A DNA stretch of 64,000 bases from a virus. Numbering within the stretch: position 1 is the stretch's first letter; the number at the start of each line of letters is the position of its first letter. Location: IMG/VR virus record IMGVR_UViG_3300025759_000063, positions 48,202 to 112,201 of that record; one strand, given 5' to 3'. Below, in pieces: positions 1 to 64,000 of the stretch. Both the position numbers and the translations under genes were made by a program. Below the pieces are notes generated by a model. It had not been told where the DNA came from. It saw nothing but the letters and a program-made list of their open reading frames with translations, and made no database searches.

Positions 1-543
1 AGTATCAATTCCTCTATTTTCTAATATGAATCTTTGATTTAAATTATTTGCGTCTACTGTAAAGTTAGTTTTAAAAACAGTTCCTTCTATAACTTCAATT
101 GAATCAAAAACTGCAGTTCCATCTATTACTGGTACAGTAATATTATCTAAAATTGAAAATGTAAATACCAAATCTCCAAAATTTTCACTTCTACAAACAT
201 TTCCACTTTTTAATGTCACAAATTTTATAGTAGGATTGCTAATTGCTACTGAGAATGTAATGTTTGCTTTTGAGGATCTTCTTGACCTAGGAACATATCC
301 AATATTTCTTGCAAGAGAAACTATATTTTCCCTTAAAGTCGCACTATCAATAAAAACCTCATTACTTACCATATTAGCATTGTAAGAGGCAATATATGTA
401 TTATATGCTAACGTATCAATAATAATTGATAGATTTGAACCTTCAAAATCATAGTCAGTAAAATTTGAATTCGATTTTAGATAATCTCGAATTGATGTTT
501 TTATTTGATCGAAATCTAAATTTGTAAAGTTAACTAATGACAT
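1..543 (-). CDS. gp6: Baseplate wedge subunit gp6, N-terminal part (runs off window)
   Basis: Starts at the ATG at 541-543 and stays open for 181 codons to the left edge, so only the N-terminus is present. The motif DFEGSNLSIIIDTLAYNT near residue 33, followed by SNEVFIDSATLREN and a GYVPRSRRS stretch, is the typical beginning of T4-like gp6 proteins. In T4, gp6 forms the inner ring of the baseplate wedge with gp7, gp53 and gp25. The start overlaps the gp25 stop (TAATG), the usual 25-6 order in cyanophages and a sign of translational coupling. Seen: motifs and overlap. Inferred: the full-length product beyond the window. Confidence 0.9.
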   Translation of the reverse strand, partial: MSLVNFTNLDFDQIKTSIRDYLKSNSNFTDYDFEGSNLSIIIDTLAYNTYIASYNANMVSNEVFIDSATLRENIVSLARNIGYVPRSRRSSKANITFSVAISNPTIKFVTLKSGNVCRSENFGDLVFTFSILDNITVPVIDGTAVFDSIEVIEGTVFKTNFTVDANNLNQRFILENRGIDT

Positions 544-947
544 TATCGTACTGACTGTAGTGCAAAAGTAAGTTGTTGTGGTAACGCATCTATTCCAATA
601 ATATAATATCTAATAGTTACATTTAATTCATTTGCATCAATTTCTGAGGAGTTTATATCAACATTTATTAATTTTACTCTTGGTTCATAATTATTAATTG
701 TATTGGTAATTTCATCACGTAGTTCTAATTCAGTTATACTGCTAAGATTTTCAAAAAGACTTTTTGATAGATTAGAACCAAGATTTTGATTAAAAAATCT
801 TTCTCCACGTAAAGTCAATACTAGATTACGAATAGAGCGAGCAATAGATGTCTCGTTTCTAATATCAATGATATCAAATGTTATTGGATTCACCTGAAAA
901 GTCAGACTAATATCTTTAAATTGTTTACTGACTCGCTCTACTGGCAT
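543..947 (-). CDS. gp25: Baseplate wedge subunit gp25
   Basis: A 134-residue protein, close to T4 gp25 (132 aa). It has the GPW/gp25-family features: an N-terminal motif around RNETSIARSIRNLV, the RGERFFNQNLGS segment, and the diagnostic E-P-R core (NYEPRVKL, about residue 90). gp25 sits in the baseplate wedge next to gp6 and gp53 and helps to start sheath assembly. A TTG codon directly precedes the ATG; I prefer the ATG at 945-947. A late promoter lies 22 nt upstream, and the stop overlaps the gp6 start by one base. Confidence 0.92.
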   Translation of the reverse strand: MPVERVSKQFKDISLTFQVNPITFDIIDIRNETSIARSIRNLVLTLRGERFFNQNLGSNLSKSLFENLSSITELELRDEITNTINNYEPRVKLINVDINSSEIDANELNVTIRYYIIGIDALPQQLTFALQSVR

Positions 948-968
948 CAATAGACTCTAATTCTATCT

Positions 969-976
969 TATTTATC
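969..976 (-). promoter_or_regulatory. Late promoter (GATAAATA) for gp25-gp6
   Basis: The minus strand reads GATAAATA, an exact match to the cyanophage/T4 late consensus NATAAATA, 22 nt before the gp25 ATG. It overlaps the stop codon of the preceding gene. Confidence 0.75.
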
Positions 977-1226
977 ACCCAAAAATAGGTTCTGTACCGT
1001 ATTCCCAGTCATCATAATCATTATCATTGCGAATTTTTTCATGAATTTCTTTCTGAACAGCAAAATCATGCTTTTTTGGTGTCATATTGTCATTATTAAT
1101 CTCACGAAGCATTTGTTTTTTTAAATCTCCAGGTGTTTTGCTCCAATAATCTGCAATTAATCCACTTGTACCCCACATTTCTCTCATATAACTTGAATCG
1201 CGGTCTGGATTGGGGTGAATTGCCAT
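975..1226 (-). CDS. Conserved small cyanophage-type protein (83 aa)
   Basis: A soluble, charged 83-residue protein that begins MAIHPNPDRDSSYMREMWG and has no recognisable domain or membrane segment. The start has a strong Shine-Dalgarno (AAGGAGA, about 6 nt before the ATG), and a late promoter lies about 60 nt upstream. Its position directly before gp25 suggests late expression, perhaps as a minor virion or assembly factor; the function is unknown. Confidence 0.8.
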   Translation of the reverse strand: MAIHPNPDRDSSYMREMWGTSGLIADYWSKTPGDLKKQMLREINNDNMTPKKHDFAVQKEIHEKIRNDNDYDDWEYGTEPIFG

Positions 1227-1285
1227 CTGTTTTCTCCTTTTATAGGTTGAACAGAACTTTTTAAGGGGTTGCTATCCCTTATTTT

Positions 1286-1942
1286 TTATTTATTTTCACG
1301 CTCTTGTGCTGTCTTCCAATGATATTCGTCTTCATTACCCATTCCAAGGCGCTCATAACTATTTTCAACTTGGTAATATTGTGTTGAAACCTTAAAATCA
1401 GGTATTTTTGGTTCTGTAGGTGTCAGACTGTTGTCAAAAATACGCAATCTGTTGTTTGGATAGAGTGCAAATTGACCATTATTCAGTTCAATGAGGTTAT
1501 GAGATTTGTGTTCAGCAGGATTTTCACTCGTAGCCCAATCAACATAGTCTGGATCATGATGATAATTATCGATTGTGCAAATATAAGTACCTTTTTGAAT
1601 GCCATAATCGCGAGTATAGCATTCAAAATCCATACTTCCAATAAATTTTTTATCAATACTCACTACACCATAATCCATACAATTCCAAAATTGTAAATTT
1701 GGTAGGTTTAAGTCTGGATCTGGAGTTTCTGGACGAGACAAAAAGGCACTAATTGGCAATTTGTCATACATTGCGGCATATTCTGGTAAATATGTCTCAA
1801 AATAAAAAGCGCGTCCAGGAATCGACTTTGCCGAAACCCAAACGCCCTTTACAAATTCACCGTGCCCACTCTGATGGTCTGTAAGATATTCTTTACGAAC
1901 CCATATTTCTTTTGATGGGAGGTTAGTGATAAGACAACTCAT
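1286..1942 (-). CDS. Hypothetical protein (218 aa) upstream of the baseplate genes
   Basis: A 218-residue protein rich in aromatic residues (many Tyr, Trp, Phe), with no signal peptide or membrane helix. Repeated 'DFECYTRDYG' and 'TYICTIDNYHHDPDY' stretches look beta-rich. I do not recognise a family. Length and position (between a glycosyltransferase gene and gp25) match a conserved cyanophage late gene of unknown function. A weak late-promoter-like TTAAATAA lies upstream. Confidence 0.8.
   Translation of the reverse strand: MSCLITNLPSKEIWVRKEYLTDHQSGHGEFVKGVWVSAKSIPGRAFYFETYLPEYAAMYDKLPISAFLSRPETPDPDLNLPNLQFWNCMDYGVVSIDKKFIGSMDFECYTRDYGIQKGTYICTIDNYHHDPDYVDWATSENPAEHKSHNLIELNNGQFALYPNNRLRIFDNSLTPTEPKIPDFKVSTQYYQVENSYERLGMGNEDEYHWKTAQERENK
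1287..1294 (-). promoter_or_regulatory. Late promoter (AATAAATA)
   Basis: An exact NATAAATA match on the minus strand. It overlaps the 3' end of the 218-aa gene and lies about 60 nt before the ATG of the 83-aa gene. Confidence 0.6.
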
Positions 1943-1964
1943 TTTTTTTTAATGAATGTTTTAT

Positions 1965-2099
1965 TTAACCCCTACCCTGTCCGCGATACTTTTTCCTCTT
2001 TCCATTACGAGATGTTGCTGAAAGCAATGTGCGAGAAGAACGTCCTTGGCGAGTCTTTTTAGGTGCTCCTGGAACAAATGTAGTCTTATTATAAGCCAT
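1965..2099 (-). CDS. Small basic protein (44 aa)
   Basis: ATG at 2097-2099, TAA at 1965-1967, 44 residues starting MAYNKTTFVPGAPKKTRQ and ending KRKKYRGQGRG. It is strongly basic (Lys/Arg-rich) with no hydrophobic segment. Proteins of this size and sequence style recur in T4-like cyanophages beside this glycosyltransferase gene. It may bind nucleic acid or be a minor virion component (inference from charge). Spacing to its neighbours is tight. Confidence 0.75.
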   Translation of the reverse strand: MAYNKTTFVPGAPKKTRQGRSSRTLLSATSRNGKRKKYRGQGRG

Positions 2100-2115
2100 A
2101 AATTAAAATCTCCTA

Positions 2116-2892
2116 TCAAATTACACGAGTCTTTTCATGCCCAACACGAATTCGAGGATCGCACCAAATCTCAAATCCTTCTTCCTTTGCATCAAGACAG
2201 AATGAAACATCCTCTCCACACATATCTTGAACTGCACCAGATTCAAAGACTTGCATCTTAGGTGCAAACCATGGATACTCAAGATTCTCAAATACCCCGT
2301 TCTTAATTAATACCCAACCAAATCCTGTATAATCAACAGTAAATGGTTTACGACGCTTTGAAATACTCTCTACTGTTTCATGATTCATTACTCCACCATT
2401 GTTACGGAAATCTTCTTCCTCCAACCAATGTGCGACAGATGTTGTGCGTCCATCTTCTGTGGCATACCATCCAGCAGTAATTTCATGCTCTGTTCCATCC
2501 TCAGAAAGTGCAAGATCGCACAATTGCCAGAACTTGTTAGTGTCAAAGACAATATCCGAGTCAATCCAAAGTTGATAATCATATTTCAACTTTCCATCCC
2601 ATGGTACTTGCTTTGGACCTCTCAATACATTTGCTCCAAGACACTTGCAACGAGCAAAATTAACCATCGATGAATAATCTTGACTAATCTGAATACTCAT
2701 TCCATTCTGTACCATGTCAAAACATAATTGTACAAATGCTTTCAGAAAAATAAATGAACATCCACGACCAGGAAGACAGAATACAATTGACTTGCCTCGC
2801 ATCCGCTCCTTGATTGCTGTATAATCCCACTCCTCTCCTTCTGGTTTACTGGTAGTGGGTGCTTTTGCTTTTACTGTAAATCCTTTTGCCAT
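2116..2892 (-). CDS. GT-A-fold glycosyltransferase-like protein
   Basis: A 258-residue protein with a nucleotide-sugar-binding signature: hydrophobic strand plus DxD (YQLWIDSDIVFD, about residues 106-117), then conserved aromatic and acidic segments (TGFGWVLIKNGVFE, MCGEDVSFC) and a terminal GHEKTRVI. This layout is that of small phage GT-A enzymes resembling family-2 glycosyltransferases, which move sugars onto virion proteins, DNA bases or host glycans. The protein at 40044-40697 has the same DSD architecture. A late-type promoter variant lies 35 nt upstream. The substrate cannot be read from the sequence. Confidence 0.8.
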   Translation of the reverse strand: MAKGFTVKAKAPTTSKPEGEEWDYTAIKERMRGKSIVFCLPGRGCSFIFLKAFVQLCFDMVQNGMSIQISQDYSSMVNFARCKCLGANVLRGPKQVPWDGKLKYDYQLWIDSDIVFDTNKFWQLCDLALSEDGTEHEITAGWYATEDGRTTSVAHWLEEEDFRNNGGVMNHETVESISKRRKPFTVDYTGFGWVLIKNGVFENLEYPWFAPKMQVFESGAVQDMCGEDVSFCLDAKEEGFEIWCDPRIRVGHEKTRVI

Positions 2893-2926
2893 AATTGAAA
2901 TTAACTTTCAGTTCAATTTTACTCCC

Positions 2927-2933
2927 TATTTAG
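2927..2933 (-). promoter_or_regulatory. Late-promoter variant CTAAATA inside a CCCTA/TAGGG palindrome
   Basis: The minus strand reads CCCTAAATAGGG: the CTAAATA variant seen before other late genes, here inside a short inverted repeat, 35 nt upstream of the glycosyltransferase ATG. Confidence 0.45.
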
Positions 2934-2940
2934 GGTCTTG

Positions 2941-3141
2941 TCAATGTGACGAATTTAATTCTGCCATACGATTGACTGTGAGTTCCTCATATGATAGGTC
3001 ATCTACACAATACTCAGTCTTGAGTAGGCCTACCATATTATTCAGTGTCTTCCATGTAACACTGAACTCATCCTCACTGATAGAATGAAATATACACCTA
3101 TCCTTTGCATATATGTGATATACCTTGACTTGCTGGTTCAT
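2941..3141 (-). CDS. Conserved small cyanophage-type protein (66 aa)
   Basis: A 66-residue acidic protein starting MNQQVKVYHIYAKDRC, with a FSVTWKTLNNMVGLL segment and a final SYEELTVNR. It is a common type of small cyanophage protein of unknown function. An alternative start 12 codons upstream (ATG at 3175-3177) would overlap the previous stop as ATGA; I prefer the internal ATG from similarity of style, so the start is uncertain. Confidence 0.7.
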   Translation of the reverse strand: MNQQVKVYHIYAKDRCIFHSISEDEFSVTWKTLNNMVGLLKTEYCVDDLSYEELTVNRMAELNSSH

Positions 3142-3173
3142 AAAAAATACCTGAAAATTTTTTTCTTTCAGTC

Positions 3174-3329
3174 TCATTTCGATACTGCATTATATATCAC
3201 AATAATACAAAGTCCCAGTGCCGTAAACAAAGGAAATCGAAATACCTCGAAGAATCTCCCCGGATACCTTATTAACCACCCCGCAAAGATTACCTTCCAG
3301 AAATTCCAATACGGTCGGGGTTTTCTCAT
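3174..3329 (-). CDS. Small single-pass membrane protein (51 aa)
   Basis: Starts MRKPRPYWNFWKVIF after a good Shine-Dalgarno (GGAG, 9-nt spacing; ATG 3327-3329). It contains one hydrophobic segment at residues 35-46 (FTALGLCIIVIY) and an amphipathic, aromatic, positively charged N-terminus, so it probably sits in the inner or thylakoid membrane with the N-terminus inside. The stop overlaps an ATG of the next reading frame (ATGA). Function unknown. Confidence 0.65.
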   Translation of the reverse strand: MRKPRPYWNFWKVIFAGWLIRYPGRFFEVFRFPLFTALGLCIIVIYNAVSK

Positions 3330-3414
3330 GTTTTTTTTCTCCGCGAAATTTTTTTTCATTCTTTATATCTCTCTCGCGTTTTGTCACCTCTGTAGGTTAG
3401 GGTAGTGAGGGGTT

Positions 3415-3472
3415 TTTATAACGGCAGGGCGCCGCGGCGGTATAAACGACCCGGCATAATAACTGCCGAATA
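3415..3472 (-). other. GC-rich structured leader
   Basis: A GC-rich island (GGGCGCCGCGGCGG on the plus strand) bounded by CGGCAG/CTGCCG inverted repeats. On the minus strand it is followed by TTATAAAAA. It lies in the 195-bp non-coding stretch between the 83-aa gene (3525-3776) and the membrane-protein gene, and its base composition differs sharply from its surroundings. Possibly a structured 5' leader or processing site. Confidence 0.4.
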
Positions 3473-3479
3473 CGCATAC

Positions 3480-3514
3480 GAATAAGACTGCCCTAAGTAT
3501 CAACGAAGGGCAGT
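3480..3514 (-). terminator. Rho-independent terminator
   Basis: Minus strand: an 8-bp stem ACTGCCCT/AGGGCAGT, a 12-nt loop, then CTTATT. It lies 10 nt after the stop of the 3525-3776 gene. Confidence 0.65.
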
Positions 3515-3524
3515 ACAGTAAGCA

Positions 3525-3776
3525 TCAGTAATCGAACACGTCTGTGTCTAGTTCGATAGCGTTCACTGCGGGGTCAGCATACCTTACCCCATCAGGAGTT
3601 GCTACAGTGTTTAACTCTTTGAGTACACTCAGAAAATCCTCATAAGAATCGCATTTCTGAGCGAGATTATAAAGAAACTCATCATTCTGTATCCAGAGAG
3701 AAACATTCCAGGTTTCGTAGTTAGTCCAACCGTTGTAGGTGGTATCTGTGAGATTAGTTTGGAAAGTAGCAGTCAT
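3525..3776 (-). CDS. NYETWNV-motif protein (DUF7249-like)
   Basis: An 83-residue protein with the hallmark GWTNYETWNVSLWIQND near residues 16-32, found in a widespread family of small phage proteins (DUF7249-like) of unknown role. No membrane segment. It is preceded by 28-bp element copy 1 (core 45 nt upstream of the ATG) and followed by a terminator, so it is probably the last gene of a short transcription unit. Confidence 0.8.
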   Translation of the reverse strand: MTATFQTNLTDTTYNGWTNYETWNVSLWIQNDEFLYNLAQKCDSYEDFLSVLKELNTVATPDGVRYADPAVNAIELDTDVFDY

Positions 3777-3820
3777 TTAGGAACGAATGAGAGGTTAATT
3801 TAGTGGGGTTGTGCCCCTTA

Positions 3821-3848
3821 CACTACTAGAACACTTTAAGGGGCTCAG
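3821..3848 (-). promoter_or_regulatory. 28-bp intercistronic promoter-like element, copy 1
   Basis: Minus strand: ACTGAGCC, CTTAAAGTGT, then a TGTAAG -10-like hexamer. The element encodes the C-terminus (TEPLKVF) and the TAG stop of the preceding gene. The next ATG is 45 nt away. Confidence 0.7.
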
Positions 3849-4026
3849 TAACTGTTACCACTTCGGGGAACGTCCAACGGAACTCATAAAGTAGCTGCTC
3901 ATCACTAACACCTTCCAGATTTTCACGCATATAATCAGACAGTGCACATTCAAGGTCCGAAGGTGTCATTCCGTCGATAGTTGCCTCGACGAGAGCATCA
4001 ATCAAAATTTGACGATTAGCAAGCAT
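3826..4026 (-). CDS. Small acidic protein (66 aa), paralogous in style to the 5475-5720 protein
   Basis: A 66-residue acidic helical protein. The pattern DGMTPSDLECALSDYMREN...VSDEQLLYEF parallels DDMDTKTLMIMAYDVIMEN...YDEQQLKEEI in the 5475-5720 product, so the two look like diverged paralogues of one small cyanophage family. Its last seven residues and stop codon are encoded inside element copy 1. Function unknown. Confidence 0.75.
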   Translation of the reverse strand: MLANRQILIDALVEATIDGMTPSDLECALSDYMRENLEGVSDEQLLYEFRWTFPEVVTVTEPLKVF

Positions 4027-4089
4027 TTGAGTTACTTAAGGGGAAACGATTTAAGACTGTGAGAGGCACCTAGAAGCGCCTCTAAGGTA

Positions 4090-4242
4090 TCAGAACTCCA
4101 CGGGGAGTAGGGTAGGACCATCGGCGGCATAATTACCCGATTCGCTACCCTCACCGTCGCTCACAAGTGCATTCAGAATCTCAAGAATTTGAGTGCCAGT
4201 GTTACCTTGACGCAGGGCGGAGAGCATCAGTGTCTTGGACAT
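4090..4242 (-). CDS. Small protein (50 aa)
   Basis: ATG at 4240-4242, TGA at 4090-4092. MSKTLMLSALRQGNTGTQIL is followed by a conserved-looking EILNALVSD helix and an acidic/Gly-rich tail ending LLPVEF. Short cyanophage proteins of this form ('LR....G..IL..L..LV') are common; function unknown. It lies 19 nt after element copy 2. A GC-rich AGAGGC/GCCTCT hairpin without a T-run follows the stop. Confidence 0.65.
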   Translation of the reverse strand: MSKTLMLSALRQGNTGTQILEILNALVSDGEGSESGNYAADGPTLLPVEF

Positions 4243-4260
4243 GTTTGAGTCGGTTGCTTA

Positions 4261-4288
4261 CACTACTGCTACACTTTATGTGGCTCAG
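4261..4288 (-). promoter_or_regulatory. 28-bp intercistronic promoter-like element, copy 2
   Basis: A diverged copy (ATAAAGTGTAGC in the middle) with a TGTAAG -10-like hexamer. The downstream ATG is 19 nt away. Confidence 0.65.
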
Positions 4289-4298
4289 TAACTGTTAC

Positions 4299-4472
4299 TC
4301 ACCAACGGTCGGGTGTACTCAAGTCCTCAACATATGCCTCACACTTTTCCGCAGGTTCAAGCTTGAAGAGTTTCTCCCAATCAAGTTGATGAGGGTTAAA
4401 GTCTGCAAGTGCTTCAATCTCCAGAGTGATACGATAACGATGCTTCTGGGCCTGAAGATAACTGAGAGACAT
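4299..4472 (-). CDS. Small conserved protein (57 aa)
   Basis: ATG 4470-4472, TGA 4299-4301. A soluble, amphipathic protein: MSLSYLQAQKHRYRITLEIE, then DFNPHQLDWEKLF and a C-terminal CEAYVEDLSTPDRW. I recognise the style of a conserved cyanophage small protein but no function. It is the first gene on the minus-strand side of the gap that holds the candidate origin. Confidence 0.75.
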   Translation of the reverse strand: MSLSYLQAQKHRYRITLEIEALADFNPHQLDWEKLFKLEPAEKCEAYVEDLSTPDRW

Positions 4473-4540
4473 GATTCGCTCCTTTGTTGTGACTTGAGTA
4501 TTCTAGGATATCGGCGCCGAAATGTCAAGAATCGTCGGAG

Positions 4541-4548
4541 TATTTATC
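4541..4548 (-). promoter_or_regulatory. Possible late promoter (GATAAATA)
   Basis: An exact NATAAATA match about 70 nt upstream of the 57-aa gene. The spacing is longer than usual, so the match could be chance. Confidence 0.4.
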
Positions 4549-4600
4549 TGGCACGGTGACAATTTGCGGACCTTATGTGTGGGATTTTTGACCTTGTGGG

Positions 4601-4629
4601 TTGACAAAGTGCGGTCCTTATGTTATGCT
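4601..4629 (+). promoter_or_regulatory. Sigma70-like promoter on the plus strand, pointing into the repeats
   Basis: TTGACA (4601-4606), a 17-bp spacer and TATGCT (4624-4629) on the plus strand. No plus-strand gene follows; the predicted transcript would run into the 56-bp repeats and DnaA boxes. A near-duplicate segment (GCGGACCTTATGT, 4566-4578, versus GCGGTCCTTATGT, 4611-4623) precedes and overlaps it. Confidence 0.5.
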
Positions 4630-4638
4630 CGCTAAGAT

Positions 4639-4775
4639 CACAAGGTCCTGAGGGCTTTATACACAAGACTTGGAGGGCTTTATACTCAAGGGCCCACAAG
4701 GTCCTGAGGGCTTTATACACAAGACTTGGAGGGCTTTATACTCAAGGGCCCACAAGGTCCTGAGGGCTTTATACA
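4639..4775. repeat. 56-bp tandem repeats (iteron-like), 2.4 copies
   Basis: Two full copies (4639-4694 and 4695-4750) and a partial third (4751-4775). Each unit contains two half-repeats sharing GAGGGCTTTATAC, giving five occurrences of that word. The full copies are essentially identical. This is non-coding DNA in a block of otherwise tightly packed genes. See the origin finding. Confidence 0.9.
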
Positions 4776-4800
4776 AGATTTCAAGAGCTTTTCAATGAGT

Positions 4801-4841
4801 TTTTCCACAATTATCAACACTTTTCCACAAGATGTGGAAAA
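4801..4841. other. DnaA-box cluster (candidate replication origin core)
   Basis: TTTTCCACA at 4801-4809 and 4821-4829, its inverse TGTGGAAAA at 4833-4841, and TTATCAACA (one mismatch from the E. coli box) at 4811-4819. TTTTCCACA is the DnaA box known from cyanobacteria. A strongly AT-rich stretch (4842-4907) follows, as expected of an unwinding element. There is no gene from 4473 to 4922. Function inferred. Confidence 0.6.
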
Positions 4842-4892
4842 CTATAAAACTCTTAGCTATATTTTTTTAACCATTTATTAAATTAAAAACAT

Positions 4893-4923
4893 AAAAAAAA
4901 AAAAAAACACCCCTTGAGGGTGT
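4893..4923 (-). terminator. Rho-independent terminator with 15-T run
   Basis: Minus strand: stem ACACCC/GGGTGT, 5-nt loop, then 15 consecutive T. It immediately follows the stop of the 50-aa membrane-protein gene and closes the upstream operon before the origin region. Confidence 0.9.
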
Positions 4924-5075
4924 TACTTAGGTCTTATAATCTCCGAGGTAGTGTATAGTACATCAGAGAGAAATTGTCTCGTTGGTGGTGACTTTGCAAT
5001 CAACACAGAGACTAGAATAAGAATCAAAATCTTCACTTGGTTAGCATAGAAGTTTGCAGATCTTGTCTTATTCAT
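4923..5075 (-). CDS. Small membrane protein (50 aa)
   Basis: ATG 5073-5075, TAA 4923-4925. MNKTRSANFYANQ precedes a hydrophobic segment VKILILILVSVLIA (residues 14-27) and a polar tail ending TSEIIRPK. This is probably a single-pass inner-membrane or thylakoid protein. It sits 2 nt after the preceding gene, so they are co-transcribed, and is the last gene before the strong terminator. Function unknown. Confidence 0.75.
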   Translation of the reverse strand: MNKTRSANFYANQVKILILILVSVLIAKSPPTRQFLSDVLYTTSEIIRPK

Positions 5076-5077
5076 TC

Positions 5078-5410
5078 TCAACCCAGACGCATCGAAGAGA
5101 AGAAAGGAACGGTAGTTAGTCCTTGAACAGTGTTCATCTTAAGAAACCATTCTCCTGCTTTTTGGAATACACGATCACCACATTCTCCGTGTGCTTGAAG
5201 AATAGCATTCAGGCGAGACTTAGTGGTATTGGATTGCCAACCACCATCAAATAAGCGAAGAAAAGTCTCACCAATCTCTGCAATCTTTTTACCATGAAGG
5301 AATACAATAGAGAGATCATTTTGCTCATCATAGGTAACAACAGTATTGGCACTTTTCCAATTCTCGTTGTTAGTGATGGCATCATTCATTTGCTTTTCGA
5401 TCTTACGCAT
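5078..5410 (-). CDS. Hypothetical protein (110 aa)
   Basis: A 110-residue soluble protein with a core IVFLHGKKIAEIGE, then LFDGGWQSNTTKSRLNAIL, and a C-terminal VQGLTTVPFFSSMRLG. 'DGGW.S.TTKSRLNA' is typical of small conserved phage proteins of unknown function. Preceded by element copy 3 (31 nt). Confidence 0.8.
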   Translation of the reverse strand: MRKIEKQMNDAITNNENWKSANTVVTYDEQNDLSIVFLHGKKIAEIGETFLRLFDGGWQSNTTKSRLNAILQAHGECGDRVFQKAGEWFLKMNTVQGLTTVPFFSSMRLG

Positions 5411-5440
5411 TTGGTTTTTTTGTTTGAGGTTTCTGTCTTA

Positions 5441-5468
5441 CACTACTAGGACACTTTAAGTGGCTCAG
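5441..5468 (-). promoter_or_regulatory. 28-bp intercistronic promoter-like element, copy 3
   Basis: A consensus copy (ACTGAGCC, ACTTAAAGTGT) with TGTAAG at the -10 position, 6 nt after the upstream stop and 31 nt before the next ATG. Confidence 0.75.
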
Positions 5469-5474
5469 TGAGCA

Positions 5475-5720
5475 TTAGGAAATCAAATCTTCTAGAATCT
5501 CATCACCATAGCAATCGACAATTTCTTCCTTTAATTGTTGCTCATCATAGTCATTCAGATTCTCCATGATAACATCATAGGCCATAATCATCAGAGTTTT
5601 AGTATCCATATCATCAACAATCATCTGGGCATAATTATCACGGAGATTGGAGAGTTGATCAGGAGTAAGAGGCATGATTTCAGATTTGAGGATTTCGGTG
5701 TAAAGATTAGAGTCAGACAT
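5475..5720 (-). CDS. Small acidic protein (81 aa)
   Basis: An acidic, helical 81-residue protein. Motif: DDMDTKTLMIMAYDVIMENL, then YDEQQLKEEIVDCYGDEIL. It appears to be a paralogue of the 3826-4026 product. The start overlaps the preceding stop by 8 nt, indicating coupling. Function unknown; the family is common in cyanophages. Confidence 0.8.
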   Translation of the reverse strand: MSDSNLYTEILKSEIMPLTPDQLSNLRDNYAQMIVDDMDTKTLMIMAYDVIMENLNDYDEQQLKEEIVDCYGDEILEDLIS

Positions 5721-5904
5721 TGGTCAGATCATTGATAGTGAGGACATGAACATCAGGAACAGATTCATCAAAATGTTCGGACCATTCTTGATACGATGCA
5801 ACAGCATCATCAAGACGATTCTCATCTGTCAGTTTCATCACTTGTGCATGAATATCATCAAGAATGAGTGCCAACATCTTGTCTTTTTGATTGTTGTTCA
5901 TCAT
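5713..5904 (-). CDS. Small acidic protein (63 aa)
   Basis: Starts MMNNNQKDKMLALILDDIHA (two adjacent ATGs). It contains a YQEWSEHFDESVPDVHV segment and has no membrane helix. It lies 7 nt after the previous stop and overlaps the next gene by 8 nt, so it belongs to the same operon. Function unknown. Confidence 0.75.
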   Translation of the reverse strand: MMNNNQKDKMLALILDDIHAQVMKLTDENRLDDAVASYQEWSEHFDESVPDVHVLTINDLTNV

Positions 5905-5910
5905 CAGAAA

Positions 5911-6069
5911 TTAGAGAACTTGAAAGTCAGTGAAAATCTTAAGTTGTGTTGCAGTGAAGATTCTATCATCACTACATTTTGAATACTTTTCGCGTTCTAG
6001 ATCAACATAGGTTTCGAGTGCACTTTGTATTGCGCGATACTCATCATTTGACAATTCCAATTTCAGCAT
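5911..6069 (-). CDS. Small protein (52 aa)
   Basis: Start chosen at the ATG 6067-6069, one base after the upstream stop. The product begins MLKLELSNDEYRAIQSALET and ends ATQLKIFTDFQVL. It is a small helical protein of the type 'MLKLELT..E...L...LE', frequent in cyanophages. A start at 6093 is possible but would overlap the previous gene by 23 nt. Confidence 0.7.
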   Translation of the reverse strand: MLKLELSNDEYRAIQSALETYVDLEREKYSKCSDDRIFTATQLKIFTDFQVL

Positions 6070-6070
6070 A

Positions 6071-6298
6071 TCAATCAAAACGGGATGAAACATCTTTTCC
6101 TGGGTTTTCATAGAATGAAACAGTCTCTGTAATCTGCGAAACATCATATGTGAATTGAACCATCTTTCCATCCTTCAGAATACGATACTGAGTCAATTCT
6201 TTCCAGAATGGTTGACCATTATCATCCCAACTCTGACGCTTTTCTTTGACAGGAACAATCTCATAATCCTGATTCGTTTTTAATGAGGTGTAAATCAT
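6071..6298 (-). CDS. Hypothetical protein (75 aa)
   Basis: A 75-residue soluble protein beginning MIYTSLKTNQDYEIVPVKE, then QSWDDNGQPFWKELTQYRIL. Beta-rich and charged, no recognisable domain. It is the first gene after element copy 4 (20 nt), which probably drives this gene and the three tightly coupled genes after it. Confidence 0.75.
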   Translation of the reverse strand: MIYTSLKTNQDYEIVPVKEKRQSWDDNGQPFWKELTQYRILKDGKMVQFTYDVSQITETVSFYENPGKDVSSRFD

Positions 6299-6317
6299 CT
6301 TTTTCGTTTGAACGTCT

Positions 6318-6345
6318 CACTACTAGGACACTTTAAGGGGCTCAG
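6318..6345 (-). promoter_or_regulatory. 28-bp intercistronic promoter-like element, copy 4
   Basis: The TGA of ACTGAGCC is the stop codon of the upstream gene. This copy has a poor -10 (TGAGAC). The downstream ATG is 20 nt away. Confidence 0.65.
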
Positions 6346-6683
6346 TAACCCTTACTCATCATGGAAAGTGCAGCATCCTGAGTGGTGCTATCTTGTGGCA
6401 GTTGTACTTTGCGAGCACAATCAATTGCATCAGCAAAGTTATCGAAACTACCGAAGTTCTTTTGATTGCCAACCCAGCAACCTTTGTACTCATAGATCAT
6501 TGCTTCGACAGAGAATACATCGACTTTGGTATCACGATTCACACCGTGCTTAATATAAACTTTTCCATCATTTCGAGTGTACTTATCAAAGGTGTTAGAC
6601 TTGAAAGTACGGGAGAAATCAGTCACAAACTCAGAGGTGAGATCAGTATTCTGAGCGAAGAGATTAGCAAAGTGAATTGTCAT
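6342..6683 (-). CDS. Hypothetical protein (113 aa)
   Basis: 113 residues: MTIHFANLFAQNTDLTSEFV, a beta-rich middle (GKVYIKHGVN, KVDVFSVEAMIYEY) and a GCWVGNQKNFGSFDNFADAI segment. No known domain recognised. The stop codon TGA lies inside element copy 4, and element copy 5 lies 24 nt before the ATG, so it is probably monocistronic. Confidence 0.8.
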   Translation of the reverse strand: MTIHFANLFAQNTDLTSEFVTDFSRTFKSNTFDKYTRNDGKVYIKHGVNRDTKVDVFSVEAMIYEYKGCWVGNQKNFGSFDNFADAIDCARKVQLPQDSTTQDAALSMMSKGY

Positions 6684-6706
6684 TTTTGAATTTCGTTTGA
6701 ACCTTA

Positions 6707-6734
6707 CACTACTGGTACACTTTAAGTGGCTCAG
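6707..6734 (-). promoter_or_regulatory. 28-bp intercistronic promoter-like element, copy 5
   Basis: A consensus copy with TGTAAG -10, 7 nt after the upstream stop and 24 nt before the next ATG. Confidence 0.75.
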
Positions 6735-6740
6735 TAGACA

Positions 6741-6983
6741 TTAGAGAGTGAACGTTTGCTCTACAATCACATCAAAATCTTCCGTCATTTTGACATAATT
6801 CCACTCACCAATATCCTCTCCTTCTTGATAACAATGAATCAGATCATTTGCATCAGTCTTGACATAACAACCATCATCAAAGTTATCCTCATCGAGAACA
6901 TAACCAGATGCAATCAGTGCTTCAGTAAAAGTCATTTTGTTGTGAAGATAAGTCTTAATCAGTGACATTTTTTCGTTATTCAT
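6741..6983 (-). CDS. Small acidic protein (80 aa)
   Basis: 80 residues: MNNEKMSLIKTYLHNKMTF, then DEDNFDDGCYVKTDANDLIH. Very acidic centre. The start overlaps the previous stop (ATGA), so it is translationally coupled. Function unknown. Confidence 0.75.
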   Translation of the reverse strand: MNNEKMSLIKTYLHNKMTFTEALIASGYVLDEDNFDDGCYVKTDANDLIHCYQEGEDIGEWNYVKMTEDFDVIVEQTFTL

Positions 6984-7327
6984 CGGAGATAAAGAAACCC
7001 ACCGTATTGATCACAAATAGTGGGATTCTCAGTGAGTTGCTCAACATAGAATCGAATACCCTTTGCAGGTGCTTTTACACTGGCAGGTTTGTAACATGCA
7101 CCAGTGTTATTCTCCACAAACATATATGCAGAGCGTCCATGTTTACGTTCACCACCAGAGACCAAATAAGTCATCAGTTTGATGTACTTACGACCGAAAT
7201 CTGCTTCGACTTGGTAATAAGTATCATGACCAGATTCGATGGCATTAACTTTCCATTGGTCATTCAATTGCTCAATCAGAGTATCAACAAGGAACTCAGA
7301 TTTGGTTTGATTCAGAATAGCAGACAT
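6980..7327 (-). CDS. Conserved protein with RKYIKL...SAYMFV...ASVKAPAKG pattern (115 aa)
   Basis: Start taken at ATG 7325-7327. The C-terminal half carries a beta-rich core, FGRKYIKLMTYL, GRSAYMFVENNTG and SVKAPAKGIRF, recurrent in short phage proteins that may bind nucleic acid or act as single-domain regulators (inference only). The stop overlaps the next ATG. A start 16 codons upstream is possible but lacks support. Confidence 0.75.
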   Translation of the reverse strand: MSAILNQTKSEFLVDTLIEQLNDQWKVNAIESGHDTYYQVEADFGRKYIKLMTYLVSGGERKHGRSAYMFVENNTGACYKPASVKAPAKGIRFYVEQLTENPTICDQYGGFLYLR

Positions 7328-7364
7328 TTTCTTTTGATTATAATTTAAGTGTTGAATTGTGCAA

Positions 7365-7616
7365 TCAGCAGGCACAGGTAAGTGCAGAATTGAACAGTTG
7401 CGGTTCGGTGTGCATATCAGTCACAATGTAACCATAACCCTCAACACGGGAATCTACCTCATACTGGAAATCTTTCTTGGTAATGTAGCGAATAGATTGC
7501 TTGCAGTTAGAGAAAGTCAGAATCTTGAGAATATGACGATTGGAGATAGTTCCATCCGCATACTTTACGGGATAGAAATCAACAATCATGTTAGCATCTT
7601 TGGAAGTGAGTTGCAT
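7365..7616 (-). CDS. Hypothetical protein (83 aa)
   Basis: 83 residues: MQLTSKDANMIVDFYPVKYAD, a basic centre (FSNCKQSIRYITKKDF) and a Cys-containing end (LTCAC). No domain recognised. First gene after element copy 6 (26 nt), followed by the 115-aa gene. Confidence 0.75.
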   Translation of the reverse strand: MQLTSKDANMIVDFYPVKYADGTISNRHILKILTFSNCKQSIRYITKKDFQYEVDSRVEGYGYIVTDMHTEPQLFNSALTCAC

Positions 7617-7641
7617 TTTTCTCCTTTGGGTTTCTGTCTTA

Positions 7642-7669
7642 CACTACTGGAACACTTTAAGGGGCTCAG
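7642..7669 (-). promoter_or_regulatory. 28-bp intercistronic promoter-like element, copy 6
   Basis: A consensus copy with TGTAAG -10, 6 nt after the upstream stop and 26 nt before the next ATG. Confidence 0.75.
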
Positions 7670-7675
7670 TGAGCA

Positions 7676-7819
7676 CTACTTGAAAACTGCTGTGCATCCT
7701 ACAATCTTTGCCTTAGGATTACGTGCTAATGCAGTCTCACGCGCATCCTGATAGTTTACAGCTTCCACAATCTCTGAGAATACCTTACCTGCAACATACA
7801 AATCAACTTTAACTCTCAT
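7676..7819 (-). CDS. Small protein (47 aa)
   Basis: ATG 7817-7819, TAG 7676-7678. MRVKVDLYVAGKVFSEIVEA is followed by YQDARETALARNPKAKIVG and CTAVFK. It has a beta-alpha pattern. The 'A.NP.A.IVG' form is common in tiny phage proteins. Lies 9 nt after the upstream gene and before element copy 6. Function unknown. Confidence 0.75.
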   Translation of the reverse strand: MRVKVDLYVAGKVFSEIVEAVNYQDARETALARNPKAKIVGCTAVFK

Positions 7820-7828
7820 GTGCTTAAA

Positions 7829-8026
7829 TTATAGAGTTTGCCATGATTGTGCTTCCTTGACATCAGAATCATAATACTTCTGCATTATGCTGTCAATGAT
7901 AGGATACCACTCTTCATTAGAACTTGGATACCCACATTCTCTTGCTTCACGAAGAAACCTTAAAATGCAAGTTTCCTCATTAGGAGTAAGGTCAACGCGG
8001 TTCAAACTGTAAGTCCAGATGTTCAT
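7829..8026 (-). CDS. Small protein (65 aa)
   Basis: 65 residues: MNIWTYSLNRVDLTPNEETC, a Cys-containing centre ECGYPSSNEEWYPIID and an acidic tail. Soluble. Three bases separate it from the preceding gene, so it is part of the operon started by element copy 7. Function unknown. Confidence 0.75.
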   Translation of the reverse strand: MNIWTYSLNRVDLTPNEETCILRFLREARECGYPSSNEEWYPIIDSIMQKYYDSDVKEAQSWQTL

Positions 8027-8029
8027 GAT

Positions 8030-8191
8030 TTAGACAGAAGGAGTAACAGAAACTTCTTTAATGTTTAGTCCACAGAGTTGATTGTAGACACGATTATTGA
8101 TAAGGTCACAAGCACGTTTTGCACTCGATTTCTCATACCAAACGGTCACACATCCGTCGTTGGTCTCAACTCGAACTCGATAGTTTTTCAT
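8030..8191 (-). CDS. Small protein (53 aa)
   Basis: Starts MKNYRVRVETNDGCVTVWYE at the ATG 8189-8191, which overlaps the TGA of the preceding 38-aa gene (ATGA). A beta-strand N-terminus is followed by an A/K-rich helix (SSAKRACDLINNRVYN). The longer in-frame start at 8272 would overlap the whole 38-aa gene and is not favoured. Function unknown. Confidence 0.7.
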   Translation of the reverse strand: MKNYRVRVETNDGCVTVWYEKSSAKRACDLINNRVYNQLCGLNIKEVSVTPSV

Positions 8192-8304
8192 ACTTTTGGA
8201 ATTGAATGTGCTTTGTTGATGATTGTAACCCATTCGGTTGGGGGTGATAGTTTGTTGGAAACTTTCACCCACCGACCCTTAAACTTAACGATTGTGTATT
8301 TCAT
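8188..8304 (-). CDS. Very small protein (38 aa)
   Basis: ATG 8302-8304, TGA 8188-8190. MKYTIVKFKGRWVKVSNKLS then PPTEWVTIINKAHSIPKV. It is basic, with short gaps or overlaps on both sides (3 nt after the upstream stop, ATGA with the next). Real by operon packing; function unknown. Confidence 0.6.
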   Translation of the reverse strand: MKYTIVKFKGRWVKVSNKLSPPTEWVTIINKAHSIPKV

Positions 8305-8307
8305 AAA

Positions 8308-8499
8308 TCACCACTCAGTTTGATGTGAACGATAATTCATCAGATAAGTTAGACAATCGTCTGCCTTTTTGAGTTCCTTTTCTTTCTGATACCTATCAGA
8401 GTGATATACACTCAAGCGGTCAACTTCTTTGAGAAGATTGAGTCGAAAGAAAGTGAACTCATCATCAGCAAAAAGTGTGCGGGGGTCTTGTGCTTTCAT
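8308..8499 (-). CDS. Small helical protein (63 aa)
   Basis: 63 residues: MKAQDPRTLFADDEFTFFRL, then a charged helix with SDRYQKEKELKKADDCL and the end NYRSHQTEW. Probably a short helical hairpin. First gene after element copy 7 (19 nt). Function unknown. Confidence 0.75.
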   Translation of the reverse strand: MKAQDPRTLFADDEFTFFRLNLLKEVDRLSVYHSDRYQKEKELKKADDCLTYLMNYRSHQTEW

Positions 8500-8517
8500 G
8501 TTTGAGTATGCTTCTTA

Positions 8518-8545
8518 CACTACTGGGACACTTTAAGGGGCTCAG
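8518..8545 (-). promoter_or_regulatory. 28-bp intercistronic promoter-like element, copy 7
   Basis: A consensus copy with TGTAAG -10, 6 nt after the upstream stop and 19 nt before the next ATG. Confidence 0.75.
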
Positions 8546-8551
8546 TAACTA

Positions 8552-8722
8552 TCAGGCAACTGCATCCTCATCACTCACAAGAGAAAGATCTGGCAGGTTA
8601 TTTACACGCGACTTCATACGGTTGTGCTTAGAAATTGTCCATCCGTTAGCATCAGCATCGTGCAGAACTCCATCTAGTTGACGACGCTCAGATTCGGTGT
8701 GAAAATGCCTTTCTTGGTTCAT
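8552..8722 (-). CDS. Small protein (56 aa)
   Basis: Start at ATG 8720-8722: MNQERHFHTESERRQLDGVL, then NGWTISKHNRMKSRVNNLPDL and an acidic end. It is highly charged and may bind nucleic acid (inference). It has its own sigma70-like promoter 28 nt upstream. The longer in-frame start at 8770 would include that promoter. Confidence 0.65.
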   Translation of the reverse strand: MNQERHFHTESERRQLDGVLHDADANGWTISKHNRMKSRVNNLPDLSLVSDEDAVA

Positions 8723-8749
8723 GATTTCAAATCTCAAGAGAACATAAAG

Positions 8750-8778
8750 ATTGTACCAGATTTTATTCACTCTGGCAA
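8750..8778 (-). promoter_or_regulatory. Sigma70-type promoter
   Basis: Minus strand TTGCCA (8773-8778), 17-bp spacer, TACAAT (8750-8755). This is a good host-type promoter upstream of the 56-aa gene, in a short gap between genes. Confidence 0.6.
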
Positions 8779-8787
8779 TGGTAGCTT

Positions 8788-9045
8788 TTACCTACCGCAA
8801 GGCACCTCTTCGTACCACGTTCTGACATAACCAGGACGCCATCTGTTGCCAGGAACATATTCTTCTCTGCGAATACGTTTGATACAATATCTGTGATAGA
8901 AGTGGTCTCTGTAATTATCACGCTTTCTTTCATGGCGATGATCACTATCCTCATGAACAAATGGCTCCCAGAACTGTTGCCAGGTGATAGCATTTGCAGG
9001 GATGGGAGAGAGTGCTAAGAGCACAGCAGTTAGTAACAGTTTCAT
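8788..9045 (-). CDS. Small exported protein with signal peptide (85 aa)
   Basis: Start at ATG 9043-9045. A clear Sec signal peptide: MKLLLTAVLLALSPIPANA, with likely cleavage after ANA (residues 17-19). The mature part begins ITWQQFWEPFVHED and is very basic and His/Arg/Tyr-rich (RHERKRDNYRDHFYHRY), with two Cys near the end (C56, C83). Predicted to act in the periplasm or thylakoid lumen. Similar exported small 'FWEPF' proteins occur in cyanophages. Function unknown. Confidence 0.8.
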   Translation of the reverse strand: MKLLLTAVLLALSPIPANAITWQQFWEPFVHEDSDHRHERKRDNYRDHFYHRYCIKRIRREEYVPGNRWRPGYVRTWYEEVPCGR

Positions 9046-9067
9046 GGTTAAAATAGACTCCATTTAT

Positions 9068-9970
9068 TTAACTCCAAACCTTTTCCATGTTGAAGTTTGC
9101 ATAACTAAACTCTTCACGGTCAACAACCTTGAAAGTCCCATAATTGTTAGAGATAACATAACCTTCATGGCAAACAAACGTATTACCAATCATACAAGCA
9201 ATGTCATCGGTTTCTTTAATGAACAAGAACAAATCATCCTTCATAGATGCAACCAACTTCCAAAGCCGTAGCAGGTTGATGTCACATTCACATTTTTCTG
9301 CAATTTCATCCTCAACAATGGGTTGACCCTCACGGATGCAGGCATTGATTGCTTTTTTGATTTGTGTTGCCTTGCGAGCACTTACAAAATCACATAGAGT
9401 GGACATTTGACGGGCAAATGCTGCAACATCTGCCAAATCTTCACGGTATGGGTTTAACTCAACCTCGGGTTGAATAAACAGACAATTTTGGGTGCTGGGA
9501 AGGTCAAGAACCAAAGGATAAGCATCAACCTCACGCAAATCATTCCCACCACTATAAACAGTGTGTGGGGCTACAATTATATCTTGAGAGATAAACTCTG
9601 GGAAGACATATGTCAAAGTGTTGGGGCGATAGGTATCAGAACCACCGACACCAATCCAATCACCTTGGACAATAGTTTTGGTGCGAGGAAGATACTTAAA
9701 GCAAAGATGCAGAATATCTGCAACTCTACCCTCATAGAACTTATCAATCTCCCGATGAGAATGTGCAATCTTGATTTTTACTTTGTTAAAGGCACTTTTT
9801 GTAGCCACAAACCATTTCCCATTTGCAGGATTTGTTCCCCAAACCAAGCTAGGACTCCCATCAATTTTTGTGCTGATGATAGAATCAGGGTCCGAGAACC
9901 AATCAAGAACCGAAAGGTCACCCGTTAGGATAGAATCTTCTACGTGTTCAAGGTGGATATTTTGTGCCAT
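9068..9970 (-). CDS. RNA/DNA ligase-like nucleotidyltransferase (DUF6267-like)
   Basis: A 300-residue protein with covalent-nucleotidyltransferase motifs. Motif I is KIDGSPSLVW (Lys about residue 35); near the C-terminus, HEGYVIS resembles motif IV and FKVVDREEF motif V. This is the plan of ATP-dependent RNA/DNA ligases and related phage proteins (DUF6267). The spacing between motif I and IV is longer than in a minimal ligase core, and motif III is not clear. Likely role: nucleic-acid end repair, or an AMP-ylating relative. Start taken at ATG 9968-9970 rather than the preceding TTG. Element copy 8 lies 17 nt upstream. Confidence 0.7.
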   Translation of the reverse strand: MAQNIHLEHVEDSILTGDLSVLDWFSDPDSIISTKIDGSPSLVWGTNPANGKWFVATKSAFNKVKIKIAHSHREIDKFYEGRVADILHLCFKYLPRTKTIVQGDWIGVGGSDTYRPNTLTYVFPEFISQDIIVAPHTVYSGGNDLREVDAYPLVLDLPSTQNCLFIQPEVELNPYREDLADVAAFARQMSTLCDFVSARKATQIKKAINACIREGQPIVEDEIAEKCECDINLLRLWKLVASMKDDLFLFIKETDDIACMIGNTFVCHEGYVISNNYGTFKVVDREEFSYANFNMEKVWS

Positions 9971-9986
9971 CAATTTACCATCGCTA

Positions 9987-10014
9987 CACTACTAGGACAC
10001 TTTAAGGGGCTCAG
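9987..10014 (-). promoter_or_regulatory. 28-bp intercistronic promoter-like element, copy 8
   Basis: The TGA of ACTGAGCC is the stop of the upstream endonuclease-like gene; -10 is TGTAGC. The next ATG is 17 nt away. Confidence 0.7.
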
Positions 10015-10478
10015 ATAGAAACAATCTCTTTAATGTAATAGGTGGAAGAATTGTAGCATTCATATTGCTTTTCTTTCTTATACTTTGTCCGATGAACTAT
10101 TGCTTTAATATTACTATATGTGTGACCCTTATTGCGTGCCCAAGTTGATAACTGCTTTACAATTTCTTCTGTCCCATCTCTAAAAATTATCTTATAAGTC
10201 TTTGCGTTAGGATTATTTTCTTTTAGTTGTTTTAGGTTTGCCTTTTTACCCTCTTCACTATGAACATTCACCCGTCCTCTATACCAACCATCTGGGATTT
10301 CATCACATTTGACCATCTTATTATCTGTTCCATTTGTTATCCAAATCTTACCTTTATTTGGAGGTGGTATATTCATTTCTTGTGGTGACAATAGCTCATA
10401 ATCATCTTCCATCAAGATGAAATCTTTTCCAGATACGTTGAAACATTCGTTCAACGATTGAACGCTTACTTTATTCAT
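10011..10478 (-). CDS. Homing-endonuclease-associated protein (DNA-binding module type)
   Basis: 155 residues. The centre KGKIWITNGTDNKMV...EIPDGWYRGR matches the short DNA-binding module that recurs in phage HNH/GIY-YIG homing endonucleases and their free-standing derivatives. The C-terminal half (ARNKGHTYSNIKAIVHRT) looks like a helix-turn-helix. No HNH or GIY-YIG catalytic motif is visible, so it may be a degenerate or regulatory derivative. Its stop codon lies in element copy 8. An exact late promoter lies 23 nt upstream, and an unusual inverted-repeat/terminator structure precedes it. Confidence 0.65.
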   Translation of the reverse strand: MNKVSVQSLNECFNVSGKDFILMEDDYELLSPQEMNIPPPNKGKIWITNGTDNKMVKCDEIPDGWYRGRVNVHSEEGKKANLKQLKENNPNAKTYKIIFRDGTEEIVKQLSTWARNKGHTYSNIKAIVHRTKYKKEKQYECYNSSTYYIKEIVSI

Positions 10479-10500
10479 TCTGCTTTATGTGTCGCAGTAT

Positions 10501-10508
10501 TATTTATA
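10501..10508 (-). promoter_or_regulatory. Late promoter (TATAAATA)
   Basis: Exact T4-type late promoter, 23 nt upstream of the endonuclease-like gene. Confidence 0.75.
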
Positions 10509-10509
10509 C

Positions 10510-10533
10510 AAGAAAAGGGGCATTTCTGCCCCC
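10510..10533 (-). terminator. Rho-independent terminator
   Basis: Minus strand GGGGC-AGAAAT-GCCCC followed by TTTTCTT. Terminates transcription from the CAAD-like gene before the late promoter of the next gene. Confidence 0.8.
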
Positions 10534-10568
10534 ATTCTCTTTGCTTAGTTGCGACACATAAGCATCAT

Positions 10569-10576
10569 TATTTATA
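10569..10576 (-). promoter_or_regulatory. Second late-promoter word (TATAAATA)
   Basis: Exact match directly after the CAAD-like stop codon. It would fire into the terminator, so it may be a relic of duplication together with the inverted repeat. Confidence 0.4.
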
Positions 10577-10870
10577 TCACTCAACAATGTCGTTGTAAGT
10601 ATTTTGAACTTTACCAACAAACTCTTGACGCTGTTCGGGAGTCAGAAGATTGTTGCGAACAAAATTAATCAAAGTGAAAAGTCCAACAAGTTGCATTATA
10701 CCATTGAACACAGGAATTGCATCCACAACCATCACAACCTCATGAATTATCAGTTGTGCAACAATTACAACAAAGAGAATAGTTGCGGAGATTCCAACTT
10801 TTTTGAGAACATCGTTGGTAACATTCTCATTGACGAAGGTCTTGATTTGTGCGATTTTGTCGTTCATCAT
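10577..10870 (-). CDS. CAAD/CURT1-like membrane protein
   Basis: 97 residues with two hydrophobic segments (ATILFVVIVAQLIIHEVVMVV about 29-49; NGIMQLVGLFTLINFVRNNL about 56-75) and a C-terminal amphipathic helix (TPEQRQEFVGKVQNTYNDI). The combination 'IP...G...LVG....NFVR..LL.PE.RQE....V' is the pattern of the cyanobacterial CAAD domain, the same fold as thylakoid CURT1, which tethers proteins to or bends thylakoid membranes. Length and topology fit the family. Host-derived; role during infection (thylakoid remodelling or anchoring) is inferred. Element copy 9 is upstream, a terminator downstream. Confidence 0.7.
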   Translation of the reverse strand: MMNDKIAQIKTFVNENVTNDVLKKVGISATILFVVIVAQLIIHEVVMVVDAIPVFNGIMQLVGLFTLINFVRNNLLTPEQRQEFVGKVQNTYNDIVE

Positions 10871-10912
10871 TTCAAAAGTTTAATAGTTTTTGTGGGAGCA
10901 GTGTGCTCCTCA

Positions 10913-10940
10913 CACTACTGGAACACTTTAAGGGGCTCAG
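10913..10940 (-). promoter_or_regulatory. 28-bp intercistronic promoter-like element, copy 9
   Basis: The TGA of ACTGAGCC is the dam stop codon; -10 is TGTGAG. The next ATG (CAAD-like gene) is 43 nt away. Confidence 0.7.
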
Positions 10941-11755
10941 TAGACAGCAATCAATTCATTTGCTTTCTTTCTACTTCCACCATTTGCTGCAATAGTTCTA
11001 GACACTTGAATTGGATAGATTGTGGCATTTTTGTATAGTTCTCTGGTGATGGAAACGTCATTATTAGATACAATCACTTTAATACCCTTTGCAGCAAGAG
11101 ATTCTGCAAGTTGTGCTAGTTTAACCTGCTGGTCTGATGTAAACCCATCAGTCGCATAGCTTGTGAAGTTTGATGTATCAGATGCAGGAACATATGGTGG
11201 GTCAAAATAGACAACATCACCTGCTTCCAAATCTTCATAAAGAGATAAATCTTCAAATGAAAGTGATGTGAACCGCACCAATTGTTTGGTGAGGAAATAC
11301 ATCCTAAATTTCATCATCTCTTCAGATGGACAAGTTGGTTTTTCATATTTACCAAAAGGAACATTAAATCCACCATTTTTATTGTATCTTGACAGTCCAT
11401 TAAAGCAGTGGCGATTCAAATAGATGAATAGTCTTGCCCTTTCTTTAGAATCTGTTGATTGATTGAAGTGTTCTCTCAAATCAAGATATGACTCTTTAGT
11501 ATTATTCTCTGGAATGAACAGTTCTTTACAATACTGAATAAAACTATCCTCATTTGGATCTAACAAATTCTGATAAATTGCCACCAAATCTTTATTCACA
11601 TCATTGAGAATATACTGCTCTGCTGATGTGTTCAGTGCAACAGCAAGGCTCCCACCAAAGGGTTCACAATAACGCTTTGGACTACCAATATGGGGAGTAA
11701 GATGGGGAAGGACTCTATATTTGTTTCCTGCCCACTTTAGAAAGGGTTTATGCAT
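10937..11755 (-). CDS. dam: DNA adenine methyltransferase (Dam, D12 class)
   Basis: 272 residues with all D12-class motifs in order: SAM-binding FLKWAGNK (5-12), EPFGGS (31-36), ILNDVNKDL (49-57) and catalytic DPPY (185-188). Full length for a T4/E. coli Dam-type enzyme, expected to methylate adenine in GATC. It overlaps the upstream 467-aa gene by 8 nt, so both share the sigma70 promoter at 13219-13247; a MutH/Sau3AI-like nuclease gene lies just beyond. Likely protects phage DNA from GATC cleavage by host or phage enzymes. Confidence 0.93.
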   Translation of the reverse strand: MHKPFLKWAGNKYRVLPHLTPHIGSPKRYCEPFGGSLAVALNTSAEQYILNDVNKDLVAIYQNLLDPNEDSFIQYCKELFIPENNTKESYLDLREHFNQSTDSKERARLFIYLNRHCFNGLSRYNKNGGFNVPFGKYEKPTCPSEEMMKFRMYFLTKQLVRFTSLSFEDLSLYEDLEAGDVVYFDPPYVPASDTSNFTSYATDGFTSDQQVKLAQLAESLAAKGIKVIVSNNDVSITRELYKNATIYPIQVSRTIAANGGSRKKANELIAVY

Positions 11756-13151
11756 ACAAATAATTTTTTAGAATAACACGGAGTGTAGTATGTGTTCCTG
11801 TTTTCTTGATACTACCAAGTTTAATAAGATCACTAGCAGAAGAAAGATAACAATTTCTTGGATACTCAAACTCATTAGTATTATCGCACCATTCATTCAA
11901 ATCTTCAAGTGTAAAAGATTTTTTAAGTCCATTCTGCATAGCATAAATGAACACCAGACGCAGGAAATTCAGTTCCTTATACATGTGCTCATTTCTATTT
12001 TTAGAGCCCAAAATGTTAGCACCACCATTAACATAGATGTTATGGTCACAGACATCTGCATTTTTACCAGCATCTCTTTCAATGTAAAAGAGTTCCCACA
12101 AAATCCAATCAATGGCAGTCAATCGTAGTTTCCAAACATCTGCGGCACGATTACGAATCCAGGAAGAAAAATTCTTTTCTCCTTGCCAGTTGATTGTAGA
12201 ACCATTGCGAACTTTGTTTCTACCAAACAATTTGTCTTGCCAATAATCTTCAACATTACTATCTTTGATGATTTTAATCTCAGAAATAAGTTGATTCAAA
12301 AACTGATTAAAATATGGTGCCTTACCATTCATATATGCTGCTGTCATGTCAACACAGAGAGCACGATAGATTTTGCTATACGTTGACCCGTTGTTGATAA
12401 TTTGAGAAGTTATTGCAGGTACATTTTCAAAAACAGGTAGATATGGTTTCACGACATCTGTCATTGTATCTACATCTTTAGGAACAGTATTATTGTCAAT
12501 CAAACTGATAGGTCCGTCCATGTCATTTAGCAACCATGGAGTTAAATTTGATTGTCCAGTTGTTGCATTTAAGTAACCGAAACCATTCAGAACAGAGGTA
12601 TAGTTATCGTTCTTAGATTTACCAGATGCAGTATGATCAATGGTACGATAAATTCGATTATATTCATCGTTGCTAGAAATTAGAACAATTTCATATCGAA
12701 GTGTTGATTCTGCCTCAGGAACACAATCTGAGAGAAGATAATCCTTTGGAATATCTAACTCACCATTAAGAAGTTTGCATAGGGTAACAATAAGAGTGTT
12801 ACCATTCATCTGCTTAGGTGTCCATGCTTTAAAAGTATTGCCAAAATTATCTACAAAATCAGTGGTTGAAACCACTATCATATTTTCACGATTTGCTGTG
12901 TCATGATTATAAAGAACATATCTTCCATTCTCATCTTTCTGTAAGAAGTAAGTTCGATAAACATCACCTTCTGCCCTGTCTTCGCTATTTCTTTGAAGTG
13001 AAACTGGGTCTAAAACTTTGCTGTAAGAAGTGCCTCTTTTCTCAACCAATCCATTATAGAAAGGGAGATTTACATGGTTAGAGGATTCTCCATTTTCGTG
13101 TATTTGTTTTGCGAGCAGCACAATTTGCTCGATAAGAGTTTGAGTCAACAT
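11748..13151 (-). CDS. Unrecognised 467-aa protein co-expressed with Dam
   Basis: Start at ATG 13149-13151, which has a Shine-Dalgarno (GGAG, 9 nt); an in-frame start 11 codons upstream has none. 467 residues, mixed alpha/beta, soluble. The middle (DEYNRIYRTIDHTASGKSKN) faintly recalls the 'F..ID.G..R...D' segment of phage ParB-like proteins, but no catalytic motif is convincing. The C-terminal third is helical (SWIRNRAADVWKLRL, AIDWILWELFYIERDAG). Coupled to dam by an 8-nt overlap, with a near-consensus sigma70 promoter, so it is an early gene. A role in DNA modification, restriction or anti-defence is inferred from context only. Confidence 0.85.
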   Translation of the reverse strand: MLTQTLIEQIVLLAKQIHENGESSNHVNLPFYNGLVEKRGTSYSKVLDPVSLQRNSEDRAEGDVYRTYFLQKDENGRYVLYNHDTANRENMIVVSTTDFVDNFGNTFKAWTPKQMNGNTLIVTLCKLLNGELDIPKDYLLSDCVPEAESTLRYEIVLISSNDEYNRIYRTIDHTASGKSKNDNYTSVLNGFGYLNATTGQSNLTPWLLNDMDGPISLIDNNTVPKDVDTMTDVVKPYLPVFENVPAITSQIINNGSTYSKIYRALCVDMTAAYMNGKAPYFNQFLNQLISEIKIIKDSNVEDYWQDKLFGRNKVRNGSTINWQGEKNFSSWIRNRAADVWKLRLTAIDWILWELFYIERDAGKNADVCDHNIYVNGGANILGSKNRNEHMYKELNFLRLVFIYAMQNGLKKSFTLEDLNEWCDNTNEFEYPRNCYLSSASDLIKLGSIKKTGTHTTLRVILKNYLYA

Positions 13152-13218
13152 AGATTTTCTCCGTGTATAGATTTGGAGTGTCAAAACGGGTATAGATTTG
13201 TTTTGACTGAACTTATTT

Positions 13219-13247
13219 AGTATAAACTATTTTCAGTTAGTTGTCAA
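13219..13247 (-). promoter_or_regulatory. Sigma70 promoter for the 467-aa gene and dam
   Basis: Minus strand TTGACA (13242-13247), 17-bp spacer, TATACT (13219-13224). Near-consensus, about 60 nt of leader before the ATG. Confidence 0.85.
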
Positions 13248-13250
13248 CTA

Positions 13251-13838
13251 TCAGAAAAGATTGCGTCCAAATTGACCACAAAGATAAAATGCCATTCCCT
13301 TATCCTTAAGAGTCACACCTGCAAATTTCAGAGGAACATAGTGACCGTTGGTTTTAGATGCTTTGGTGCGAATCTGAAGCAATCCGTTAGGGCCAGTGAT
13401 GGTATTCAATTCACTTTCCTCATCAAATGCCGTGCGAATATGGTTACAAATGAATTCGTAATCCTCTTTCAGTTCCCGATAGTGCTCAGAATGAGTTTCT
13501 GAATTTAGAAGTTCAGTTCCCACATAATCGTTGGTGCGAGTGAAACCAACGTAGATGGTCTGATTGAGTTTCTCAGCAACTTTACTTTCAGCGAAAGGAA
13601 CATTATCCTCAATAATTTCGCTAAGGCAGTGCTTTAACTGTGTCACAGCAATAGATTCACCAACCGTGAACGTCTTAAGTTCACCGTCCACAAGATCTTT
13701 GAGGTTGGAGCTGTTAGGAATGCCCAGAGCAGTTTCAATCAGTTGTCCGCGAGAACCTTTGTTCTTGCCAGGTTTGGCATATGCAGAGAAATCAGTTACT
13801 TTCAATTTAGCAAAAGTTTGAATAGTTGTGAGAGTCAT
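13251..13838 (-). CDS. MutH/Sau3AI-like GATC endonuclease
   Basis: 195 residues from the ATG 13836-13838. The N-terminal third carries the MutH/Sau3AI signature: KGSRGQLIETALGI (Glu35), then KDLVDGELKT with the D..ExK catalytic set (Asp48 or Asp51, Glu53, Lys55), followed by a Gln/Lys strand. MutH nicks and Sau3AI cuts at GATC. Length is close to the MutH core (229 aa in E. coli). The loop between the first Asp and ExK is shorter than in MutH. With Dam 1.5 kb away this could make a GATC-specific pair. Element copy 10 lies 18 nt upstream. Confidence 0.75.
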   Translation of the reverse strand: MTLTTIQTFAKLKVTDFSAYAKPGKNKGSRGQLIETALGIPNSSNLKDLVDGELKTFTVGESIAVTQLKHCLSEIIEDNVPFAESKVAEKLNQTIYVGFTRTNDYVGTELLNSETHSEHYRELKEDYEFICNHIRTAFDEESELNTITGPNGLLQIRTKASKTNGHYVPLKFAGVTLKDKGMAFYLCGQFGRNLF

Positions 13839-13855
13839 TGCAAGTTTGTTCCTTG

Positions 13856-13883
13856 TACTACTACAACACTTTAAGTGGCTCAG
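13856..13883 (-). promoter_or_regulatory. 28-bp intercistronic promoter-like element, copy 10
   Basis: ACTGAGCCACTTAAAGTGT with a TACAAG -10, 18 nt before the MutH-like ATG. Confidence 0.75.
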
Positions 13884-13888
13884 TATCA

Positions 13889-14107
13889 TCAATCAATCGG
13901 AAGTTTAGCAACACTCTTACCTCTACGATGTTTTTGAATAAACTTGCGGGCAGATTCCTCCGTTGTGCACACTTTAAGCTGCTTGCCATTGTGAATGATC
14001 ATCAATCGGTTACAGTAAGGAACTGCTGCATAGATTCCACCATCAACAATAAATCCATTTTGGGGTGGGTTTGAGTCAAGAATGCTTGAATTAGTTGGTT
14101 GGTTCAT
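13889..14107 (-). CDS. Small protein (72 aa)
   Basis: Start at ATG 14105-14107 (MNQPTNSSILDSNPPQNGF). Centre: DGGIYAAVPYCNRLMIIHNG; basic end KFIQKHRRGKSVAKLPID. An extended in-frame reading to 14263 would run through two terminators and is rejected. Probably a small DNA/RNA-associated protein; function unknown. Confidence 0.7.
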   Translation of the reverse strand: MNQPTNSSILDSNPPQNGFIVDGGIYAAVPYCNRLMIIHNGKQLKVCTTEESARKFIQKHRRGKSVAKLPID

Positions 14108-14130
14108 GATACTTTCAAAAAAATCGTGAT

Positions 14131-14151
14131 TTTTGTTGGGGCGGATGCCCC
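14131..14151 (-). terminator. Terminator-like hairpin 2
   Basis: Minus strand GGGGC-ATCC-GCCCC followed by AACAAAAATC; the T-run is poor. It backs up the stronger terminator upstream. Confidence 0.45.
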
Positions 14152-14173
14152 ATAGGGTCTGTGCAGTGAAATT

Positions 14174-14199
14174 GCAAAAAAATCGGGGTTTTACCCCTG
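14174..14199 (-). terminator. Rho-independent terminator after the HNH gene
   Basis: Minus strand GGGGT-AAA-ACCCC followed by GATTTTTTT, about 27 nt after the HNH stop codon. Confidence 0.85.
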
Positions 14200-14225
14200 A
14201 TGGCCACTTGAGTCTTGGGTGAGAC

Positions 14226-14666
14226 TCACCGCCTGTAGATGATGGTGATGGTTTTTCCATCATCCACTATACTCTCTAGAGTGCATTCTTTCAAGAGTTC
14301 TGCATTGTCGTGATTTGCTCTGGTTTTGATACGATGACACTCCTTGCAGAGTAATTGGCATTTCTCAACTTCTGGAATAATTCTAGACATATCCCAGTCG
14401 ATGATTTTTCCAATAGTGTATGCTTTGTCTGCTCGGTTGATGTGGTCAAACTGAAGGTTTTCTGTCGTTCTACACCCTACACAGACTCCACCCAGATGCT
14501 CAACAAGTTGCTGCCTCTTTTTCTTGCGAAGTTCTCTGAGTTTTTCTGTCTTGTAAGCTCTATTTTTCTTTGCCCATTCACTGTTCCTTTCAAGTTTTTC
14601 CTCCCTGTAAGTTTCATCATTTTGGTATTTGTTTCGGTGCCAATCTGCACCAGTGTTCTTACTCAT
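14226..14666 (-). CDS. HNH endonuclease
   Basis: 146 residues: a strongly basic helical N-terminus (DNA-binding), then an HNH fold with zinc-ribbon CVGC, LQFDHIN (first His), and LLCKECHRIKTR (Cys pair and final His). Such small HNH genes are mobile homing endonucleases in phages. Flanked by its own exact late promoter and a strong terminator, so it is an autonomous cassette inserted between the helicase and the 72-aa gene. Target unknown. Confidence 0.9.
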   Translation of the reverse strand: MSKNTGADWHRNKYQNDETYREEKLERNSEWAKKNRAYKTEKLRELRKKKRQQLVEHLGGVCVGCRTTENLQFDHINRADKAYTIGKIIDWDMSRIIPEVEKCQLLCKECHRIKTRANHDNAELLKECTLESIVDDGKTITIIYRR

Positions 14667-14685
14667 AAGAATGACACAACTGATT

Positions 14686-14693
14686 TATTTATA
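14686..14693 (-). promoter_or_regulatory. Late promoter (TATAAATA) of the HNH cassette
   Basis: Exact match, 20 nt upstream of the HNH ATG, between it and the helicase stop. Confidence 0.75.
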
Positions 14694-14710
14694 TAGTTGT
14701 GTCATTTCAA

Positions 14711-15901
14711 TCACCTCCGCACAACAGAATCCAACATCTCACCTTTATGAAATACGGTATCAACAACGTTCTGCAATGCTCGCTCGGTGCTGATACCAAC
14801 CTGGGAATACACAGGTACAACACAAAGACCAAACTTCTTGGTATCGCTACCCAAACGCAGGACACGGCCGATGGTTTGAACCATTTCGATGGTGTCCATA
14901 TTGCGAAGGAAAACAACAGTCTCCAATTCGCTCACGTTGATACCCTCAGAGAGAATAGAACGGTGAAGAACAACAAACTTCTTGCTAGGATCTTTACCCC
15001 AAGCATTGAGAGTGTTGAAGAACTCCTCTCGGTTAGCTTTCTTGCCGTCAATTACAGCACCAGTCTTGCTAGTGATGTAGAGATAAGAGTAACCACGTTG
15101 TTGTAATTCAGAAGCAAAATCAGTGAATCCCATCAGGTTCATCAGTTGCTTGCTAGTCTTAACACAAACAAGAATCTTCTTGGTGTCAGTGTCATCAATC
15201 GTGTCCAAAACATTGGCACAATCAATGTTAGGATTGATTTGTTTTGCCTTGTGAATGTCAAACTTCTTTGCCTGAATCTTAGGAGGAATGATGTAACCAC
15301 CCTCCACCAGTTCAGGTGCAGAAACGCGACAAATAATGTCACCATAAACCTCAACATCGTTCATACCAGGTTTGTTGATAGTGACAGAAGTCTTGCGGGT
15401 TGCAGTAAAGAAGTAGCAACGTTCTGCATCGCCAGAGAAGAACTCTGTAGGAGCAAAGAAGTTACGCTTTACAGAATTGTGTGCCTCATCAAAGTAAATG
15501 GTGTTCACTTCGATGTCTGCTTGACGCAAACGATCAAGAGAATTGTAGGTCGTGAAGATAATGCAAGCATCACCAGCCGTGCGGGCAACATTAGCAAACA
15601 TATGAATTTGCTTGGGGTTGGTGCTGCTGAAGTGAGAAGTTTCACCACTGTGAGCGTGCATTACGTGCACATTCTTGGTGTCGATAACCTCAAGAAATTC
15701 GCTACAGAGTTGCTCTGCAAGCAAAATACGAGGGCAAACAACAACAATGGTGGTGGCACCAATGTTGTCAATCTGTGCCTTAGCATCAGTAATCATTGTG
15801 AGAGTCTTGCCTGCACCAGTAGGCATAATCAACTGCCCCTTCATATGGGCAACCATTGCATCAACACCGCGTTGCTGATGTGGGCGAAGAAGTGGAATCA
15901 T
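14711..15901 (-). CDS. DEAH-box SF2 helicase
   Basis: 396 residues. Walker A PTGAGKT (27-33), CPRILLAEQL (motif Ia region), FTTYNSL, DEAH (138-141), FTATRK (motif III), and a C-terminal domain with QTIGRVLR (motif VI). A compact superfamily-2 helicase of the type III-restriction/UvsW-like group. In T4-like phages, such helicases remodel recombination and replication intermediates. This is shorter than T4 UvsW (503 aa) and may be a separate cyanophage helicase. Element copy 11 lies 16 nt before the ATG. Confidence 0.9.
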   Translation of the reverse strand: MIPLLRPHQQRGVDAMVAHMKGQLIMPTGAGKTLTMITDAKAQIDNIGATTIVVVCPRILLAEQLCSEFLEVIDTKNVHVMHAHSGETSHFSSTNPKQIHMFANVARTAGDACIIFTTYNSLDRLRQADIEVNTIYFDEAHNSVKRNFFAPTEFFSGDAERCYFFTATRKTSVTINKPGMNDVEVYGDIICRVSAPELVEGGYIIPPKIQAKKFDIHKAKQINPNIDCANVLDTIDDTDTKKILVCVKTSKQLMNLMGFTDFASELQQRGYSYLYITSKTGAVIDGKKANREEFFNTLNAWGKDPSKKFVVLHRSILSEGINVSELETVVFLRNMDTIEMVQTIGRVLRLGSDTKKFGLCVVPVYSQVGISTERALQNVVDTVFHKGEMLDSVVRR

Positions 15902-15916
15902 TTAATCAATCGCTTA

Positions 15917-15944
15917 TACTATAGGGACACTTTAAGTGGCTCAG
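15917..15944 (-). promoter_or_regulatory. 28-bp intercistronic promoter-like element, copy 11
   Basis: ACTGAGCCACTTAAAGTGT with a good -10 (TATAAG), 16 nt before the helicase ATG. Confidence 0.8.
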
Positions 15945-15987
15945 TAATCCTAACACACCCAATTAAATGTGTAAATGTAGGATGAGT

Positions 15988-16023
15988 CCTAAAATATGAA
16001 AGGAAGGCATTGTAGCGCCTTCC
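15988..16023 (-). terminator. Rho-independent terminator
   Basis: Minus strand GGAAGGC-N8-GCCTTCC followed by TTTCATATTTT, 10 nt after the 139-aa gene. A second small hairpin (TAGGA/TCCTA, 15979-15992) adjoins it. Confidence 0.8.
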
Positions 16024-16032
16024 AGATGACTC

Positions 16033-16452
16033 TCAAACAGCAAGTGCGCTGCTGGGAATCTCAACAACCTCAGGCAGCGGTTTTCTATCATCAAACTGGT
16101 GCATATCATAACATACCCATTCACCATTGCGGAAGACATATGCAAACTCTTCGCTGTTATCGGGCAGCAAATACTCTGCAAGGTCAGCATCAAGGCGTGG
16201 AGGAGTATCTGATGCCCGTTGAGAATAATACTCAGGAGCATATTGACCCACAGGAAGTTTACCCTCCCAAGTGCGATTAGACCAGCAAGAACTCATATCA
16301 CCACCGTCAATCAGTTCGGATACTTTATCCTTAGTGTTGTAGTGTGTGATGAGAATACGACCCAACCACTCAGGATAACCATCATAGTGGTGATAAGCAG
16401 AAAGAATAGAACCGTCTTTGAGTTCGATACCAATGCGGGAGCGGGTTGCCAT
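16033..16452 (-). CDS. Conserved cyanophage protein (139 aa)
   Basis: 139 residues: MATRSRIGIELKDGSILSAY, then HHYDGYPEWLGRIL and a C-terminal FAYVFRNGEWVCYDM. This is a compact beta-rich protein recurrent in phages of aquatic bacteria ('MATRSRIGI...Y.H.DGYP..LG..L'), function unknown. Element copy 12 is 18 nt upstream; terminator downstream. Confidence 0.85.
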   Translation of the reverse strand: MATRSRIGIELKDGSILSAYHHYDGYPEWLGRILITHYNTKDKVSELIDGGDMSSCWSNRTWEGKLPVGQYAPEYYSQRASDTPPRLDADLAEYLLPDNSEEFAYVFRNGEWVCYDMHQFDDRKPLPEVVEIPSSALAV

Positions 16453-16469
16453 TGTTTTGTGTGTGATTA

Positions 16470-16497
16470 TACTATAAGGACAGTTTAAGTGGCTCAG
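16470..16497 (-). promoter_or_regulatory. 28-bp intercistronic promoter-like element, copy 12
   Basis: ACTGAGCCACTTAAACTGT, with a perfect TATAAT at the -10 position. The copy that best supports the promoter reading. ATG 18 nt away. Confidence 0.8.
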
Positions 16498-16503
16498 TTG
16501 TTA

Positions 16504-16734
16504 TCAACCACCGAACAGTTCATCGAAGAGATCGTCGCCCATCTGATCCATTTCCAGTTTGCGATCCATTGCATTTCGCATTTCAATCAGAGCAATCTGC
16601 TTTGCTTTTAGTTTATCCATTTCAACATTCAAGGCGTGCAGTTTGTTGTTAATCTCAATGCGATCCAATCCATCAACAGTGGTAACAGTGATGGGAAATC
16701 CTTGGGAGATGATAGTTTTTTCAGAGATGATCAT
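16504..16734 (-). CDS. Small coiled-coil protein (76 aa)
   Basis: 76 residues with a beta N-terminus (ISQGFPITVTTVDG) and a heptad-rich helix (LNVEMDKLKAKQIALIEM) ending in an acidic tail DDLFDELFGG. It probably dimerises as a coiled coil. Element copy 13 lies 16 nt upstream. Function unknown. Confidence 0.8.
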   Translation of the reverse strand: MIISEKTIISQGFPITVTTVDGLDRIEINNKLHALNVEMDKLKAKQIALIEMRNAMDRKLEMDQMGDDLFDELFGG

Positions 16735-16749
16735 TAAGTGTTCCGTATC

Positions 16750-16777
16750 TACTACTGGGACACTTTAAGTGGCTCAG
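16750..16777 (-). promoter_or_regulatory. 28-bp intercistronic promoter-like element, copy 13
   Basis: ACTGAGCCACTTAAAGTGT; -10 is weak (TAGATA). ATG 16 nt away. Confidence 0.7.
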
Positions 16778-16779
16778 TT

Positions 16780-17376
16780 TCAGCTCTCGTCGCCAGATGA
16801 TGTGTACTTGTTCTTCAGTTCACTCTCTTTCTTTTTGCCTGTTGATTGAAGAACCAAATCTCTCAGTTTTCTTCTACCTTCTCTCTTAATTCTTCTCTTC
16901 TCATCTCTAGTATATTCACCTTTTGTCATCTTTACCTGCTTCTCTCTTTCAGGAGCTGGTTTCTTCTTAGAAAGGAGTTTACTTCCTTCTTTATCTAAAT
17001 CGCGTGATTTTGGTTTTGAAGAAGTTGATGCAGTTCCTCCAGATGCCTTTTCCGCTGCTCTTTTTCTTGCTGCAGCTCTTCTTTCTGCCTTTACTTTATC
17101 TGCATATGATTGCTTAACCTCAGCAGAACCTCTTTCCTGTGTTGGTTGTTGCTGTCTTTCAGAACTTGATCTTTGGGTTCCAATATCTTTGCGGTCACTA
17201 TATCTTTTTGCTGGTTCCGTTTTACCACCACCAACTCTCTTTCTTCTTCTAGTTTCTGCATCAGACAGTCTCCTGTCAGATCCTACTCTTCCACCTTCCC
17301 CAGTTTTTCTAATTTGGGAAGAACCCATTACATCAGCATCATATGCTTCGGCACAAAATTGAGAGAAGGTCTTCAT
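16780..17376 (-). CDS. Candidate internal head protein with capsid-targeting N-terminus
   Basis: 198 residues. The N-terminus MKTFSQFCAEAYDAD closely resembles the capsid-targeting sequence of T4 internal proteins (MKTYQEFIAEA in IPI-III/Alt), which is cleaved by the prohead protease and sends the protein into the head for co-injection with DNA. The rest is a highly basic, low-complexity, Arg/Lys/Ser-rich, probably disordered chain (KAERRAAARKRAAEKA, RRIKREGRRKLRD), fitting a DNA-packed protein. An exact late promoter lies 23 nt upstream, as expected for a head protein. Function after injection unknown. Confidence 0.6.
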   Translation of the reverse strand: MKTFSQFCAEAYDADVMGSSQIRKTGEGGRVGSDRRLSDAETRRRKRVGGGKTEPAKRYSDRKDIGTQRSSSERQQQPTQERGSAEVKQSYADKVKAERRAAARKRAAEKASGGTASTSSKPKSRDLDKEGSKLLSKKKPAPEREKQVKMTKGEYTRDEKRRIKREGRRKLRDLVLQSTGKKKESELKNKYTSSGDES

Positions 17377-17398
17377 CAGAATAAGAGAGATTTCTTAT

Positions 17399-17406
17399 TA
17401 TTTATA
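17399..17406 (-). promoter_or_regulatory. Late promoter (TATAAATA)
   Basis: Exact match, 23 nt upstream of the candidate internal-protein gene and downstream of a terminator. Confidence 0.8.
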
Positions 17407-17425
17407 AATCCTAATTCATCACAAG

Positions 17426-17456
17426 CAAAAAAGAGAGGGACTGTGGACAGCCCCTC
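17426..17456 (-). terminator. Rho-independent terminator
   Basis: Minus strand GAGGG-N12-CCCTC followed by TCTTTTTT, 8 nt after the 64-aa gene. Confidence 0.8.
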
Positions 17457-17463
17457 AACTGGT

Positions 17464-17658
17464 TCAATCTTCAGTTTTCTTTTCTTTCCTCGGACTTGCA
17501 ACAAGTCCCTCATCATAAAAATACTTAACTCGTTCACGTCGTGCTACAACAAGCATATCATATTGCTCTTGTTGTTCTTTAGTGTACTTGAAATTTTGTT
17601 TCCTCCAAGCATCACGAAGTTCAAACATGTGAGGCAGAACATTAACAGTGTCGGTCAT
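17464..17658 (-). CDS. Small helical protein (64 aa)
   Basis: 64 residues: MTDTVNVLPHMFELRDAWRK, then a KEQQEQYDMLVVARRERVKY helix and basic tail SPRKEKKTED. Function unknown. Element copy 14 (17 nt) upstream, strong terminator downstream, so it is probably monocistronic. Confidence 0.75.
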   Translation of the reverse strand: MTDTVNVLPHMFELRDAWRKQNFKYTKEQQEQYDMLVVARRERVKYFYDEGLVASPRKEKKTED

Positions 17659-17674
17659 TGTTGTTTGGTGATTG

Positions 17675-17702
17675 TAATACTAGAACAGTTTAAGTGGCTC
17701 AG
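17675..17702 (-). promoter_or_regulatory. 28-bp intercistronic promoter-like element, copy 14
   Basis: The TGA of ACTGAGCC is the upstream stop. Variant box ACTTAAACTGT; -10 is TATTAC. ATG 17 nt away. Confidence 0.7.
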
Positions 17703-17854
17703 TTATCTTCTTTGTTGGTATTCACTCGAACATTGTAAGGACTGCGCCAGTATGAACGGAAGCAAGTAACAACAATGAGAAGCGTTGAAAGAACACCAAC
17801 AAAACCAAGGATGGTGGTAGCATCGCCATTAAAGTTCAGAGTGTCAGGAGTCAT
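17699..17854 (-). CDS. Small membrane protein (51 aa)
   Basis: ATG 17852-17854, TGA 17699-17701. MTPDTLNFNGDATTILGFVG opens a hydrophobic segment (TILGFVGVLSTLLIVVTCF, residues 14-32), then FRSYWRSPYNVRV and a polar end. Predicted single-pass membrane protein, C-terminus inside. It overlaps the preceding gene (ATGA). Function unknown. Confidence 0.75.
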   Translation of the reverse strand: MTPDTLNFNGDATTILGFVGVLSTLLIVVTCFRSYWRSPYNVRVNTNKEDN

Positions 17855-17997
17855 TTTGCGTAGATACAGTTAGGGTTAGAAATTTGTTCGGCACAGATTT
17901 TATCATATGCCTCAAGCATTTTACTATCTCGGTTTGCAAGAAAGGCATTATACATCAGAATGCCTATGAATGCAAGAAAGATGTAGGAGGTTTTCAT
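17851..17997 (-). CDS. Small protein with N-terminal hydrophobic anchor (48 aa)
   Basis: ATG 17995-17997, TGA 17851-17853. MKTSYIFLAFIGILMYNAF is a signal-anchor-like segment; the rest (NRDSKMLEAYDKIC...CIYAK) has two Cys that could form a disulfide outside the cytoplasm. ATGA overlaps on both sides show translational coupling in a four-gene run. Function unknown. Confidence 0.7.
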   Translation of the reverse strand: MKTSYIFLAFIGILMYNAFLANRDSKMLEAYDKICAEQISNPNCIYAK

Positions 17998-18197
17998 TTG
18001 AGTTCGATACGATCAAAGAGAACCATTGCAAGGTCGAAATAGAGATCATCGTCCATTTCACCCATCGTAGCATCAAGTGCCTCACACACTAGTTGTTGCA
18101 TCATAGAGGCATAGGTCTCATTTGCATAGATGTGTTCCAAAACATCATTCTTCAGAGCATCAGCAATGTTAGAAACTGTTTGATTGGAGAGTGGCAT
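17994..18197 (-). CDS. Small acidic protein (67 aa)
   Basis: Start ATG 18195-18197, one base after the upstream stop: MPLSNQTVSNIADALKNDVL, then MMQQLVCEALDATMGEMDDD and LFDRIELK. The helical pattern '...V..AL...MG.MD.DL...L...L.D.I.L' is typical of a small cyanophage family of unknown function. Confidence 0.75.
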   Translation of the reverse strand: MPLSNQTVSNIADALKNDVLEHIYANETYASMMQQLVCEALDATMGEMDDDLYFDLAMVLFDRIELK

Positions 18198-18198
18198 T

Positions 18199-18336
18199 TT
18201 AGTAATCGTAGTTTCCGTTGATGTAATCATTCAGATTGAAATTGCTAGCATCTTCATAGAGTTCGGCAAAATCATCATCGGAGATGTAATCAAAGTTTTC
18301 AAGCTCTTCAATTTGAATGTCGTCGAAAGGATTCAT
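18199..18336 (-). CDS. Very acidic small protein (45 aa)
   Basis: ATG 18334-18336, TAA 18199-18201. MNPFDDIQIEELENFDYISD, then DDFAELYEDASNF and the end NGNYDY. Extremely acidic (Asp/Glu-rich), so possibly a DNA mimic or interaction peptide (inference from charge only). Starts a coupled four-gene run after element copy 15. Confidence 0.7.
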   Translation of the reverse strand: MNPFDDIQIEELENFDYISDDDFAELYEDASNFNLNDYINGNYDY

Positions 18337-18354
18337 AGTTTCGTTTGTTCCTTA

Positions 18355-18382
18355 CACTGTTGGTACACTTTAAGTGGCTCAG
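18355..18382 (-). promoter_or_regulatory. 28-bp intercistronic promoter-like element, copy 15
   Basis: The TGA of ACTGAGCC is the upstream stop; -10 is TGTAAG. ATG 19 nt away. Confidence 0.75.
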
Positions 18383-18630
18383 TTTACCTTATCGTAGACT
18401 GATTCCCTAGACTTAACAAATTTTAAGTCTTTCCATGATTGATTGTAACAGAGAATCAGGGTTCTTTCATTTCGATGTAATCCTGAATGTACTAGATCTT
18501 CTTCAGGTTTTGGTTTTACATTGATTTCAATGGTGAGATAATCTTTACATTTGAAGTAAATCCATCCTTCAATGTCAACACCAACACTCTGTTTCCACAG
18601 AACATAGTCATTTACTTTTGGTTCATACAT
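18379..18630 (-). CDS. Conserved cyanophage protein (83 aa)
   Basis: Start taken at ATG 18628-18630 (MYEPKVNDYVLW), which overlaps the upstream stop (ATGTATGA). Core: GWIYFKCKDYLTIEINVKPK, then LHRNERTLILCYNQSW. SH3-like, beta-rich; known in cyanophages as a conserved hypothetical. Its TGA lies in element copy 15. Confidence 0.8.
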   Translation of the reverse strand: MYEPKVNDYVLWKQSVGVDIEGWIYFKCKDYLTIEINVKPKPEEDLVHSGLHRNERTLILCYNQSWKDLKFVKSRESVYDKVN

Positions 18631-18943
18631 ATGCAAGTTCAAGTGGAGTTAGTTTTGGTTTCATAGCTGAGTATGGAGAAGTATTCCCAAACTCTACCGA
18701 ATCTCCGCACTTGGAGGAGTTAATAGGGGCGTGATAGGATTCGGTTTTGGTGTTGAAGAATCCCCAAATACTTCGCGCACTAGCACCATCGTTGTAAACA
18801 AATTTATAATGATTGCGAATCCAAATAGCAATGATGTTGCGTTTAAATTCTTCAACTTCATAACTGTAACCCTCTGGTGCTGTGTGTTTGAATGATTCAG
18901 GTAAGGAAAGAATCAACGATTCCGATTTCTTCGTTCGCTTCAT
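18623..18943 (-). CDS. Hypothetical protein (106 aa)
   Basis: 106 residues: basic N-terminus MKRTKKSESL, a beta-rich centre (YEVEEFKRNIIAIWIRNH, FKFVYNDGASARSIWGFF) and a Pro/Ser-rich end. No domain recognised. Overlaps the upstream gene by 47 nt, so the true start may be further in, but no better ATG exists. Confidence 0.7.
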   Translation of the reverse strand: MKRTKKSESLILSLPESFKHTAPEGYSYEVEEFKRNIIAIWIRNHYKFVYNDGASARSIWGFFNTKTESYHAPINSSKCGDSVEFGNTSPYSAMKPKLTPLELAYV

Positions 18944-19142
18944 TACTTAATTCCAAACGTGTTGCTCGATAAACATTTTCCTGAATCCGATCATCATAAG
19001 AACTCTCACATTCATCACGCCAATCAATCAAAACATCGTGACATTGATTGTCATTCTCAGCAACAACTGCAATCAATCCTCCATACTCAGAACTTGGAAA
19101 AGGAACCCAGTAATTAACAAGATACAAATACTTTTGTGCCAT
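18897..19142 (-). CDS. Conserved small protein (81 aa)
   Basis: 81 residues: MAQKYLYLVNYWVPFPSSEY, then GGLIAVVAENDNQCHDVL and a final NEEIGIVDSFLT. The mixed beta-alpha pattern 'YLV.YW.PFP.SEYGG...V.A....E' recurs in cyanophages. It has its own sigma70-type promoter 24 nt upstream. Confidence 0.8.
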   Translation of the reverse strand: MAQKYLYLVNYWVPFPSSEYGGLIAVVAENDNQCHDVLIDWRDECESSYDDRIQENVYRATRLELSNEANEEIGIVDSFLT

Positions 19143-19165
19143 TATCGAATAAAAATTACTTAGTG

Positions 19166-19194
19166 ATTATATCAGAGATTGTAAAATTCTTCAA
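19166..19194 (-). promoter_or_regulatory. Sigma70-type promoter
   Basis: Minus strand TTGAAG (19189-19194), 17-bp spacer, TATAAT (19166-19171; perfect -10). Upstream of the 81-aa gene, overlapping the 3' end of the 43-aa gene. Confidence 0.65.
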
Positions 19195-19303
19195 GATAAT
19201 AGGGTTCAGAGACTTGTAGTTTTGAAGCTTCTTCTTCAATCATTTTCCAAAATTCAATTTCGGAATCTGTCGGTTGTTCTTTGTTCAAATTTTCTTTCAT
19301 CAT
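19172..19303 (-). CDS. Small protein with EFW...YYLEEF pattern (43 aa)
   Basis: ATG 19301-19303 (an adjacent ATG at 19300 is possible), TGA 19172-19174. MMKENLNKEQPTDSEIEFWK, then IEEEASKLQVSEPYYLEEF. The short helical 'FW....EA..L.VS..YY..EF' form is frequent in cyanophages. It overlaps the upstream membrane-protein gene by 50 nt in another frame. Confidence 0.6.
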   Translation of the reverse strand: MMKENLNKEQPTDSEIEFWKMIEEEASKLQVSEPYYLEEFYNL

Positions 19304-19394
19304 TTGGTCTAATTTTCTTAAAATAAAAACCTAGGATTAGTGACGTTACTGACACAATTCCTAGGTATATCATGCAAGCAAGAAGAATGCTCAT
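19254..19394 (-). CDS. Small membrane protein (46 aa)
   Basis: ATG 19392-19394, TGA 19254-19256. MSILLACMIYLGIVSVTSLI forms a single membrane helix (residues 3-25), followed by a basic tail (KKIRPNDERKFEQRTTDRF). It lies 10 nt after element copy 16, the same arrangement as other genes behind that element. An internal CCTAGGA/TCCTAGG inverted repeat could look like a terminator but is inside the reading frame. Confidence 0.65.
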   Translation of the reverse strand: MSILLACMIYLGIVSVTSLILGFYFKKIRPNDERKFEQRTTDRFRN

Positions 19395-19403
19395 TGAACT
19401 CTA

Positions 19404-19431
19404 CACAATTAGGACACTTTAAGTGGCTCAG
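19404..19431 (-). promoter_or_regulatory. 28-bp intercistronic promoter-like element, copy 16
   Basis: The TGA of ACTGAGCC is the cp12 stop codon; -10 is TGTAGA. ATG 10 nt away. Confidence 0.7.
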
Positions 19432-19640
19432 TCATCATAAACTCTACATTCAAGTGCATCGGGGTTTGCATCACAATAAAGTTCTAATGGAGTTGGATCG
19501 TGGTCATCATTTGGATGATTCTTTTTGTATTCTTTAAGAGCTTCTAATTCCTCTTCAGTATGCCTGCGAGACTGTGCAGAAATCATTGGATTGTCAAGGA
19601 TAGATTGATCCTTTTCAATATGTTTGTCGATGTTTTCCAT
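19428..19640 (-). CDS. cp12: CP12-like Calvin-cycle inhibitor
   Basis: 70 residues. The C-terminus LELYCDANPDALECRVYDD (Cys56, Cys65) is the CP12 signature that docks into GAPDH and forms the redox disulfide. The N-terminal Cys pair of host CP12 (PRK-binding side) is absent, as in other phage CP12 proteins. Host CP12 brings PRK and GAPDH together and shuts the Calvin cycle in the dark; the phage copy is thought to redirect NADPH and carbon to the pentose phosphate pathway for nucleotide synthesis. A late-type promoter lies 19 nt upstream. Its stop codon is part of element copy 16. Confidence 0.9.
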   Translation of the reverse strand: MENIDKHIEKDQSILDNPMISAQSRRHTEEELEALKEYKKNHPNDDHDPTPLELYCDANPDALECRVYDD

Positions 19641-19658
19641 TTGTCTTTTTGTTTCTTA

Positions 19659-19666
19659 TATTTATT
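19659..19666 (-). promoter_or_regulatory. Late promoter (AATAAATA) before cp12
   Basis: Exact NATAAATA match, 19 nt upstream of the cp12 ATG. It may extend cp12 expression to late infection. Confidence 0.6.
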
Positions 19667-19671
19667 TTTAA

Positions 19672-19893
19672 TTAACCACCTTTTTCTTTCATACTTCGCA
19701 CCAAATACTCAGTAAACCTTTCCATTCGTGAAGGGCAAACTGCCTGAGGATATTGATTGATTGCATCCTTAAGTGCAACCAATTCATTCCACTCTTCTTC
19801 TGATAATTTTGTTTTGCCGCTAGGAGGAGTAATTGTCATGGTTGTGTCAGAATACCCTAACATTCTATCAGTATTTAATGCAGAACTTAGCAT
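19672..19893 (-). CDS. Small conserved protein (73 aa)
   Basis: C-terminal core KLSEEEWNELVALKDAINQY and RMERFTEYLVRSMKEKGG is characteristic of a small helical cyanophage protein. The start is uncertain: ATG at 19893 (73 aa) or at 19839 (MTITPPSGKTKLSEEEW, 55 aa). Function unknown; upstream neighbour of cp12. Confidence 0.75.
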   Translation of the reverse strand: MLSSALNTDRMLGYSDTTMTITPPSGKTKLSEEEWNELVALKDAINQYPQAVCPSRMERFTEYLVRSMKEKGG

Positions 19894-19927
19894 TCTTAAT
19901 GTTTTCTTTGGGATTGGTTAAAATATC

Positions 19928-20152
19928 TTAATCAGTAAAGAATGGTCCAAAGTTTCCACTGCTGCCTGGTTTTCTGTCTTCAAGCATATCTAAAATGTTT
20001 TCAAACTTTTTCAGTTTTTCAATATCATAAAGAACCTTTGAGATTTGTTGAATCACCAAAGGTTTTTCATTTGTTGCAGCTGATTTGATTGCAGACCTGA
20101 GTGCAGATTCTGCATCAAGTAAATGGTCAAGTGTATTCTTTGAGAGTGTCAT
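19928..20152 (-). CDS. Small helical protein (74 aa)
   Basis: 74 residues: MTLSKNTLDHLLDAESALRS, two further helices (VIQQISKVLYDIEKLKKF, ILDMLEDRK) and a Gly/Phe tail. The start overlaps the previous stop (TAATG). Function unknown. Confidence 0.75.
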   Translation of the reverse strand: MTLSKNTLDHLLDAESALRSAIKSAATNEKPLVIQQISKVLYDIEKLKKFENILDMLEDRKPGSSGNFGPFFTD

Positions 20153-20280
20153 TAACTTTCAGTTTTCTCTTTGTTTAGTTCTACATTGTGCCAATAGATC
20201 TCAAGTGCTTTCACAGATTCGGGAGTTTCTTCCCATTCCCAAGTGTCACCTTTGGTACTTACATATGTACGTGTTGCCAT
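20152..20280 (-). CDS. Small protein (42 aa)
   Basis: ATG 20278-20280, TAA 20152-20154. MATRTYVSTKGDTWEWEETP, then a helix VKALEIYWHNVELNKEK. The 'VSTKGDTWEWEETPE' opening is common in small cyanophage proteins; function unknown. Coupled to the next gene by TAATG. Confidence 0.75.
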   Translation of the reverse strand: MATRTYVSTKGDTWEWEETPESVKALEIYWHNVELNKEKTES

Positions 20281-20329
20281 ACTATTCCTCCAAAATTAAA
20301 TTATAAAACAAAATAAGAAAAAAGTCAAA

Positions 20330-22909
20330 TTATACAGTAACTGCATATTTTACAACCTTTATTTCTGCTGATGTTGCATTTGCCATATCAACTTGTAAAA
20401 GTAAATTTGACCCACTTATTGTTGTTGAGAATGTGGCAAGATAGTTATTGGTTGCAACAGATCCACTCTCAACCAAACTTGCAGTAGAATCATTGTGAAT
20501 GACTAACAAATCCGTACATTGATAATCATTTCCTTGTGATATTTGAACTTGGTATCTAGCAGATCTATATGTTGATATTGGGAATGAATCTATTGTGGAT
20601 GTGGTAAGAGTCGATAATTGAGTTACTGCTGTTCCTATTCCAAGAATGTCAGAAAGATTCATAGAACCACCAGCAACGGTGGCATATCCAACATCATCGA
20701 CAAAGGCACTTAACCCCGTTGGTGCATTTGTCAAATCAGTATAGTCACCAGAGAATGTGGATATAGAAACTAAGTTGTTTACATATCCTTCTGTTGCATA
20801 ACCAACCACAATACTAGATGTTACAAATCCTACGTCATTTGAGAAAGAACTTAATGCCGTTGGAGTATTCGTTAAGTCTCCATAGTCTCCCGAGAATGTG
20901 GATATAGAAACTAAGTTGTTTACATATCCTTCTGTTGCATATCCTGTAACTACACTAGAAGTTACAAAACCAACATCATTACTAAATGAACTTAATGAAG
21001 TTGGTGTGTTTACAAGGTCGTTATAGTCACCCGAGAATGTAGATATGGAAACTAAGTTGTTTACATATCCTTCTGTTGCATATCCTACAACAATACTAGA
21101 AGTTACAAATCCTACATCATTACTAAATGAACTTAATCCTACTGGTGTGTTGGTAAGATCGTTGTAGTTTCCGGAGAATGTAGATACTGCAACGTGCTGT
21201 AAAACGTAACCTTCTGTTGCGTGACCAACAAGAGATGCAGCAGTAATAAATCCCAAATCATTTGAGAAAGAACTTAATCCTACTGGTGTGTTGGTAAGAT
21301 CATTGTAGTTTCCAGAGAATGTAGATATGGAAACAAGATTGTTTACATAAGTTTCGGTGACATATCCAACCAAATTGGGTGGAGTGTAAGTGAAAACACC
21401 AGTGGTATCATCATAAGAAAGATTTGCTGTTCCTGGAGAACCTACTGTTACAGAAAAAGCATCAAGATCAGCACCACCGCCTCCACCACCACCTACAACA
21501 GTTTCAAATACAAACTTACGTGAAGGATGATCATATTTCAGAAACTTACCATTATACGCAGATGGATTTGTTGCAATACCAACAACATCATCCAGATATT
21601 TAAGTTGTGTTTCTCCGCCACCACCAAGAGTAGACAACTGATGTTGAATTCTATTGATAAATGTTCTGTAATGTTCTTGAAGTTGTTTAAACGTAACAAA
21701 ATTCTGATCCAATGGGGTCAAAGGATCTTTATTGTCAGTTTGTGGAGGTTCTGTAATAGTTTCTTGAAGATATTCTTTTTGAGACTCATTAAAGTGCTCA
21801 AAGATTTCTTCCAAATGCTTAATCTTATCATTTAAAAGTGCATTACTTTTCTGATAATTTTCATAGAGTTTTTCCAACTCTTTCTTATCAGTTTTCTTTG
21901 CAGAAATTACTTTCTTAGATAGACTATCAAAGTTACTCTTTAATGATTCTATTTCCTCATCATAGCATTTTACCTCAGGCAATACCTGCAGTTCCGGAAT
22001 TGAATTCTTAATCTCAACAATCTTTTGACTGATGATATTAAGTTCTTCATCATAATACTTTGGTTCGGGAAGAAGATTGATAGATTCCTTTAATTCGCCA
22101 ATCTTACTCTCAATCTCAACAATTTGATCATCATAATACCTAACTTCCGGAAACTCAGGAATTGTTGGAATACTTGAGTTTACTTGATCTATCTTCTCAT
22201 GGAGATGAATTATATTTTCATCATAATACTTAATCTCAGGAACTACAGGAATTGAAGCATTAACTTCCGCAAGTCTTTGCTCAATCTTACTAATCTGCTC
22301 ATCATAACACTTTACTTCAGGAAGACTCTCAATCTGATTCTTAATAGAATCAATTGTAGTCAGAAGTTCTTCAAGCTCTCTATCATAATATTTGATTTCA
22401 GGAACTACTGGAATTGAATTCTTAACTTCTACAATTACATTTCTAAGTTGATCTAAATCCTCATCATAAAGGATTGGTTCAGGTATCTTTGGAATTTCAG
22501 ACCTGATACCGTCAATCTCTTCTCTTAAGATAAAAAGATTTTTGTAGATGTAAGTTGCATCAAATTTATCTTCTTTAATTCTATCAATATAAGATTTTAA
22601 TTCATCAATTTTACTATCGTATTTTGCAGTACTTACAATATTTTCTCTTATTTGATCTATGTTACTTGATATATTATAGACCAATTCTTCTATATTTTTC
22701 TTCTCAGGTTCTTCTTTAATATAGTCGTCTTCTAAAACTACTTCTACTTCTTTCGCAATTTTTATATCATTGAATAAAAGTTTTGGACTTAATAATTTTT
22801 TATTATTTGCATTATTATCTTCAATTATTTTTTGGCATTCTAATTCATCCAAAAGATCTAATCTTTTTTCTTCAAATAATTCTTTTGGAGATTTTATTTT
22901 TTTAGACAT
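20330..22909 (-). CDS. Long coiled-coil fibre protein with ISTFSGDY repeats
   Basis: About 859 residues from the ATG at 22907-22909 (MSKKIKSPKELFEEKRLD), chosen because a late promoter at 22952 leaves a normal leader; the in-frame ATG 10 codons upstream would have almost none. Residues ~140-370 are a shaft of irregular repeats, each with 'PE.KYYDE.I..L...I..I' (about seven copies). A glycine-rich hinge (GGGGGGG, about 475) follows, then five 47-residue repeats containing STFSGDYNDLTNTP and LSSFSNDVGFVTSS. The C-terminal ~100 residues form a beta-rich cap. Likely a trimeric virion fibre or whisker. Confidence 0.8.
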   Translation of the reverse strand: MSKKIKSPKELFEEKRLDLLDELECQKIIEDNNANNKKLLSPKLLFNDIKIAKEVEVVLEDDYIKEEPEKKNIEELVYNISSNIDQIRENIVSTAKYDSKIDELKSYIDRIKEDKFDATYIYKNLFILREEIDGIRSEIPKIPEPILYDEDLDQLRNVIVEVKNSIPVVPEIKYYDRELEELLTTIDSIKNQIESLPEVKCYDEQISKIEQRLAEVNASIPVVPEIKYYDENIIHLHEKIDQVNSSIPTIPEFPEVRYYDDQIVEIESKIGELKESINLLPEPKYYDEELNIISQKIVEIKNSIPELQVLPEVKCYDEEIESLKSNFDSLSKKVISAKKTDKKELEKLYENYQKSNALLNDKIKHLEEIFEHFNESQKEYLQETITEPPQTDNKDPLTPLDQNFVTFKQLQEHYRTFINRIQHQLSTLGGGGETQLKYLDDVVGIATNPSAYNGKFLKYDHPSRKFVFETVVGGGGGGGADLDAFSVTVGSPGTANLSYDDTTGVFTYTPPNLVGYVTETYVNNLVSISTFSGNYNDLTNTPVGLSSFSNDLGFITAASLVGHATEGYVLQHVAVSTFSGNYNDLTNTPVGLSSFSNDVGFVTSSIVVGYATEGYVNNLVSISTFSGDYNDLVNTPTSLSSFSNDVGFVTSSVVTGYATEGYVNNLVSISTFSGDYGDLTNTPTALSSFSNDVGFVTSSIVVGYATEGYVNNLVSISTFSGDYTDLTNAPTGLSAFVDDVGYATVAGGSMNLSDILGIGTAVTQLSTLTTSTIDSFPISTYRSARYQVQISQGNDYQCTDLLVIHNDSTASLVESGSVATNNYLATFSTTISGSNLLLQVDMANATSAEIKVVKYAVTV
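20690..21330 (-). repeat. 141-bp tandem repeats (47 aa) in the fibre gene
   Basis: About five copies of a 141-bp unit (e.g. GAGAATGTGGATATAGAAAC recurring every 141 bp from about 20752) with near-identical DNA, so they can recombine and change fibre length. Confidence 0.85.
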
Positions 22910-22951
22910 AAATTCTGCGTCAGATCTTTTTTCCATCATTTTGATTTTAAA

Positions 22952-22959
22952 TATTTATT
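22952..22959 (-). promoter_or_regulatory. Late promoter (AATAAATA)
   Basis: Exact match, 43 nt upstream of the preferred start of the coiled-coil fibre gene. Confidence 0.75.
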
Positions 22960-23296
22960 ATGAAGGAAGAGTCGCAGATCCATTTACTATTGCATTTCCC
23001 TCAAATCTTTTGGTTCTTTTTCCTGCTGGGGAAATTAAAAATATATCATAATAGTATCTACCAGGATCTAAGTTTTTTGTGACAGAAGATCCCAGAGATA
23101 CTGTTGTAATACCAAGTGTGGTATCTATTGTTGGATTTAAATTGTAAGAAGTAGTAGCACCAGGATGCTTTTTCAGATTCGATTCAACAGTATAAGATGC
23201 AAGACTTGGGATACTATTATCGGGATTCAGAATCTTAAAAGTAGAATCAAAATCCTCTCCCTGCTCAATTACAATATTAACTGCTAAAGTTGACAT
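22958..23296 (-). CDS. Virion-associated beta-rich protein (112 aa)
   Basis: 112 residues: MSTLAVNIVIEQGEDFDSTF, then LASYTVESNLKKHP, GRYYYDIFLISPAGKRTKR and FEGNAIVNGSATLPS. This is the layout of small immunoglobulin-like or jelly-roll domains found in fibre accessory proteins ('V..G.DF..TF.I.....P.....Y......'). Sits directly upstream of the fibre gene and behind a late-promoter variant, so probably a fibre-associated or hinge protein. Confidence 0.7.
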   Translation of the reverse strand: MSTLAVNIVIEQGEDFDSTFKILNPDNSIPSLASYTVESNLKKHPGATTSYNLNPTIDTTLGITTVSLGSSVTKNLDPGRYYYDIFLISPAGKRTKRFEGNAIVNGSATLPS

Positions 23297-23320
23297 CTCT
23301 CGTAACTACTATCCTAATCA

Positions 23321-23327
23321 TATTTAG
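23321..23327 (-). promoter_or_regulatory. Late-promoter variant CTAAATA
   Basis: CTAAATA on the minus strand, 24 nt before the ATG of the 112-aa gene. Confidence 0.5.
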
Positions 23328-23337
23328 TTTATGATTC

Positions 23338-23553
23338 TTACAACTTACCACCAACAGTTCCTTCATGAGTGACTGAATCTCCCCAACCGTCTTGTCGCAT
23401 TTTTAAAAAAAATCTTGTGGCGCTCACGCAGTTTTTCTCAGTAAGTGATGTAAGAATACATTTACCATCTTTGTCATAAGAGTTCCACATTTTCCAACGT
23501 GATTGCTCCACATAGAAAGCACCATCATCATAAAATTGTTTTTCTTCGGGCAT
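23338..23553 (-). CDS. Conserved small protein (71 aa)
   Basis: 71 residues: MPEEKQFYDDGAFYVEQSRW, then MWNSYDKDGKCILTSLTEKN and an end GTVGGKL. The 'FYDDGAFYVE..KWKMW.SYD..G...TSLTE' form is a widespread cyanophage protein of unknown function. Upstream neighbour overlaps by 26 nt. Confidence 0.8.
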   Translation of the reverse strand: MPEEKQFYDDGAFYVEQSRWKMWNSYDKDGKCILTSLTEKNCVSATRFFLKMRQDGWGDSVTHEGTVGGKL

Positions 23554-23701
23554 TTTGATAGTTTGAGAGTTGACGTTTAACTTCGACTTCGATACTTACA
23601 AGTTTATTGTGAAGAAATTGTTCGTACTCATTTCCTTCAAATAAATTGCAAAGATTATTCACCTGAACAAGAGCAAGGTGAAGTTTCATTTCATCGGTCA
23701 T
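23528..23701 (-). CDS. Small helical protein (57 aa)
   Basis: ATG 23699-23701, TGA 23528-23530. MTDEMKLHLALVQVNNLCNL, then NEYEQFLHNKLVSIEVEVKR and a basic tail. A typical small cyanophage protein ('L.LALVQV.NLCNL...NEY..F'). It overlaps genes at both ends. Confidence 0.75.
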   Translation of the reverse strand: MTDEMKLHLALVQVNNLCNLFEGNEYEQFLHNKLVSIEVEVKRQLSNYQNARRKTIL

Positions 23702-23879
23702 TTTTTACCCATGCCCTTTCTCTTTCTTCCAGAAGTCTTGTCATTGCTGCTAGTGTTTCGAGTGGAATCCATGCGGGTTCCTCTTTTGCGAACTGGACTT
23801 GAACTTCTGTTACTTTTCGGTTGAGACTTTTGCTCCAGGTTTCTCTTGTGAGTTTTACGTGTGCGATTGGGTTTTCCAT
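23691..23879 (-). CDS. Small protein (62 aa), overlapping in another frame
   Basis: Start at ATG 23877-23879: MENPIAHVKLTRETWSKSLN, then VQVQFAKEEPAWIPLETLAA and MTRLLEERERAW. Reads as a normal folded small protein. Nearly the whole gene overlaps, in a different frame, the basic C-terminal half of the 23698-24036 gene. Confidence 0.65.
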   Translation of the reverse strand: MENPIAHVKLTRETWSKSLNRKVTEVQVQFAKEEPAWIPLETLAAMTRLLEERERAWVKNDR

Positions 23880-24036
23880 TTTTATAATCAAGTTTAATTT
23901 CTTTTGGTTTAAGTTTGTGTCTGTCTATGTATTTGTCAAGATGTTCCTGACATGAAAACCAACAGACTTTACCATCATCTTTGTGCTCCAATCGGAACCC
24001 AAAGGTTTCATAAGGAAACAAATTAACCTCTTTCAT
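23698..24036 (-). CDS. Protein with conserved N-terminus and long basic overlapping tail (112 aa)
   Basis: N-terminal ~50 residues (MKEVNLFPYETFGFRLEH, VCWFSCQEHLDKYIDRHKLK) match a familiar small cyanophage protein. The remaining ~60 residues are a Lys/Arg/Ser/Asn-rich, disordered tail that lies over the 62-aa gene in another frame. The tail may be an accidental extension after loss of the original stop. The stop overlaps the neighbouring genes. Confidence 0.65.
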   Translation of the reverse strand: MKEVNLFPYETFGFRLEHKDDGKVCWFSCQEHLDKYIDRHKLKPKEIKLDYKNGKPNRTRKTHKRNLEQKSQPKSNRSSSPVRKRGTRMDSTRNTSSNDKTSGRKRKGMGKK

Positions 24037-24476
24037 TTATGCTCCCAAAAATCATCCCAATCTTTCTTGGTAGATGCAATATCAATTTTAGCACGTTGAT
24101 TGTAGTATTCTGCTTCACGCAGATTATAATCACGACACTTTTCTTTTTCCTGATCTGATGCTGCTTTATCGCACATTGCATTCAGTTCTTCTTCTGTATA
24201 ATTTGTATTAAACTGAATAATACTTCTATCAGAAAGACTAAAATCACCAACTGGACTTGGAGTATCTCCAGTAATCAATGACATTGCCAGATTTACCTTT
24301 TCTAATTTCTTGTGATGATACTCCTTCCAGTCTTTCAAAGCATCCATTAGATCTGTGAAGAATGTCACACTCGAATAGTTATCATCATCAAGATACTCTC
24401 CAACTATATCAAAAAGACGACACTTCATGTTTTGATGAAGCAAGTCAACTGTTTTTGAATCAATTTCCTTTGTCAT
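24033..24476 (-). CDS. Hypothetical protein (147 aa)
   Basis: Start at ATG 24474-24476 with a good Shine-Dalgarno (GAGGAG). 147 residues: MTKEIDSKTVDLLHQNMKCR, helical, acidic, with EEYHHKKLEKVNLAMSL-like helix (DWKEYHHKKLEKVNLAM) and a charged C-terminal helix ending DFWEHK. No domain recognised. Overlaps the previous gene by 17 nt and the next by 4 nt. Confidence 0.75.
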   Translation of the reverse strand: MTKEIDSKTVDLLHQNMKCRLFDIVGEYLDDDNYSSVTFFTDLMDALKDWKEYHHKKLEKVNLAMSLITGDTPSPVGDFSLSDRSIIQFNTNYTEEELNAMCDKAASDQEKEKCRDYNLREAEYYNQRAKIDIASTKKDWDDFWEHK

Positions 24477-24627
24477 TGAGTTTCTCCTCAAGTTCTTCAA
24501 TTCTAACATAAAGATCTTCGATTAGTGAAGTGAGATTGTAAAAGTTGACTTTTCCAAACTCATAGTATCCATTGTCTGCTGTAATTTCACCGAAGATTTC
24601 TCTCCATTTATGTGTTCTTTCAGTCAT
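24460..24627 (-). CDS. Small coiled-coil protein (55 aa)
   Basis: ATG 24625-24627, TGA 24460-24462. MTERTHKWREIFGEITADNG, then YYEFGKVNFYNLTSLIEDLY and a leucine-heptad end VRIEELEEKLND. A familiar cyanophage small protein; function unknown. Its start overlaps the upstream stop (TGATG). Confidence 0.75.
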   Translation of the reverse strand: MTERTHKWREIFGEITADNGYYEFGKVNFYNLTSLIEDLYVRIEELEEKLNDKGN

Positions 24628-24755
24628 CACAAGTGTCCATAGTTTTGTTGGTAATAAAGGAATCTTTGCATTGATGGTCTAATACCTAAACTCTCACAAC
24701 ATCTCAAATAAGAGATGAATTCATACCAAGGTGCTGTAGGATCAGTGTCCGCCAT
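24627..24755 (-). CDS. Small protein (42 aa)
   Basis: ATG 24753-24755, TGA 24627-24629. MADTDPTAPWYEFISYLRCC, then ESLGIRPSMQRFLYYQQNYG. Soluble, aromatic. Real by tight coupling on both sides; function unknown. Confidence 0.7.
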   Translation of the reverse strand: MADTDPTAPWYEFISYLRCCESLGIRPSMQRFLYYQQNYGHL

Positions 24756-24951
24756 ATCTACACCTCATTGTGTGAAGATACTTAAGAACTTCTTCTCGAA
24801 CTTCCATCAGTTCATTGTAACACTTTTGATTGTGTGCACATTGGCGAAGTGATGAATCTGGTTTGTGAACAGATTCGATAAAGATGTCAAGTCCCCTCAA
24901 CATCTTATCTTCTTTAGATTCACCGTCAGGAATACTGTTCTGGTCTTTCAT
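24742..24951 (-). CDS. Small helical protein (69 aa)
   Basis: 69 residues: acidic N-terminus MKDQNSIPDGESKEDKML, then LRQCAHNQKCYNELMEVREE and VLKYLHTMRCRYGGH. The 'LRQCAHN..CYNELMEVR..VL..LHTMR' helix is a recurrent cyanophage pattern. Overlaps the next gene by 14 nt. Confidence 0.75.
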   Translation of the reverse strand: MKDQNSIPDGESKEDKMLRGLDIFIESVHKPDSSLRQCAHNQKCYNELMEVREEVLKYLHTMRCRYGGH

Positions 24952-25109
24952 TTGGATTCTAGTTCAATGGGACAATCTGAGTATTCCTTGAGAGTTTGTA
25001 GAATCTCTTGCTTTTCTGATTGGGTGATAGAATTGTTATCAAACATTCTGTTTGCAATTCTATTGAAATCGGAGCAAGAAAGTTCTAGAGACAGCATTAA
25101 CTCTAACAT
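24948..25109 (-). CDS. Small helical protein (53 aa)
   Basis: ATG 25107-25109 behind a strong Shine-Dalgarno (GGAGG, about 7 nt). MLELMLSLELSCSDFNRIAN, then a second helix SEKQEILQTLKEYSDC. Two-helix protein; function unknown. Ends in an ATGA overlap with the next gene. Confidence 0.75.
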   Translation of the reverse strand: MLELMLSLELSCSDFNRIANRMFDNNSITQSEKQEILQTLKEYSDCPIELESK

Positions 25110-25130
25110 GGCAATCCTCCAGGATTACAT

Positions 25131-25325
25131 CTATTTAACAACCTCCCAATGGTCATCAGATCCCTCACTCATCCAGAACCAGTATTTGCCACTGATAGAT
25201 GCAAGAAACATCTTCCCATCTTTACGATTCTCCACTCTACATGTATGAAGGCTATTCATCATGTTAGCAAAACGATTTTTTGCCTTTGATGACTTCGGTT
25301 TGACGCAAATTAGATCAGTTTTCAT
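25131..25325 (-). CDS. Small conserved protein (64 aa)
   Basis: 64 residues: MKTDLICVKPKSSKAKNRFA, then MMNSLHTCRVENRKDGKMFL and KYWFWMSEGSDDHWEVVK. Basic first half, aromatic end; a common cyanophage small protein. First gene after element copy 17 (16 nt), heading a six-gene coupled run down to 23.3 kb. Confidence 0.8.
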   Translation of the reverse strand: MKTDLICVKPKSSKAKNRFANMMNSLHTCRVENRKDGKMFLASISGKYWFWMSEGSDDHWEVVK

Positions 25326-25340
25326 TTGGGTGGTGGAATC

Positions 25341-25368
25341 TAATACTAGAACAGTTTAAGTGGCTCAG
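25341..25368 (-). promoter_or_regulatory. 28-bp intercistronic promoter-like element, copy 17
   Basis: Variant box ACTTAAACTGT, -10 TATTAG, directly after a strong terminator, so it must start its own transcript. ATG 16 nt away. Confidence 0.8.
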
Positions 25369-25370
25369 AT

Positions 25371-25393
25371 AAAAAAAGAGACCCGAAAGTCTC
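25371..25393 (-). terminator. Rho-independent terminator
   Basis: Minus strand GAGAC-TTTCGG-GTCTC followed by seven T, 6 nt after the ParB-like gene and immediately before element copy 17. Confidence 0.92.
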
Positions 25394-25399
25394 ATTTCT

Positions 25400-26491
25400 T
25401 CACAATTTATCCAGAGGAATCAAACGATTCATAGAGCGAAGTTCTTTGTGCTTCTCATCATCAGCAAACTGGGGAATTGCGCCAATGATAGTGAAAGGAC
25501 GCTCGGAAGGGAGAGCAATTTGAATTCCTGCCAACTGACTATTGATCAATTTAATAGTTTGAGCATAGAACATCTCAAGATCATTGGTAAAGTTCTTTAC
25601 TTCTTCACGCAACTTGTCAGCAGTTTTTTCAGTACAGTAAAGAACAATATGAGTGTGATGACCCTGAGTAGTATTTGCAAGAATTTGGTCAACCCAGCAG
25701 CGCCGAGCATTAGTCTTACCAGTAGAATAAAGAACCAACTGATTCTCATTCAAAGGATTGGGGGTGTCTGGAAGAGAAATTCCCAGAGATTTGACTTCTT
25801 TACAATCTTCAAGGTACTCAATCCACTCAGAACGAGTCTTATCAATAATAATTGGGTCACCATCTGGTGTAGACTCTTTAAGAATACGATTAGAAATCTT
25901 TGTAATTGTACCCGCAATATTACTATAGAAACTTTCAATTCCAACTTCAGTATAAAGCCAGGTATCAATAGATGCCTGATCGCAGTTAAGAAGTCCTTTG
26001 CTAACCATTGCACAACCAGCAGTCACAAAGTCGTTCATATTTGCACGACGAGCAACCAAGTGATTGTTGGCAATCAGACCATTAACAATATCAGATGCTT
26101 CTTCGTTGACTTCTTCATCATATGAGAAGATAGCAACAAGAATATATTTCCAACCCGCAACAAGTGCTGCACGAATACGGGTACGACCATCTTTAATTTT
26201 TCCTTTAGTAGAGACGATTGGTGGGAATGGATTATAATCCCAACCGTGCTCTTCATAACTATATGCAATATCATCAGTAGCATCATCCTTATTCTGCTCA
26301 CTGCGAACTGCAACGTTATTCAATTCATCATCATAAAGTTTGTAACCAGAAATATCAATCTTGGCAAATTTTACAAACTTTCCATATTTTTGCTTGGCAT
26401 TTAGTTGTTCTTTAGACCAACGACCCTCATATTGCTTAGGATCAAGGTCTGCGCAAGTAACCTTACCGAATCCAACTCCAGCAGTAGACAT
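25400..26491 (-). CDS. ParB-like protein
   Basis: Start at ATG 26489-26491 with GGAG 9 nt upstream; 363 residues. Residues ~85-125 (FPPIVSTKGKIKDGRTRIRAALVAGW, given here in parts: PPIVSTKG, KDGRTRIRAALVAGW) resemble the ParB/sulfiredoxin N-terminal fold, where a 'DG..R..A...G' loop binds a nucleotide. The rest is helical and unassigned. Phages use such proteins as CTPase/nuclease relatives or transcription factors. Element copy 18 is upstream (68 nt), a strong terminator downstream, so it is monocistronic. Confidence 0.65.
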   Translation of the reverse strand: MSTAGVGFGKVTCADLDPKQYEGRWSKEQLNAKQKYGKFVKFAKIDISGYKLYDDELNNVAVRSEQNKDDATDDIAYSYEEHGWDYNPFPPIVSTKGKIKDGRTRIRAALVAGWKYILVAIFSYDEEVNEEASDIVNGLIANNHLVARRANMNDFVTAGCAMVSKGLLNCDQASIDTWLYTEVGIESFYSNIAGTITKISNRILKESTPDGDPIIIDKTRSEWIEYLEDCKEVKSLGISLPDTPNPLNENQLVLYSTGKTNARRCWVDQILANTTQGHHTHIVLYCTEKTADKLREEVKNFTNDLEMFYAQTIKLINSQLAGIQIALPSERPFTIIGAIPQFADDEKHKELRSMNRLIPLDKL

Positions 26492-26558
26492 AATAATTTG
26501 CTCCAATAGCATTTTGTAAAGGATGTAAGAGAGGAAACTGCCAGAGGCATCTCCCTCA

Positions 26559-26586
26559 CATCACTAGAACATTTTAAGGGGCTCAG
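26559..26586 (-). promoter_or_regulatory. 28-bp intercistronic promoter-like element, copy 18
   Basis: Diverged copy (CTTAAAATGT; -10 TGTGAG) with the longest distance (68 nt) to its downstream ATG. Confidence 0.6.
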
Positions 26587-26595
26587 TGAGATTTG

Positions 26596-27087
26596 TCAAG
26601 CATGTATGATTTCATCTGTTAACAAACGCTCACCTAATACTCTCTTCATTAACTCCAAGGATATTTGTTGAGGACGTTCTTTCCATCCATACCAACGACT
26701 CTTCTTTCCTTGTTCATGTGGTGGTAATTTTCCTACGGAAAAGTACTGCTCCGCAGTACAGTCATAAATTTTATCTCCATTCTGTACCCACCAGTGCTTT
26801 TCTCCTCTATAATCTTCAGCACTCATTGGGTATAGTAAATCAGTATTCATCAGATAAACTAATGCTTGACTTGAATGATAGCAGTGACCATAACAACGAT
26901 TAAACTTTATATCATCAGGATACATTAAAGACTTTCTACCTTTAAGTAAATCTGGTGATAGATTCTTGCGAATCAAACCTATCACCAAACACATATTCTT
27001 TTCGGTATATTCAAAGGGTTCAAAAGTCAATCTTCGAGTCTGAAATATCTCCTTATCTTTATATCTGTGTCTCTCTATAATCTTCAT
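26596..27087 (-). CDS. Cys-His-Asp protein, possible papain/transglutaminase-fold (163 aa)
   Basis: 163 residues. RCYGHCYHSSQALVYLM (Cys, about 66-82) followed by GEKHWWVQNG (His, about 94-103) and IYDCTAEQYF (Asp, about 105-114) gives the Cys...His...Asp order and spacing of papain-like or transglutaminase-like folds. A hydrolase/protease or a peptide-binding role is inferred. The gene has its own near-consensus sigma70 promoter, so it is early. No homology to a named family is certain. Confidence 0.7.
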   Translation of the reverse strand: MKIIERHRYKDKEIFQTRRLTFEPFEYTEKNMCLVIGLIRKNLSPDLLKGRKSLMYPDDIKFNRCYGHCYHSSQALVYLMNTDLLYPMSAEDYRGEKHWWVQNGDKIYDCTAEQYFSVGKLPPHEQGKKSRWYGWKERPQQISLELMKRVLGERLLTDEIIHA

Positions 27088-27126
27088 ATAATCTTAGCTA
27101 TAATTAACCTGAACCCTAACAAAGGT

Positions 27127-27155
27127 ATTCTACAGAGAAATTAGATGCTTGTCAA
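27127..27155 (-). promoter_or_regulatory. Sigma70 promoter
   Basis: Minus strand TTGACA (27150-27155), 17-bp spacer, TAGAAT (27127-27132), 40 nt upstream of the Cys-His-Asp gene. It lies in a 197-bp gap in which I see nothing else. Confidence 0.8.
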
Positions 27156-27284
27156 GCCATTGATTTTGATGTAGAATGTTGTTACGGATTTATCAGGCAG
27201 CAAAGATGTTTACGAATTCTTCTGGAAGATTGTATTATTCTCAATTTAGTAAGAATCTTTGTTTACAATATATTCTATAAAAAT

Positions 27285-27686
27285 TTAAAGAATGTTATGA
27301 ATTTCTGAAATTCCTTCATTTCTTTTTGCTTCTGCTTCAATTCTTTTTGCTTCTGCAGTAGATTCATCTCCAGAAAATTCTGCTTGGAAAGATTCTTCGA
27401 TAAGAGAATCATGCTGATCAAAATAAGTCTTTATACTAGAAAATTGGTCAAATGTAATTTTTTGAACTGCTTTTTTTCCACTATTTCCATCAATGATATC
27501 TGTAATAGTTACATTATCAGGAACTTCGGATAAACAAATATCAATTCCACTAGAGTCCTGTGCCCAAATTTTTACATCTAGACCTGGATATTCTAATACG
27601 GGATGTGTTTTTGCTTTTGCGCTATTTGTTTCGCAAAGGTAGTTTCTAGAATCGCATTCTACCCAGTAGTGCTTAATGTATTGCAT
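27285..27686 (-). CDS. Probable virion-associated protein (133 aa)
   Basis: 133 residues: MQYIKHYWVECDSRNYLCET, a beta-rich centre and a helical Glu/Ala/Lys end (AEAKRIEAEAKRNEGI). The small Trp/Tyr-rich N-terminus and late promoter (22 nt upstream) suggest a late virion or chaperone protein of the fibre region; function unknown. Confidence 0.7.
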   Translation of the reverse strand: MQYIKHYWVECDSRNYLCETNSAKAKTHPVLEYPGLDVKIWAQDSSGIDICLSEVPDNVTITDIIDGNSGKKAVQKITFDQFSSIKTYFDQHDSLIEESFQAEFSGDESTAEAKRIEAEAKRNEGISEIHNIL

Positions 27687-27707
27687 TTTTTTCCAGTATT
27701 TTTTAAA

Positions 27708-27715
27708 TATTTATA
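27708..27715 (-). promoter_or_regulatory. Late promoter (TATAAATA)
   Basis: Exact match 22 nt upstream of the 133-aa gene, overlapping the stop region of the oxygenase gene. Confidence 0.8.
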
Positions 27716-28373
27716 TTACATTGATTCCATATTTATGCGACAATTCCTTGTTTATATCATCCATAGAAACAAAACCCTTTATCGTAGACCAAGTTACTAT
27801 AGAATATCTTTTTCCTCTCGTAACTGGTTCTACTCCATGAACGTAAAAATGATTTGATGGGAAACATACCATCATTCCCGGTTCGGGTCTTATTCTAATT
27901 TTTAATTCCGGAAACACAAAATCTCCACCTTCAAAATTGTCATTTAGGAAAAATACGGTAGATATATCTCTATCTGTACTTTTTTTCCATATTTTTTCTC
28001 CTGTGGGGGATACCCAAATACTTTCACCATCCACATGAGGTTTATAATGTCCACCAATACCATATGAAAGTATTTGAGGAAATTCACTAGAATCAATCTC
28101 AATATCATAGAATGGATTTATAATTTGACTTACGCACTTTTTCAGTAGGTCTTCAATTTTTAGATACAAATTTCCTATTGGAACAATTTGAGTATCTCTG
28201 GTATTTTTATTTACGGACCAAGATATTTTTCCTGTTCTATTTGTTTCATGTGGATCAAAAATAGAAAGATCTTCTGATGCTGAAGATTCTATGTGTTGTA
28301 TAAGTTCTTGTAGTCCTTCTTTGTTAATCGCATTTGGTCTAATAAGAACATAAGATAAAGGATTTTCAATCAT
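27711..28373 (-). CDS. 2OG-Fe(II) oxygenase (prolyl-4-hydroxylase type)
   Basis: 220 residues with the full iron/oxoglutarate set: HYKPHVDGES (His113, Asp115), FEGGDFVFPE, and FYVHGVEPVTRGKRYSIVTW (His179, Arg189). This is the prolyl-4-hydroxylase alpha-subunit architecture common in cyanophages, where it hydroxylates protein side chains (often proline) in virion or host proteins. First of several modification genes interleaved with fibre genes; a CTAAATA late-promoter variant precedes it. Confidence 0.92.
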   Translation of the reverse strand: MIENPLSYVLIRPNAINKEGLQELIQHIESSASEDLSIFDPHETNRTGKISWSVNKNTRDTQIVPIGNLYLKIEDLLKKCVSQIINPFYDIEIDSSEFPQILSYGIGGHYKPHVDGESIWVSPTGEKIWKKSTDRDISTVFFLNDNFEGGDFVFPELKIRIRPEPGMMVCFPSNHFYVHGVEPVTRGKRYSIVTWSTIKGFVSMDDINKELSHKYGINVI

Positions 28374-28393
28374 ATTTTTTTTTGTTGTTGCAT

Positions 28394-28400
28394 TATTTAG
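28394..28400 (-). promoter_or_regulatory. Late-promoter variant CTAAATA
   Basis: CTAAATA 20 nt before the oxygenase ATG, part of a ~45-bp block repeated behind each kelch gene. Confidence 0.6.
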
Positions 28401-28424
28401 ATTATGTAATTGAGATTGATGATA

Positions 28425-31247
28425 TTACAAATAAACTGGTGTTGGTGAAATTGTTGTTGACGGAAGACTAGCACTTGATGCAGCAAGATAATATCGTCCT
28501 ATACTTAAATCTGCACCAGGAGCTGCTGCTGTGGTATCAGTGGAATAAGTGACCTTATCCATTGTTGCTCTGGGAGCAGGGACTCTACCACCACCAAAGT
28601 AACCATTAGTATTATTACCTGTTGCAGCAAGAGCACGCCGTGCTAAACTTAAATCTGCACCAGGAACTGCTGCTGCGGTATCAGTGGAATAAGTGACCTT
28701 ATCCATTGTTGCTACTGGACCAGGATTACCACCACCAAAGTAACCATTAGTACTATTACCTGTTGCAGCAAGAAAATAACGTCCTGAACGTAAATTCGCA
28801 CCAGGAGCTGCTGCTGTGGTATCAGTGGAATAAGTGACCTTTTCCATTGTTGATCTTGAAGGCTGCCCACCACCAAAGTAACCATTAGTATTATTACCTG
28901 TTGCAGCAAGAGCATATCTTGCTACAGTTAAATTGGCATTAGTGGGTGATGATATTGTATCTGTGGAATAAGTGACCTTATCCATTGTTGACTTTGAACC
29001 AGGATTACCACCACCAAAGTAACCATTAGTACTATTACCTGTTGCAGCAAGCCAATAGCGTGCTACACTTAAATCCGCACCAGGAACTGCTGCTGTGGTA
29101 TCTGTTGAATAAGTGACCTTATCCATTGTTGCTGTGGTAGGATTACCACCACCAAAGTAACCATTAGTAATATTACCTGTTCCAGCAAGACCATATCTTG
29201 CTACACTTAAATTTGCACCAGGAACTGCTGCTGTGGTATCTGTGGAATAAGTGACCTTATCCATTGTTGCTACTGGACCAGTACTACCACCACCAAAGTA
29301 ACCAGTGTTTGGTGCTGGTGAAATAGAGTCAAAAGTAGAAGATGTTGGAGTTGGTGCTGGAGGTTCTATTACAGGAAGTCCATTTGCCCTAGCACTTGAT
29401 GCAGCAAGACGATATCGTGCTGAACTTAAATTGGCATTAGGAACTGCTGCTGTGGTATCAGTGGAATAAGTGACCTTATCCATTGTTGCTGTGAGAGGAA
29501 AACCGCCACCAAAGTAACCATTAGTACTATTGCCTGTTGCGGCAAGAGCATAGCGTGCTGAACTTAAATTGGCACTAGGAGCTGCTGCTGTGGTATCTGT
29601 CGAATAAGTGACCTTATCAATTGTTGCTGTGACAGTAGGGATTCTACCACCACCAAAGTAACCATTGGTACTATTGCCTGTTGCAGCATGACGATATCGT
29701 ACTACACTTAAATCTGCACCAGGAACTGCTGCTGTGGTATCTGTTGAATAAGTGACCTTATCCATTGTTGCTACTGGACCAGGATTACCACCACCAAAGT
29801 AACCATTGGTACTATTGCCTGTTGCAGCAAGACGATATCGTGCTGAACTTAAATTGGCACTAGGAGCTGCTGCTGTGGTATCTGTTGAATAAGTGACCTT
29901 ATCCATTGTTGCTACTGGACCAGGATTACCACCACCAAAGTAACCATTGGTACTATTGCCTGTTGCAGCAAGAGCATAGCGTGCTAAACTTAAATCTGCA
30001 CCAGGAACTGCTGCTGTGGTATCAGTGGAATAAGTGACCTTATCCATTGTTGACTTTGAACCAGGATCACCACCACCAAAGTAACCATTGGTACTATTAC
30101 CTGTTGCAGCAAGAGCACGCCGTGCTACACTTAAATCTGCACCAGGAACTGCTGCTGTGGTATCTGTTGAATAAGTGACCTTATCCATTGTTGCTGTGGT
30201 AGGAGCACCACCACCAAAGTAACCAGTGTTTGGTGTAGGAAGAGTACCATCAGAAAATCTAGTTGCTGGAGGTTCTATTACAGGAAGACCATTTGCCCTA
30301 GCACTTGATGCAGCAAGAGCATATCTTGCTACACTTAAATCTGCACTAGAAGGAAGTGCTCCTGTGGTATCTGTTGAATAAGTGACCTTATCCATTGTTG
30401 CTGTGGTAGGAAAACCGCCACCAAAGTAACCATTGGTACTATTACCTGTTGCAGAAACATAATATCTTGCTACACTTAAATTTGCACTAGAAGGAAGTGC
30501 TCCTGTGGTATCAGTGGAATAAGTGACCTTATCTACTAATTGTGAGCTAGGAATACCACCACCAAAGTAACCGTTGGTACTGTTGCCTGTTGCAGCAAGA
30601 GCATAGTGTGCTACACTTAAATCTGCACCAGGAACTGCTGCTGTGGTATCAGTGGAATAAGTGACCTTATCCATTGTTGCTGTGGTAGGAGTACCACCAC
30701 CAAAGTAACCATTGGTACTGTTACCTGTAGCAGCAAGATATCTACGTGCTGCACTTAAATTGGCATTAGGAACTGCTGCTGTGGTATCAGTGGAATAAGT
30801 GACCTTATCCATTGTTGATACCCCACCAGGACCACCACCACCAAAGTAACCATTGGTACTATTACCTGTTGCAGCAACACCAAAACGTGCTAAACTTAAA
30901 TCTGCACCAGGAACTGCTGCTGTTGTATCGGTGGAATAAGTGACCTTATCCATTGTTGATTTTGGACCAGGATTACCACCACCAAAGTAACCGTTGGTAC
31001 CATTACCTGTTGCAGCAAGAGCTAAACGTGCTAAACTTAAATTGGCACCAGGAACTGCTGCTGTGGTATCTGTTGAATAAGTGACCTTATCCATTATTGA
31101 TGTGGCAGGAACACCACCACCAAAGTAACCAGTGTTTGGAGAACTTGGGGAAGGTACTATCCAAACTTCATCCAGAGGAACCCATTGATTGGAAAATTTA
31201 AATTTAAATGCTTCTTTAAGGGAAAATATTCCTCTGATGTTGGGCAT
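28425..31247 (-). CDS. Giant kelch-like fibre protein, paralogue 1 (940 aa)
   Basis: A ~35-residue N-terminal anchor (MPNIRGIFSLKEAFKFKF, then PLDEVWIVPSP) is followed by 18 repeats of ~46 residues: GYFGGG, a variable 5-9-residue stretch, MDKVTYSTDTTAAVPGA, LS.AR, a second variable stretch, LAATGNSTN. Repeats are grouped 6+6+6, separated by linkers with ASSARANGLP and a Pro/Ser stretch. The GG doublet and aromatic spacing are those of kelch motifs, so three six-bladed beta-propellers are predicted. Ends in PVYL. A tail fibre or receptor-binding role is inferred from position and repeat design. Confidence 0.8.
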   Translation of the reverse strand: MPNIRGIFSLKEAFKFKFSNQWVPLDEVWIVPSPSSPNTGYFGGGVPATSIMDKVTYSTDTTAAVPGANLSLARLALAATGNGTNGYFGGGNPGPKSTMDKVTYSTDTTAAVPGADLSLARFGVAATGNSTNGYFGGGGPGGVSTMDKVTYSTDTTAAVPNANLSAARRYLAATGNSTNGYFGGGTPTTATMDKVTYSTDTTAAVPGADLSVAHYALAATGNSTNGYFGGGIPSSQLVDKVTYSTDTTGALPSSANLSVARYYVSATGNSTNGYFGGGFPTTATMDKVTYSTDTTGALPSSADLSVARYALAASSARANGLPVIEPPATRFSDGTLPTPNTGYFGGGAPTTATMDKVTYSTDTTAAVPGADLSVARRALAATGNSTNGYFGGGDPGSKSTMDKVTYSTDTTAAVPGADLSLARYALAATGNSTNGYFGGGNPGPVATMDKVTYSTDTTAAAPSANLSSARYRLAATGNSTNGYFGGGNPGPVATMDKVTYSTDTTAAVPGADLSVVRYRHAATGNSTNGYFGGGRIPTVTATIDKVTYSTDTTAAAPSANLSSARYALAATGNSTNGYFGGGFPLTATMDKVTYSTDTTAAVPNANLSSARYRLAASSARANGLPVIEPPAPTPTSSTFDSISPAPNTGYFGGGSTGPVATMDKVTYSTDTTAAVPGANLSVARYGLAGTGNITNGYFGGGNPTTATMDKVTYSTDTTAAVPGADLSVARYWLAATGNSTNGYFGGGNPGSKSTMDKVTYSTDTISSPTNANLTVARYALAATGNNTNGYFGGGQPSRSTMEKVTYSTDTTAAAPGANLRSGRYFLAATGNSTNGYFGGGNPGPVATMDKVTYSTDTAAAVPGADLSLARRALAATGNNTNGYFGGGRVPAPRATMDKVTYSTDTTAAAPGADLSIGRYYLAASSASLPSTTISPTPVYL

Positions 31248-31283
31248 GACTTAAAAATATATTTTTTATAATCTTAATATCAC

Positions 31284-31290
31284 TATTTAG
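31284..31290 (-). promoter_or_regulatory. Late-promoter variant CTAAATA
   Basis: 37 nt before the ATG of kelch paralogue 1, within a block duplicated behind all three kelch genes. Confidence 0.6.
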
Positions 31291-31314
31291 ATTATGTAAT
31301 TGTGATTTGTGATA

Positions 31315-34191
31315 TTACAAATAAACTGGTGCTGGTGAACTTGTTACTGGAAGACCATTTGCCCTAGCACTTGATGCAGCAAGACCATAACGTGCTAAAC
31401 TTAAATCTGCACCAGGAACTGCTGCTGTGGTATCAGTGGAATAAGTGACCTTATCCATTGTTGCTAATGGGCCAGTAAGACCACCACCAAAGTAACCATT
31501 AGTACTGTTTCCTGTTGCAGCAAAAACCCAACGTGCTACACTTAAATCTGCACCAGGAGCTGCTGCTGTTGTATCAGTGGAATAAGTGACCTTATCCATT
31601 GTTGCTACTGGACCAGGAATACCACCACCAAAGTAACCGTTGGTACTATTGCCTGTTGCAGCAAGATAAAATCTTGCTACACTTAAATTGGCACTAGGAG
31701 CTGCTGCTGTGGTATCAGTGGAATAAGTGACCTTATCCATTATTGCTGTGGTAGGAGAACCACCACCAAAGTAACCGTTGGTACTATTGCCTGTTGCAGC
31801 AAGATAAAATCTTGCTACACTTAAATTGGCACTAGAAGGAAGTGCTCCTGTGGTATCTGTCGAATAAGTGACCTTATCCATTATTGCTGTGTTAGGAGAA
31901 CCACCACCAAAGTAACCATTGGTACTATTACCTGTTGCAGCAAGATAAAAGCGTGCTACACTTAAATCTGCACTAGGAACTGCTGCTGTGGTATCTGTTG
32001 AATAAGTGACCTTATCCATTGTTGCTGTGATAGGAGAAGCACCACCACCAAAGTAACCATTGGTACTATTACCTGTTGCTGCGACGCCATAACGTGCTGC
32101 ACTTAAATTGGCACCAGGAGCTGCTGCTGTTGTATCAGTGGAATAAGTGACCTTATCCATTGTTGCTACTGGACCAGGAACACCACCACCAAAGTAACCA
32201 GTGTTTGGTGATTGAGCAGAAAAAGTAGAAGATGTTGGAGTTGGTGCTGGAGGTTCTATTACAGGAAGTCCATTTGCCCTAGCACTTGATGCGCCAAGAT
32301 TTGCGCGGCCAAGACTTAAATTGGCACTAGAAGGAAGTGCTCCTGTGGTATCTGTTGAATAAGTGACCTTATCCGTTGCTGCTGTGGTAGGCTGCCCACC
32401 ACCAAAGTAACCATTGGTACTGTTACCTGTTGCAGCAGGATAAGAACGTGCTACACTTAAATCTGCACCAGGAACTGCTGCTCTGGTATCAGTGGAATAA
32501 GTGACCTTATCCATTGTTGCTGTGGTAGGAAGACCCCCACCAAAGTAACCATTGGTACTATTACCTGTTGCAGCAAGTACACGACGTGCTACACTTAAAT
32601 CTGCACCAGGAACTGCTGCTGTGGTATCTGTCGAATAAGTGACCTTATCCATTGTTGTTACGTCATTGGAAGAAGACCTACCACCACCAAAGTAACCATT
32701 AGTACTATTACCTGTTGCAGCAACACCAAAACGTGCTACACTTAAATCTGCACCAGGAACTGCTGCTGTGGTATCAGTGGAATAAGTGACCTTATCCATT
32801 GTTGATACTGCAGGAAAATCGCCACCACCAAAGTAACCATTGGTACTGTTTCCTGTTGCAGCAACACCATATTTTGCTCCACTTAAATTGGCACTAGAAG
32901 GAAGTGCTGCTGTGGTATCAGTGGAATAAGTGATTTTTTCGATTGATGAAAAACCACTACCACCACCAAAGTAACCATCAGCACCATTACCTGTTGCAGT
33001 AAGACCATTACGTCCTACACTTAAATATGCATTAGGAACTGCTCCTGTGGTATCGTTGGAATAAGTGATCTTATCCACTGTTGTTTTTGGACCAAAGATA
33101 TCACCACTACCAAAGTAACCAGTGTTTGGAGTTGAAAAAATTCCATCAGAAAATCTATTTGGAGGCAAACTTAAAGGTTCTGAAGAAAATGTTCCTGTTG
33201 GAAGTCCATTTGCCCTAGCACTTGATGCAGCAAGAAAACCGCGTGCTACACTTAAATCTGCACCAGGAACTGCTGCTGTGGTATCTGTTGAATAAGTGAC
33301 CTTATCCATTGTTGCTGTGAGAGGAAAACCACCACCACCAAAGTAACCATTGGTACTGTTGCCTGTTGCGCCATAACCATAACGCTCTAAACTTAAATTT
33401 GCACTAGAAGGAAGTGCTCCTGTGGTATCAGTGGAATAAGTGACCTTATCCATTATTGATGCTGATGGACCAGTACCAGCACCAAAGTAACCATTAGTAC
33501 TATTACCTGTTGCAGCAAGACTATGTCGTGCTAGACTTAAATCTGCACCAGGAACTGCTGCTGTGGTATCTGTTGAATAAGTGACCTTATCCATTGTTGA
33601 CCTTGAACCCGGAAGACCACCACCAAAGTAACCATTAGTACTATTACCTGTTGCAGCAAGATTAAAACGTGCCAAACTTAAATCTGCACCAGGAACTGCT
33701 GCTGTGGTATCAGTGGAATAAGTGACCTTATCCATTGTTGCTGTGGTAGAAGGGAGTCTACCACCACCAAAGTAACCATTGGTACTATTACCTGTTGCGC
33801 CATGACTAAAACGTACTGCAGTTAAATTTGCACTAGGTGATCTTAATGTGGTCTCTGTCACATAATTTACCTTATCCATTATTGATACCGCAGAAGGAGT
33901 GCCACCCCCACCAAAGTAACCATTATTATTATTTCCTGTAGCGGCAATATATCTACGACCACCAGTTAAATTTGCACCAGGAACTGCTACTGTGGTATCT
34001 GTTGAATAAGTGACCTTATCCATTGTTGCAGTTACGGCGGGAGTAATACCACCACCAAAATAACCAGTGTTTGGAGTAGAAGTCAAAAATGGTGAGGGTG
34101 ATATCCAAACCTCATCCAGAGGAATACCATTATCAGTAACTTTTAAATTATATATTTTTTTAAATGTAAATATCCCTCTGGTATCAGGCAT
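31315..34191 (-). CDS. Giant kelch-like fibre protein, paralogue 2 (958 aa)
   Basis: Same plan as its neighbours: N-terminal anchor (MPDTRGIFTFKKIYNLKV, PLDEVWISPSP), then 18 kelch-like blades in three groups of six and a C-terminal PVYL. The first two blades of the second group are the most diverged (GYFGSG, VDKITYSNDTTG; IEKITYSTDTTAA), suggesting that blades decay and are replaced. Adjacent blades share near-identical DNA. Predicted three-propeller distal fibre protein. Confidence 0.8.
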   Translation of the reverse strand: MPDTRGIFTFKKIYNLKVTDNGIPLDEVWISPSPFLTSTPNTGYFGGGITPAVTATMDKVTYSTDTTVAVPGANLTGGRRYIAATGNNNNGYFGGGGTPSAVSIMDKVNYVTETTLRSPSANLTAVRFSHGATGNSTNGYFGGGRLPSTTATMDKVTYSTDTTAAVPGADLSLARFNLAATGNSTNGYFGGGLPGSRSTMDKVTYSTDTTAAVPGADLSLARHSLAATGNSTNGYFGAGTGPSASIMDKVTYSTDTTGALPSSANLSLERYGYGATGNSTNGYFGGGGFPLTATMDKVTYSTDTTAAVPGADLSVARGFLAASSARANGLPTGTFSSEPLSLPPNRFSDGIFSTPNTGYFGSGDIFGPKTTVDKITYSNDTTGAVPNAYLSVGRNGLTATGNGADGYFGGGSGFSSIEKITYSTDTTAALPSSANLSGAKYGVAATGNSTNGYFGGGDFPAVSTMDKVTYSTDTTAAVPGADLSVARFGVAATGNSTNGYFGGGRSSSNDVTTMDKVTYSTDTTAAVPGADLSVARRVLAATGNSTNGYFGGGLPTTATMDKVTYSTDTRAAVPGADLSVARSYPAATGNSTNGYFGGGQPTTAATDKVTYSTDTTGALPSSANLSLGRANLGASSARANGLPVIEPPAPTPTSSTFSAQSPNTGYFGGGVPGPVATMDKVTYSTDTTAAAPGANLSAARYGVAATGNSTNGYFGGGASPITATMDKVTYSTDTTAAVPSADLSVARFYLAATGNSTNGYFGGGSPNTAIMDKVTYSTDTTGALPSSANLSVARFYLAATGNSTNGYFGGGSPTTAIMDKVTYSTDTTAAAPSANLSVARFYLAATGNSTNGYFGGGIPGPVATMDKVTYSTDTTAAAPGADLSVARWVFAATGNSTNGYFGGGLTGPLATMDKVTYSTDTTAAVPGADLSLARYGLAASSARANGLPVTSSPAPVYL

Positions 34192-34224
34192 GATTTATTG
34201 ATATTTTTTGATACTTAATATTAT

Positions 34225-34231
34225 TATTTAG
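34225..34231 (-). promoter_or_regulatory. Late-promoter variant CTAAATA
   Basis: 34 nt before the ATG of kelch paralogue 2, in the duplicated intergenic block. Confidence 0.6.
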
Positions 34232-34255
34232 ATTATGTAATTGTGATTTGTGATA

Positions 34256-37096
34256 TTACAAATAAACTGGTGCTGCTAATGGAAGTCCATTTGCCCTAGC
34301 ACTTGATGCGGTAACATACCTACGTTCCACGGTTAAATATGCACCAGGAACGTCTGCTGTGGTATCAGTAGAATAAGTGACCTTATCCATTGTTGATAAT
34401 ACTGGACTAGTTCTACCACCACCAAAGTAACCGCTGGTACTATTACCTGTTGCCCCAAGACCATTACGTGCTAAAGTTAAATTCGCACCAGGAACTGCTG
34501 CTGTGGTATCAGTGGAATAAGTGACCTTATCCATTGTTGACTTTGAACCAGGAGTACCACCACCAAAGTAACCATTGGTACTGTTACCTGTTGCAGCAGT
34601 AACCCAACGTGCTACACTTAAATTTGCACTAGAAGGAAGTGTTGATGTTGTATCGTTAGAATAAGTGACCTTATCAATTGTTACTAAGATAGGAACTCCC
34701 CCACCACCAAAATAACCATTGGTAGTGTTGCCTGTTGCAGAAATTCTATTAAATTCATTAATTAAATTGGCACTAGGAGCTGCTGCTGTGGTATCAGTGG
34801 AATAAGTGACCTTATCCATTGTTGATACTTTACCGGGAGATGAACCACCACCAAAGTAACCATTAGTACTATTACCTGTTGCGCCATGACCATATCTTGC
34901 TACACTTAAATCTGCACCAGGAACTGCTGCTGTGGTATCAGTGGAATAAGTGACCTTATCCATTGTTGCTACTGGACCAGGAAACCCACCACCAAAGTAA
35001 CCATTGGTGCCGTTACCTGTAGCAGTAGTGTAACGTGCTGCACTTAAATTGGCACTAGGAGCTGCTGCTGTGGTATCTGTTGAATAAGTGACCTTATCCA
35101 TTATTGCTGTAGTACCGGGAAGAAGTTCACCACCACCAAAGTAACCAGTGTTTGGTAATTGAGCAGAAACAGTAGAAGATGTTGGAGTTGGTGCTGGAGG
35201 TTCTATTGCAGGAAGTCCATTTTCCCTAGCACTTGATGCAGCAAGAGCACGCCGTGCTACACTTAAATCTGCACCAGGAACTGCTGCTGTTGTATCAGTA
35301 GAATAAGTGACCTTATCCATTGTTGATACTGGAACAGAATTACCACCACCAAAGTAACCATTGGTACTATTACCTGTTGCAGCAACATAAAATCTTGCTA
35401 CACTTAAATTGGCACTAGGAGCTGCTGCTGTTGTATCAGTGGAATAAGTGACCTTATCCATTATTGCTGTACTAGGATTACCACCACCAAAGTAACCGTT
35501 GGTACTATTACCTGTTGCAGCAAGACCATAACGTGCTACACTTAAATCTGCACCAGGAACTGCTGCTGTGGTATCAGTGGAATAAGTGACCTTATCCATT
35601 GTTGCGAATGGACCAGGCTGCCCACCACCAAAGTAACCATTGGTACTGTTACCTGTTGCAGCAATAAAACCGCGTGCTACACTTAAATCTGCACTAGAAG
35701 GAAGTGCTGCTGTGGTATCAGTGGAATAAGTGACCTTATCCATTGTTGCTGTGGTATCAGGGATTCTACCACCACCAAAGTAACCATTGGTACTATTGCC
35801 TGTTGCAGCATGAACATAGCGTGCTACACTTAAATCTGCACTAGGAGCTGCTGCTGTGGTATCTGTTGAATAAGTGACCTTATCCATTGTTGCTGTGATA
35901 GGAGTACCACCACCAAAGTAACCATTAGTACTATTACCTGTTGCAGCAGGATAAGCACGTGCTACACTTAAATTGGCATTAGGAACTGCTGCTGTGGTAT
36001 CAGTAGAATAAGTGACCTTATCCATTGTTGCTGTGTTAGGAGCACCACCACCAAAGTAACCAGTGTTTGGTGTCGGAAGAGCACCATCAGAAAATCTAGT
36101 TGCTAGAGGTTCTATTACAGGAAGTCCATTTGCCCTAGCACTTGATGCGCCACGATATCTTTTTGCTGCACTTAATGGAGATGATGTGAGTTCTGATACG
36201 GTCTCTGTCGAGTAATTAATCTTATCTAGAGTTGCTTTGCTAGGACTACCACCAGCAAAGTATCCGTCTGTTGAGTTTCCAGATCCAGTTATTCCATCCC
36301 CGGTATCACTTAAATAGACGCTAGGAACTGCTACTGTAGTATCAGTGGAATAAGTGATCTTATCTATTGTTGATACTGTACCAGGAATATTACCACCAGC
36401 AAAGTATCCGTGTGTTGAGTTTCCTGCTGCACCAAGTCCGCGACGTGCTGAACTTACATTGCCACTAGAAGGAAGTGCTCCTGTGGTATCAGTAGAATAA
36501 GTGACCTTATCCATTGTTGCTACATAGGGGCCGGGAAGATTGTCACCACCACCAAAGTAACCGTTGGTACTATTGCCTGTTGCAGCAAGAAAATATCTTC
36601 CTTGCGTTAAATCTGCACCAGGAACTGCTGCTGTGGTATCTGTAGAATAAGTGATCTTATCCATTGTTGATTTTTGTAAACGTCCCCCACCAAAGTAACC
36701 GTTGGTACTATTGCCTGTTGCAGCAAGACCATAACGTGCTGCACTTAAATTGGCACTAGGAGCTGCTACTGTGGTATCAGTGGAATAAGTGACCTTATCC
36801 ATTGTTGCTGCGGTAGGACTACCACCACCAAAGTAACCGTTGGTACCATTACCTGTTGCAGCAAGACCATAACGTGCTACACTTAAATCTGCACCAGGAA
36901 CTGCTCCTGTAGTATCTGTTGAATAAGTGACCTTATCCATTGTTGATACTGTAGGAAAACCGCCACCACCAAAGTAACCAGTGTTTGGAGAACTTGGGGG
37001 AGGTACTATCCAAACTTCATCCAGAGGAACCCATTGATTGGAAAGTTTAAATTCGGATATATCTTGAAAAGAAAATATTCCTCTGGTATCAGGCAT
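34256..37096 (-). CDS. Giant kelch-like fibre protein, paralogue 3 (946 aa)
   Basis: Anchor MPDTRGIFSFQDISEFKL then PLDEVWIVPPP (almost the paralogue 1 version), 18 blades in groups of six, C-terminal PVYL. Blades 5-6 of the first group carry GYFAGG and strongly diverged sequences (TIDKITYSTDTTVAVPS; LDKINYSTETVSEL). Linkers ASSARANGLP and ASSARENGLP mark propeller boundaries. First of the three to be transcribed; a CTAAATA promoter variant precedes it. Confidence 0.8.
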   Translation of the reverse strand: MPDTRGIFSFQDISEFKLSNQWVPLDEVWIVPPPSSPNTGYFGGGGFPTVSTMDKVTYSTDTTGAVPGADLSVARYGLAATGNGTNGYFGGGSPTAATMDKVTYSTDTTVAAPSANLSAARYGLAATGNSTNGYFGGGRLQKSTMDKITYSTDTTAAVPGADLTQGRYFLAATGNSTNGYFGGGDNLPGPYVATMDKVTYSTDTTGALPSSGNVSSARRGLGAAGNSTHGYFAGGNIPGTVSTIDKITYSTDTTVAVPSVYLSDTGDGITGSGNSTDGYFAGGSPSKATLDKINYSTETVSELTSSPLSAAKRYRGASSARANGLPVIEPLATRFSDGALPTPNTGYFGGGAPNTATMDKVTYSTDTTAAVPNANLSVARAYPAATGNSTNGYFGGGTPITATMDKVTYSTDTTAAAPSADLSVARYVHAATGNSTNGYFGGGRIPDTTATMDKVTYSTDTTAALPSSADLSVARGFIAATGNSTNGYFGGGQPGPFATMDKVTYSTDTTAAVPGADLSVARYGLAATGNSTNGYFGGGNPSTAIMDKVTYSTDTTAAAPSANLSVARFYVAATGNSTNGYFGGGNSVPVSTMDKVTYSTDTTAAVPGADLSVARRALAASSARENGLPAIEPPAPTPTSSTVSAQLPNTGYFGGGELLPGTTAIMDKVTYSTDTTAAAPSANLSAARYTTATGNGTNGYFGGGFPGPVATMDKVTYSTDTTAAVPGADLSVARYGHGATGNSTNGYFGGGSSPGKVSTMDKVTYSTDTTAAAPSANLINEFNRISATGNTTNGYFGGGGVPILVTIDKVTYSNDTTSTLPSSANLSVARWVTAATGNSTNGYFGGGTPGSKSTMDKVTYSTDTTAAVPGANLTLARNGLGATGNSTSGYFGGGRTSPVLSTMDKVTYSTDTTADVPGAYLTVERRYVTASSARANGLPLAAPVYL

Positions 37097-37589
37097 GATT
37101 TATTAATATTTTTTGATACTTAATATTATTATTTAGATTGTATGAATGCCAAATATTGCCTTTAAATATAACCATGCGATTATATCTTGCAGGAATGCAA
37201 CCATACTCTTTCCACAATTCTGGATCAGAACTAAAAATATTTTTTAAACAATCTTCTTTAATCTGAAGATATTTAATTTCCTCTTGAGAAGGAAATACCT
37301 CCAAACCAGTTTGTTTATGTGAATAAAATTTAATTCCCAACTCTCCAAATGCTTCTAGGGGTAATGACATATAAATTACGGCAATCCAATCACATTTAAG
37401 ATGTGCCACAACCCCAGAATTTGTGTTTTTTTCGTTTGTTGCTTCTATGACACTAATTGGACCACCTAAAATTTGAGATATTTTACCAACAGTCTCATGA
37501 GTAAGTACACATTCGTTCTCAAAAAAACCTCTATGATAGTGATATGGAATATCATAGAAGTCATCAACCACAATTATTCTTTCATTCAT
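37089..37589 (-). CDS. DUF6445-like oxygenase-fold protein, possibly inactive (166 aa)
   Basis: 166 residues: RIIVVDDFYDIPYHYHRGF at the N-terminus, a central VAHLKCDWIAVIYMSLPLEA and a C-terminal YNRMVIFKGNIWHSYN. This is the scaffold of phage DUF6445/2OG-oxygenase-like proteins, but the iron-binding HxD seen in the 41524-42138 paralogue is replaced by H-x3-D. It may be a degenerate or non-catalytic member. Overlaps the first kelch gene by 8 nt, implying co-expression. Confidence 0.7.
   Translation of the reverse strand: MNERIIVVDDFYDIPYHYHRGFFENECVLTHETVGKISQILGGPISVIEATNEKNTNSGVVAHLKCDWIAVIYMSLPLEAFGELGIKFYSHKQTGLEVFPSQEEIKYLQIKEDCLKNIFSSDPELWKEYGCIPARYNRMVIFKGNIWHSYNLNNNIKYQKILINHA
37130..37136 (-). 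promoter_or_regulatory. Late-promoter variant CTAAATA
   Basis: 34 nt before the ATG of kelch paralogue 3, inside the 3' end of the DUF6445-like gene. Confidence 0.55.
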
Positions 37590-37591
37590 TC

Positions 37592-40039
37592 TTATTTAAA
37601 TCCTTGTCCAAAGATTTTTTTATTTTCTTCCGCTGGTTTAATTGCTGCACCGTATCCCAAGTCAGTTCCGGTTAGTTTCTCATAACCTTTCAACACCTTA
37701 CTTTGTAAGTCTCCAATGAATTCCATACGTCCTCTTTGATCCATAAGTTTATCCATTGGGAGATAACCTTCTTTGAGATTATTTCTTTGATCGATTATTG
37801 ATGGTGCAGAAGCACGACGCATTGCTTGAATATTTGCGCCAGAAATTCCAGTTTGTGCTGCCATCAAATCATCCAATGCTTGCTCTGCAAGACGGGTATC
37901 CCAATAATTTTGATTCTCCTCTAAGAATTGCTCTCTATTTGGAGGATTGCCTCCATTTTGTGCAACAAGTTTTTCGAGAATTTTATCTAAATGTTCCATT
38001 TGATAAAGTCTATCGCGAATTTCAATTTCACTTCCTTTTAAGTAATGAGTCAGTTCTAATTCATCCAAATCATACCAACAAAGTTTCTTTCCTCCACCAC
38101 CAGGTCCACTAACTTCCCACATAAGAGGTTGGGACTTGTCCTCATGATTTTTCCACTTATATTCAAATTCGCGAACTTTTTCTTTCATTTCAATAAGCTT
38201 AAACATATATCCTGTTGCCATTATGCGACGTTCTTTTAGAATGTGTTCAAAAGAAACAGAGATATTATGAGTGTCGAGACCAATAAACTTTTCTATTTGG
38301 AAGTTAGTTCGACCCTGTGCCATTTCTTTGTCACTTTCTTCCCACTTAAGAACATTTTCAGATGCTTGACGAAGATATTCTTCATCATTCACCGCCTTTT
38401 TAGAATCTATGGGATTATAAGTCAACGCGGAAGAGTTTTCAGTAGACATAGTTTTTTCTTTCATTTTTGATTGACGTGTTGCAAAAAATATTCCTGTTTT
38501 ATAAGGCGTATTTTCTATATTATGTATAATGAAATTTTTACTTTCCAAAAATTGAATTAAATCCTTTATGGTTTTTCCTTCAATATCAAAATTTGTATGG
38601 CAAGAAGATAATTCATGATATTCACCAACAATATTCTCAATTTTCTCAATAAGACTTGAATTCATTAGTATTTCATACTCAGAACCTTCAGCATCAATTT
38701 TGAGTAGACTCACTTTCTCAAAATCTTTCAGTATGTAGTCAAGAGAAACTGTTTTTACATTTACTTCTTCAATTTTTTCTGGAAAGTCTATGGATTGTGG
38801 ATGTTTGTAAAAAGAATTTACGCCTGTGTTATAGCAATTATGGTTATAAAATATAACATTTTCTGAGTTTTCTTTCCAAACTGCTATATTATTTGCTTTC
38901 CACCCTTCATAATTCTTGAGATTTTTTAGGAGATATTCGTAGTTATTCTTATTTGCCTCATAACATGTAATATTTTTACATCCTTTATCTAAACATAACT
39001 TGGCAAAATATCCACGATGGGAACCAATATCAATAACAATATCATTTTCTGAAAATTCTTTTATTTTATATTCATTCTTTAAATATACTTCTTTATAAAT
39101 TTCAGAATCGAAACTATCTGGTTGAAAGTAAACTTGAGTAATTTGAACAATTAGATTCCTCCACTGCTCTGCAATATCTTTCCAATTGTACTTTTCTACA
39201 ACATGATCTGATATAATCTTTGAAACTTCTTTATAAAATTTAGGTTGATGATCATAATAATCAAGTGCTTTACAGCAAGCATTTGTAAAATCTATGATAA
39301 ATTTATCAGTAATTTTCCACCCACTTGAAGTGTTCTCGCCATCAATGGGAACAACTGTTGCATTTCTTTCTCCAGCAACCTCAGAAAGTGCTCCAATATT
39401 TGTAATTATTGGATAAGAACCGCAACGCATTGCTTCTCCCATTGAAACTCCAAATGTCTCCTCCCAAATACAAGGGTGGATAAAAAATGCAGATTCTTGA
39501 TATTGCTTTACTAGGTCTTCCCTATCAACTGCTTCAGAATATTCAACATTTGGTATTTTTTTTAGATGATCATAAATGCTTAAAAAATTATCTGGTCCAG
39601 GTCCATATAATGACATTGATGAAAAGATTTTAAACTTTACATCAGGATGTTGTTCTTGAATTCTTGGAATGACTTTTGCCAACACTTCCAAACCTTTATA
39701 TGGTACAGAAGTATAGATCATTGTTTTTGTTTTTTTATCTGAATAAGAAAACATATCTGCAACACCATTTGGTATTACACTGATCTTGTCTTCTGGAACA
39801 TTGTGGTGTATAATAAACTGTTCCTTATTCCATTGAGACGGAGAAACAATGTGATTTACAATATTGTGATCAAAATCTAAAAATAATGGTTGGTCATAAG
39901 CATGATGTGCCCATAAAATTTTGTATTCTTGATTTGATTTTTTTATTTCTTGTGGAATATGAGAAACAAATACATTCTCCGGAAATGAATAATGCTCTTG
40001 TAGATAAAAATAAGATGTTTCAGTTGCTCCAGATTTCAT
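37592..40039 (-). CDS. Fusion: GT4 glycosyltransferase + FkbM methyltransferase + phage structural domain (815 aa)
   Basis: Three parts in one continuous frame. Residues 1-300: GT-B glycosyltransferase (family 4) with SVPYKGLEVL (nucleotide site) and HPCIWEETFGVSMGEAMRCG (E-x7-E), but a short N-terminal acceptor domain. Residues ~330-525: FkbM-type methyltransferase (VIDIGSHRGYFAKL; LLKIDAEGSEYEIL). Residues 531-815 (from MSTENSSALTYNPIDSKKAV): a helical, charged domain that looks like an independent cyanophage virion protein. Met531 (38447-38449) could be an internal start giving the C-terminal part alone. Suggests that a modifying enzyme is physically attached to a structural part. Confidence 0.75.
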   Translation of the reverse strand: MKSGATETSYFYLQEHYSFPENVFVSHIPQEIKKSNQEYKILWAHHAYDQPLFLDFDHNIVNHIVSPSQWNKEQFIIHHNVPEDKISVIPNGVADMFSYSDKKTKTMIYTSVPYKGLEVLAKVIPRIQEQHPDVKFKIFSSMSLYGPGPDNFLSIYDHLKKIPNVEYSEAVDREDLVKQYQESAFFIHPCIWEETFGVSMGEAMRCGSYPIITNIGALSEVAGERNATVVPIDGENTSSGWKITDKFIIDFTNACCKALDYYDHQPKFYKEVSKIISDHVVEKYNWKDIAEQWRNLIVQITQVYFQPDSFDSEIYKEVYLKNEYKIKEFSENDIVIDIGSHRGYFAKLCLDKGCKNITCYEANKNNYEYLLKNLKNYEGWKANNIAVWKENSENVIFYNHNCYNTGVNSFYKHPQSIDFPEKIEEVNVKTVSLDYILKDFEKVSLLKIDAEGSEYEILMNSSLIEKIENIVGEYHELSSCHTNFDIEGKTIKDLIQFLESKNFIIHNIENTPYKTGIFFATRQSKMKEKTMSTENSSALTYNPIDSKKAVNDEEYLRQASENVLKWEESDKEMAQGRTNFQIEKFIGLDTHNISVSFEHILKERRIMATGYMFKLIEMKEKVREFEYKWKNHEDKSQPLMWEVSGPGGGGKKLCWYDLDELELTHYLKGSEIEIRDRLYQMEHLDKILEKLVAQNGGNPPNREQFLEENQNYWDTRLAEQALDDLMAAQTGISGANIQAMRRASAPSIIDQRNNLKEGYLPMDKLMDQRGRMEFIGDLQSKVLKGYEKLTGTDLGYGAAIKPAEENKKIFGQGFK

Positions 40040-40043
40040 AATA

Positions 40044-40697
40044 CTACCCCTGATAAATGTGATAACCTGTGTGATTTAAATGAATACTTGTGTCTAACCA
40101 AATATCATATCCTACTTGCGAAGCTCTGTAAAAAAAACTTTTGTCCTCCGACATAAACCCATTTTTGGACTTATGTTCAGCAAAATAATGATATGAGTTT
40201 CTAATTTCTCCACATGTGTGTGGAGTATCTGAATGATAGTCCGAAGGAATATATTTTAGATCTGGATATTTTCTTGCAATTTCTAAGAATACCTGGCGAT
40301 GAATGAGAACAAATCCCATTCCATTTCCATTTATTTTAAGTAAATTACCATCTCTTCTTTCTGGTTGAGATACTTCTACACAATATCTTTCCGGGATTAC
40401 CTTCATTGGATAAGCACCAGATACTATTGGAACTTGATGTGAAAGTAGTTTAATTACATCTTCAGATTCGAATCCAATATCACTATCCAAGAAGAGAAGA
40501 TAATCATGTTCTGTATTGTTAATAAAAAAATTTGCTATCTTTGACCTTGCCTGAGTAATCAAAGATGAGTTGGAAAGGGTTAACAACCCATGATTTATAT
40601 CATTTCTAATTAATGTTTTTCCTAAATTAAACAATCCAACAGTTGTCTTTTCACTTACAACCCCACCTCCGCAGGGTAATCCTATCATTATACCCAT
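40044..40697 (-). CDS. GT-A-like glycosyltransferase (217 aa)
   Basis: 217 residues: IGLPCGGGVVSEKTT at the N-terminus, SSLITQARSKIANFF, the DxD strand YLLFLDSDIGFE (about 68-79), NGNGMGFVLIHRQVF, and a C-terminal MSEDKSFFYRASQVGYDIW with a final H-x-G. Same plan as the 2116-2892 protein. Predicted to add a sugar to virion protein or host glycan. Lies 4 nt upstream of the fusion gene, so the two are co-expressed. Confidence 0.8.
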   Translation of the reverse strand: MGIMIGLPCGGGVVSEKTTVGLFNLGKTLIRNDINHGLLTLSNSSLITQARSKIANFFINNTEHDYLLFLDSDIGFESEDVIKLLSHQVPIVSGAYPMKVIPERYCVEVSQPERRDGNLLKINGNGMGFVLIHRQVFLEIARKYPDLKYIPSDYHSDTPHTCGEIRNSYHYFAEHKSKNGFMSEDKSFFYRASQVGYDIWLDTSIHLNHTGYHIYQG

Positions 40698-40699
40698 AA

Positions 40700-41521
40700 T
40701 TAATAATACCTATGATTATAATTTTTCCAGTATTCTAAGTTGCTGTAGGTATTTATGATCTCTTGGGATAAAACATCTTGAGGTGATTTTGATTTTTTTT
40801 CAAGTCTTTTTCTTACATGATGCATGTCCTTGAGATACCATTGGTCATCAATCTCTCTATGAGTATTCTCAATATTGTTAAAATTGTGAGAATAGTAATC
40901 CAACTCTAAGAAATTGTAGATATCTGCCAATGTTTTTTCTGGGAAATTAATCAAATCTTCATATTCTACCATGTGTAGATATTTTTTACCATCACCCCTT
41001 ATAAAAGCTTGAGATTGAGCCCACAATGCTTGTTCGACAATCCCATCTTTACTCATCAAATAATGGCAACGATTGTCATTGTTGATTGGTAAATTATGTT
41101 CAATAAGATATTGGTCTACGAATGATACCTGATCTGAATTACGATTTATTAATTCAATGAAAGATGTCAATATTTCTGTAATATTTCTTACTGGACAGAT
41201 AATTTTGGGAAAGGGAGTGATAAAAGTTTTTATCATTTCAATGTTGTTACTCCAGGCCCGACAATGATCTATAATTATTGGTTTTTCTACTTCCACATAA
41301 TAATTGTTAATAATACTTGAAATGACTTTATGTGCGGACTTTGGTTTTGGGTATCCCAGATATTGTTCACTATCCTTAAAATACTCATTGTTATAATGAG
41401 TTAGTTCTAAAACTGGACTAACGGGTTCTGTATGGAGTATTGGATTTTGATTAAGAATACTCTTTAATAAAGTGCTTCCTGATCTTGGAAGACCCGCCAT
41501 AAAATAATATTTTTTGTTCAT
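40700..41521 (-). CDS. Sulfotransferase
   Basis: 273 residues from the ATG 41519-41521; the nearby GTG would overlap the upstream stop. The N-terminal PAPS 5'-phosphosulfate loop YFMAGLPRSGSTLLKSIL (residues 6-23) and CPVRNITEILTSF (3'-phosphate site, about 111-123) identify a PAPS-dependent sulfotransferase. It transfers sulfate to a hydroxyl of a sugar or Tyr. Sits between oxygenase and glycosyltransferase genes, consistent with decoration of fibre glycans; target inferred. Confidence 0.85.
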   Translation of the reverse strand: MNKKYYFMAGLPRSGSTLLKSILNQNPILHTEPVSPVLELTHYNNEYFKDSEQYLGYPKPKSAHKVISSIINNYYVEVEKPIIIDHCRAWSNNIEMIKTFITPFPKIICPVRNITEILTSFIELINRNSDQVSFVDQYLIEHNLPINNDNRCHYLMSKDGIVEQALWAQSQAFIRGDGKKYLHMVEYEDLINFPEKTLADIYNFLELDYYSHNFNNIENTHREIDDQWYLKDMHHVRKRLEKKSKSPQDVLSQEIINTYSNLEYWKNYNHRYY

Positions 41522-41523
41522 GT

Positions 41524-42138
41524 TCACCAACCAGTGGGATTAAAAAAGAATAATTGAACTAATCGACCATTTTCTAGAGAATTGCCAAAATTATAATTAT
41601 GAGAATGCCATAAGTCAGCTCTGAATATTACAATACGATTGTAATTCATTGGGGACAATAAGTATCTAGTCCATTTTGATCTATCTAGTCCTTCTCCATA
41701 AACAGTTGTATTCCATGCTTCTTTTGATGAGAAATAACCATAATGATTTGCTTCTTTGTCTGTTTGTGGACACCTTTCCATTTTAGTTTTATTATGCATC
41801 CAAAATGAGGTCCCACCTTCATCAATAGATTGTTCTGGTGGATTGAGATAACAAACAGCACCAAATTCCCATGTCGGATCTACATGAACATCTTGGCGAT
41901 AAGAGTCTGACTCCAACGACAATCTAAAGTATCCGTTGGGTTGTGCTGGAATGAGTTTGCGATTGAGAATTGACTCAAATCTATTGTGAAGTTCTGGGGG
42001 ATAGTAGTTGTCTTGTGAATTTTTTCCTGGATATGTGTACTGATCACTGGGATCGGGATATGGTGAGTTTAATGCTATTTTTCTTATCTTATCTGGTTCA
42101 GAATAAAAACCATCAAGTATAATAATACTACGTCTCAT
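41524..42138 (-). CDS. DUF6445/2OG-Fe(II) oxygenase-like protein (204 aa)
   Basis: 204 residues: RSIIILDGFYSEPDKIRKIA, then RQDVHVDPTWEFGAVCYL (His85, Asp87 as HxD), EGGTSFWMHN, YNRIVIFRADLWHSHN (distal His) and GRLVQLFFFN (Arg). A complete iron-site set in the DUF6445 scaffold, probably an active oxygenase; substrate unknown. A late promoter lies 23 nt upstream; the sulfotransferase gene follows within 3 nt. Confidence 0.8.
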   Translation of the reverse strand: MRRSIIILDGFYSEPDKIRKIALNSPYPDPSDQYTYPGKNSQDNYYPPELHNRFESILNRKLIPAQPNGYFRLSLESDSYRQDVHVDPTWEFGAVCYLNPPEQSIDEGGTSFWMHNKTKMERCPQTDKEANHYGYFSSKEAWNTTVYGEGLDRSKWTRYLLSPMNYNRIVIFRADLWHSHNYNFGNSLENGRLVQLFFFNPTGW

Positions 42139-42161
42139 TATAAATGAATTTTATGTCATTT

Positions 42162-42169
42162 TATTTATG
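42162..42169 (-). promoter_or_regulatory. Late promoter (CATAAATA) for the modification operon
   Basis: Exact NATAAATA, 23 nt upstream of the 204-aa oxygenase gene; heads oxygenase, sulfotransferase, glycosyltransferase and fusion gene. Confidence 0.8.
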
Positions 42170-42178
42170 AAGAGTTTA

Positions 42179-45100
42179 TTATACTATTTGTTTTCCAGAT
42201 ACTTGTACATCTATTGTTGATGTTTGATCTACCTGAACATTTAATATATCATTAAGATTTAACCTCTTAGGGCTGCTATCTATTATTTCAACACTACCAT
42301 ATTTTGGTATTATTAGATTGTCTACTATTCTTATAGTACTTACTCCATTTGCAATACTTAAACTTATTGGATATGCGCCAGTATCTGTACGATTGGTAAG
42401 TCTTATAGATTGTATCACACTGGGATAAGTTGAAGATGTATAAATTCCAATTGGATCAGTAACTCCAATTCCAACAGTACCAAATCCAACGCCAAAATAC
42501 TCCGTGCTTGTCTTTTCTTGGTATGATACGTGTACCTCAACTACACTATCAGCACCATTTCTATCATAATCCAAACCTCTCATTGCAATTTGGTCTGAAG
42601 GATTTAATATTTGAGGCTGAATCAGAAGATCTATTCCAGTACCTGTAGGAATTGGTACGCTGTATGCAAAGTAAGATCTTTCTCCACCATTAAAATCAAA
42701 GGAACCAGTTACATTAACTTCAGTATTTCCTGCAGCAACATTTGCTGCATGTATTGAATATACTATGTATTGTTTTCCTGCTGTAGAAGGGAAGGTTATT
42801 ATTGAACCACCAATTCCAGTTAAAACTGCGGAAAAACTGCTTGTAATTCCTGTATTAAATTGATAAGAATCTACAGATTCTGCGGAAACTCCAGTTAGAT
42901 TTGAACCGTCACCATAATAAGTAACAACACCAGAAGTTGCAGTGATGATACCCGATGAAATTTGAACTGTTCCTAATGTAGAAACCCCAGAAATTTTAAT
43001 ATCACCAATGACATCTAGTTTTGATTGTGGATTTGTCGTTCCAATACCGACATTCTCAGTGCTTCCAAAAGGTGCTAACTGAATAGTTCCATCAGCATTT
43101 ACATCAATACTTGGAATACCAGAAACATCATTGACTGAGAAGATAGAACCTGATGTGAGATTATTGGTAACAGAGAACAGTTGACCAGCAGATCCCTGAA
43201 CATCAATTGCAGTAGTTCCAGTTCCAACATCAATTGTCAGTTTTGCTGTTGGAGTTGTTGTTCCAATGGAAAGTGAATCACGAACAGTTGCTGTTCCATT
43301 TACGTCAAGTGTTTGAGTTGGAATTGTGGTTCCGATACCAACTTTTCCATCAGAGATTATTCTAGCCCTTTCTGTTCCATTTGTCGCAAATGCAATTCCA
43401 TCATCAGACGCTCTAAAAATTCCAGTATTTTGATCTAACTTAAATGAAATTGATGGACTTGACTCAGTACCATCAGCAAATAATACATTATTGTTAAAGG
43501 TTGATATTCCAGTTACTGTTACACCTTGACCTACGATTAAAGTATCTTTAACGTCAACATTATTGTTAAAGGTTGATATTCCAGTTACAGTAACACCTTG
43601 ACCTACGATTAAAGTATCTTTAACGTCAACATTATTGTTAAAGGTTGATATTCCAGTTACTGTTACACCTTGACCAACTGTTAAGGTGTTATTAATGTTG
43701 ACATTATCATTAAAGGTTGATATTCCAGTTACAGTAACACCTTGACCTACGATTAAAGTATCTTTAACGTCAACATTATTGTTAAAGGTTGATATTCCAG
43801 TTACTGTTAATCCACTTCCAACAATTAAAGTATCTTTAACGTCAACATTATTGTTAAAGGTTGATATTCCAGTTACAGTAACACCTTGACCAACAGTTAA
43901 AGTGTCTCTAATATCTAAATTTGCACCTACATCAACATTAGAATTGAACGTAGAAATACCAGTTATAGTAACTCCTTGACCAACTGTTAAAGTGTTTTGG
44001 ATATCTACGGATGCATCAATATCCAAATTAGATGCAAAGGTAGAAACACCTGTTACTGTTAATCCACCACCAACAGTTAAAGTGTCTCTAATATCTACAT
44101 TTGCATTTATATCAACATTAGAATTAAAAGTAGAAATACCAGTTACGGTAACACCTTGACCAACTGTTAAAGTCTCTTGGATATCTACATTTGCATTTAT
44201 ATCCAAATTAGATGCAAAGGTAGAAACACCTGTTACTGTTAATCCACCACCAACTACTAAACTATCTTGTATATCTACATTTGCATTTATATCAACATTG
44301 GAATTGAATGTAGAGATACCTGTTACAGTAACTCCTTGACCAACAGTTAAAGTGTTTTGGATATCTACATTTGCATTTATATCAACATTATCATTAAAAG
44401 TAGAAATACCTGTTACAGTAACTCCTTGACCAACAGTTAAAGTGTTTTGGATATCTAAATTGGCATCAACATCAACAAAATCTTGGAAAGTTGTGATTCC
44501 AGTTTTTGTGTCATTTTCGTCGGACCTTAAAAACTGAGTAGAATCTACACCATCTAATGATGATGCATCTCCTGCCGACATAGAGGTAGTATCTGCCCAG
44601 GTTGCTCCAGCACCAGTTGAAACTAAAACTTGACTTGCTTGTCCTGGTTTATTTAATGCATCATAAAATTCCCCACGAATTCTGATACTTCCAGCAATAT
44701 CAAGAAGTGCTGTCGGATTAGTGGTTCCAATACCAACAGATTGAGTTGCAATTCCAGTTACACGAAGTCTTTCTTGTCCGCCAGTTTCGATGGTAAATGT
44801 GTCATCACTTGGAAATCTGATTGCAGTGTCAGTATCTCCGGTATGAACAATCTTATCTGCAACAGAAACTTCACCAGAAACGCTGAGTGTTGTGAGAGTT
44901 CCAAGACCCGTCAGTGAAGAAGCAGTTACACCAGAACCTAATGTTGTTGCAGAAAGGACTTCTGTATTGTTAATCTTATAAACTTTACCAGATTCTAAAT
45001 CTAAACTTTGAGAAAGAGTTCCAAGACCCGTCAGTGAAGAAGCAGTTACACCAGAACCTAATGTTGTTGCAGAAAGGACTTCTGTATTGTTAATCTTATA

Positions 45101-46015
45101 AACTTTACCAGACTCAATATCTAAGTCTTCAATAAGAGTTCCTAATGATGTAAGAGAAGAATTAGTAACTCCTGATCCTAATGTTGTAGAAGATAAAACT
45201 TCGGTATTGTTAATCTTATAAACTTTACCAGACTCAATATCTAAGTCTTCAATAAGAGTTCCTAATGATGTAAGAGAAGAATTAGTAACTCCTGATCCTA
45301 ATGTTGTTGCAGAAAGGACTTCTGTCTGATCGATTTGATATGCTTTGCCAGATGCTACGTTAAGATTTTCACTAGATTTTAATGAAGGATTTGTTCCTCC
45401 ATTATATTCGTAAAGGAAAGTATTATCTGGTCCTATTTTGATACCTGCACCATCGGCAAGCATATCGGATGTCGCCGTAGAGGCAATACCGACAATAAAG
45501 TCTGCAAGCTCAATTGTGGTAGAATTGATTATAGTTTCTGTTCCATCAACATATAAGTCACCCTTAATTCTAACTACGCCACTAGTAGTTCCAACACCAA
45601 CAGGCATTGGGTCAATAATTAAATTTGCAGGACCTTGAATAGTCGCAGTATCTGATGTTCCATTGAAAATAGATACACCAACCCCTGTGGTTTCAAATTT
45701 CTTAGATCCATCATTATAAAGTTCTACACTTCCACCATCATTAAATTTACCAATTGGATTTCCGTTTAAAGAACTAGAAATATTGACATCGTTACTAAAT
45801 GTAGAAACACCAGATACCCTCAGAGTCCCATTTACATCAAAATCCGATTTTGGAGAAGTTGTTCCAATTCCTATACTGTTTCCAATATAAAGATTTTGGG
45901 AAATCGTAGCATTTCCTGCAACATCCAAAGACTCCTTGGGATCTGCTGTTCCAATACCAATTCGTTGATCTTTTAAGATAAAGTCGTCAGAAAATACTAT
46001 GCGATTTTTCGCCAT
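42179..46015 (-). CDS. Long repeat-containing fibre protein (1278 aa)
   Basis: N-terminus MAKNRIVFSDDFILKDQR, then beta-repeats of the IGIGT...LDV.G type; four SGKVYKINNTEVLSATTLGSG units; 13 or so repeats with NTLTVGQGVTVTGISTFN of 24 or 30 residues; and a C-terminal beta-sandwich ending IDVQVSGKQIV. This is the design of trimeric phage fibre shafts. Probably a long tail fibre or baseplate-attached fibre of the cyanophage. A CTAAATA variant promoter lies 26 nt upstream. Confidence 0.8.
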   Translation of the reverse strand: MAKNRIVFSDDFILKDQRIGIGTADPKESLDVAGNATISQNLYIGNSIGIGTTSPKSDFDVNGTLRVSGVSTFSNDVNISSSLNGNPIGKFNDGGSVELYNDGSKKFETTGVGVSIFNGTSDTATIQGPANLIIDPMPVGVGTTSGVVRIKGDLYVDGTETIINSTTIELADFIVGIASTATSDMLADGAGIKIGPDNTFLYEYNGGTNPSLKSSENLNVASGKAYQIDQTEVLSATTLGSGVTNSSLTSLGTLIEDLDIESGKVYKINNTEVLSSTTLGSGVTNSSLTSLGTLIEDLDIESGKVYKINNTEVLSATTLGSGVTASSLTGLGTLSQSLDLESGKVYKINNTEVLSATTLGSGVTASSLTGLGTLTTLSVSGEVSVADKIVHTGDTDTAIRFPSDDTFTIETGGQERLRVTGIATQSVGIGTTNPTALLDIAGSIRIRGEFYDALNKPGQASQVLVSTGAGATWADTTSMSAGDASSLDGVDSTQFLRSDENDTKTGITTFQDFVDVDANLDIQNTLTVGQGVTVTGISTFNDNVDINANVDIQNTLTVGQGVTVTGISTFNSNVDINANVDIQDSLVVGGGLTVTGVSTFASNLDINANVDIQETLTVGQGVTVTGISTFNSNVDINANVDIRDTLTVGGGLTVTGVSTFASNLDIDASVDIQNTLTVGQGVTITGISTFNSNVDVGANLDIRDTLTVGQGVTVTGISTFNNNVDVKDTLIVGSGLTVTGISTFNNNVDVKDTLIVGQGVTVTGISTFNDNVNINNTLTVGQGVTVTGISTFNNNVDVKDTLIVGQGVTVTGISTFNNNVDVKDTLIVGQGVTVTGISTFNNNVLFADGTESSPSISFKLDQNTGIFRASDDGIAFATNGTERARIISDGKVGIGTTIPTQTLDVNGTATVRDSLSIGTTTPTAKLTIDVGTGTTAIDVQGSAGQLFSVTNNLTSGSIFSVNDVSGIPSIDVNADGTIQLAPFGSTENVGIGTTNPQSKLDVIGDIKISGVSTLGTVQISSGIITATSGVVTYYGDGSNLTGVSAESVDSYQFNTGITSSFSAVLTGIGGSIITFPSTAGKQYIVYSIHAANVAAGNTEVNVTGSFDFNGGERSYFAYSVPIPTGTGIDLLIQPQILNPSDQIAMRGLDYDRNGADSVVEVHVSYQEKTSTEYFGVGFGTVGIGVTDPIGIYTSSTYPSVIQSIRLTNRTDTGAYPISLSIANGVSTIRIVDNLIIPKYGSVEIIDSSPKRLNLNDILNVQVDQTSTIDVQVSGKQIV
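43490..44480 (-). repeat. 72/90-bp tandem repeats in the fibre gene
   Basis: Repeats with 72-bp period (e.g. CCAGTTAC at 43509 and 43581), passing into 90-bp units further on (30 aa with DINANVDIQ). DNA identity is high, so slippage or recombination could change fibre length. Confidence 0.85.
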
Positions 46016-46040
46016 TTTTAATTCTACCCTTCTATAATAG

Positions 46041-46047
46041 TATTTAG
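46041..46047 (-). promoter_or_regulatory. Late-promoter variant CTAAATA
   Basis: 26 nt before the ATG of the 1278-aa fibre gene. Confidence 0.55.
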
Positions 46048-46083
46048 ATTGTTATTTTTTGCAAATTGGTATTGATAAAATTA

Positions 46084-48963
46084 TTATACTCTTGTTGGGA
46101 ATTTATTATAAACTAATGTATTATTTGCATAATTTGGTGTCACATTCAATCTTACATTTATTCCACTTAAATCAGCACTATATTCTACAAGATTTTCGGT
46201 ATCAGAAATTCCAGCATATTCTACGATAGAAACGCTGGTGGTTGCAGAACCAACCGATTGTAAAAGTAATATATCAGAAATTTGGAAACTCTCCACCAAA
46301 TTAGAAACAGTAAAACTAAATCCTGTTCCAACAACTTCACTAAACGATGAATAAAGATTATTATTGTTTACTGATAGAACTTCTCCAATTTGGAATCCAG
46401 ATCCCTGTTTCTGTATGTCTACATTTGTAACTATCCCATCAATGTAAACATTTGGATTTGCAGAAACATCATAACCTAATGTTACATAATCAGTTCCTGC
46501 AAAGTCCTTAGTAATTCTAAATGTATTGTTATCAATAGGATCAATATAATAATATGTTGTTCCTCCATATCCAGGACCAGGAAGAATATCATACTGAGAA
46601 TCATATCCAAGAACAGGAGTTAATACTGCTTCTGTAAATGGAGAAATTGTGGGACTATCTGTGGTTATTCCTGGAACTTCTGTATATCCCAATCCAGTAG
46701 TTGCCCTTACAGAATAAATTCCCAATCCAACTGTTGAAAATCCAACTGGTTGAACTAATCCAGGAGAATCAATAGAAACTGTTACTGGAATATCAGCAGA
46801 TGTATATCCATATCCTGGATTTGTTAAATTAATTCCAGTCAAAACAATATCATCAACTTGAGCAGTAGCATTAGTTCCTCCCCCACCACTTAAACTCACA
46901 CCTGGTTTTGATGTTTGGAAACCTGCTCCGGGTGAAATTACGTCAATGTTAGAAACAATCAGTTCCGTAATAGTGATAGCAGCACCAACTCCAGTTCCAT
47001 TAACTACTATTGTTGGTGGAGTTGTGTATCCAGTTCCGGGATTTATCACATTAACAGACAGAATTGTTCCACCTATAGATATAGATCCAACTGAAATGAG
47101 TGCATCATTCCCTATTCCATTTACACCATTGACAGTAAGTGTTACGGTATTATCATAACCTGATCCTCCTGTAATTAATATATTTGTATCAGATAATCCA
47201 AGACCAACTGAAACAACTGGGGATTCTGTTGGAGTTTGATTGTAAGATACTGTTGGTGGGGAAGTATAAGCAGATCCTACGCCAGTAATTGTGAATGTCG
47301 ATATGCCAAATCCAACAATTCCTTCTGCGGTTACTCCTGATCCTACTGGAGTATCGAAAGTTACTGTTGGAATGGTGTTTGTAGATATCCCTGAGGAATT
47401 AAGAATTACGTTAGTAACCTTCATGGAAACTTCTGTAACTAATGCAGTAGATCCAATTCCAACTCCAAGAACTGGATTGCCCGATATAATTGGGGAATCA
47501 ATAATTATATTTGGGATACTTGTGAATCCTGCTCCAGAATTTGCTACTTGTATCTCAGTTATTCTAGATTCTTCATAAGTATTTGGATTAAGGGTAGTAT
47601 CAAATGCCACAAGAGTTGCTGTAGGTATTCCTGCAATACTATCAGTAGTGGTAAAAATGCCACCAGTTAGTGTAGTGGAAGAAATTTGAGTTGATACTTT
47701 TGGACTTACAGTTATATTTGCTGTTGCTTGTTCTCCGGTTAATCCAGAAATTAGAGAAACATTTTGATAAGTTCCTGGAGAATAATTGGAACCTGATGTT
47801 AATCCGGAAATACTATAATTTGATAATCTTCCGGTTGTTGTAGTTTGTACTGAATATCTTGCACTTCTAAACTGACCACTGTCAAAAGAATCTAAAACTG
47901 CTGTTGAAGTTGAAGTTGTAGTCAAAATTCCAGGGAATGATGACATCACATCAACAATAATCTCCTCAGCTCTTATTGTTCCATTTACATCAAGAGCATA
48001 TTGTGGATTTGTTCCAATTCCAAGTTTTACTTTATCTGGATTGTAAATAAGAGAGTCTGAATCAACAAATAATTGAGAATATGAATTTGTATTTGATGAA
48101 AATCCTATGTAGAATGATCTATCTTCGGAAGATTCGGTAGTTTTTAAGGAATCTGATTTTTCCGCCGGAACTGCACTTGCAAGTGCAGCCCACTCTGGTG
48201 GTCTTCCATCTCCCTTTGAAATTAAAACATCATTATCATTTCCGGGTCTTCCTCTTCCATCATATACTAAACTAGACAGTCCTACAGGATTTGAAAATTC
48301 GAATGAATATTTGGGGGTTTGAGTTCCAATTCCAATATTTCCATTATAAGTTTTTAATACTGTTGCACCAGATCCAATGTTTAAATCAAGTGTATGTATA
48401 GTCGTAAATCCTACTTCACCATAAACATCCAGAATTTTTGTAGGAATAGTGGATCCAATACCTACTTTTCCATTTCTATATACAAATCCAGATGCACCAT
48501 CTTCCTTTCCAGTTGATGGGTTATTATATGCAACTTCATAAGCATCACCGATTCCTTGAACGTCGGTAATTTGAATTCTTACTGTTGCTACACCAGTTTG
48601 ATCTTCAAAATTTGGACCAACAAAGTCTACAGTAACTCCAGTTCCTACAAAATTAAATTTGTTGAAACTATTTGCAATTCCGACTTGAACGCTATTATTA
48701 AAAACTGTAAATGATCCGGGAGTTGTTCCAGGTGGTACAAGTGAGGTTGATGGAATCCAGTATCTTTCTCCAGTTTGTCCCCCAACATTAATAAGAACAT
48801 ATTGACTTCCTGGAGGAAATGGTTTTGCTCCAGTAGAAGATGGTCCAATTATGGGATCTCCTAAATCGGGTTCGGCCTGATCTAAACCCAAAAATTCGTA
48901 ACGATCAGAAGTAATTCCTGATTGTGGAGTCTTCTTAACTCTTCCGGATAGTAGTCTTGCCAT
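46084..48963 (-). CDS. Structural virion protein (959 aa)
   Basis: N-terminus MARLLSGRVKKTPQSGITSD; residues ~50-150 a beta domain (YVLINVGGQTGERYWIPS). Then IGIGT..LDV-type repeats and a long run of IGI/Pro-Gly beta-repeats (GVGIGST, 'NPGTGYTTPPTI', 'NPGYGYTSADI') like those in cyanophage tail or fibre proteins, ending in an ISDILLLQS/SADLSG sandwich. No catalytic motif. Belongs to the fibre operon (4 nt after the preceding gene). Confidence 0.75.
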   Translation of the reverse strand: MARLLSGRVKKTPQSGITSDRYEFLGLDQAEPDLGDPIIGPSSTGAKPFPPGSQYVLINVGGQTGERYWIPSTSLVPPGTTPGSFTVFNNSVQVGIANSFNKFNFVGTGVTVDFVGPNFEDQTGVATVRIQITDVQGIGDAYEVAYNNPSTGKEDGASGFVYRNGKVGIGSTIPTKILDVYGEVGFTTIHTLDLNIGSGATVLKTYNGNIGIGTQTPKYSFEFSNPVGLSSLVYDGRGRPGNDNDVLISKGDGRPPEWAALASAVPAEKSDSLKTTESSEDRSFYIGFSSNTNSYSQLFVDSDSLIYNPDKVKLGIGTNPQYALDVNGTIRAEEIIVDVMSSFPGILTTTSTSTAVLDSFDSGQFRSARYSVQTTTTGRLSNYSISGLTSGSNYSPGTYQNVSLISGLTGEQATANITVSPKVSTQISSTTLTGGIFTTTDSIAGIPTATLVAFDTTLNPNTYEESRITEIQVANSGAGFTSIPNIIIDSPIISGNPVLGVGIGSTALVTEVSMKVTNVILNSSGISTNTIPTVTFDTPVGSGVTAEGIVGFGISTFTITGVGSAYTSPPTVSYNQTPTESPVVSVGLGLSDTNILITGGSGYDNTVTLTVNGVNGIGNDALISVGSISIGGTILSVNVINPGTGYTTPPTIVVNGTGVGAAITITELIVSNIDVISPGAGFQTSKPGVSLSGGGGTNATAQVDDIVLTGINLTNPGYGYTSADIPVTVSIDSPGLVQPVGFSTVGLGIYSVRATTGLGYTEVPGITTDSPTISPFTEAVLTPVLGYDSQYDILPGPGYGGTTYYYIDPIDNNTFRITKDFAGTDYVTLGYDVSANPNVYIDGIVTNVDIQKQGSGFQIGEVLSVNNNNLYSSFSEVVGTGFSFTVSNLVESFQISDILLLQSVGSATTSVSIVEYAGISDTENLVEYSADLSGINVRLNVTPNYANNTLVYNKFPTRV

Positions 48964-48967
48964 TTAC

Positions 48968-49318
48968 TTATTGTTTTGCGGTTTCAAGAATGCTTAATAC
49001 AATATTTAATTCATTATTGGCGCTTGCCTGGACTTTAATCACATCATTTGTTTCAAGCGCCAATCTTCCGTCTGGAACTAAATTTATACTATCATTTGGG
49101 GGGACAAATGAATTATTTGCAAATTTGTAGTCTGCTGGAATTTCTCCAGGACGAGAATGAATTGCTGTAATTTGAGAAGTTGTGTCTGATGTAAGGTTAG
49201 TAACCTGAGCCAAAATAACAATTGCAGCAACTCCAACAGGACAAGTATAAATTCCAACAGAACTTGTTGTTAGTTCTTTTCTGATTGTTTTAAAACTATT
49301 AAGTGCTACTGCTGCCAT
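48968..49318 (-). CDS. Small structural beta protein (116 aa)
   Basis: 116 residues: MAAVALNSFKTIRKELTTSS, VGIYTCPVGVAAIVILAQV, DSINLVPDGRLALETNDVIK and NIVLSILETAKQ. This is a single immunoglobulin- or jelly-roll-like domain with the 'YTAP.G..A.V....V.N' style of small virion capping proteins. One base separates it from the preceding giant gene. Probably a fibre or baseplate accessory. Confidence 0.75.
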   Translation of the reverse strand: MAAVALNSFKTIRKELTTSSVGIYTCPVGVAAIVILAQVTNLTSDTTSQITAIHSRPGEIPADYKFANNSFVPPNDSINLVPDGRLALETNDVIKVQASANNELNIVLSILETAKQ

Positions 49319-49319
49319 T

Positions 49320-52300
49320 TTAGTTACCTAATGCGATGATAAGTGGGGTTACGGTGTTTAACAAACTTTGACTAAATGATCTTCCAGAAATAGTTCCGGT
49401 TAATTGATTTACGACTACTCCATCACCAATTTTGAAATTACCTGCCTGATCGGTTGAAGTATATACAACTTCACCACCATTTAATTTAACAACTTCATTT
49501 TCTGGAACAACAACGCCACCAAGAGCAGGTTTTGCAGTATTAATATTATTTCCAGAACCAACCCATTCAAAGGAATGAGACGAAGTGATTTGGAGACTCA
49601 ATCTAGTAAAATAGACTGTGGTTCCAGTACTTACTGTATTATTTAGATTATTATTTAAAACTATCGTAGAATTTCCTTCGGATGGTAAAGAAGCACTTTC
49701 AATTGTGTAATAAATTGGATACAGTTTTAATCTTGCTGTTGCAGTTGTTCCTGCACCAGGAGAAGCAATTGATATTTGAGGAAGATCACTTAATCTATAT
49801 TGAGATCCACTGCTAAGAATATCAATACTAGAAACTCTTCCAAATTGATCTATATTTGAAGATGCTTCTGCTCTAATTCCATTTGGTCCAGTTGGAAAAT
49901 CAATTGCAACTCGGGGGGGTTGGGTATACCCAAAACCAGAATCAAGAATTTCTATACTTTCTACTTCATAAAAAAGTTCGCCAAAATAAATTGCTTGACC
50001 ATCATAAGGTCTCAAATTACCAACTCCAGAAACCTCAACAATTGATTGCTCTAATACTGCTTCTGTTCTTGCAACTCCCGTGTAGTGATAAATTGATTTT
50101 GTAGTTTCATCTCCAACACCATCAGAAACGAGTCCAAAAGTTCCAAAGGAAGAGTTGGAGTTTGTAATGTCGCATTGACCACCTGATGCAGTAAAGATTG
50201 CAGTCTGATCACAGATCGTAAATATAGAAACTAATTGTGAGTATGCTCCATTGGTAATTGAAACTCCAATACCACCTTGATTATATTGAGTGTAAGAGTC
50301 AACACTCATGGTTCCTGTAACACCAATGTCATCAAGTTTTCCTGGTTCTGCATCAAATCCATCAACTTTCATTCCAATTGATTTTGGAATAAAGTTTGTG
50401 CAGTTTCTAATATAAGGACCTTGTGTGATAGGACCAACACCAGGAGAATAAGGTGGGAACACAACTCCACCACCTTCATATGTGTGAGGAATTGTAGAAA
50501 CACCAGTGTTTACTACAAATGTAGTTCCAGATCCAATAACCTCATTGACTCTAAACTCAAATCCAAGATTACCAGTTGGATATAATGTTGTTGTTCCTGC
50601 ACCACTTGTGCATGAGAATTCTAAGTTTTGAAGTTTTACAAATTGACCGACTTTTACAATTGCTCCTGGAGCAGTTACTGTTGTAATCCCAGTTACATTA
50701 TCGTAAGAAGCAGTAGTAATTCCTATTGCACGATCTACGACAAAACCACCACCAACATAATTATGGGAAATTGTAGAAACTCCAGTATTGACTGTAAATG
50801 ATTGATCTGTTCCAACTCCAGTAACATCAAAAAGATATCCATATTTTCCTGAAGGGAATTTTTGAGTTCCTATACCTCCACCAGAATCGCACTCAAATGA
50901 TAGATTTCTAATTTCTACAATATCTCCAACTTTTACATTTAGATTTGGTGCAGTTATTCTTGTTTCTCCAGTTAGATTATCATAGGTTGCTGTGGTAACA
51001 CCAACTAATGTAGTATATCCAATTCCAGCATTTCCTGGATAAGTTGTTCTAATTCCAGAATTTGCTCCCAAAGCAAGAATGGTTGTAACAACTCCAACAC
51101 AAGATTTCAGTGCAGAAACAACATTGGCACATCCATTTACTGCATGATTAAATCCGGTGTCTGGATCTGGTTGTATTGCAATATCTTTAACTTGCGTAAA
51201 CTCATTTTGGAAGTTTACATATTTCTGAACTGTTCCGCTAGGACCATTATAAGTATGTGGAAGTGTTGATTGCCCTACAATTACACTGAAAGTGTTTGTA
51301 TCAATAACAGATTCTACATTAAATATATTTCCAAATTTACCACTAGGATATGTTACAATTCCTGGACCTGATGGACAAGTAAATTCCAATCCAGAAACTT
51401 TAACAGCATCTTTTTCTGATAATCCATGACCATTTGCAGTAATTGTAACAATTCCAGTTACATTATCATAAAGTGCTCCTGTAACCGCAGAAGCAACTCC
51501 TACTGACAGACCTCCCCATGTCGAATTATTAATAACTGCTCTTGCAACTTCAAAAGAATAATCAAGAGTTGAAATGGTTTGATCAACTTCTCCTGGATTT
51601 TTGAGAATTTGTGGTATCAAATTAAAGTCTGCATCAAAATAAGACTTGCCAGCACCTACACAACTAGAATTACCACCTCTGGTAATGTCATGAATTACGC
51701 ACTTCCAAATATCCTTAACGTCATCGGCACAGTCTGCACTCTCTAATGTAACGCCAAATCTAATGCTAGGAAGACCACTTGTATTTCCTGCTCCAATTGC
51801 AGAAGTGACAATTCCGACCAGTTGCTGTATTGTTGTACCTACTGCAACACAACCACCTGGAACTGCAATGACCGAAGGATTAAATGTTTGAGTAACAGAA
51901 CCAACGCCAGACTGATATGAAATTGGAGGTGCTACATTATCAATAACCGATTTTGCAATTCCTGCTGCATAATCTAAGGTAGAAATAGTTGCTGTTGATA
52001 CTCCTGGACCTGTAATGTGAACAAGAGCACCAGAATCATTAAAGTATGAAAGCGCTGCCCCAACTGACTTACGGTTGCTATTTGCCTTTAAGTCATAAGA
52101 AACTGAACGGAAAATATCTCTAACATCATCAGCACAATCCGCCGTTGTTCCGGGTCCAGGGACAACAAAGTTTAATCCTGTTGGTGAAGTCAAGAATCCA
52201 ACTGCTTCTGCTGCAATATAATCAATATTAGAATCAATCAGTCTTGCAGCATCTTGTTCTCTGTGATTTCCAGCAAAACCACTAAATCCACTTGTTAAGA

Positions 52301-54623
52301 ATCCTACTGACTCTTTTGCAATATAATCGAGATTAAAACGAATTAATCTTGCGGCGTCAAAATATCTATCTGCTGATACACCAAGAAGAGGTTGGAATGC
52401 AACAACCGCTGCACCATGGACCATATCCTCAGTATCAATAAAACTTAAATCAGTTACATGACAACTGTTGTTTACATGGAAAATATCTCTGTCTTTATAT
52501 CTTGGAGTTACAACACAGTTTCTAAGTTCTGTTCCTTCAACAGCAACTCTTGTTCCAAGAACAATTGGGTTATTCTCAACATAAACTCCTGGATAAACTT
52601 TAATTGTATCTCCTGGGAAAGCAACAGCAGCAGCTGCCTTGATAGTTCTCTTGGAATCACTTTCAGTCAAACCACTATTGGCATCATTTCCATTCTGAGT
52701 TACAAATATAGTTTTTCCAATTGGGAAATATGAGTCAATATTTATAAGACCCTTTCCTGGAAGTTCAGTGGCACTTAAATTTATACCCTTTCCAGCATTT
52801 ATTTGTGTTACAATACCAGTAAGATTTGCTCCATTTCCAAGATAAGTTAAAGCACTGACTGTGTTGGAAGTGATTGATTCTGCAACACCAATATTTTGTG
52901 CTGTCAGGAATCCTACCGTAGCAGTCTCAGCAACAGATACATTAGTTGCTGTAAGGAATCCAATGGTTGCAGTGTTTGCAACTGAAATATTTGGTGCTGT
53001 AAGGAATCCTACTGTGATTGTTCCCGAAACTCCAACATTTCCTAAAACATCTAATCTTTCAGTTGGAATTGTTGAACCAATACCAACATTGCCTGGATCT
53101 GGTATAAAGACAAATTCTGATTGAGCAATTCCCGTTTGTTGTCTTCCGAGACCTTGTACAATTGTTGGGTAATATGTGGTTGTTGTATTAATACTAACGA
53201 CGGTAGAGTCCTCTGAAGAAGACCAGTTTGGAGATAAACCTGGACCTCTGGAAACTAAAACTTCTCCACTTCTTCCTGAATAGAAATTTCTTTGTATTGT
53301 AAATTCACGACTTTGTGGAATTCCAATTCTGTTGTGATCGGGAGTAATACTAACACTATTAATTCCAATAGAAGTTATAACTGTTCCTGGAACAATGTCA
53401 ATTCCAGAAATAGAATCTAATATATTCAGTCCATCAGTGTTTATTCCACTAATATATTTTTGATATGCTGGTACTGAAATAACTACTATAGGATCTGTGT
53501 TTAATATTTCTCTTCCGGAAACAATTCCAGATCTTGTATCAACTATTCCATTAGTAACATAAAGAGGACCACCTAAAAGAGTTTCTCCTCTGACTTCTAA
53601 ATCATAATATGCTATTGTTGTTCCAATACCGACTTTACCTTTTTCTGGAGTTAGTAAAGTATCACCAGTATCTAAATTAACGACGAGTGCATTATAAGAA
53701 TCAGATTGAGAATCTCCGATAGATACTCCCTTTACAGCAAATGAATTAGAGTCTCCAAATGCACCAGATGTTCTTGTATCAATTCTAACTATGCCACCAA
53801 CTCTAGAAGTAGTTGCAATACCTACTTGCTCTCTGTTTATTCCTAAACTTATAAGTTCTCCGTCGTGTTCAGTGAAAAGTCCTGAATTTACATCACTTGC
53901 AAGTCCAGTAAACTGAATTCCAAAATCTGTGCTTGATAATTTATTTGGAATATCACCTATTAAAATATTACTATTTTCTGAAGTTAAAATATCAATATTT
54001 GCTTGTGGTTGCGTAGTTCCAAATCCAATACTATTTGATGTTGGAACATATGTTAAATTTGTTGAAAAGTTTATAAATGTACTTGCAACACCAGGAGTGA
54101 AGTTAATAAATTGTGTATTTGAAGAATTATTATCTAGAATAACGCCTAAAGTTGGATCTCCCCAAATTGCCGGTTGACCAAATCCGCCAGATACTAAAAC
54201 ATCTCCGGGATTACCTGAAAAACTGAATCTTGAAAATGTAAATGATGTAGTTGCAATACCTGATGTTTTTGTATGGTTTGGGGAAATTTCTAATGTACCT
54301 TGACCAATTGATAATATTTCCGTATCAATTGTTATAAAGTCTCCAGATACAATATCTCCCACTAAAATATTGCTTGTATCAATTCCAACAATTCTTGTTA
54401 AATCTGTCGAAGATACGATACCAACAGTAGAACCTACTGAAGTTTCTCCTTCTTTTAAGGGAAAATATAATTCTCCAGTAACTAGAACATTACCCTCTAC
54501 ATGAAGGTCTTTTTTTGGTGTTGAAGTCCCTATTCCAACCTTTCGAGTACTTCCATCTGCATAGACAAGATTATCTGATACATCAAGTCCGTTTCTGACA
54601 ATGAAATTCTTATTAGTTGCCAT
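49320..54623 (-). CDS. Giant beta-helix virion protein (1767 aa)
   Basis: N-terminus MATNKNFIVRNGLDVSDNLV, many IGIGT..LDV.G repeats, VANTATIGFLTA repeats (about 545-600), then a right-handed beta-helix opening with GKTIFVTQNGNDANSG and IKVYPGVYVENNPI (about 630-690) and long aromatic/Gly beta turns. The C-terminal ~130 residues (SLQITSSHSFEWVG, VVYTSTDQAGNFKIG, TISGRSFSQSLLN) parallel a segment of the 1827-aa protein. Beta-helix fibres often bind or degrade polysaccharide, but I see no catalytic acid motif. Late promoter 34 nt upstream. Confidence 0.75.
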   Translation of the reverse strand: MATNKNFIVRNGLDVSDNLVYADGSTRKVGIGTSTPKKDLHVEGNVLVTGELYFPLKEGETSVGSTVGIVSSTDLTRIVGIDTSNILVGDIVSGDFITIDTEILSIGQGTLEISPNHTKTSGIATTSFTFSRFSFSGNPGDVLVSGGFGQPAIWGDPTLGVILDNNSSNTQFINFTPGVASTFINFSTNLTYVPTSNSIGFGTTQPQANIDILTSENSNILIGDIPNKLSSTDFGIQFTGLASDVNSGLFTEHDGELISLGINREQVGIATTSRVGGIVRIDTRTSGAFGDSNSFAVKGVSIGDSQSDSYNALVVNLDTGDTLLTPEKGKVGIGTTIAYYDLEVRGETLLGGPLYVTNGIVDTRSGIVSGREILNTDPIVVISVPAYQKYISGINTDGLNILDSISGIDIVPGTVITSIGINSVSITPDHNRIGIPQSREFTIQRNFYSGRSGEVLVSRGPGLSPNWSSSEDSTVVSINTTTTYYPTIVQGLGRQQTGIAQSEFVFIPDPGNVGIGSTIPTERLDVLGNVGVSGTITVGFLTAPNISVANTATIGFLTATNVSVAETATVGFLTAQNIGVAESITSNTVSALTYLGNGANLTGIVTQINAGKGINLSATELPGKGLINIDSYFPIGKTIFVTQNGNDANSGLTESDSKRTIKAAAAVAFPGDTIKVYPGVYVENNPIVLGTRVAVEGTELRNCVVTPRYKDRDIFHVNNSCHVTDLSFIDTEDMVHGAAVVAFQPLLGVSADRYFDAARLIRFNLDYIAKESVGFLTSGFSGFAGNHREQDAARLIDSNIDYIAAEAVGFLTSPTGLNFVVPGPGTTADCADDVRDIFRSVSYDLKANSNRKSVGAALSYFNDSGALVHITGPGVSTATISTLDYAAGIAKSVIDNVAPPISYQSGVGSVTQTFNPSVIAVPGGCVAVGTTIQQLVGIVTSAIGAGNTSGLPSIRFGVTLESADCADDVKDIWKCVIHDITRGGNSSCVGAGKSYFDADFNLIPQILKNPGEVDQTISTLDYSFEVARAVINNSTWGGLSVGVASAVTGALYDNVTGIVTITANGHGLSEKDAVKVSGLEFTCPSGPGIVTYPSGKFGNIFNVESVIDTNTFSVIVGQSTLPHTYNGPSGTVQKYVNFQNEFTQVKDIAIQPDPDTGFNHAVNGCANVVSALKSCVGVVTTILALGANSGIRTTYPGNAGIGYTTLVGVTTATYDNLTGETRITAPNLNVKVGDIVEIRNLSFECDSGGGIGTQKFPSGKYGYLFDVTGVGTDQSFTVNTGVSTISHNYVGGGFVVDRAIGITTASYDNVTGITTVTAPGAIVKVGQFVKLQNLEFSCTSGAGTTTLYPTGNLGFEFRVNEVIGSGTTFVVNTGVSTIPHTYEGGGVVFPPYSPGVGPITQGPYIRNCTNFIPKSIGMKVDGFDAEPGKLDDIGVTGTMSVDSYTQYNQGGIGVSITNGAYSQLVSIFTICDQTAIFTASGGQCDITNSNSSFGTFGLVSDGVGDETTKSIYHYTGVARTEAVLEQSIVEVSGVGNLRPYDGQAIYFGELFYEVESIEILDSGFGYTQPPRVAIDFPTGPNGIRAEASSNIDQFGRVSSIDILSSGSQYRLSDLPQISIASPGAGTTATARLKLYPIYYTIESASLPSEGNSTIVLNNNLNNTVSTGTTVYFTRLSLQITSSHSFEWVGSGNNINTAKPALGGVVVPENEVVKLNGGEVVYTSTDQAGNFKIGDGVVVNQLTGTISGRSFSQSLLNTVTPLIIALGN

Positions 54624-54656
54624 TTGTTCTACTCGAAAGGTTCACTATCCCCTTGT

Positions 54657-54668
54657 TATTTATTTATA
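54657..54668 (-). promoter_or_regulatory. Tandem late promoters (AATAAATA/TATAAATA)
   Basis: Two overlapping exact late-promoter words 4 bp apart, 34 nt before the 1767-aa gene. Confidence 0.8.
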
Positions 54669-54670
54669 AA

Positions 54671-56350
54671 TTATGGAGCTGCAGCAGCAACAGTAGTGAG
54701 TCTCCATTCAGTACTGGTATTACCAACTTTAATAGTGGCAAGATTTATAGTTAAGTTTTGAGTGCCAGTTTTAGTTCTTAATGAAATAAAGTCATCATTT
54801 CTAACTAAAATATTCGTTTTGTCAGCATCATAATTACTAAGTATTTCTCCGTTTCTATACACTTGGTATGCAGATTGTTGATTTAGTGCACTTGTTGTCA
54901 ATACTGCACTTGTTTGAAGTCCTACGTTCAATCCAGTAATTTTGAGTGCTTCTGTTGTGACTCCAACTAAAGCATCTCCTGTGAAGAATGTTGAATCTAA
55001 TGCAACATTGGCAATAGGTGTAAAAGCTACTCTTGTATTTGTAAAGTCCTCAAAAACTAAAAATGATGGAGTTAAATCTAGTGGTTCTGTTTCTACACTC
55101 CAAATTGAGGTAAATCCTGAAGGTGAAGGACCCAACCATCTATAACTAAATGGATAGTTTTCTAAAGTAATGTTTAGAGTATTTTCATATCCAACCGATG
55201 GAAGTCCTGTCGATTGTTTTCGTTCAACAAAATCTTCATTTTTTGCTGTAAGAGAAATTAAACTTCCATTTTCCCATATTGCATATGTACTTGATGCAAT
55301 ATCATTTGGATTATTAAAAGGATTATCAGGACTAATAGAGGCAGAACTAAATTCAGTTCCATCTATAATAATTCCACCATAATCTTCAAATGGAGTTGGA
55401 TTGCCATCAACCCAAGTATCAGCACCAAGTCTGTTTGTATATCCTCCAGGAATAAAGTATGAATTTTCTAATCCTCTAATTGAAATTTCATTTGATACAA
55501 TATCACCATCATTTTCATCAATACCTCTGTTTGGATCGCTGTAGTAATAAATTACATGGTTACTTACAGGATTAAATGCAAAAGTTACATCTGGTTCAAC
55601 ATCAGGCCATCTAACACTTACGTTCCAATCCGAGGAAAAACCTCCTATTGAAAGAGTTGAGTTAAATTCATATCCCCAAATAATCGGCCTATCTCCAGGT
55701 GAAGTAGTTACTGGTACAGGTAAAACTCTACCATCGGTTAGATAAACATTATTATTTGCAGAAATATCTTCTAAAATTTTTGATTTTTTATTTTGACTAA
55801 ATTTTGACAATATAGAATCAAAAGTTTCATCTAAAGAAAAGTCCAAAGAATCAAATTGATCTTCCTCTGGTATTGCCAATTTGATGACAAAGGTTCCACT
55901 TGGTTTTATTCTTGAATCATTTGCACTAAATCTATCTGCGATGGGTAAATCATCTGCAAAACTATAAAATGGAATACTTCCAAAATCATCAGCAAATGAT
56001 GCACTAAATCTATTATCATTAGCAAAAACTGAGGCAAATGTAGAATACTCTACAGTATATCCAATACCAGTTAGAGAATTTAGAAGATTTGTATCTGCAA
56101 TTTCAGTTCTTGATAATGCTAAAGTATCAGAATACCATCTTCTATTAATAGTTGTTGATAATTTAATTGGAACTGATGTTGTTAAACATTCAACTACTTG
56201 GAAAAATGTTCCACCAATTCCTGTAGAATAATATGTAGTATTTGGATTTATCTCTAATAAATCCAAAAAACTATATGGGCAAGGCCGAAATTCTGCATTG
56301 CTTCTATAGGCATATTCGGATATATTTCCTATTCCACCAAGAATTGGCAT
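54671..56350 (-). CDS. Structural virion protein (559 aa)
   Basis: MPILGGIGNISEYAYRSNAE, then ISEYAYRS/NPNTTYYSTG segments and long beta-rich domains (NVSVRWPDVEPDVTF, SFLVFEDFTNTRVAFTP) ending in TEWRLTTVAAAAP. Many Asp/Ser/Thr/Gly strands and no catalytic motif, so fibre or baseplate adaptor is the likely role. Ten bases downstream of the 1827-aa gene, in one operon. Confidence 0.75.
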   Translation of the reverse strand: MPILGGIGNISEYAYRSNAEFRPCPYSFLDLLEINPNTTYYSTGIGGTFFQVVECLTTSVPIKLSTTINRRWYSDTLALSRTEIADTNLLNSLTGIGYTVEYSTFASVFANDNRFSASFADDFGSIPFYSFADDLPIADRFSANDSRIKPSGTFVIKLAIPEEDQFDSLDFSLDETFDSILSKFSQNKKSKILEDISANNNVYLTDGRVLPVPVTTSPGDRPIIWGYEFNSTLSIGGFSSDWNVSVRWPDVEPDVTFAFNPVSNHVIYYYSDPNRGIDENDGDIVSNEISIRGLENSYFIPGGYTNRLGADTWVDGNPTPFEDYGGIIIDGTEFSSASISPDNPFNNPNDIASSTYAIWENGSLISLTAKNEDFVERKQSTGLPSVGYENTLNITLENYPFSYRWLGPSPSGFTSIWSVETEPLDLTPSFLVFEDFTNTRVAFTPIANVALDSTFFTGDALVGVTTEALKITGLNVGLQTSAVLTTSALNQQSAYQVYRNGEILSNYDADKTNILVRNDDFISLRTKTGTQNLTINLATIKVGNTSTEWRLTTVAAAAP

Positions 56351-56360
56351 TTTACTTTAC

Positions 56361-59300
56361 CTATGAATTTCCGTAAGTTGATTGTGAAGTGAATACTCTA
56401 TAATCATTTATTACATTCCCACTATCACCAATCCTTATTATAATGTATGTATATACATCGGTATTGCCTGGATTTCCACCAGTATATGCACTTCCACCAT
56501 AGTATTGAATATTTGTTATAGAAGTTCCATCAATAAAAACTTCATTATTATATGCAGCATTTCCTCCAATTGTTGCTAAGAATGCAACGGTTATTGACTT
56601 ACCAACATCTAATATTTCACCTAAAGTTTGAGTAGTTGTTCCTGTAAAATTGACTCCCCAATCACTTGAGGCTGCAGAAGTATAATAGTATACATTATCG
56701 TCACCCAGATACAATGAAACTCTATCTGCGGATGGCTGCTCCGGTGGTGCAAAAGCAGGCCAAGATGAGTTGACAATAGTGGCATTTTCAATAATTTCCG
56801 TAACATTTAAAAGACCGTTAATAAAGGTCTTACCTTCAACTCTTAATTTAATATTACTTTGAATACTTGAAGTTCCGATACCAACACCACCTTTATTATA
56901 ATATGCTAAACTAGTCCCTGTTCCAATAATTTTTTCTCTCCAAATGGAATCTAATCCGGCAACTGTCCCGATTGTACCATTGATTGTGCCATTGAAAACG
57001 CCTGTCCATTCTCCCGCAGCATTCTGTATAGGTGCAAATTTTCTCCATTCACTATTTGTTGTATAAACCCATCCAAGATAACCACCATCACTTGGTTGGG
57101 AGAAGTATGTAACATCTCCCGAAGTTGCTGATGATGTTGGTGTAATGATTCCGACAGTATATTTTCTTGATACTGTTGCATTTCCTTGAATGAAAATGTT
57201 TTGTGCTTCAATTCCTTTTTCGGAATTTGAAGTAATCTTCTTATTGAAAATTACTGGTCCATTAAATTCTGAAATAATATTTTCATTTTTTCCACCATCA
57301 ACTCTGATTGAATCGTTTACAGTTAGTGATTGAACCTCATAGATATTTGCAGATGCAGTGTTTCCTGTATCTGATACAATCTCCTCCCCTCTTACTGAAG
57401 GGACTGGAGAATCAAATACATTTTCTTGACCCGTTGCCGAACTTACTCTCTTGTTTCCAATATAAAAATCACCATCATTATTGGTTCCTGTATAGACGTT
57501 AATGCCACCATCAAGTTTTAGTGCCTGAGTTAGAAGTTCTTCTTGCTCACTTAATTCTCTATCTTGGCGGTCTGGGAAAGCAGTGGAATAGTTTCCGGGT
57601 CCAAATCCAACATATTCAAAAGTATGTCCTGATGCTCTTAAAATTGAATACCTTCTAAATTCTATAGGATATACTGTTATTTTTTTAATGACGCTTGAGT
57701 TTGGATGCTCCGAAGTTCTTGTTCCTAAAACACCTCTCAGCACACTTACAGTATTTGAAGTAATTGTTTTGTTTATTCTGACAACTTCTTCGTCTATTTG
57801 TAAATAATCTCCAATCTTCAGACCAATGTCGGATGCATTTGATATATTAATTGTTCCCGAATTAGCCGATGCTGAAGAAGCAGTAAACCCGGTAATACCA
57901 CCATAATTTACAGATACTCTCGATTCATTTCTAAATGAGTTACTTCCACCTTTAGAAGAATAACCGAAACGATTTGCTGAAATTGTTCCAGTTGTTGCTG
58001 GAATATTGGTAGAAACTCCAACATTAATATTGATTGTGTTTATACCAACAATTCTAGAAACAATGAAGTCACCATTATAAAGTGAACTATCTGCACCAGA
58101 AACTTTGATTTTGTCATAGACTAAAAGTCCATGGCCATTTGTAAATGTAATCGTTGTAATTCCGGTTAGGTTGTTGTAATTTAATGAGGAAACTGAAAGT
58201 TTCTTTCCAGTTAAATCGCAATATGCATTGCTCAATTTAGACAATTCTATTCCCGAAGTTTCTGGGGAAGATATGACACCTGCAGAATTTACTTCAATAG
58301 ATTTACTGTTTGGTATTGCAGTAATACTGTAAAGAGTATTGTATTGACTATAATAATCAGCAATTCCATCAATCTGAATGGTGTCCCCAACAGAATTGTT
58401 AATCGCATTAACAGTGTAAGTTGTAGGAGTCGTATATCCTAAAGTAGTTGCAATACCAACAACAGATACTACGTCTCCAATTTGATATCCACTTCCTGGG
58501 TCCATTATTTCAATATTGATCAATGCACCTGTAGTTCCATTAGTCCTTACAACTGCAGTAGCTCCTTCACCAGAACCTCCTATTAAATCTGCATTGTAAA
58601 GATCTTGTTGAGTTAAATCAAAACCATACCCTACATTATTTGCAGAAATTGATAATCCAGTAATTCCATTTAATCCATGATCAGTTTTTGTATATAAGGT
58701 ATGAGCAATGCCTGCAATATTGCTAACAACTTGAGTTAAAGCAATCCCAACGTTATTATCGGATAAGAATTTGTCTAAAGTTTCTTTTGTTAGACTCTTC
58801 TGTTTATCATTTAAGTATGAATAACCAATTAGTTCGCTAGAAGCAAAAGTTTTTGATGATTGTGGATCTGATTCTACATTATCTCTATCAATTTGTGGAT
58901 AAAAATATTGAATTGGTTGAGAAACTCTCACATCAGAGAATGTAGTTACTCCGGGAGAATTTGAACTATTGGTAACAGAAATATGATAAATTCCATCCTG
59001 TTCATCTTTAACATAATCTTGAATTGGGTCATTTTTATAGGATACATATGTTCCCGAAAGTTTTGTGCGATTGAAGTAGGGTAATGATGTTGTCCTATTT
59101 GAAGTTGTATCAGTAAAAGTTCCGGGATCTGTAGCAAGAGTATATGTAAACTCTTTTCTGCTTATAATTGAATTTACGGTATAATATCCATTAAATCCAG
59201 AAGTTGAAACTCCTAATGTATTATTAGAACTTACTACATTAAATATTGAAACTTCTGAACCAACAGATAACTTATGAGGAATTTCTGTTTTAATTGTTGC

Positions 59301-61844
59301 AACATTTCCTGCCCAAGATGCACCAGAAATAAATCTTGTATTCCTAAGAGATGATATATTGCTTAAAGTTTTTTGAGTACCATCTGGAGAATACTTCTGT
59401 TGAATTTCTGCAGAAGTTTCTGATTTTGATGTTGATTCTTGAATTACAAATCCATCCAAAGGAGGTCTTGCTTTTACTGAAGAATTCTTAGGAATTACAT
59501 ATCTAAACTTATAGACAGTATCTTCAGAACTTCTATTATCAGGTTTTCTTGTAATATATGTTCTTGGGCTTGTTGAACTATACGAACCACCAACTTGATA
59601 TATCTCACTATTTGCATTCGTTTTAATATACCAATGATTTTGAGTATCGTCCCATTGAATTGGGTGTCCAATATCTCCAGAAATTTTATCAGATACTCTA
59701 CTTACTACTTTCAGATTTGCATTTCTTGAATTGTTTATGGTAGCAGCAGAGGATGCTTGATTTCCATTTTCCGCATCATTTAAAGTAAATGCAAGTTTTA
59801 TCTGAGTGTTTCCTAATCCAACTGCTGTTGTGTTTGTGATTGCATAATATACAGTATCAAATTGAATTCCATCAGGAAGTTCTCCCGTTTCACTTACAAC
59901 TCTTATTTTTTCTCCATTAATAAAGTCGTGAGTTGAAGTTAAGGTAATAATATTATTTGAAATGTTATTAACAGTTCCAGTGCTCTTTGCAACATCATAT
60001 TCTTTTTGATATGTCGATTCGGATGTTCCATCCATAACGACAGTTGCAGAATATGTTGTAGATATACCACCAGATGAAAGAATTACTTTTAATTGTTCAT
60101 CTTTCTTTGCTCCAATTCTATATCCTTCTATTACACTTTCAGGAGCAACATTCTCATTATTTTGATCTGCCAAGTATAATCTTGAATTATTTCCAACAAA
60201 ATTAGTTACTGGAAAATCGATTGAATTAAATTCTAAACTTACATCTTTACTGTCAATCTGTTTTGGTGGAATAATTCCTGCAAAGTAACCTTGGTCATCT
60301 CTAGGAAACTTGTCTGGTCTAAATCCTTTCGATAATAATGCTCTAGCTCCAAAGTTTGAGTTTGAGTTTGTAATTGAAATATCGCCACCACTTTCAGATA
60401 TGAAATGATTTGAATATCCAATCGCAAAAATCGAAACTGCTTGAATAAATGCGTTATTGGATGCTTTGATATGATATGATTCGTAGTCTGGTTTGTATAT
60501 TGCTTTAGAATCTATAGAAATATTAGTTACAGATTGCTTGTCAATATAAGTTCCTGTATTTTTATCATACTTGACAAATGCATTTTCGTCTTTTTGAAGT
60601 GATATTCCAGTAAATTGTGCAACAACAACACTCTTAAATCCAGATACCGAATTTCCATCAGCATTTATTCCACAAAGACCAAATACGGAACGAAGAGAAC
60701 AATTGAAAATATATGGAGATGCTGAAGTTACTGTATCAACAATAATGTTTACTGAACCTTCCGGCGATAGAATTTCGTTTGTTGTTGGAGCTACAGGAAC
60801 TTGATACAATATCTCAGTATCGCTAATTACCTCCTTTACGACAAATTGACCACTGTATACTGGATCTCCAATAGAAACTCGAATAGGTGTATCTACATCA
60901 AACCCATCAGTAGTTCCGGCAAGAGTAACTGTAATATTAGTCCTAATTCCTCCACCAAGTCCATCACCGGCAATAATTCTTGTTACACCAATTTCTTGAC
61001 CACGAGATCCAACAATTCTGTACTCATCAATTTTTGTCTGAATGTCTAGATCTGAACTTGGGAAGTCATTATCAATCTTTCTTCCACTATTTACCCCATA
61101 TGCAAGTCCAATTTTTTCATAATACATATCAAGATCTGTTCTATCAAAATCTTGAGTGATAAAAATATCATTAATAGAGACATTATTTGCACCATCTGCA
61201 TACTCAAAAGATGTAAGTTTATGATGCGAAAAATTGGGAACAGTTTTGTTTGATGTATAATCTCTAAAACATAATCCATTTGGATTTGCATCAAATATTG
61301 ATAATTGCCAAATGTAGCAAGCACCAGTTAATCTAAAGATTGCAGATCTTTTAATATTATCATTTTCAGGATTTGGAACGTATTTTGGTCTAATTTTAGT
61401 TTTTCTTAAATCATAACCAACAATGGAAGTTCCTCTGGGGACAATTACACCACCATGAATGGAATTGAATTTATATAATTCATTATTATCTGCGTTGATA
61501 TCAAAATTTGTCTGAATATCAAATTCTCTAAAATCTGTTGACTGAGTTCCATCTCTTTTTAAAAAGTTGGAGCTAGTAAGAGGAATCCATCCAGGACGAT
61601 TGTCAATTAAATAATCGCCGGGATACAAAAGAATTGTTGTATTGCCAAATTTATCATTATCAAGTCCAGGTAAATATGAAAATCTTGCCGCTTCAATTAA
61701 TGCGCGTTGGAGAGTTTTAAATGGCCTTGCTGCACTAGTTCCATCATTTTCAATGGAATCTGTAGAGTCTAGTGCATTTGGATCAACGTATATAATGTTT
61801 CCGCGCAGTGAACGCAAAAAGTTGTCTAATCTAGAAAGACCCAT
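56361..61844 (-). CDS. Giant virion protein (1827 aa), VrlC-like
   Basis: N-terminal MGLSRLDNFLRSLRGNIIYV followed by a pectate-lyase-like beta-helix start (RPFKTLQRALIEAARFSY, TTILLYPGDYLI). This matches the long 'VrlC-like' virion protein of T4-like cyanophages. The middle alternates beta-repeats; the last ~250 residues hold HTFEYVGFGPGNYST and GDFYIGNKRVSS, and a final beta-sandwich. Probably a side-fibre or baseplate-attached protein recognising the host surface. Late promoter 32 nt upstream. Confidence 0.75.
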   Translation of the reverse strand: MGLSRLDNFLRSLRGNIIYVDPNALDSTDSIENDGTSAARPFKTLQRALIEAARFSYLPGLDNDKFGNTTILLYPGDYLIDNRPGWIPLTSSNFLKRDGTQSTDFREFDIQTNFDINADNNELYKFNSIHGGVIVPRGTSIVGYDLRKTKIRPKYVPNPENDNIKRSAIFRLTGACYIWQLSIFDANPNGLCFRDYTSNKTVPNFSHHKLTSFEYADGANNVSINDIFITQDFDRTDLDMYYEKIGLAYGVNSGRKIDNDFPSSDLDIQTKIDEYRIVGSRGQEIGVTRIIAGDGLGGGIRTNITVTLAGTTDGFDVDTPIRVSIGDPVYSGQFVVKEVISDTEILYQVPVAPTTNEILSPEGSVNIIVDTVTSASPYIFNCSLRSVFGLCGINADGNSVSGFKSVVVAQFTGISLQKDENAFVKYDKNTGTYIDKQSVTNISIDSKAIYKPDYESYHIKASNNAFIQAVSIFAIGYSNHFISESGGDISITNSNSNFGARALLSKGFRPDKFPRDDQGYFAGIIPPKQIDSKDVSLEFNSIDFPVTNFVGNNSRLYLADQNNENVAPESVIEGYRIGAKKDEQLKVILSSGGISTTYSATVVMDGTSESTYQKEYDVAKSTGTVNNISNNIITLTSTHDFINGEKIRVVSETGELPDGIQFDTVYYAITNTTAVGLGNTQIKLAFTLNDAENGNQASSAATINNSRNANLKVVSRVSDKISGDIGHPIQWDDTQNHWYIKTNANSEIYQVGGSYSSTSPRTYITRKPDNRSSEDTVYKFRYVIPKNSSVKARPPLDGFVIQESTSKSETSAEIQQKYSPDGTQKTLSNISSLRNTRFISGASWAGNVATIKTEIPHKLSVGSEVSIFNVVSSNNTLGVSTSGFNGYYTVNSIISRKEFTYTLATDPGTFTDTTSNRTTSLPYFNRTKLSGTYVSYKNDPIQDYVKDEQDGIYHISVTNSSNSPGVTTFSDVRVSQPIQYFYPQIDRDNVESDPQSSKTFASSELIGYSYLNDKQKSLTKETLDKFLSDNNVGIALTQVVSNIAGIAHTLYTKTDHGLNGITGLSISANNVGYGFDLTQQDLYNADLIGGSGEGATAVVRTNGTTGALINIEIMDPGSGYQIGDVVSVVGIATTLGYTTPTTYTVNAINNSVGDTIQIDGIADYYSQYNTLYSITAIPNSKSIEVNSAGVISSPETSGIELSKLSNAYCDLTGKKLSVSSLNYNNLTGITTITFTNGHGLLVYDKIKVSGADSSLYNGDFIVSRIVGINTININVGVSTNIPATTGTISANRFGYSSKGGSNSFRNESRVSVNYGGITGFTASSASANSGTINISNASDIGLKIGDYLQIDEEVVRINKTITSNTVSVLRGVLGTRTSEHPNSSVIKKITVYPIEFRRYSILRASGHTFEYVGFGPGNYSTAFPDRQDRELSEQEELLTQALKLDGGINVYTGTNNDGDFYIGNKRVSSATGQENVFDSPVPSVRGEEIVSDTGNTASANIYEVQSLTVNDSIRVDGGKNENIISEFNGPVIFNKKITSNSEKGIEAQNIFIQGNATVSRKYTVGIITPTSSATSGDVTYFSQPSDGGYLGWVYTTNSEWRKFAPIQNAAGEWTGVFNGTINGTIGTVAGLDSIWREKIIGTGTSLAYYNKGGVGIGTSSIQSNIKLRVEGKTFINGLLNVTEIIENATIVNSSWPAFAPPEQPSADRVSLYLGDDNVYYYTSAASSDWGVNFTGTTTQTLGEILDVGKSITVAFLATIGGNAAYNNEVFIDGTSITNIQYYGGSAYTGGNPGNTDVYTYIIIRIGDSGNVINDYRVFTSQSTYGNS

Positions 61845-61875
61845 TTTATTGCTACTTATAGTTTCCGTTATAAGT

Positions 61876-61883
61876 TATTTATC
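61876..61883 (-). promoter_or_regulatory. Late promoter (GATAAATA)
   Basis: Exact match, 32 nt upstream of the 1827-aa gene and just after the HNH gene stop. Confidence 0.8.
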
Positions 61884-61901
61884 ACATAAAAAAAACCTCC
61901 C

Positions 61902-62327
61902 TCATCGTTTTTTATTTCCCCAAGTTTTTGTTTGACTATGACAGTTTGGGCACAAAAATCTCAAGTTTTCTTTTCTATTATCGTTATTGATACCATTGAT
62001 ATGGTCTAGTTGCAGAGATATTGGTGCATTATTCCATTCGGTTATACCGCAAGAAGAGCAAGAATATGATAAAATCTCCTCTTTAATTATTCTATTGCGA
62101 AGAGTAGTTTTGTCATATGTAGAGTTCTCGCAATATATCTCTTCATTCAAATATGGCACAGTGCTACGGGATCGCGGAGAAAATAGAGGTTTTATGCTGT
62201 AATACTCCATTTCGCGCCGTAGAGTATTATATGTTTTACTACTTTTATTTAAACCTAATTTTCGGCATACTTCTGCCATACTACGAGCACCATCTATTGC
62301 ATCTACTAATTCCTGTTTATTTCTCAT
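61902..62327 (-). CDS. HNH endonuclease
   Basis: 141 residues: an N-terminal helix-turn-helix-like module (AIDGARSMAEVCRKLGL), then an HNH domain: CSSCG zinc knuckle, LQLDHINGINNDNR (catalytic His and Asn) and LRFLCPNCHSQTKTW. Typical free-standing homing endonuclease of phages; cleaves a non-self site to spread its gene. Expression is set by a sigma70 promoter plus hairpin and a late-type promoter variant in the hairpin loop (see finding). Confidence 0.9.
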   Translation of the reverse strand: MRNKQELVDAIDGARSMAEVCRKLGLNKSSKTYNTLRREMEYYSIKPLFSPRSRSTVPYLNEEIYCENSTYDKTTLRNRIIKEEILSYSCSSCGITEWNNAPISLQLDHINGINNDNRKENLRFLCPNCHSQTKTWGNKKR

Positions 62328-62333
62328 TTACAT

Positions 62334-62366
62334 AAAAATGGACACTTCCTATTTAGGGAAGTGTCC
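62334..62366 (-). terminator. Stem-loop with late-promoter-like loop, before the HNH gene
   Basis: A perfect 10-bp stem GGACACTTCC/GGAAGTGTCC with loop CTAAATA (the late-promoter variant), followed on the minus strand by ATTTTT. Acts as terminator or attenuator for the upstream sigma70 transcript; a late transcript beginning downstream of the loop would lack the hairpin. Confidence 0.75.
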
Positions 62367-62402
62367 TATTCAGCACAGAGTGCCACTGTTCACACGGAAG
62401 GA
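62334..62402 (-). ncRNA. Possible short RNA from the consensus sigma70 promoter
   Basis: If the promoter at 62409-62437 starts at about 62402 and the stem-loop at 62340-62366 terminates it, a ~69-nt RNA results with a 5' GCAC-TCT-GTGC hairpin. It could instead be the untranslated leader of the HNH mRNA. Inference only. Confidence 0.3.
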
Positions 62403-62408
62403 AGTTAT

Positions 62409-62437
62409 ATTATAATACAATTATTCTTTTGTGTCAA
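62409..62437 (-). promoter_or_regulatory. Perfect consensus sigma70 promoter
   Basis: Minus strand TTGACA (62432-62437), 17-bp spacer, TATAAT (62409-62414), the strongest match to the bacterial consensus in the window. Confidence 0.9.
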
Positions 62438-62498
62438 GTTTTTTTATGATGGAAATAATACTCCAAGTAAAAAACAGAGTGACTGCTACGGCACCCAT
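62421..62498 (-). CDS. Very short membrane peptide ORF (25 aa), uncertain
   Basis: ATG 62496-62498, TAA 62421-62423: MGAVAVTLFFTWSIISIIKK then LDTKE. A single hydrophobic segment followed by basic residues. Its 3' end overlaps the sigma70 promoter. Could be a real single-pass micro-protein, but nothing beyond composition supports it. Confidence 0.3.
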   Translation of the reverse strand: MGAVAVTLFFTWSIISIIKKLDTKE

Positions 62499-62544
62499 TG
62501 TGGTTATTGCAACTACACCCTATCTATAAAAAAACTAAGTATTT

Positions 62545-62718
62545 TTACCTAGTTTGTGTTGATTCTAAGATATATTCTACGGTGCTAGCAATATCATTCA
62601 TAGCAACACGAAGATCATGTTGTTGTCCTGATTCTTGACGACATATTGGACGACGATTGTCTGTAAGGGTCCAACGCCAAAGACTCATATCAGCACAATA
62701 CCAAAGATTAATTCTCAT
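62545..62718 (-). CDS. Conserved small protein (57 aa)
   Basis: Start at ATG 62716-62718: MRINLWYCADMSLWRWTLTD, then RRPICRQESGQQHDLRVAMN and VEYILESTQTR. Familiar small cyanophage protein ('NLWYC..MS.WRWTLTD.RRP..RQESGQQ'); function unknown. Overlaps the upstream gene by 11 nt. Confidence 0.75.
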   Translation of the reverse strand: MRINLWYCADMSLWRWTLTDNRRPICRQESGQQHDLRVAMNDIASTVEYILESTQTR

Positions 62719-62863
62719 TTTTGCTATGCTCCAACTTGACCCAGTTAAGAAGTGCATTGATTTCTGCTCTTTTTTCTTCCCCAAAGTCTTGCCCCTTGCT
62801 AAACATGTAGAAGTCTAATGCCTCGATGACATTCTTACGGTCTTTTTGAGATAATAGTGACAT
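62708..62863 (-). CDS. Small helical protein (51 aa)
   Basis: ATG 62861-62863, TAA 62708-62710. MSLLSQKDRKNVIEALDFYM, then a charged helix EEKRAEINALLNWVKLEHSK. 'LLS.KDRKN.IEALDFYMF' is a recurrent cyanophage motif. Lies 20 nt after the tRNA-Thr gene. Confidence 0.75.
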   Translation of the reverse strand: MSLLSQKDRKNVIEALDFYMFSKGQDFGEEKRAEINALLNWVKLEHSKNEN

Positions 62864-62882
62864 TTGGAGTTTAATGAACTCA

Positions 62883-62967
62883 AGCTGGAGACAGGATTTG
62901 AACCTGCGGTGTCCTTTCGGAGCGGCATTACAAGTGCCGTGCGTTCGACCTCTACGCTAACTCCAGC
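62883..62967 (-). tRNA. tRNA-Thr(TGT) with extended variable arm
   Basis: Folds as a cloverleaf: 7-bp acceptor GCTGGAG/CTCCAGC, anticodon stem CGGCA/TGCCG with loop CTTGTAA (anticodon TGT, threonine ACA), T-arm GCAGG-TTCAAAT-CCTGT. The variable region is 15 nt with a TCC-GAAA-GGA hairpin, i.e. class-II style, unusual for threonine. The D-stem is short. CCA is not encoded. Confidence 0.85.
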
Positions 62968-62970
62968 AAA

Positions 62971-63240
62971 TTAATCAACAGGCAACATTTCTGGATTTTC
63001 CAGATCTAATTCGAATAAGAGTGGATGGCATTGCTCTTCAATCAAATATGAAGAACATTTGTACATGTCATCAACTTCATACCGCCTTTCTTTGTCTGCG
63101 ATTTTAATTAACTCCTCATCGAATATAGATTCGTCGGGGAGGTCATCGAAAGTAAAGGGAACACCACTTATGAAGTACATAAGCACTATTTGCTTACCTT
63201 CATTGTACCATACATATCTGGCATCAATTCGGTATTTCAT
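62971..63240 (-). CDS. Small acidic protein (89 aa)
   Basis: 89 residues: MKYRIDARYVWYNEGKQIVL, a beta-rich start, then VPFTFDDLPDESIFDEELIK and a final acidic part. No domain recognised. Lies between tRNA genes; a CTAAATA late-promoter variant is 21 nt upstream. Confidence 0.75.
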   Translation of the reverse strand: MKYRIDARYVWYNEGKQIVLMYFISGVPFTFDDLPDESIFDEELIKIADKERRYEVDDMYKCSSYLIEEQCHPLLFELDLENPEMLPVD

Positions 63241-63261
63241 AAGTAGTTCTCTACTTTTGAA

Positions 63262-63268
63262 TATTTAG
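63262..63268 (-). promoter_or_regulatory. Late-promoter variant CTAAATA
   Basis: Overlaps a TTAGGG-TTTAT-CCCTAA inverted repeat between tRNA-Leu and the 89-aa gene; 21 nt before the ATG. Confidence 0.45.
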
Positions 63269-63281
63269 GGATAAACCCTAA

Positions 63282-63355
63282 TACCCGTGGGCGGATTCGA
63301 ACCGCCGACTGCTCGATTTTAAGTCGAGAACCTCATTCCGCTGGGTCACACGGGC
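63282..63355 (-). tRNA. tRNA-Leu(TAA) with short variable loop
   Basis: Acceptor GCCCGTG/CACGGGT, anticodon stem CTCGA/TCGAG with loop CTTAAAA (anticodon TAA, leucine UUA), T-arm GGCGG-TTCGAAT-CCGCC, discriminator A. The variable loop is only CAGTC (5 nt), whereas bacterial tRNA-Leu is normally class II. Confidence 0.88.
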
Positions 63356-63360
63356 ATTTG

Positions 63361-63377
63361 TTGGCGATAAACGCCAA
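63361..63377 (-). other. Hairpin between tRNA-Leu and tRNA-Ile
   Basis: Perfect inverted repeat TTGGCG-N5-CGCCAA directly between the two tRNAs; possibly a processing or termination signal. No T-run follows. Confidence 0.5.
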
Positions 63378-63449
63378 TGGTTCTGGAGAGAATTGAACTC
63401 TCTTCTTACACTTATAAGGTGTAGGCTTTAACCAATAAGCAACAGAACC
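63378..63449 (-). tRNA. tRNA-Ile(TAT)
   Basis: Acceptor GGTTCTG/CAGAACC, D-stem GCTT/AAGC, anticodon stem TACAC/GTGTA with loop CTTATAA (anticodon TAT, isoleucine AUA), T-arm GAGAG-TTCAATT-CTCTC, discriminator A. Reads AUA, which AT-rich phage genes use more than the hosts. Confidence 0.92.
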
Positions 63450-63486
63450 GATTATATGACTATTATAGCATTAAAAGAAATAATAG

Positions 63487-63903
63487 TCAACTTTCATTTA
63501 ATTGTCTTCTTTTTTTGTGAAACCCAACTTTTTTATTTAAAGTTTTGTAAGTATCAGTTAAAGAATGGCAATTGGGACACAAAACTCGTAAGTTTTCTTT
63601 GTATCCATTTTCTCTTGAACCGTCTATGTGGTCTATTTCAAGATAAACAACACCATTTACTGGATTTGCTTTCCCCCAACCACATTCAGAACATTTGTGT
63701 CCTGATTCCTCAAGCATATACTTTCTAACAAAATCGCTTGGTCTTCCATCTCTAACCTGTCCGGTTATTTTTTTGGACAACCAATCGCTTATGTTTTGTT
63801 GATAATAATCTTCTTGTTGGCATTTGTTGGAACAATAAAGTCCTTTTCCTTGAGATGGGAAATAATTAAATTGTTTTTTACAATTTTTACAACTTCCTAT
63901 CAT
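63487..63903 (-). CDS. HNH endonuclease with N-terminal zinc ribbon
   Basis: 138 residues: an N-terminal zinc ribbon (CKNCKKQF...LYCSNKCQQ), then a second Cys pair CSECGWG and HNH core LEIDHIDGSRENGY and LRVLCPNCHSLTDTY. Free-standing homing endonuclease type. An exact late promoter lies 25 nt upstream; tRNA genes follow, a typical insertion site for such elements. Confidence 0.9.
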   Translation of the reverse strand: MIGSCKNCKKQFNYFPSQGKGLYCSNKCQQEDYYQQNISDWLSKKITGQVRDGRPSDFVRKYMLEESGHKCSECGWGKANPVNGVVYLEIDHIDGSRENGYKENLRVLCPNCHSLTDTYKTLNKKVGFHKKRRQLNES

Positions 63904-63927
63904 ATTACTTAGAGCAGTGTTTATTTT

Positions 63928-63935
63928 TATTTATG
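63928..63935 (-). promoter_or_regulatory. Late promoter (CATAAATA)
   Basis: Exact match, 25 nt upstream of the HNH gene at the right window edge. Confidence 0.75.
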
Positions 63936-64000
63936 CTCTAAGTAATTTAGGCACTTAACAATTATAAGGCATAAACCTCAGATTGTCAAGTGCTTGTATC

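Follow-up and report, generated by a model that had tools for sequence, protein, structure and literature searches.

Tandem genes for predicted six-bladed kelch propellers with two hypervariable loops per blade in a cyanophage-type T4-like virus

Kelch propellers such as KLHL12, KLHL20, Keap1 and the designed SAKe6 have six blades of a common topology, end strand B with a GG doublet, and meet their ligands with the face formed by the BC and DA loops (PMC6720452, PMC7333892). The BC loops frame the binding pocket and the DA loops make up its floor, and it is by this face that KLHL12 and KLHL20 bind peptides (PMC7333892; PMC6720452). Proteins of the same fold or the same family as those described here have been recorded in phages; these include PHROG_19111, S-SKS1 M4QT40 and the kelch proteins of BcepSaruman, CBB (CBB_552) and P-HM2. 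CBB_552 is part of the mature phage CBB virion (PMC5259590), and the P-HM2 kelch gene is unique with respect to the co-isolated P-HM1 (PMC3037559). The papers we found on phage kelch proteins contain no description of a rule of six, of diversification confined to one face, or of array recombination.

The blades reported below share the kelch features listed above. They differ from those of KLHL12, KLHL20, Keap1 and SAKe6 in being near-identical tandem copies that lack the consensus W, form 1–6 rings in each chain, and confine nearly all their variation to two loops. By mechanism, and as an analogy, their closest counterpart is the hnwd family of WD40 propellers of Podospora anserina (het-d, het-e, het-r), in which highly similar tandem repeats undergo concerted evolution and, at a few binding-face positions, diversifying selection, and shuffle in segments (PMC2873952). 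The hnwd repeats, however, are WD40 rather than kelch and belong to fungal NLR proteins, and their number is unstable, whereas the phage arrays come in multiples of six. The targets of phage diversity-generating retroelements (DGRs), namely C-type lectin tips and tentaclins, likewise expose hypervariable residues, presumably for binding to host surfaces (PMC10743442). Those proteins have another fold; here no reverse transcriptase was found in 20 records and no template in the window, and variation appears to come via many copies and recombination.

The window, by which we mean the whole 64,000-nucleotide stretch analysed, is part of an IMG/VR virus record of 112,201 bp. It has a gene for a gp23 capsid protein of the T4 type (E = 2.9e-151), and its UvsW-like helicase is most similar to those of Synechococcus phages such as S-SKS1 (62–63% identity). 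On these grounds, the source is a T4-like virus of the cyanophage type, with a host that is probably cyanobacterial. Three propeller genes lie in tandem on the minus strand. In order of transcription, they are gene 1 (34256..37096; P0003, 946 aa), gene 2 (31315..34191; P0002, 958 aa) and gene 3 (28425..31247; P0001, 940 aa), and all match PHROG_19111 (E = 2.9e-142, 3.2e-143 and 2.2e-152, respectively). An earlier note on this DNA had described three tandem paralogues of these lengths with 54 blades, to which the ORFs correspond exactly. It had also described 18 repeats per protein in sixes and PVYL ends. Our count gives the same for all three genes: a leader, then 18 GYFxxG repeats of 46–51 aa in three groups of six (54 in total), and a C-terminal PVYL. 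TRF recovered the repeat arrays at a period of 138–144 bp. All three genes recur on another contig, IMGVR_UViG_3300025769_000096, where they differ at one nucleotide only (an A-to-V change in a linker), so a one-off error of assembly does not explain the arrays.

Each group of six repeats corresponds to one predicted propeller, designated A to C from the N terminus. By repeat count, gene 1 comprises 1A (36119..36979), 1B (35210..36061) and 1C (34280..35146); gene 2, 2A (33199..34065), 2B (32263..33120) and 2C (31348..32199); and gene 3, 3A (30282..31130), 3B (29373..30224) and 3C (28461..29303), all on the minus strand. The blade framework had been called almost invariant, which holds generally but less so for 1A, the block that opens the gene transcribed first; its blades 4–6 are diverged to the point of degeneracy. 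Linkers reading ASSARANGLP, a sequence noted earlier, close seven of the nine blocks; one block ends in ASSARENGLP and another, 3C, in ASSASLP.

We modelled one block (3A; P0001 residues 1–327) with AlphaFold2, using an alignment of 67 blocks from relatives. The model consists of six sets of four strands (pLDDT 91.6, pTM 0.87). Foldseek searches against solved structures matched it to SAKe6BE-L2 (E = 5.8e-18) and KLHL17 (E = 1.8e-17), as well as to Keap1 and KLHL12, with E values from 5.8e-18 to 1e-15 and TM scores of up to 0.75 (query) and 0.89 (target); the matches listed at the top were all kelch domains or kelch-derived designs. Matches in BFVD include S-SKS1 M4QT40 and the kelch protein of Burkholderia phage BcepSaruman. 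A profile of the block found SAKe6FR (3.9e-14) and KLHL12 (1.2e-9) among PDB sequences, and PF24681 was matched by 9 of the 67 members, all of them diverged (best E = 8.4e-15). Taken alone, the window proteins matched no kelch model in Pfam, and Pfam, NCBIfam and single-sequence phmmer yielded no useful family for them; kelch was reached by profiles only. In the alignment, GYFGGG falls on the kelch YxxGG, i.e. the GG doublet of strand B; the consensus Y is present (MDKVTY), and A or T stands at the W position. For the six-repeat block, the prediction is thus a six-bladed kelch β-propeller at high confidence, in line with the fold that the earlier note had proposed and left to structure prediction to check.

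To see where the blades differ, we computed entropy by column for the 54 window blades. It peaks in columns 7, 8, 11 and 12, just after GYFGGG (up to 3.3 bits), and in columns 35 and 38–40, after LSxAR (2.1–2.7 bits); nearly all remaining columns lie below 1.7 bits. Length variation is almost restricted to the first of these segments. Both segments had been singled out before and both are hypervariable, but a weaker third has to be added, TAAVPGAD / TAAAPSAN / TGALPSSAN, with a one-residue length variant. Alignment to kelch domains places columns 7, 8, 11 and 12 in the BC loop and columns 35 and 38–40 in the DA loop, and the loops are rich in Pro, Gly, Ser and Thr. When KLHL12–DVL1 contact residues from PMC7333892 were transferred to the phage blades, using those within the aligned part, all seven mappable contacts (F289, Y321, L371, Y434, I439, F481, Y512) coincided with variable BC/DA sites. 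These data agree with the suggestion that the variable segments are surface loops, and the model would put them together on one face, the ligand side of kelch domains. Window blades end in AATGNSTN, which places a GNST (N-x-S/T) motif in the A–B turn, expected to lie opposite the variable loops. The last residue of this ending is mostly lineage-specific, being N in the window and H or A in relatives.

Blades are also alike at silent sites. At positions where two blades have the same amino acid, the codon is identical in 73–99% of cases, whereas the codon usage of adjacent genes would predict 25–50%. In a set of 15 genomes, blades of one genome agree more often in their framework codons (0.74) than blades of different genomes (0.62), a sign of concerted evolution. 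For pairs of biallelic sites within blades, all four combinations occur in 75%, and linkage (r2) is 0.077 at distances <10 bp, compared to 0.026 at >25 bp (permutation P = 0.001). Linkage decay with distance was significant in 9 of 12 genomes and not significant in the other three. Recurrent mutation could also give rise to four combinations, but its effect would be independent of distance, making short-tract recombination the simpler reading. Homogenisation of the framework by short-tract recombination (gene conversion) between blades, with sub-blade segments recombining, is hence well supported by these sequence comparisons. BC and DA similarity are weakly correlated within blades (Mantel r 0.16, P < 0.002), which rules out simple independence of the two loops and suggests that blades are partly copied as units too. 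The idea that near-identical blade DNA recombines therefore stands as far as the homogenised framework and the exchange of sub-blade segments are concerned, but does not extend to free shuffling of blade number.

With moderate confidence, we favour the view that these genes encode a virion-displayed multi-propeller adhesin, diversified by recombination among blades and by selection; virion display and receptor binding are the inferred parts of this view. Each product would begin with a short leader that probably serves for attachment and continue as three consecutive six-bladed kelch β-propellers, and each ring would present six BC and six DA loops on one side as its binding face. Frequent short-tract recombination within and between the three genes would keep the frameworks alike and move loop segments among blades, and diversifying selection would retain novel residues in the two variable loops. 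A genome would then carry nine propellers with nine different binding faces. The propellers would most likely be displayed on the virion beside the tail fibres and bind variable molecules of the (probably cyanobacterial) host surface, with an arms race over that surface as the presumed selective force. The earlier note had likewise suggested a receptor-binding array, which it placed at the tips of the fibres.

PHROG matches and a survey of neighbouring genes place the propeller genes in a tail-fibre module. All neighbours described here are on the minus strand. Directly downstream of the array is a 2OG-Fe(II) oxygenase gene (27711..28373; PF13640, E = 2.1e-17), with a homologue in 57 of the 84 fetched loci. 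Directly upstream, overlapping the start of gene 1 by 8 bp, is a gene for a DUF6445 protein (37089..37589; PF20043; 53/84 loci), one of two such proteins that flank the array. It is followed at 37592..41530 by genes for a glycosyltransferase/FkbM methyltransferase, a PHROG_1574 protein and a sulfotransferase (homologues in 47/84, 33/84 and 39/84 loci, respectively). Further upstream, at 42179..61844, lie tail-fibre and virion structural genes with PHROG matches to tail fiber, baseplate wedge and virion structural families. The oxygenase, DUF6445, glycosyltransferase/FkbM methyltransferase and sulfotransferase genes make up a conserved cassette (27711-41530) that accompanies the propeller genes, and propellers, fibres or host surface may be the targets that it modifies. 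In marine phages, tail-fibre genes and Fe(II)-dependent oxygenases abound in under-recruiting islands (PMC3909814).

Several smaller points concern these loci. One scan of IMG/VR returned 65 propeller loci. The glycosyltransferase/methyltransferase ORF (37592-40039) looks like a fusion by comparison with relatives: what forms its C-terminal part, beginning near aa 530 (ALTYNPIDSKKAVNDEEYLRQASENV...), stands as an ORF of its own in L003, L006 and L007. The linear S-SKS1 record (L086, HQ633071.1 1-1226) ends within a propeller gene, and another S-SKS1 propeller stretch occupies an unannotated gap near the sulfotransferase gene (L083 4850-6225).

All three propeller proteins begin with a leader of 39–42 aa. 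A leader profile located these segments at 36980..37096 (gene 1, RGxFxL...W.PLDEVW), 34066..34191 (gene 2) and 31131..31247 (gene 3), each on the minus strand; in the model of 3A, the last of these forms two short helices at 56–80 pLDDT. The pattern RGxFxL...W...DVW occurs in the virus's own record on the three propeller genes only, and in eight relatives it is nearly confined to long propeller ORFs. This distribution suggests that the leader is probably a tag for assembly or attachment. No known fibre attachment family matched the leader, and tblastn with the 38-aa leader alone against phages gave no match.

In other settings, kelch domains mostly act inside cells as modules that bind proteins; KLHL12 and KLHL20, as noted, use the corresponding face to bind peptides. 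The array, moreover, is flanked by enzyme genes rather than by structural genes only. One could therefore imagine that the propellers work inside the cell, where their variable faces would bind and neutralise diverse host proteins (e.g. of defence) or proteins of rival phages. We consider this unlikely, since the cassette directly adjoins tail-fibre and virion structural genes, every propeller gene has the conserved leader expected of an assembly tag, and a tandem architecture of two to six propellers suits avid display.

Support for the adhesin reading over a purely structural one comes from selection on the loops. In comparisons between blades, pN/pS exceeded 1 in all 15 genomes both for the BC loop (1.05–1.94) and for the DA loop (1.14–3.8), versus 0.19–0.43 for the framework; these values are pairwise and tree-free, were obtained from paralogous blades, and can be distorted by recombination. 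In hypervariable codons, bases 1 and 2 vary and base 3 is constant (T in columns 8, 38, 39 and 40; A in columns 12 and 35), far beyond what codon usage would give, which points to selection at the amino-acid level on a recently homogenised background. Were the proteins instead a structural repeat or decoration, such as a shield or a general polysaccharide-binding coat, the loop variation would reflect relaxed constraint. The Pro/Gly/Ser/Thr composition of the loops would suit such a role, and the neighbouring sulfotransferase, glycosyltransferase and 2OG oxygenase could modify a coat. Relaxed constraint, however, would bring pN/pS near 1 at most, and would account neither for third bases being held constant nor for variable sites coinciding with kelch ligand contacts; this explanation, too, seems improbable to us.

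A further question is whether the loops owe their diversity to a DGR lying outside the record. The record is incomplete, and the hypervariable codons are NNT-like (AAT, TTT, ACT, CTT, GTT...), akin to the NNY codons of DGR targets. A search for reverse transcriptase (RVT_1) found none in 20 records, several of them incomplete: the virus's own, 17 relatives (222-kb and 208-kb records among them), S-SKS1 and AG-345-L05. Nor does the window contain an extra blade copy that could act as a template repeat. At hypervariable codons 12 and 35, a third-base A is kept in 47/54 and 48/54 blades, respectively, while bases 1 and 2 vary. Adenine-specific mutagenesis by a DGR would have hit these third bases too, so the pattern speaks against it. 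A DGR thus appears very improbable, and the results favour the prior proposal that the loops vary without one.

A broader proposal, which we put forward tentatively, is that cyanophage-type T4-like viruses have a retroelement-free route to diversification, a possible phage counterpart of fungal hnwd. Ring closure would lock the blade number of multi-propeller adhesins, while recombination would reshuffle loop segments among dozens of blades and selection would pick those with new binding. If this is true, a virion type with at least nine different binding faces could recognise hosts broadly or switch between them quickly. It would bear on how phages, above all marine cyanophages, track changing host surfaces without diversity-generating retroelements. 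The genetic design would be a concrete one, in which a homogenised scaffold is combined with two variable loops and a ring of fixed size; it occurs widely in virus records, yields precise predictions and lends itself to easy testing. The arrays would also be a natural match for the SAKe kelch designs and for the recognition propellers of fungi, and might be used to build binder libraries.

Blade number was assessed by running a blade HMM over all fetched loci and counting in complete, non-redundant ORFs. Such ORFs contain 12 (6 ORFs), 18 (20), 24 (7), 30 (4) or 6 (one) blades, almost always in blocks of exactly six; where a block departs from this, the HMM mostly seems to have overlooked blades. 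The propeller rather than the blade is, by these counts, the unit that changes in number, and six looks like a ring-closure rule. In the modelled block, GYFGG forms the first strand and LAAS the last. Closure most likely occurs by pairing of the last strand (LAASS) with the first (GYFGG), and the need for this pairing would be why blades come in sixes; if the last segment closes the first blade, this would also explain why sixth blades end in ASSARANGLP instead of AATGNSTN. An extended β-solenoid or fibre shaft in place of separate propellers, in line with the long continuous strands of a shallow full-length model and with the fibre shafts common among adjoining genes, is highly improbable, given that this model, built from 14 sequences only and uninformative on the arrangement of the three rings, has a pLDDT of 45.7 versus 91.6 for the six-blade block with its strong kelch matches, and that exact sixes in dozens of proteins have no reason in a solenoid. 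The only clear departure from six is the third block of L023 47-3604, with four blades between two six-blade blocks, which may be a deletion or an assembly collapse.

Free shuffling of blade number, as the earlier note had envisaged, is not supported by comparisons between relatives. In several pairs of near-identical phages, no blade-number polymorphism was found, and more distant relatives differ by six-blade units only. Phages that are 99.8–100% identical have identical blade arrays, implying no hypermutation of the array at this level of divergence. By contrast, L048 and L052, whose marker genes adjoining the array are ~96% identical and whose leaders hardly differ, contain 24 and 30 blades, respectively, and share not one blade with a common BC loop, let alone with both loops. 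Divergence of the variable loops between relatives is seen at ~96% marker identity, where no BC loop is shared, but hardly at 99.8–100%, where arrays are kept apart from one patch resembling a loop swap.

A few close pairs show individual changes. Contigs L021 and L027 (99.9% identical) differ by a 54-bp patch of five SNPs that turns one BC loop from NPGPL into FPGPV, and L026 has the same form as L027. No exact donor blade was found in the compared sequences, and the patch, though resembling a loop swap, could reflect chimeric metagenome assembly. For L009 and L042 (98.4% identical overall), the automatic comparison suggested a BC-loop replacement, which turned out to be a single G-to-D change in the BC loop, the one change in 708 bp of blades. 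L059 (at 7055) and L061, near-identical contigs, differ by an in-frame six-base indel at the C–D turn of one blade. Outside the blades, L021 (5910-6105) and L026 differ by fifteen SNPs in ~200 bp, a recombination-like patch in contigs that are otherwise near-identical. Finally, the fibre/structural gene at 42179-46015 contains 24-aa (72-bp) GVSTFNNNVDVKNTLTVGQGVTVT repeats and encodes 1278 aa, versus about 1470 aa in L072, the phages being otherwise 99.85% identical. This fibre gene thus differs by ~190 aa between the window and a near-identical relative, and the numbers in the propeller array are unchanged.
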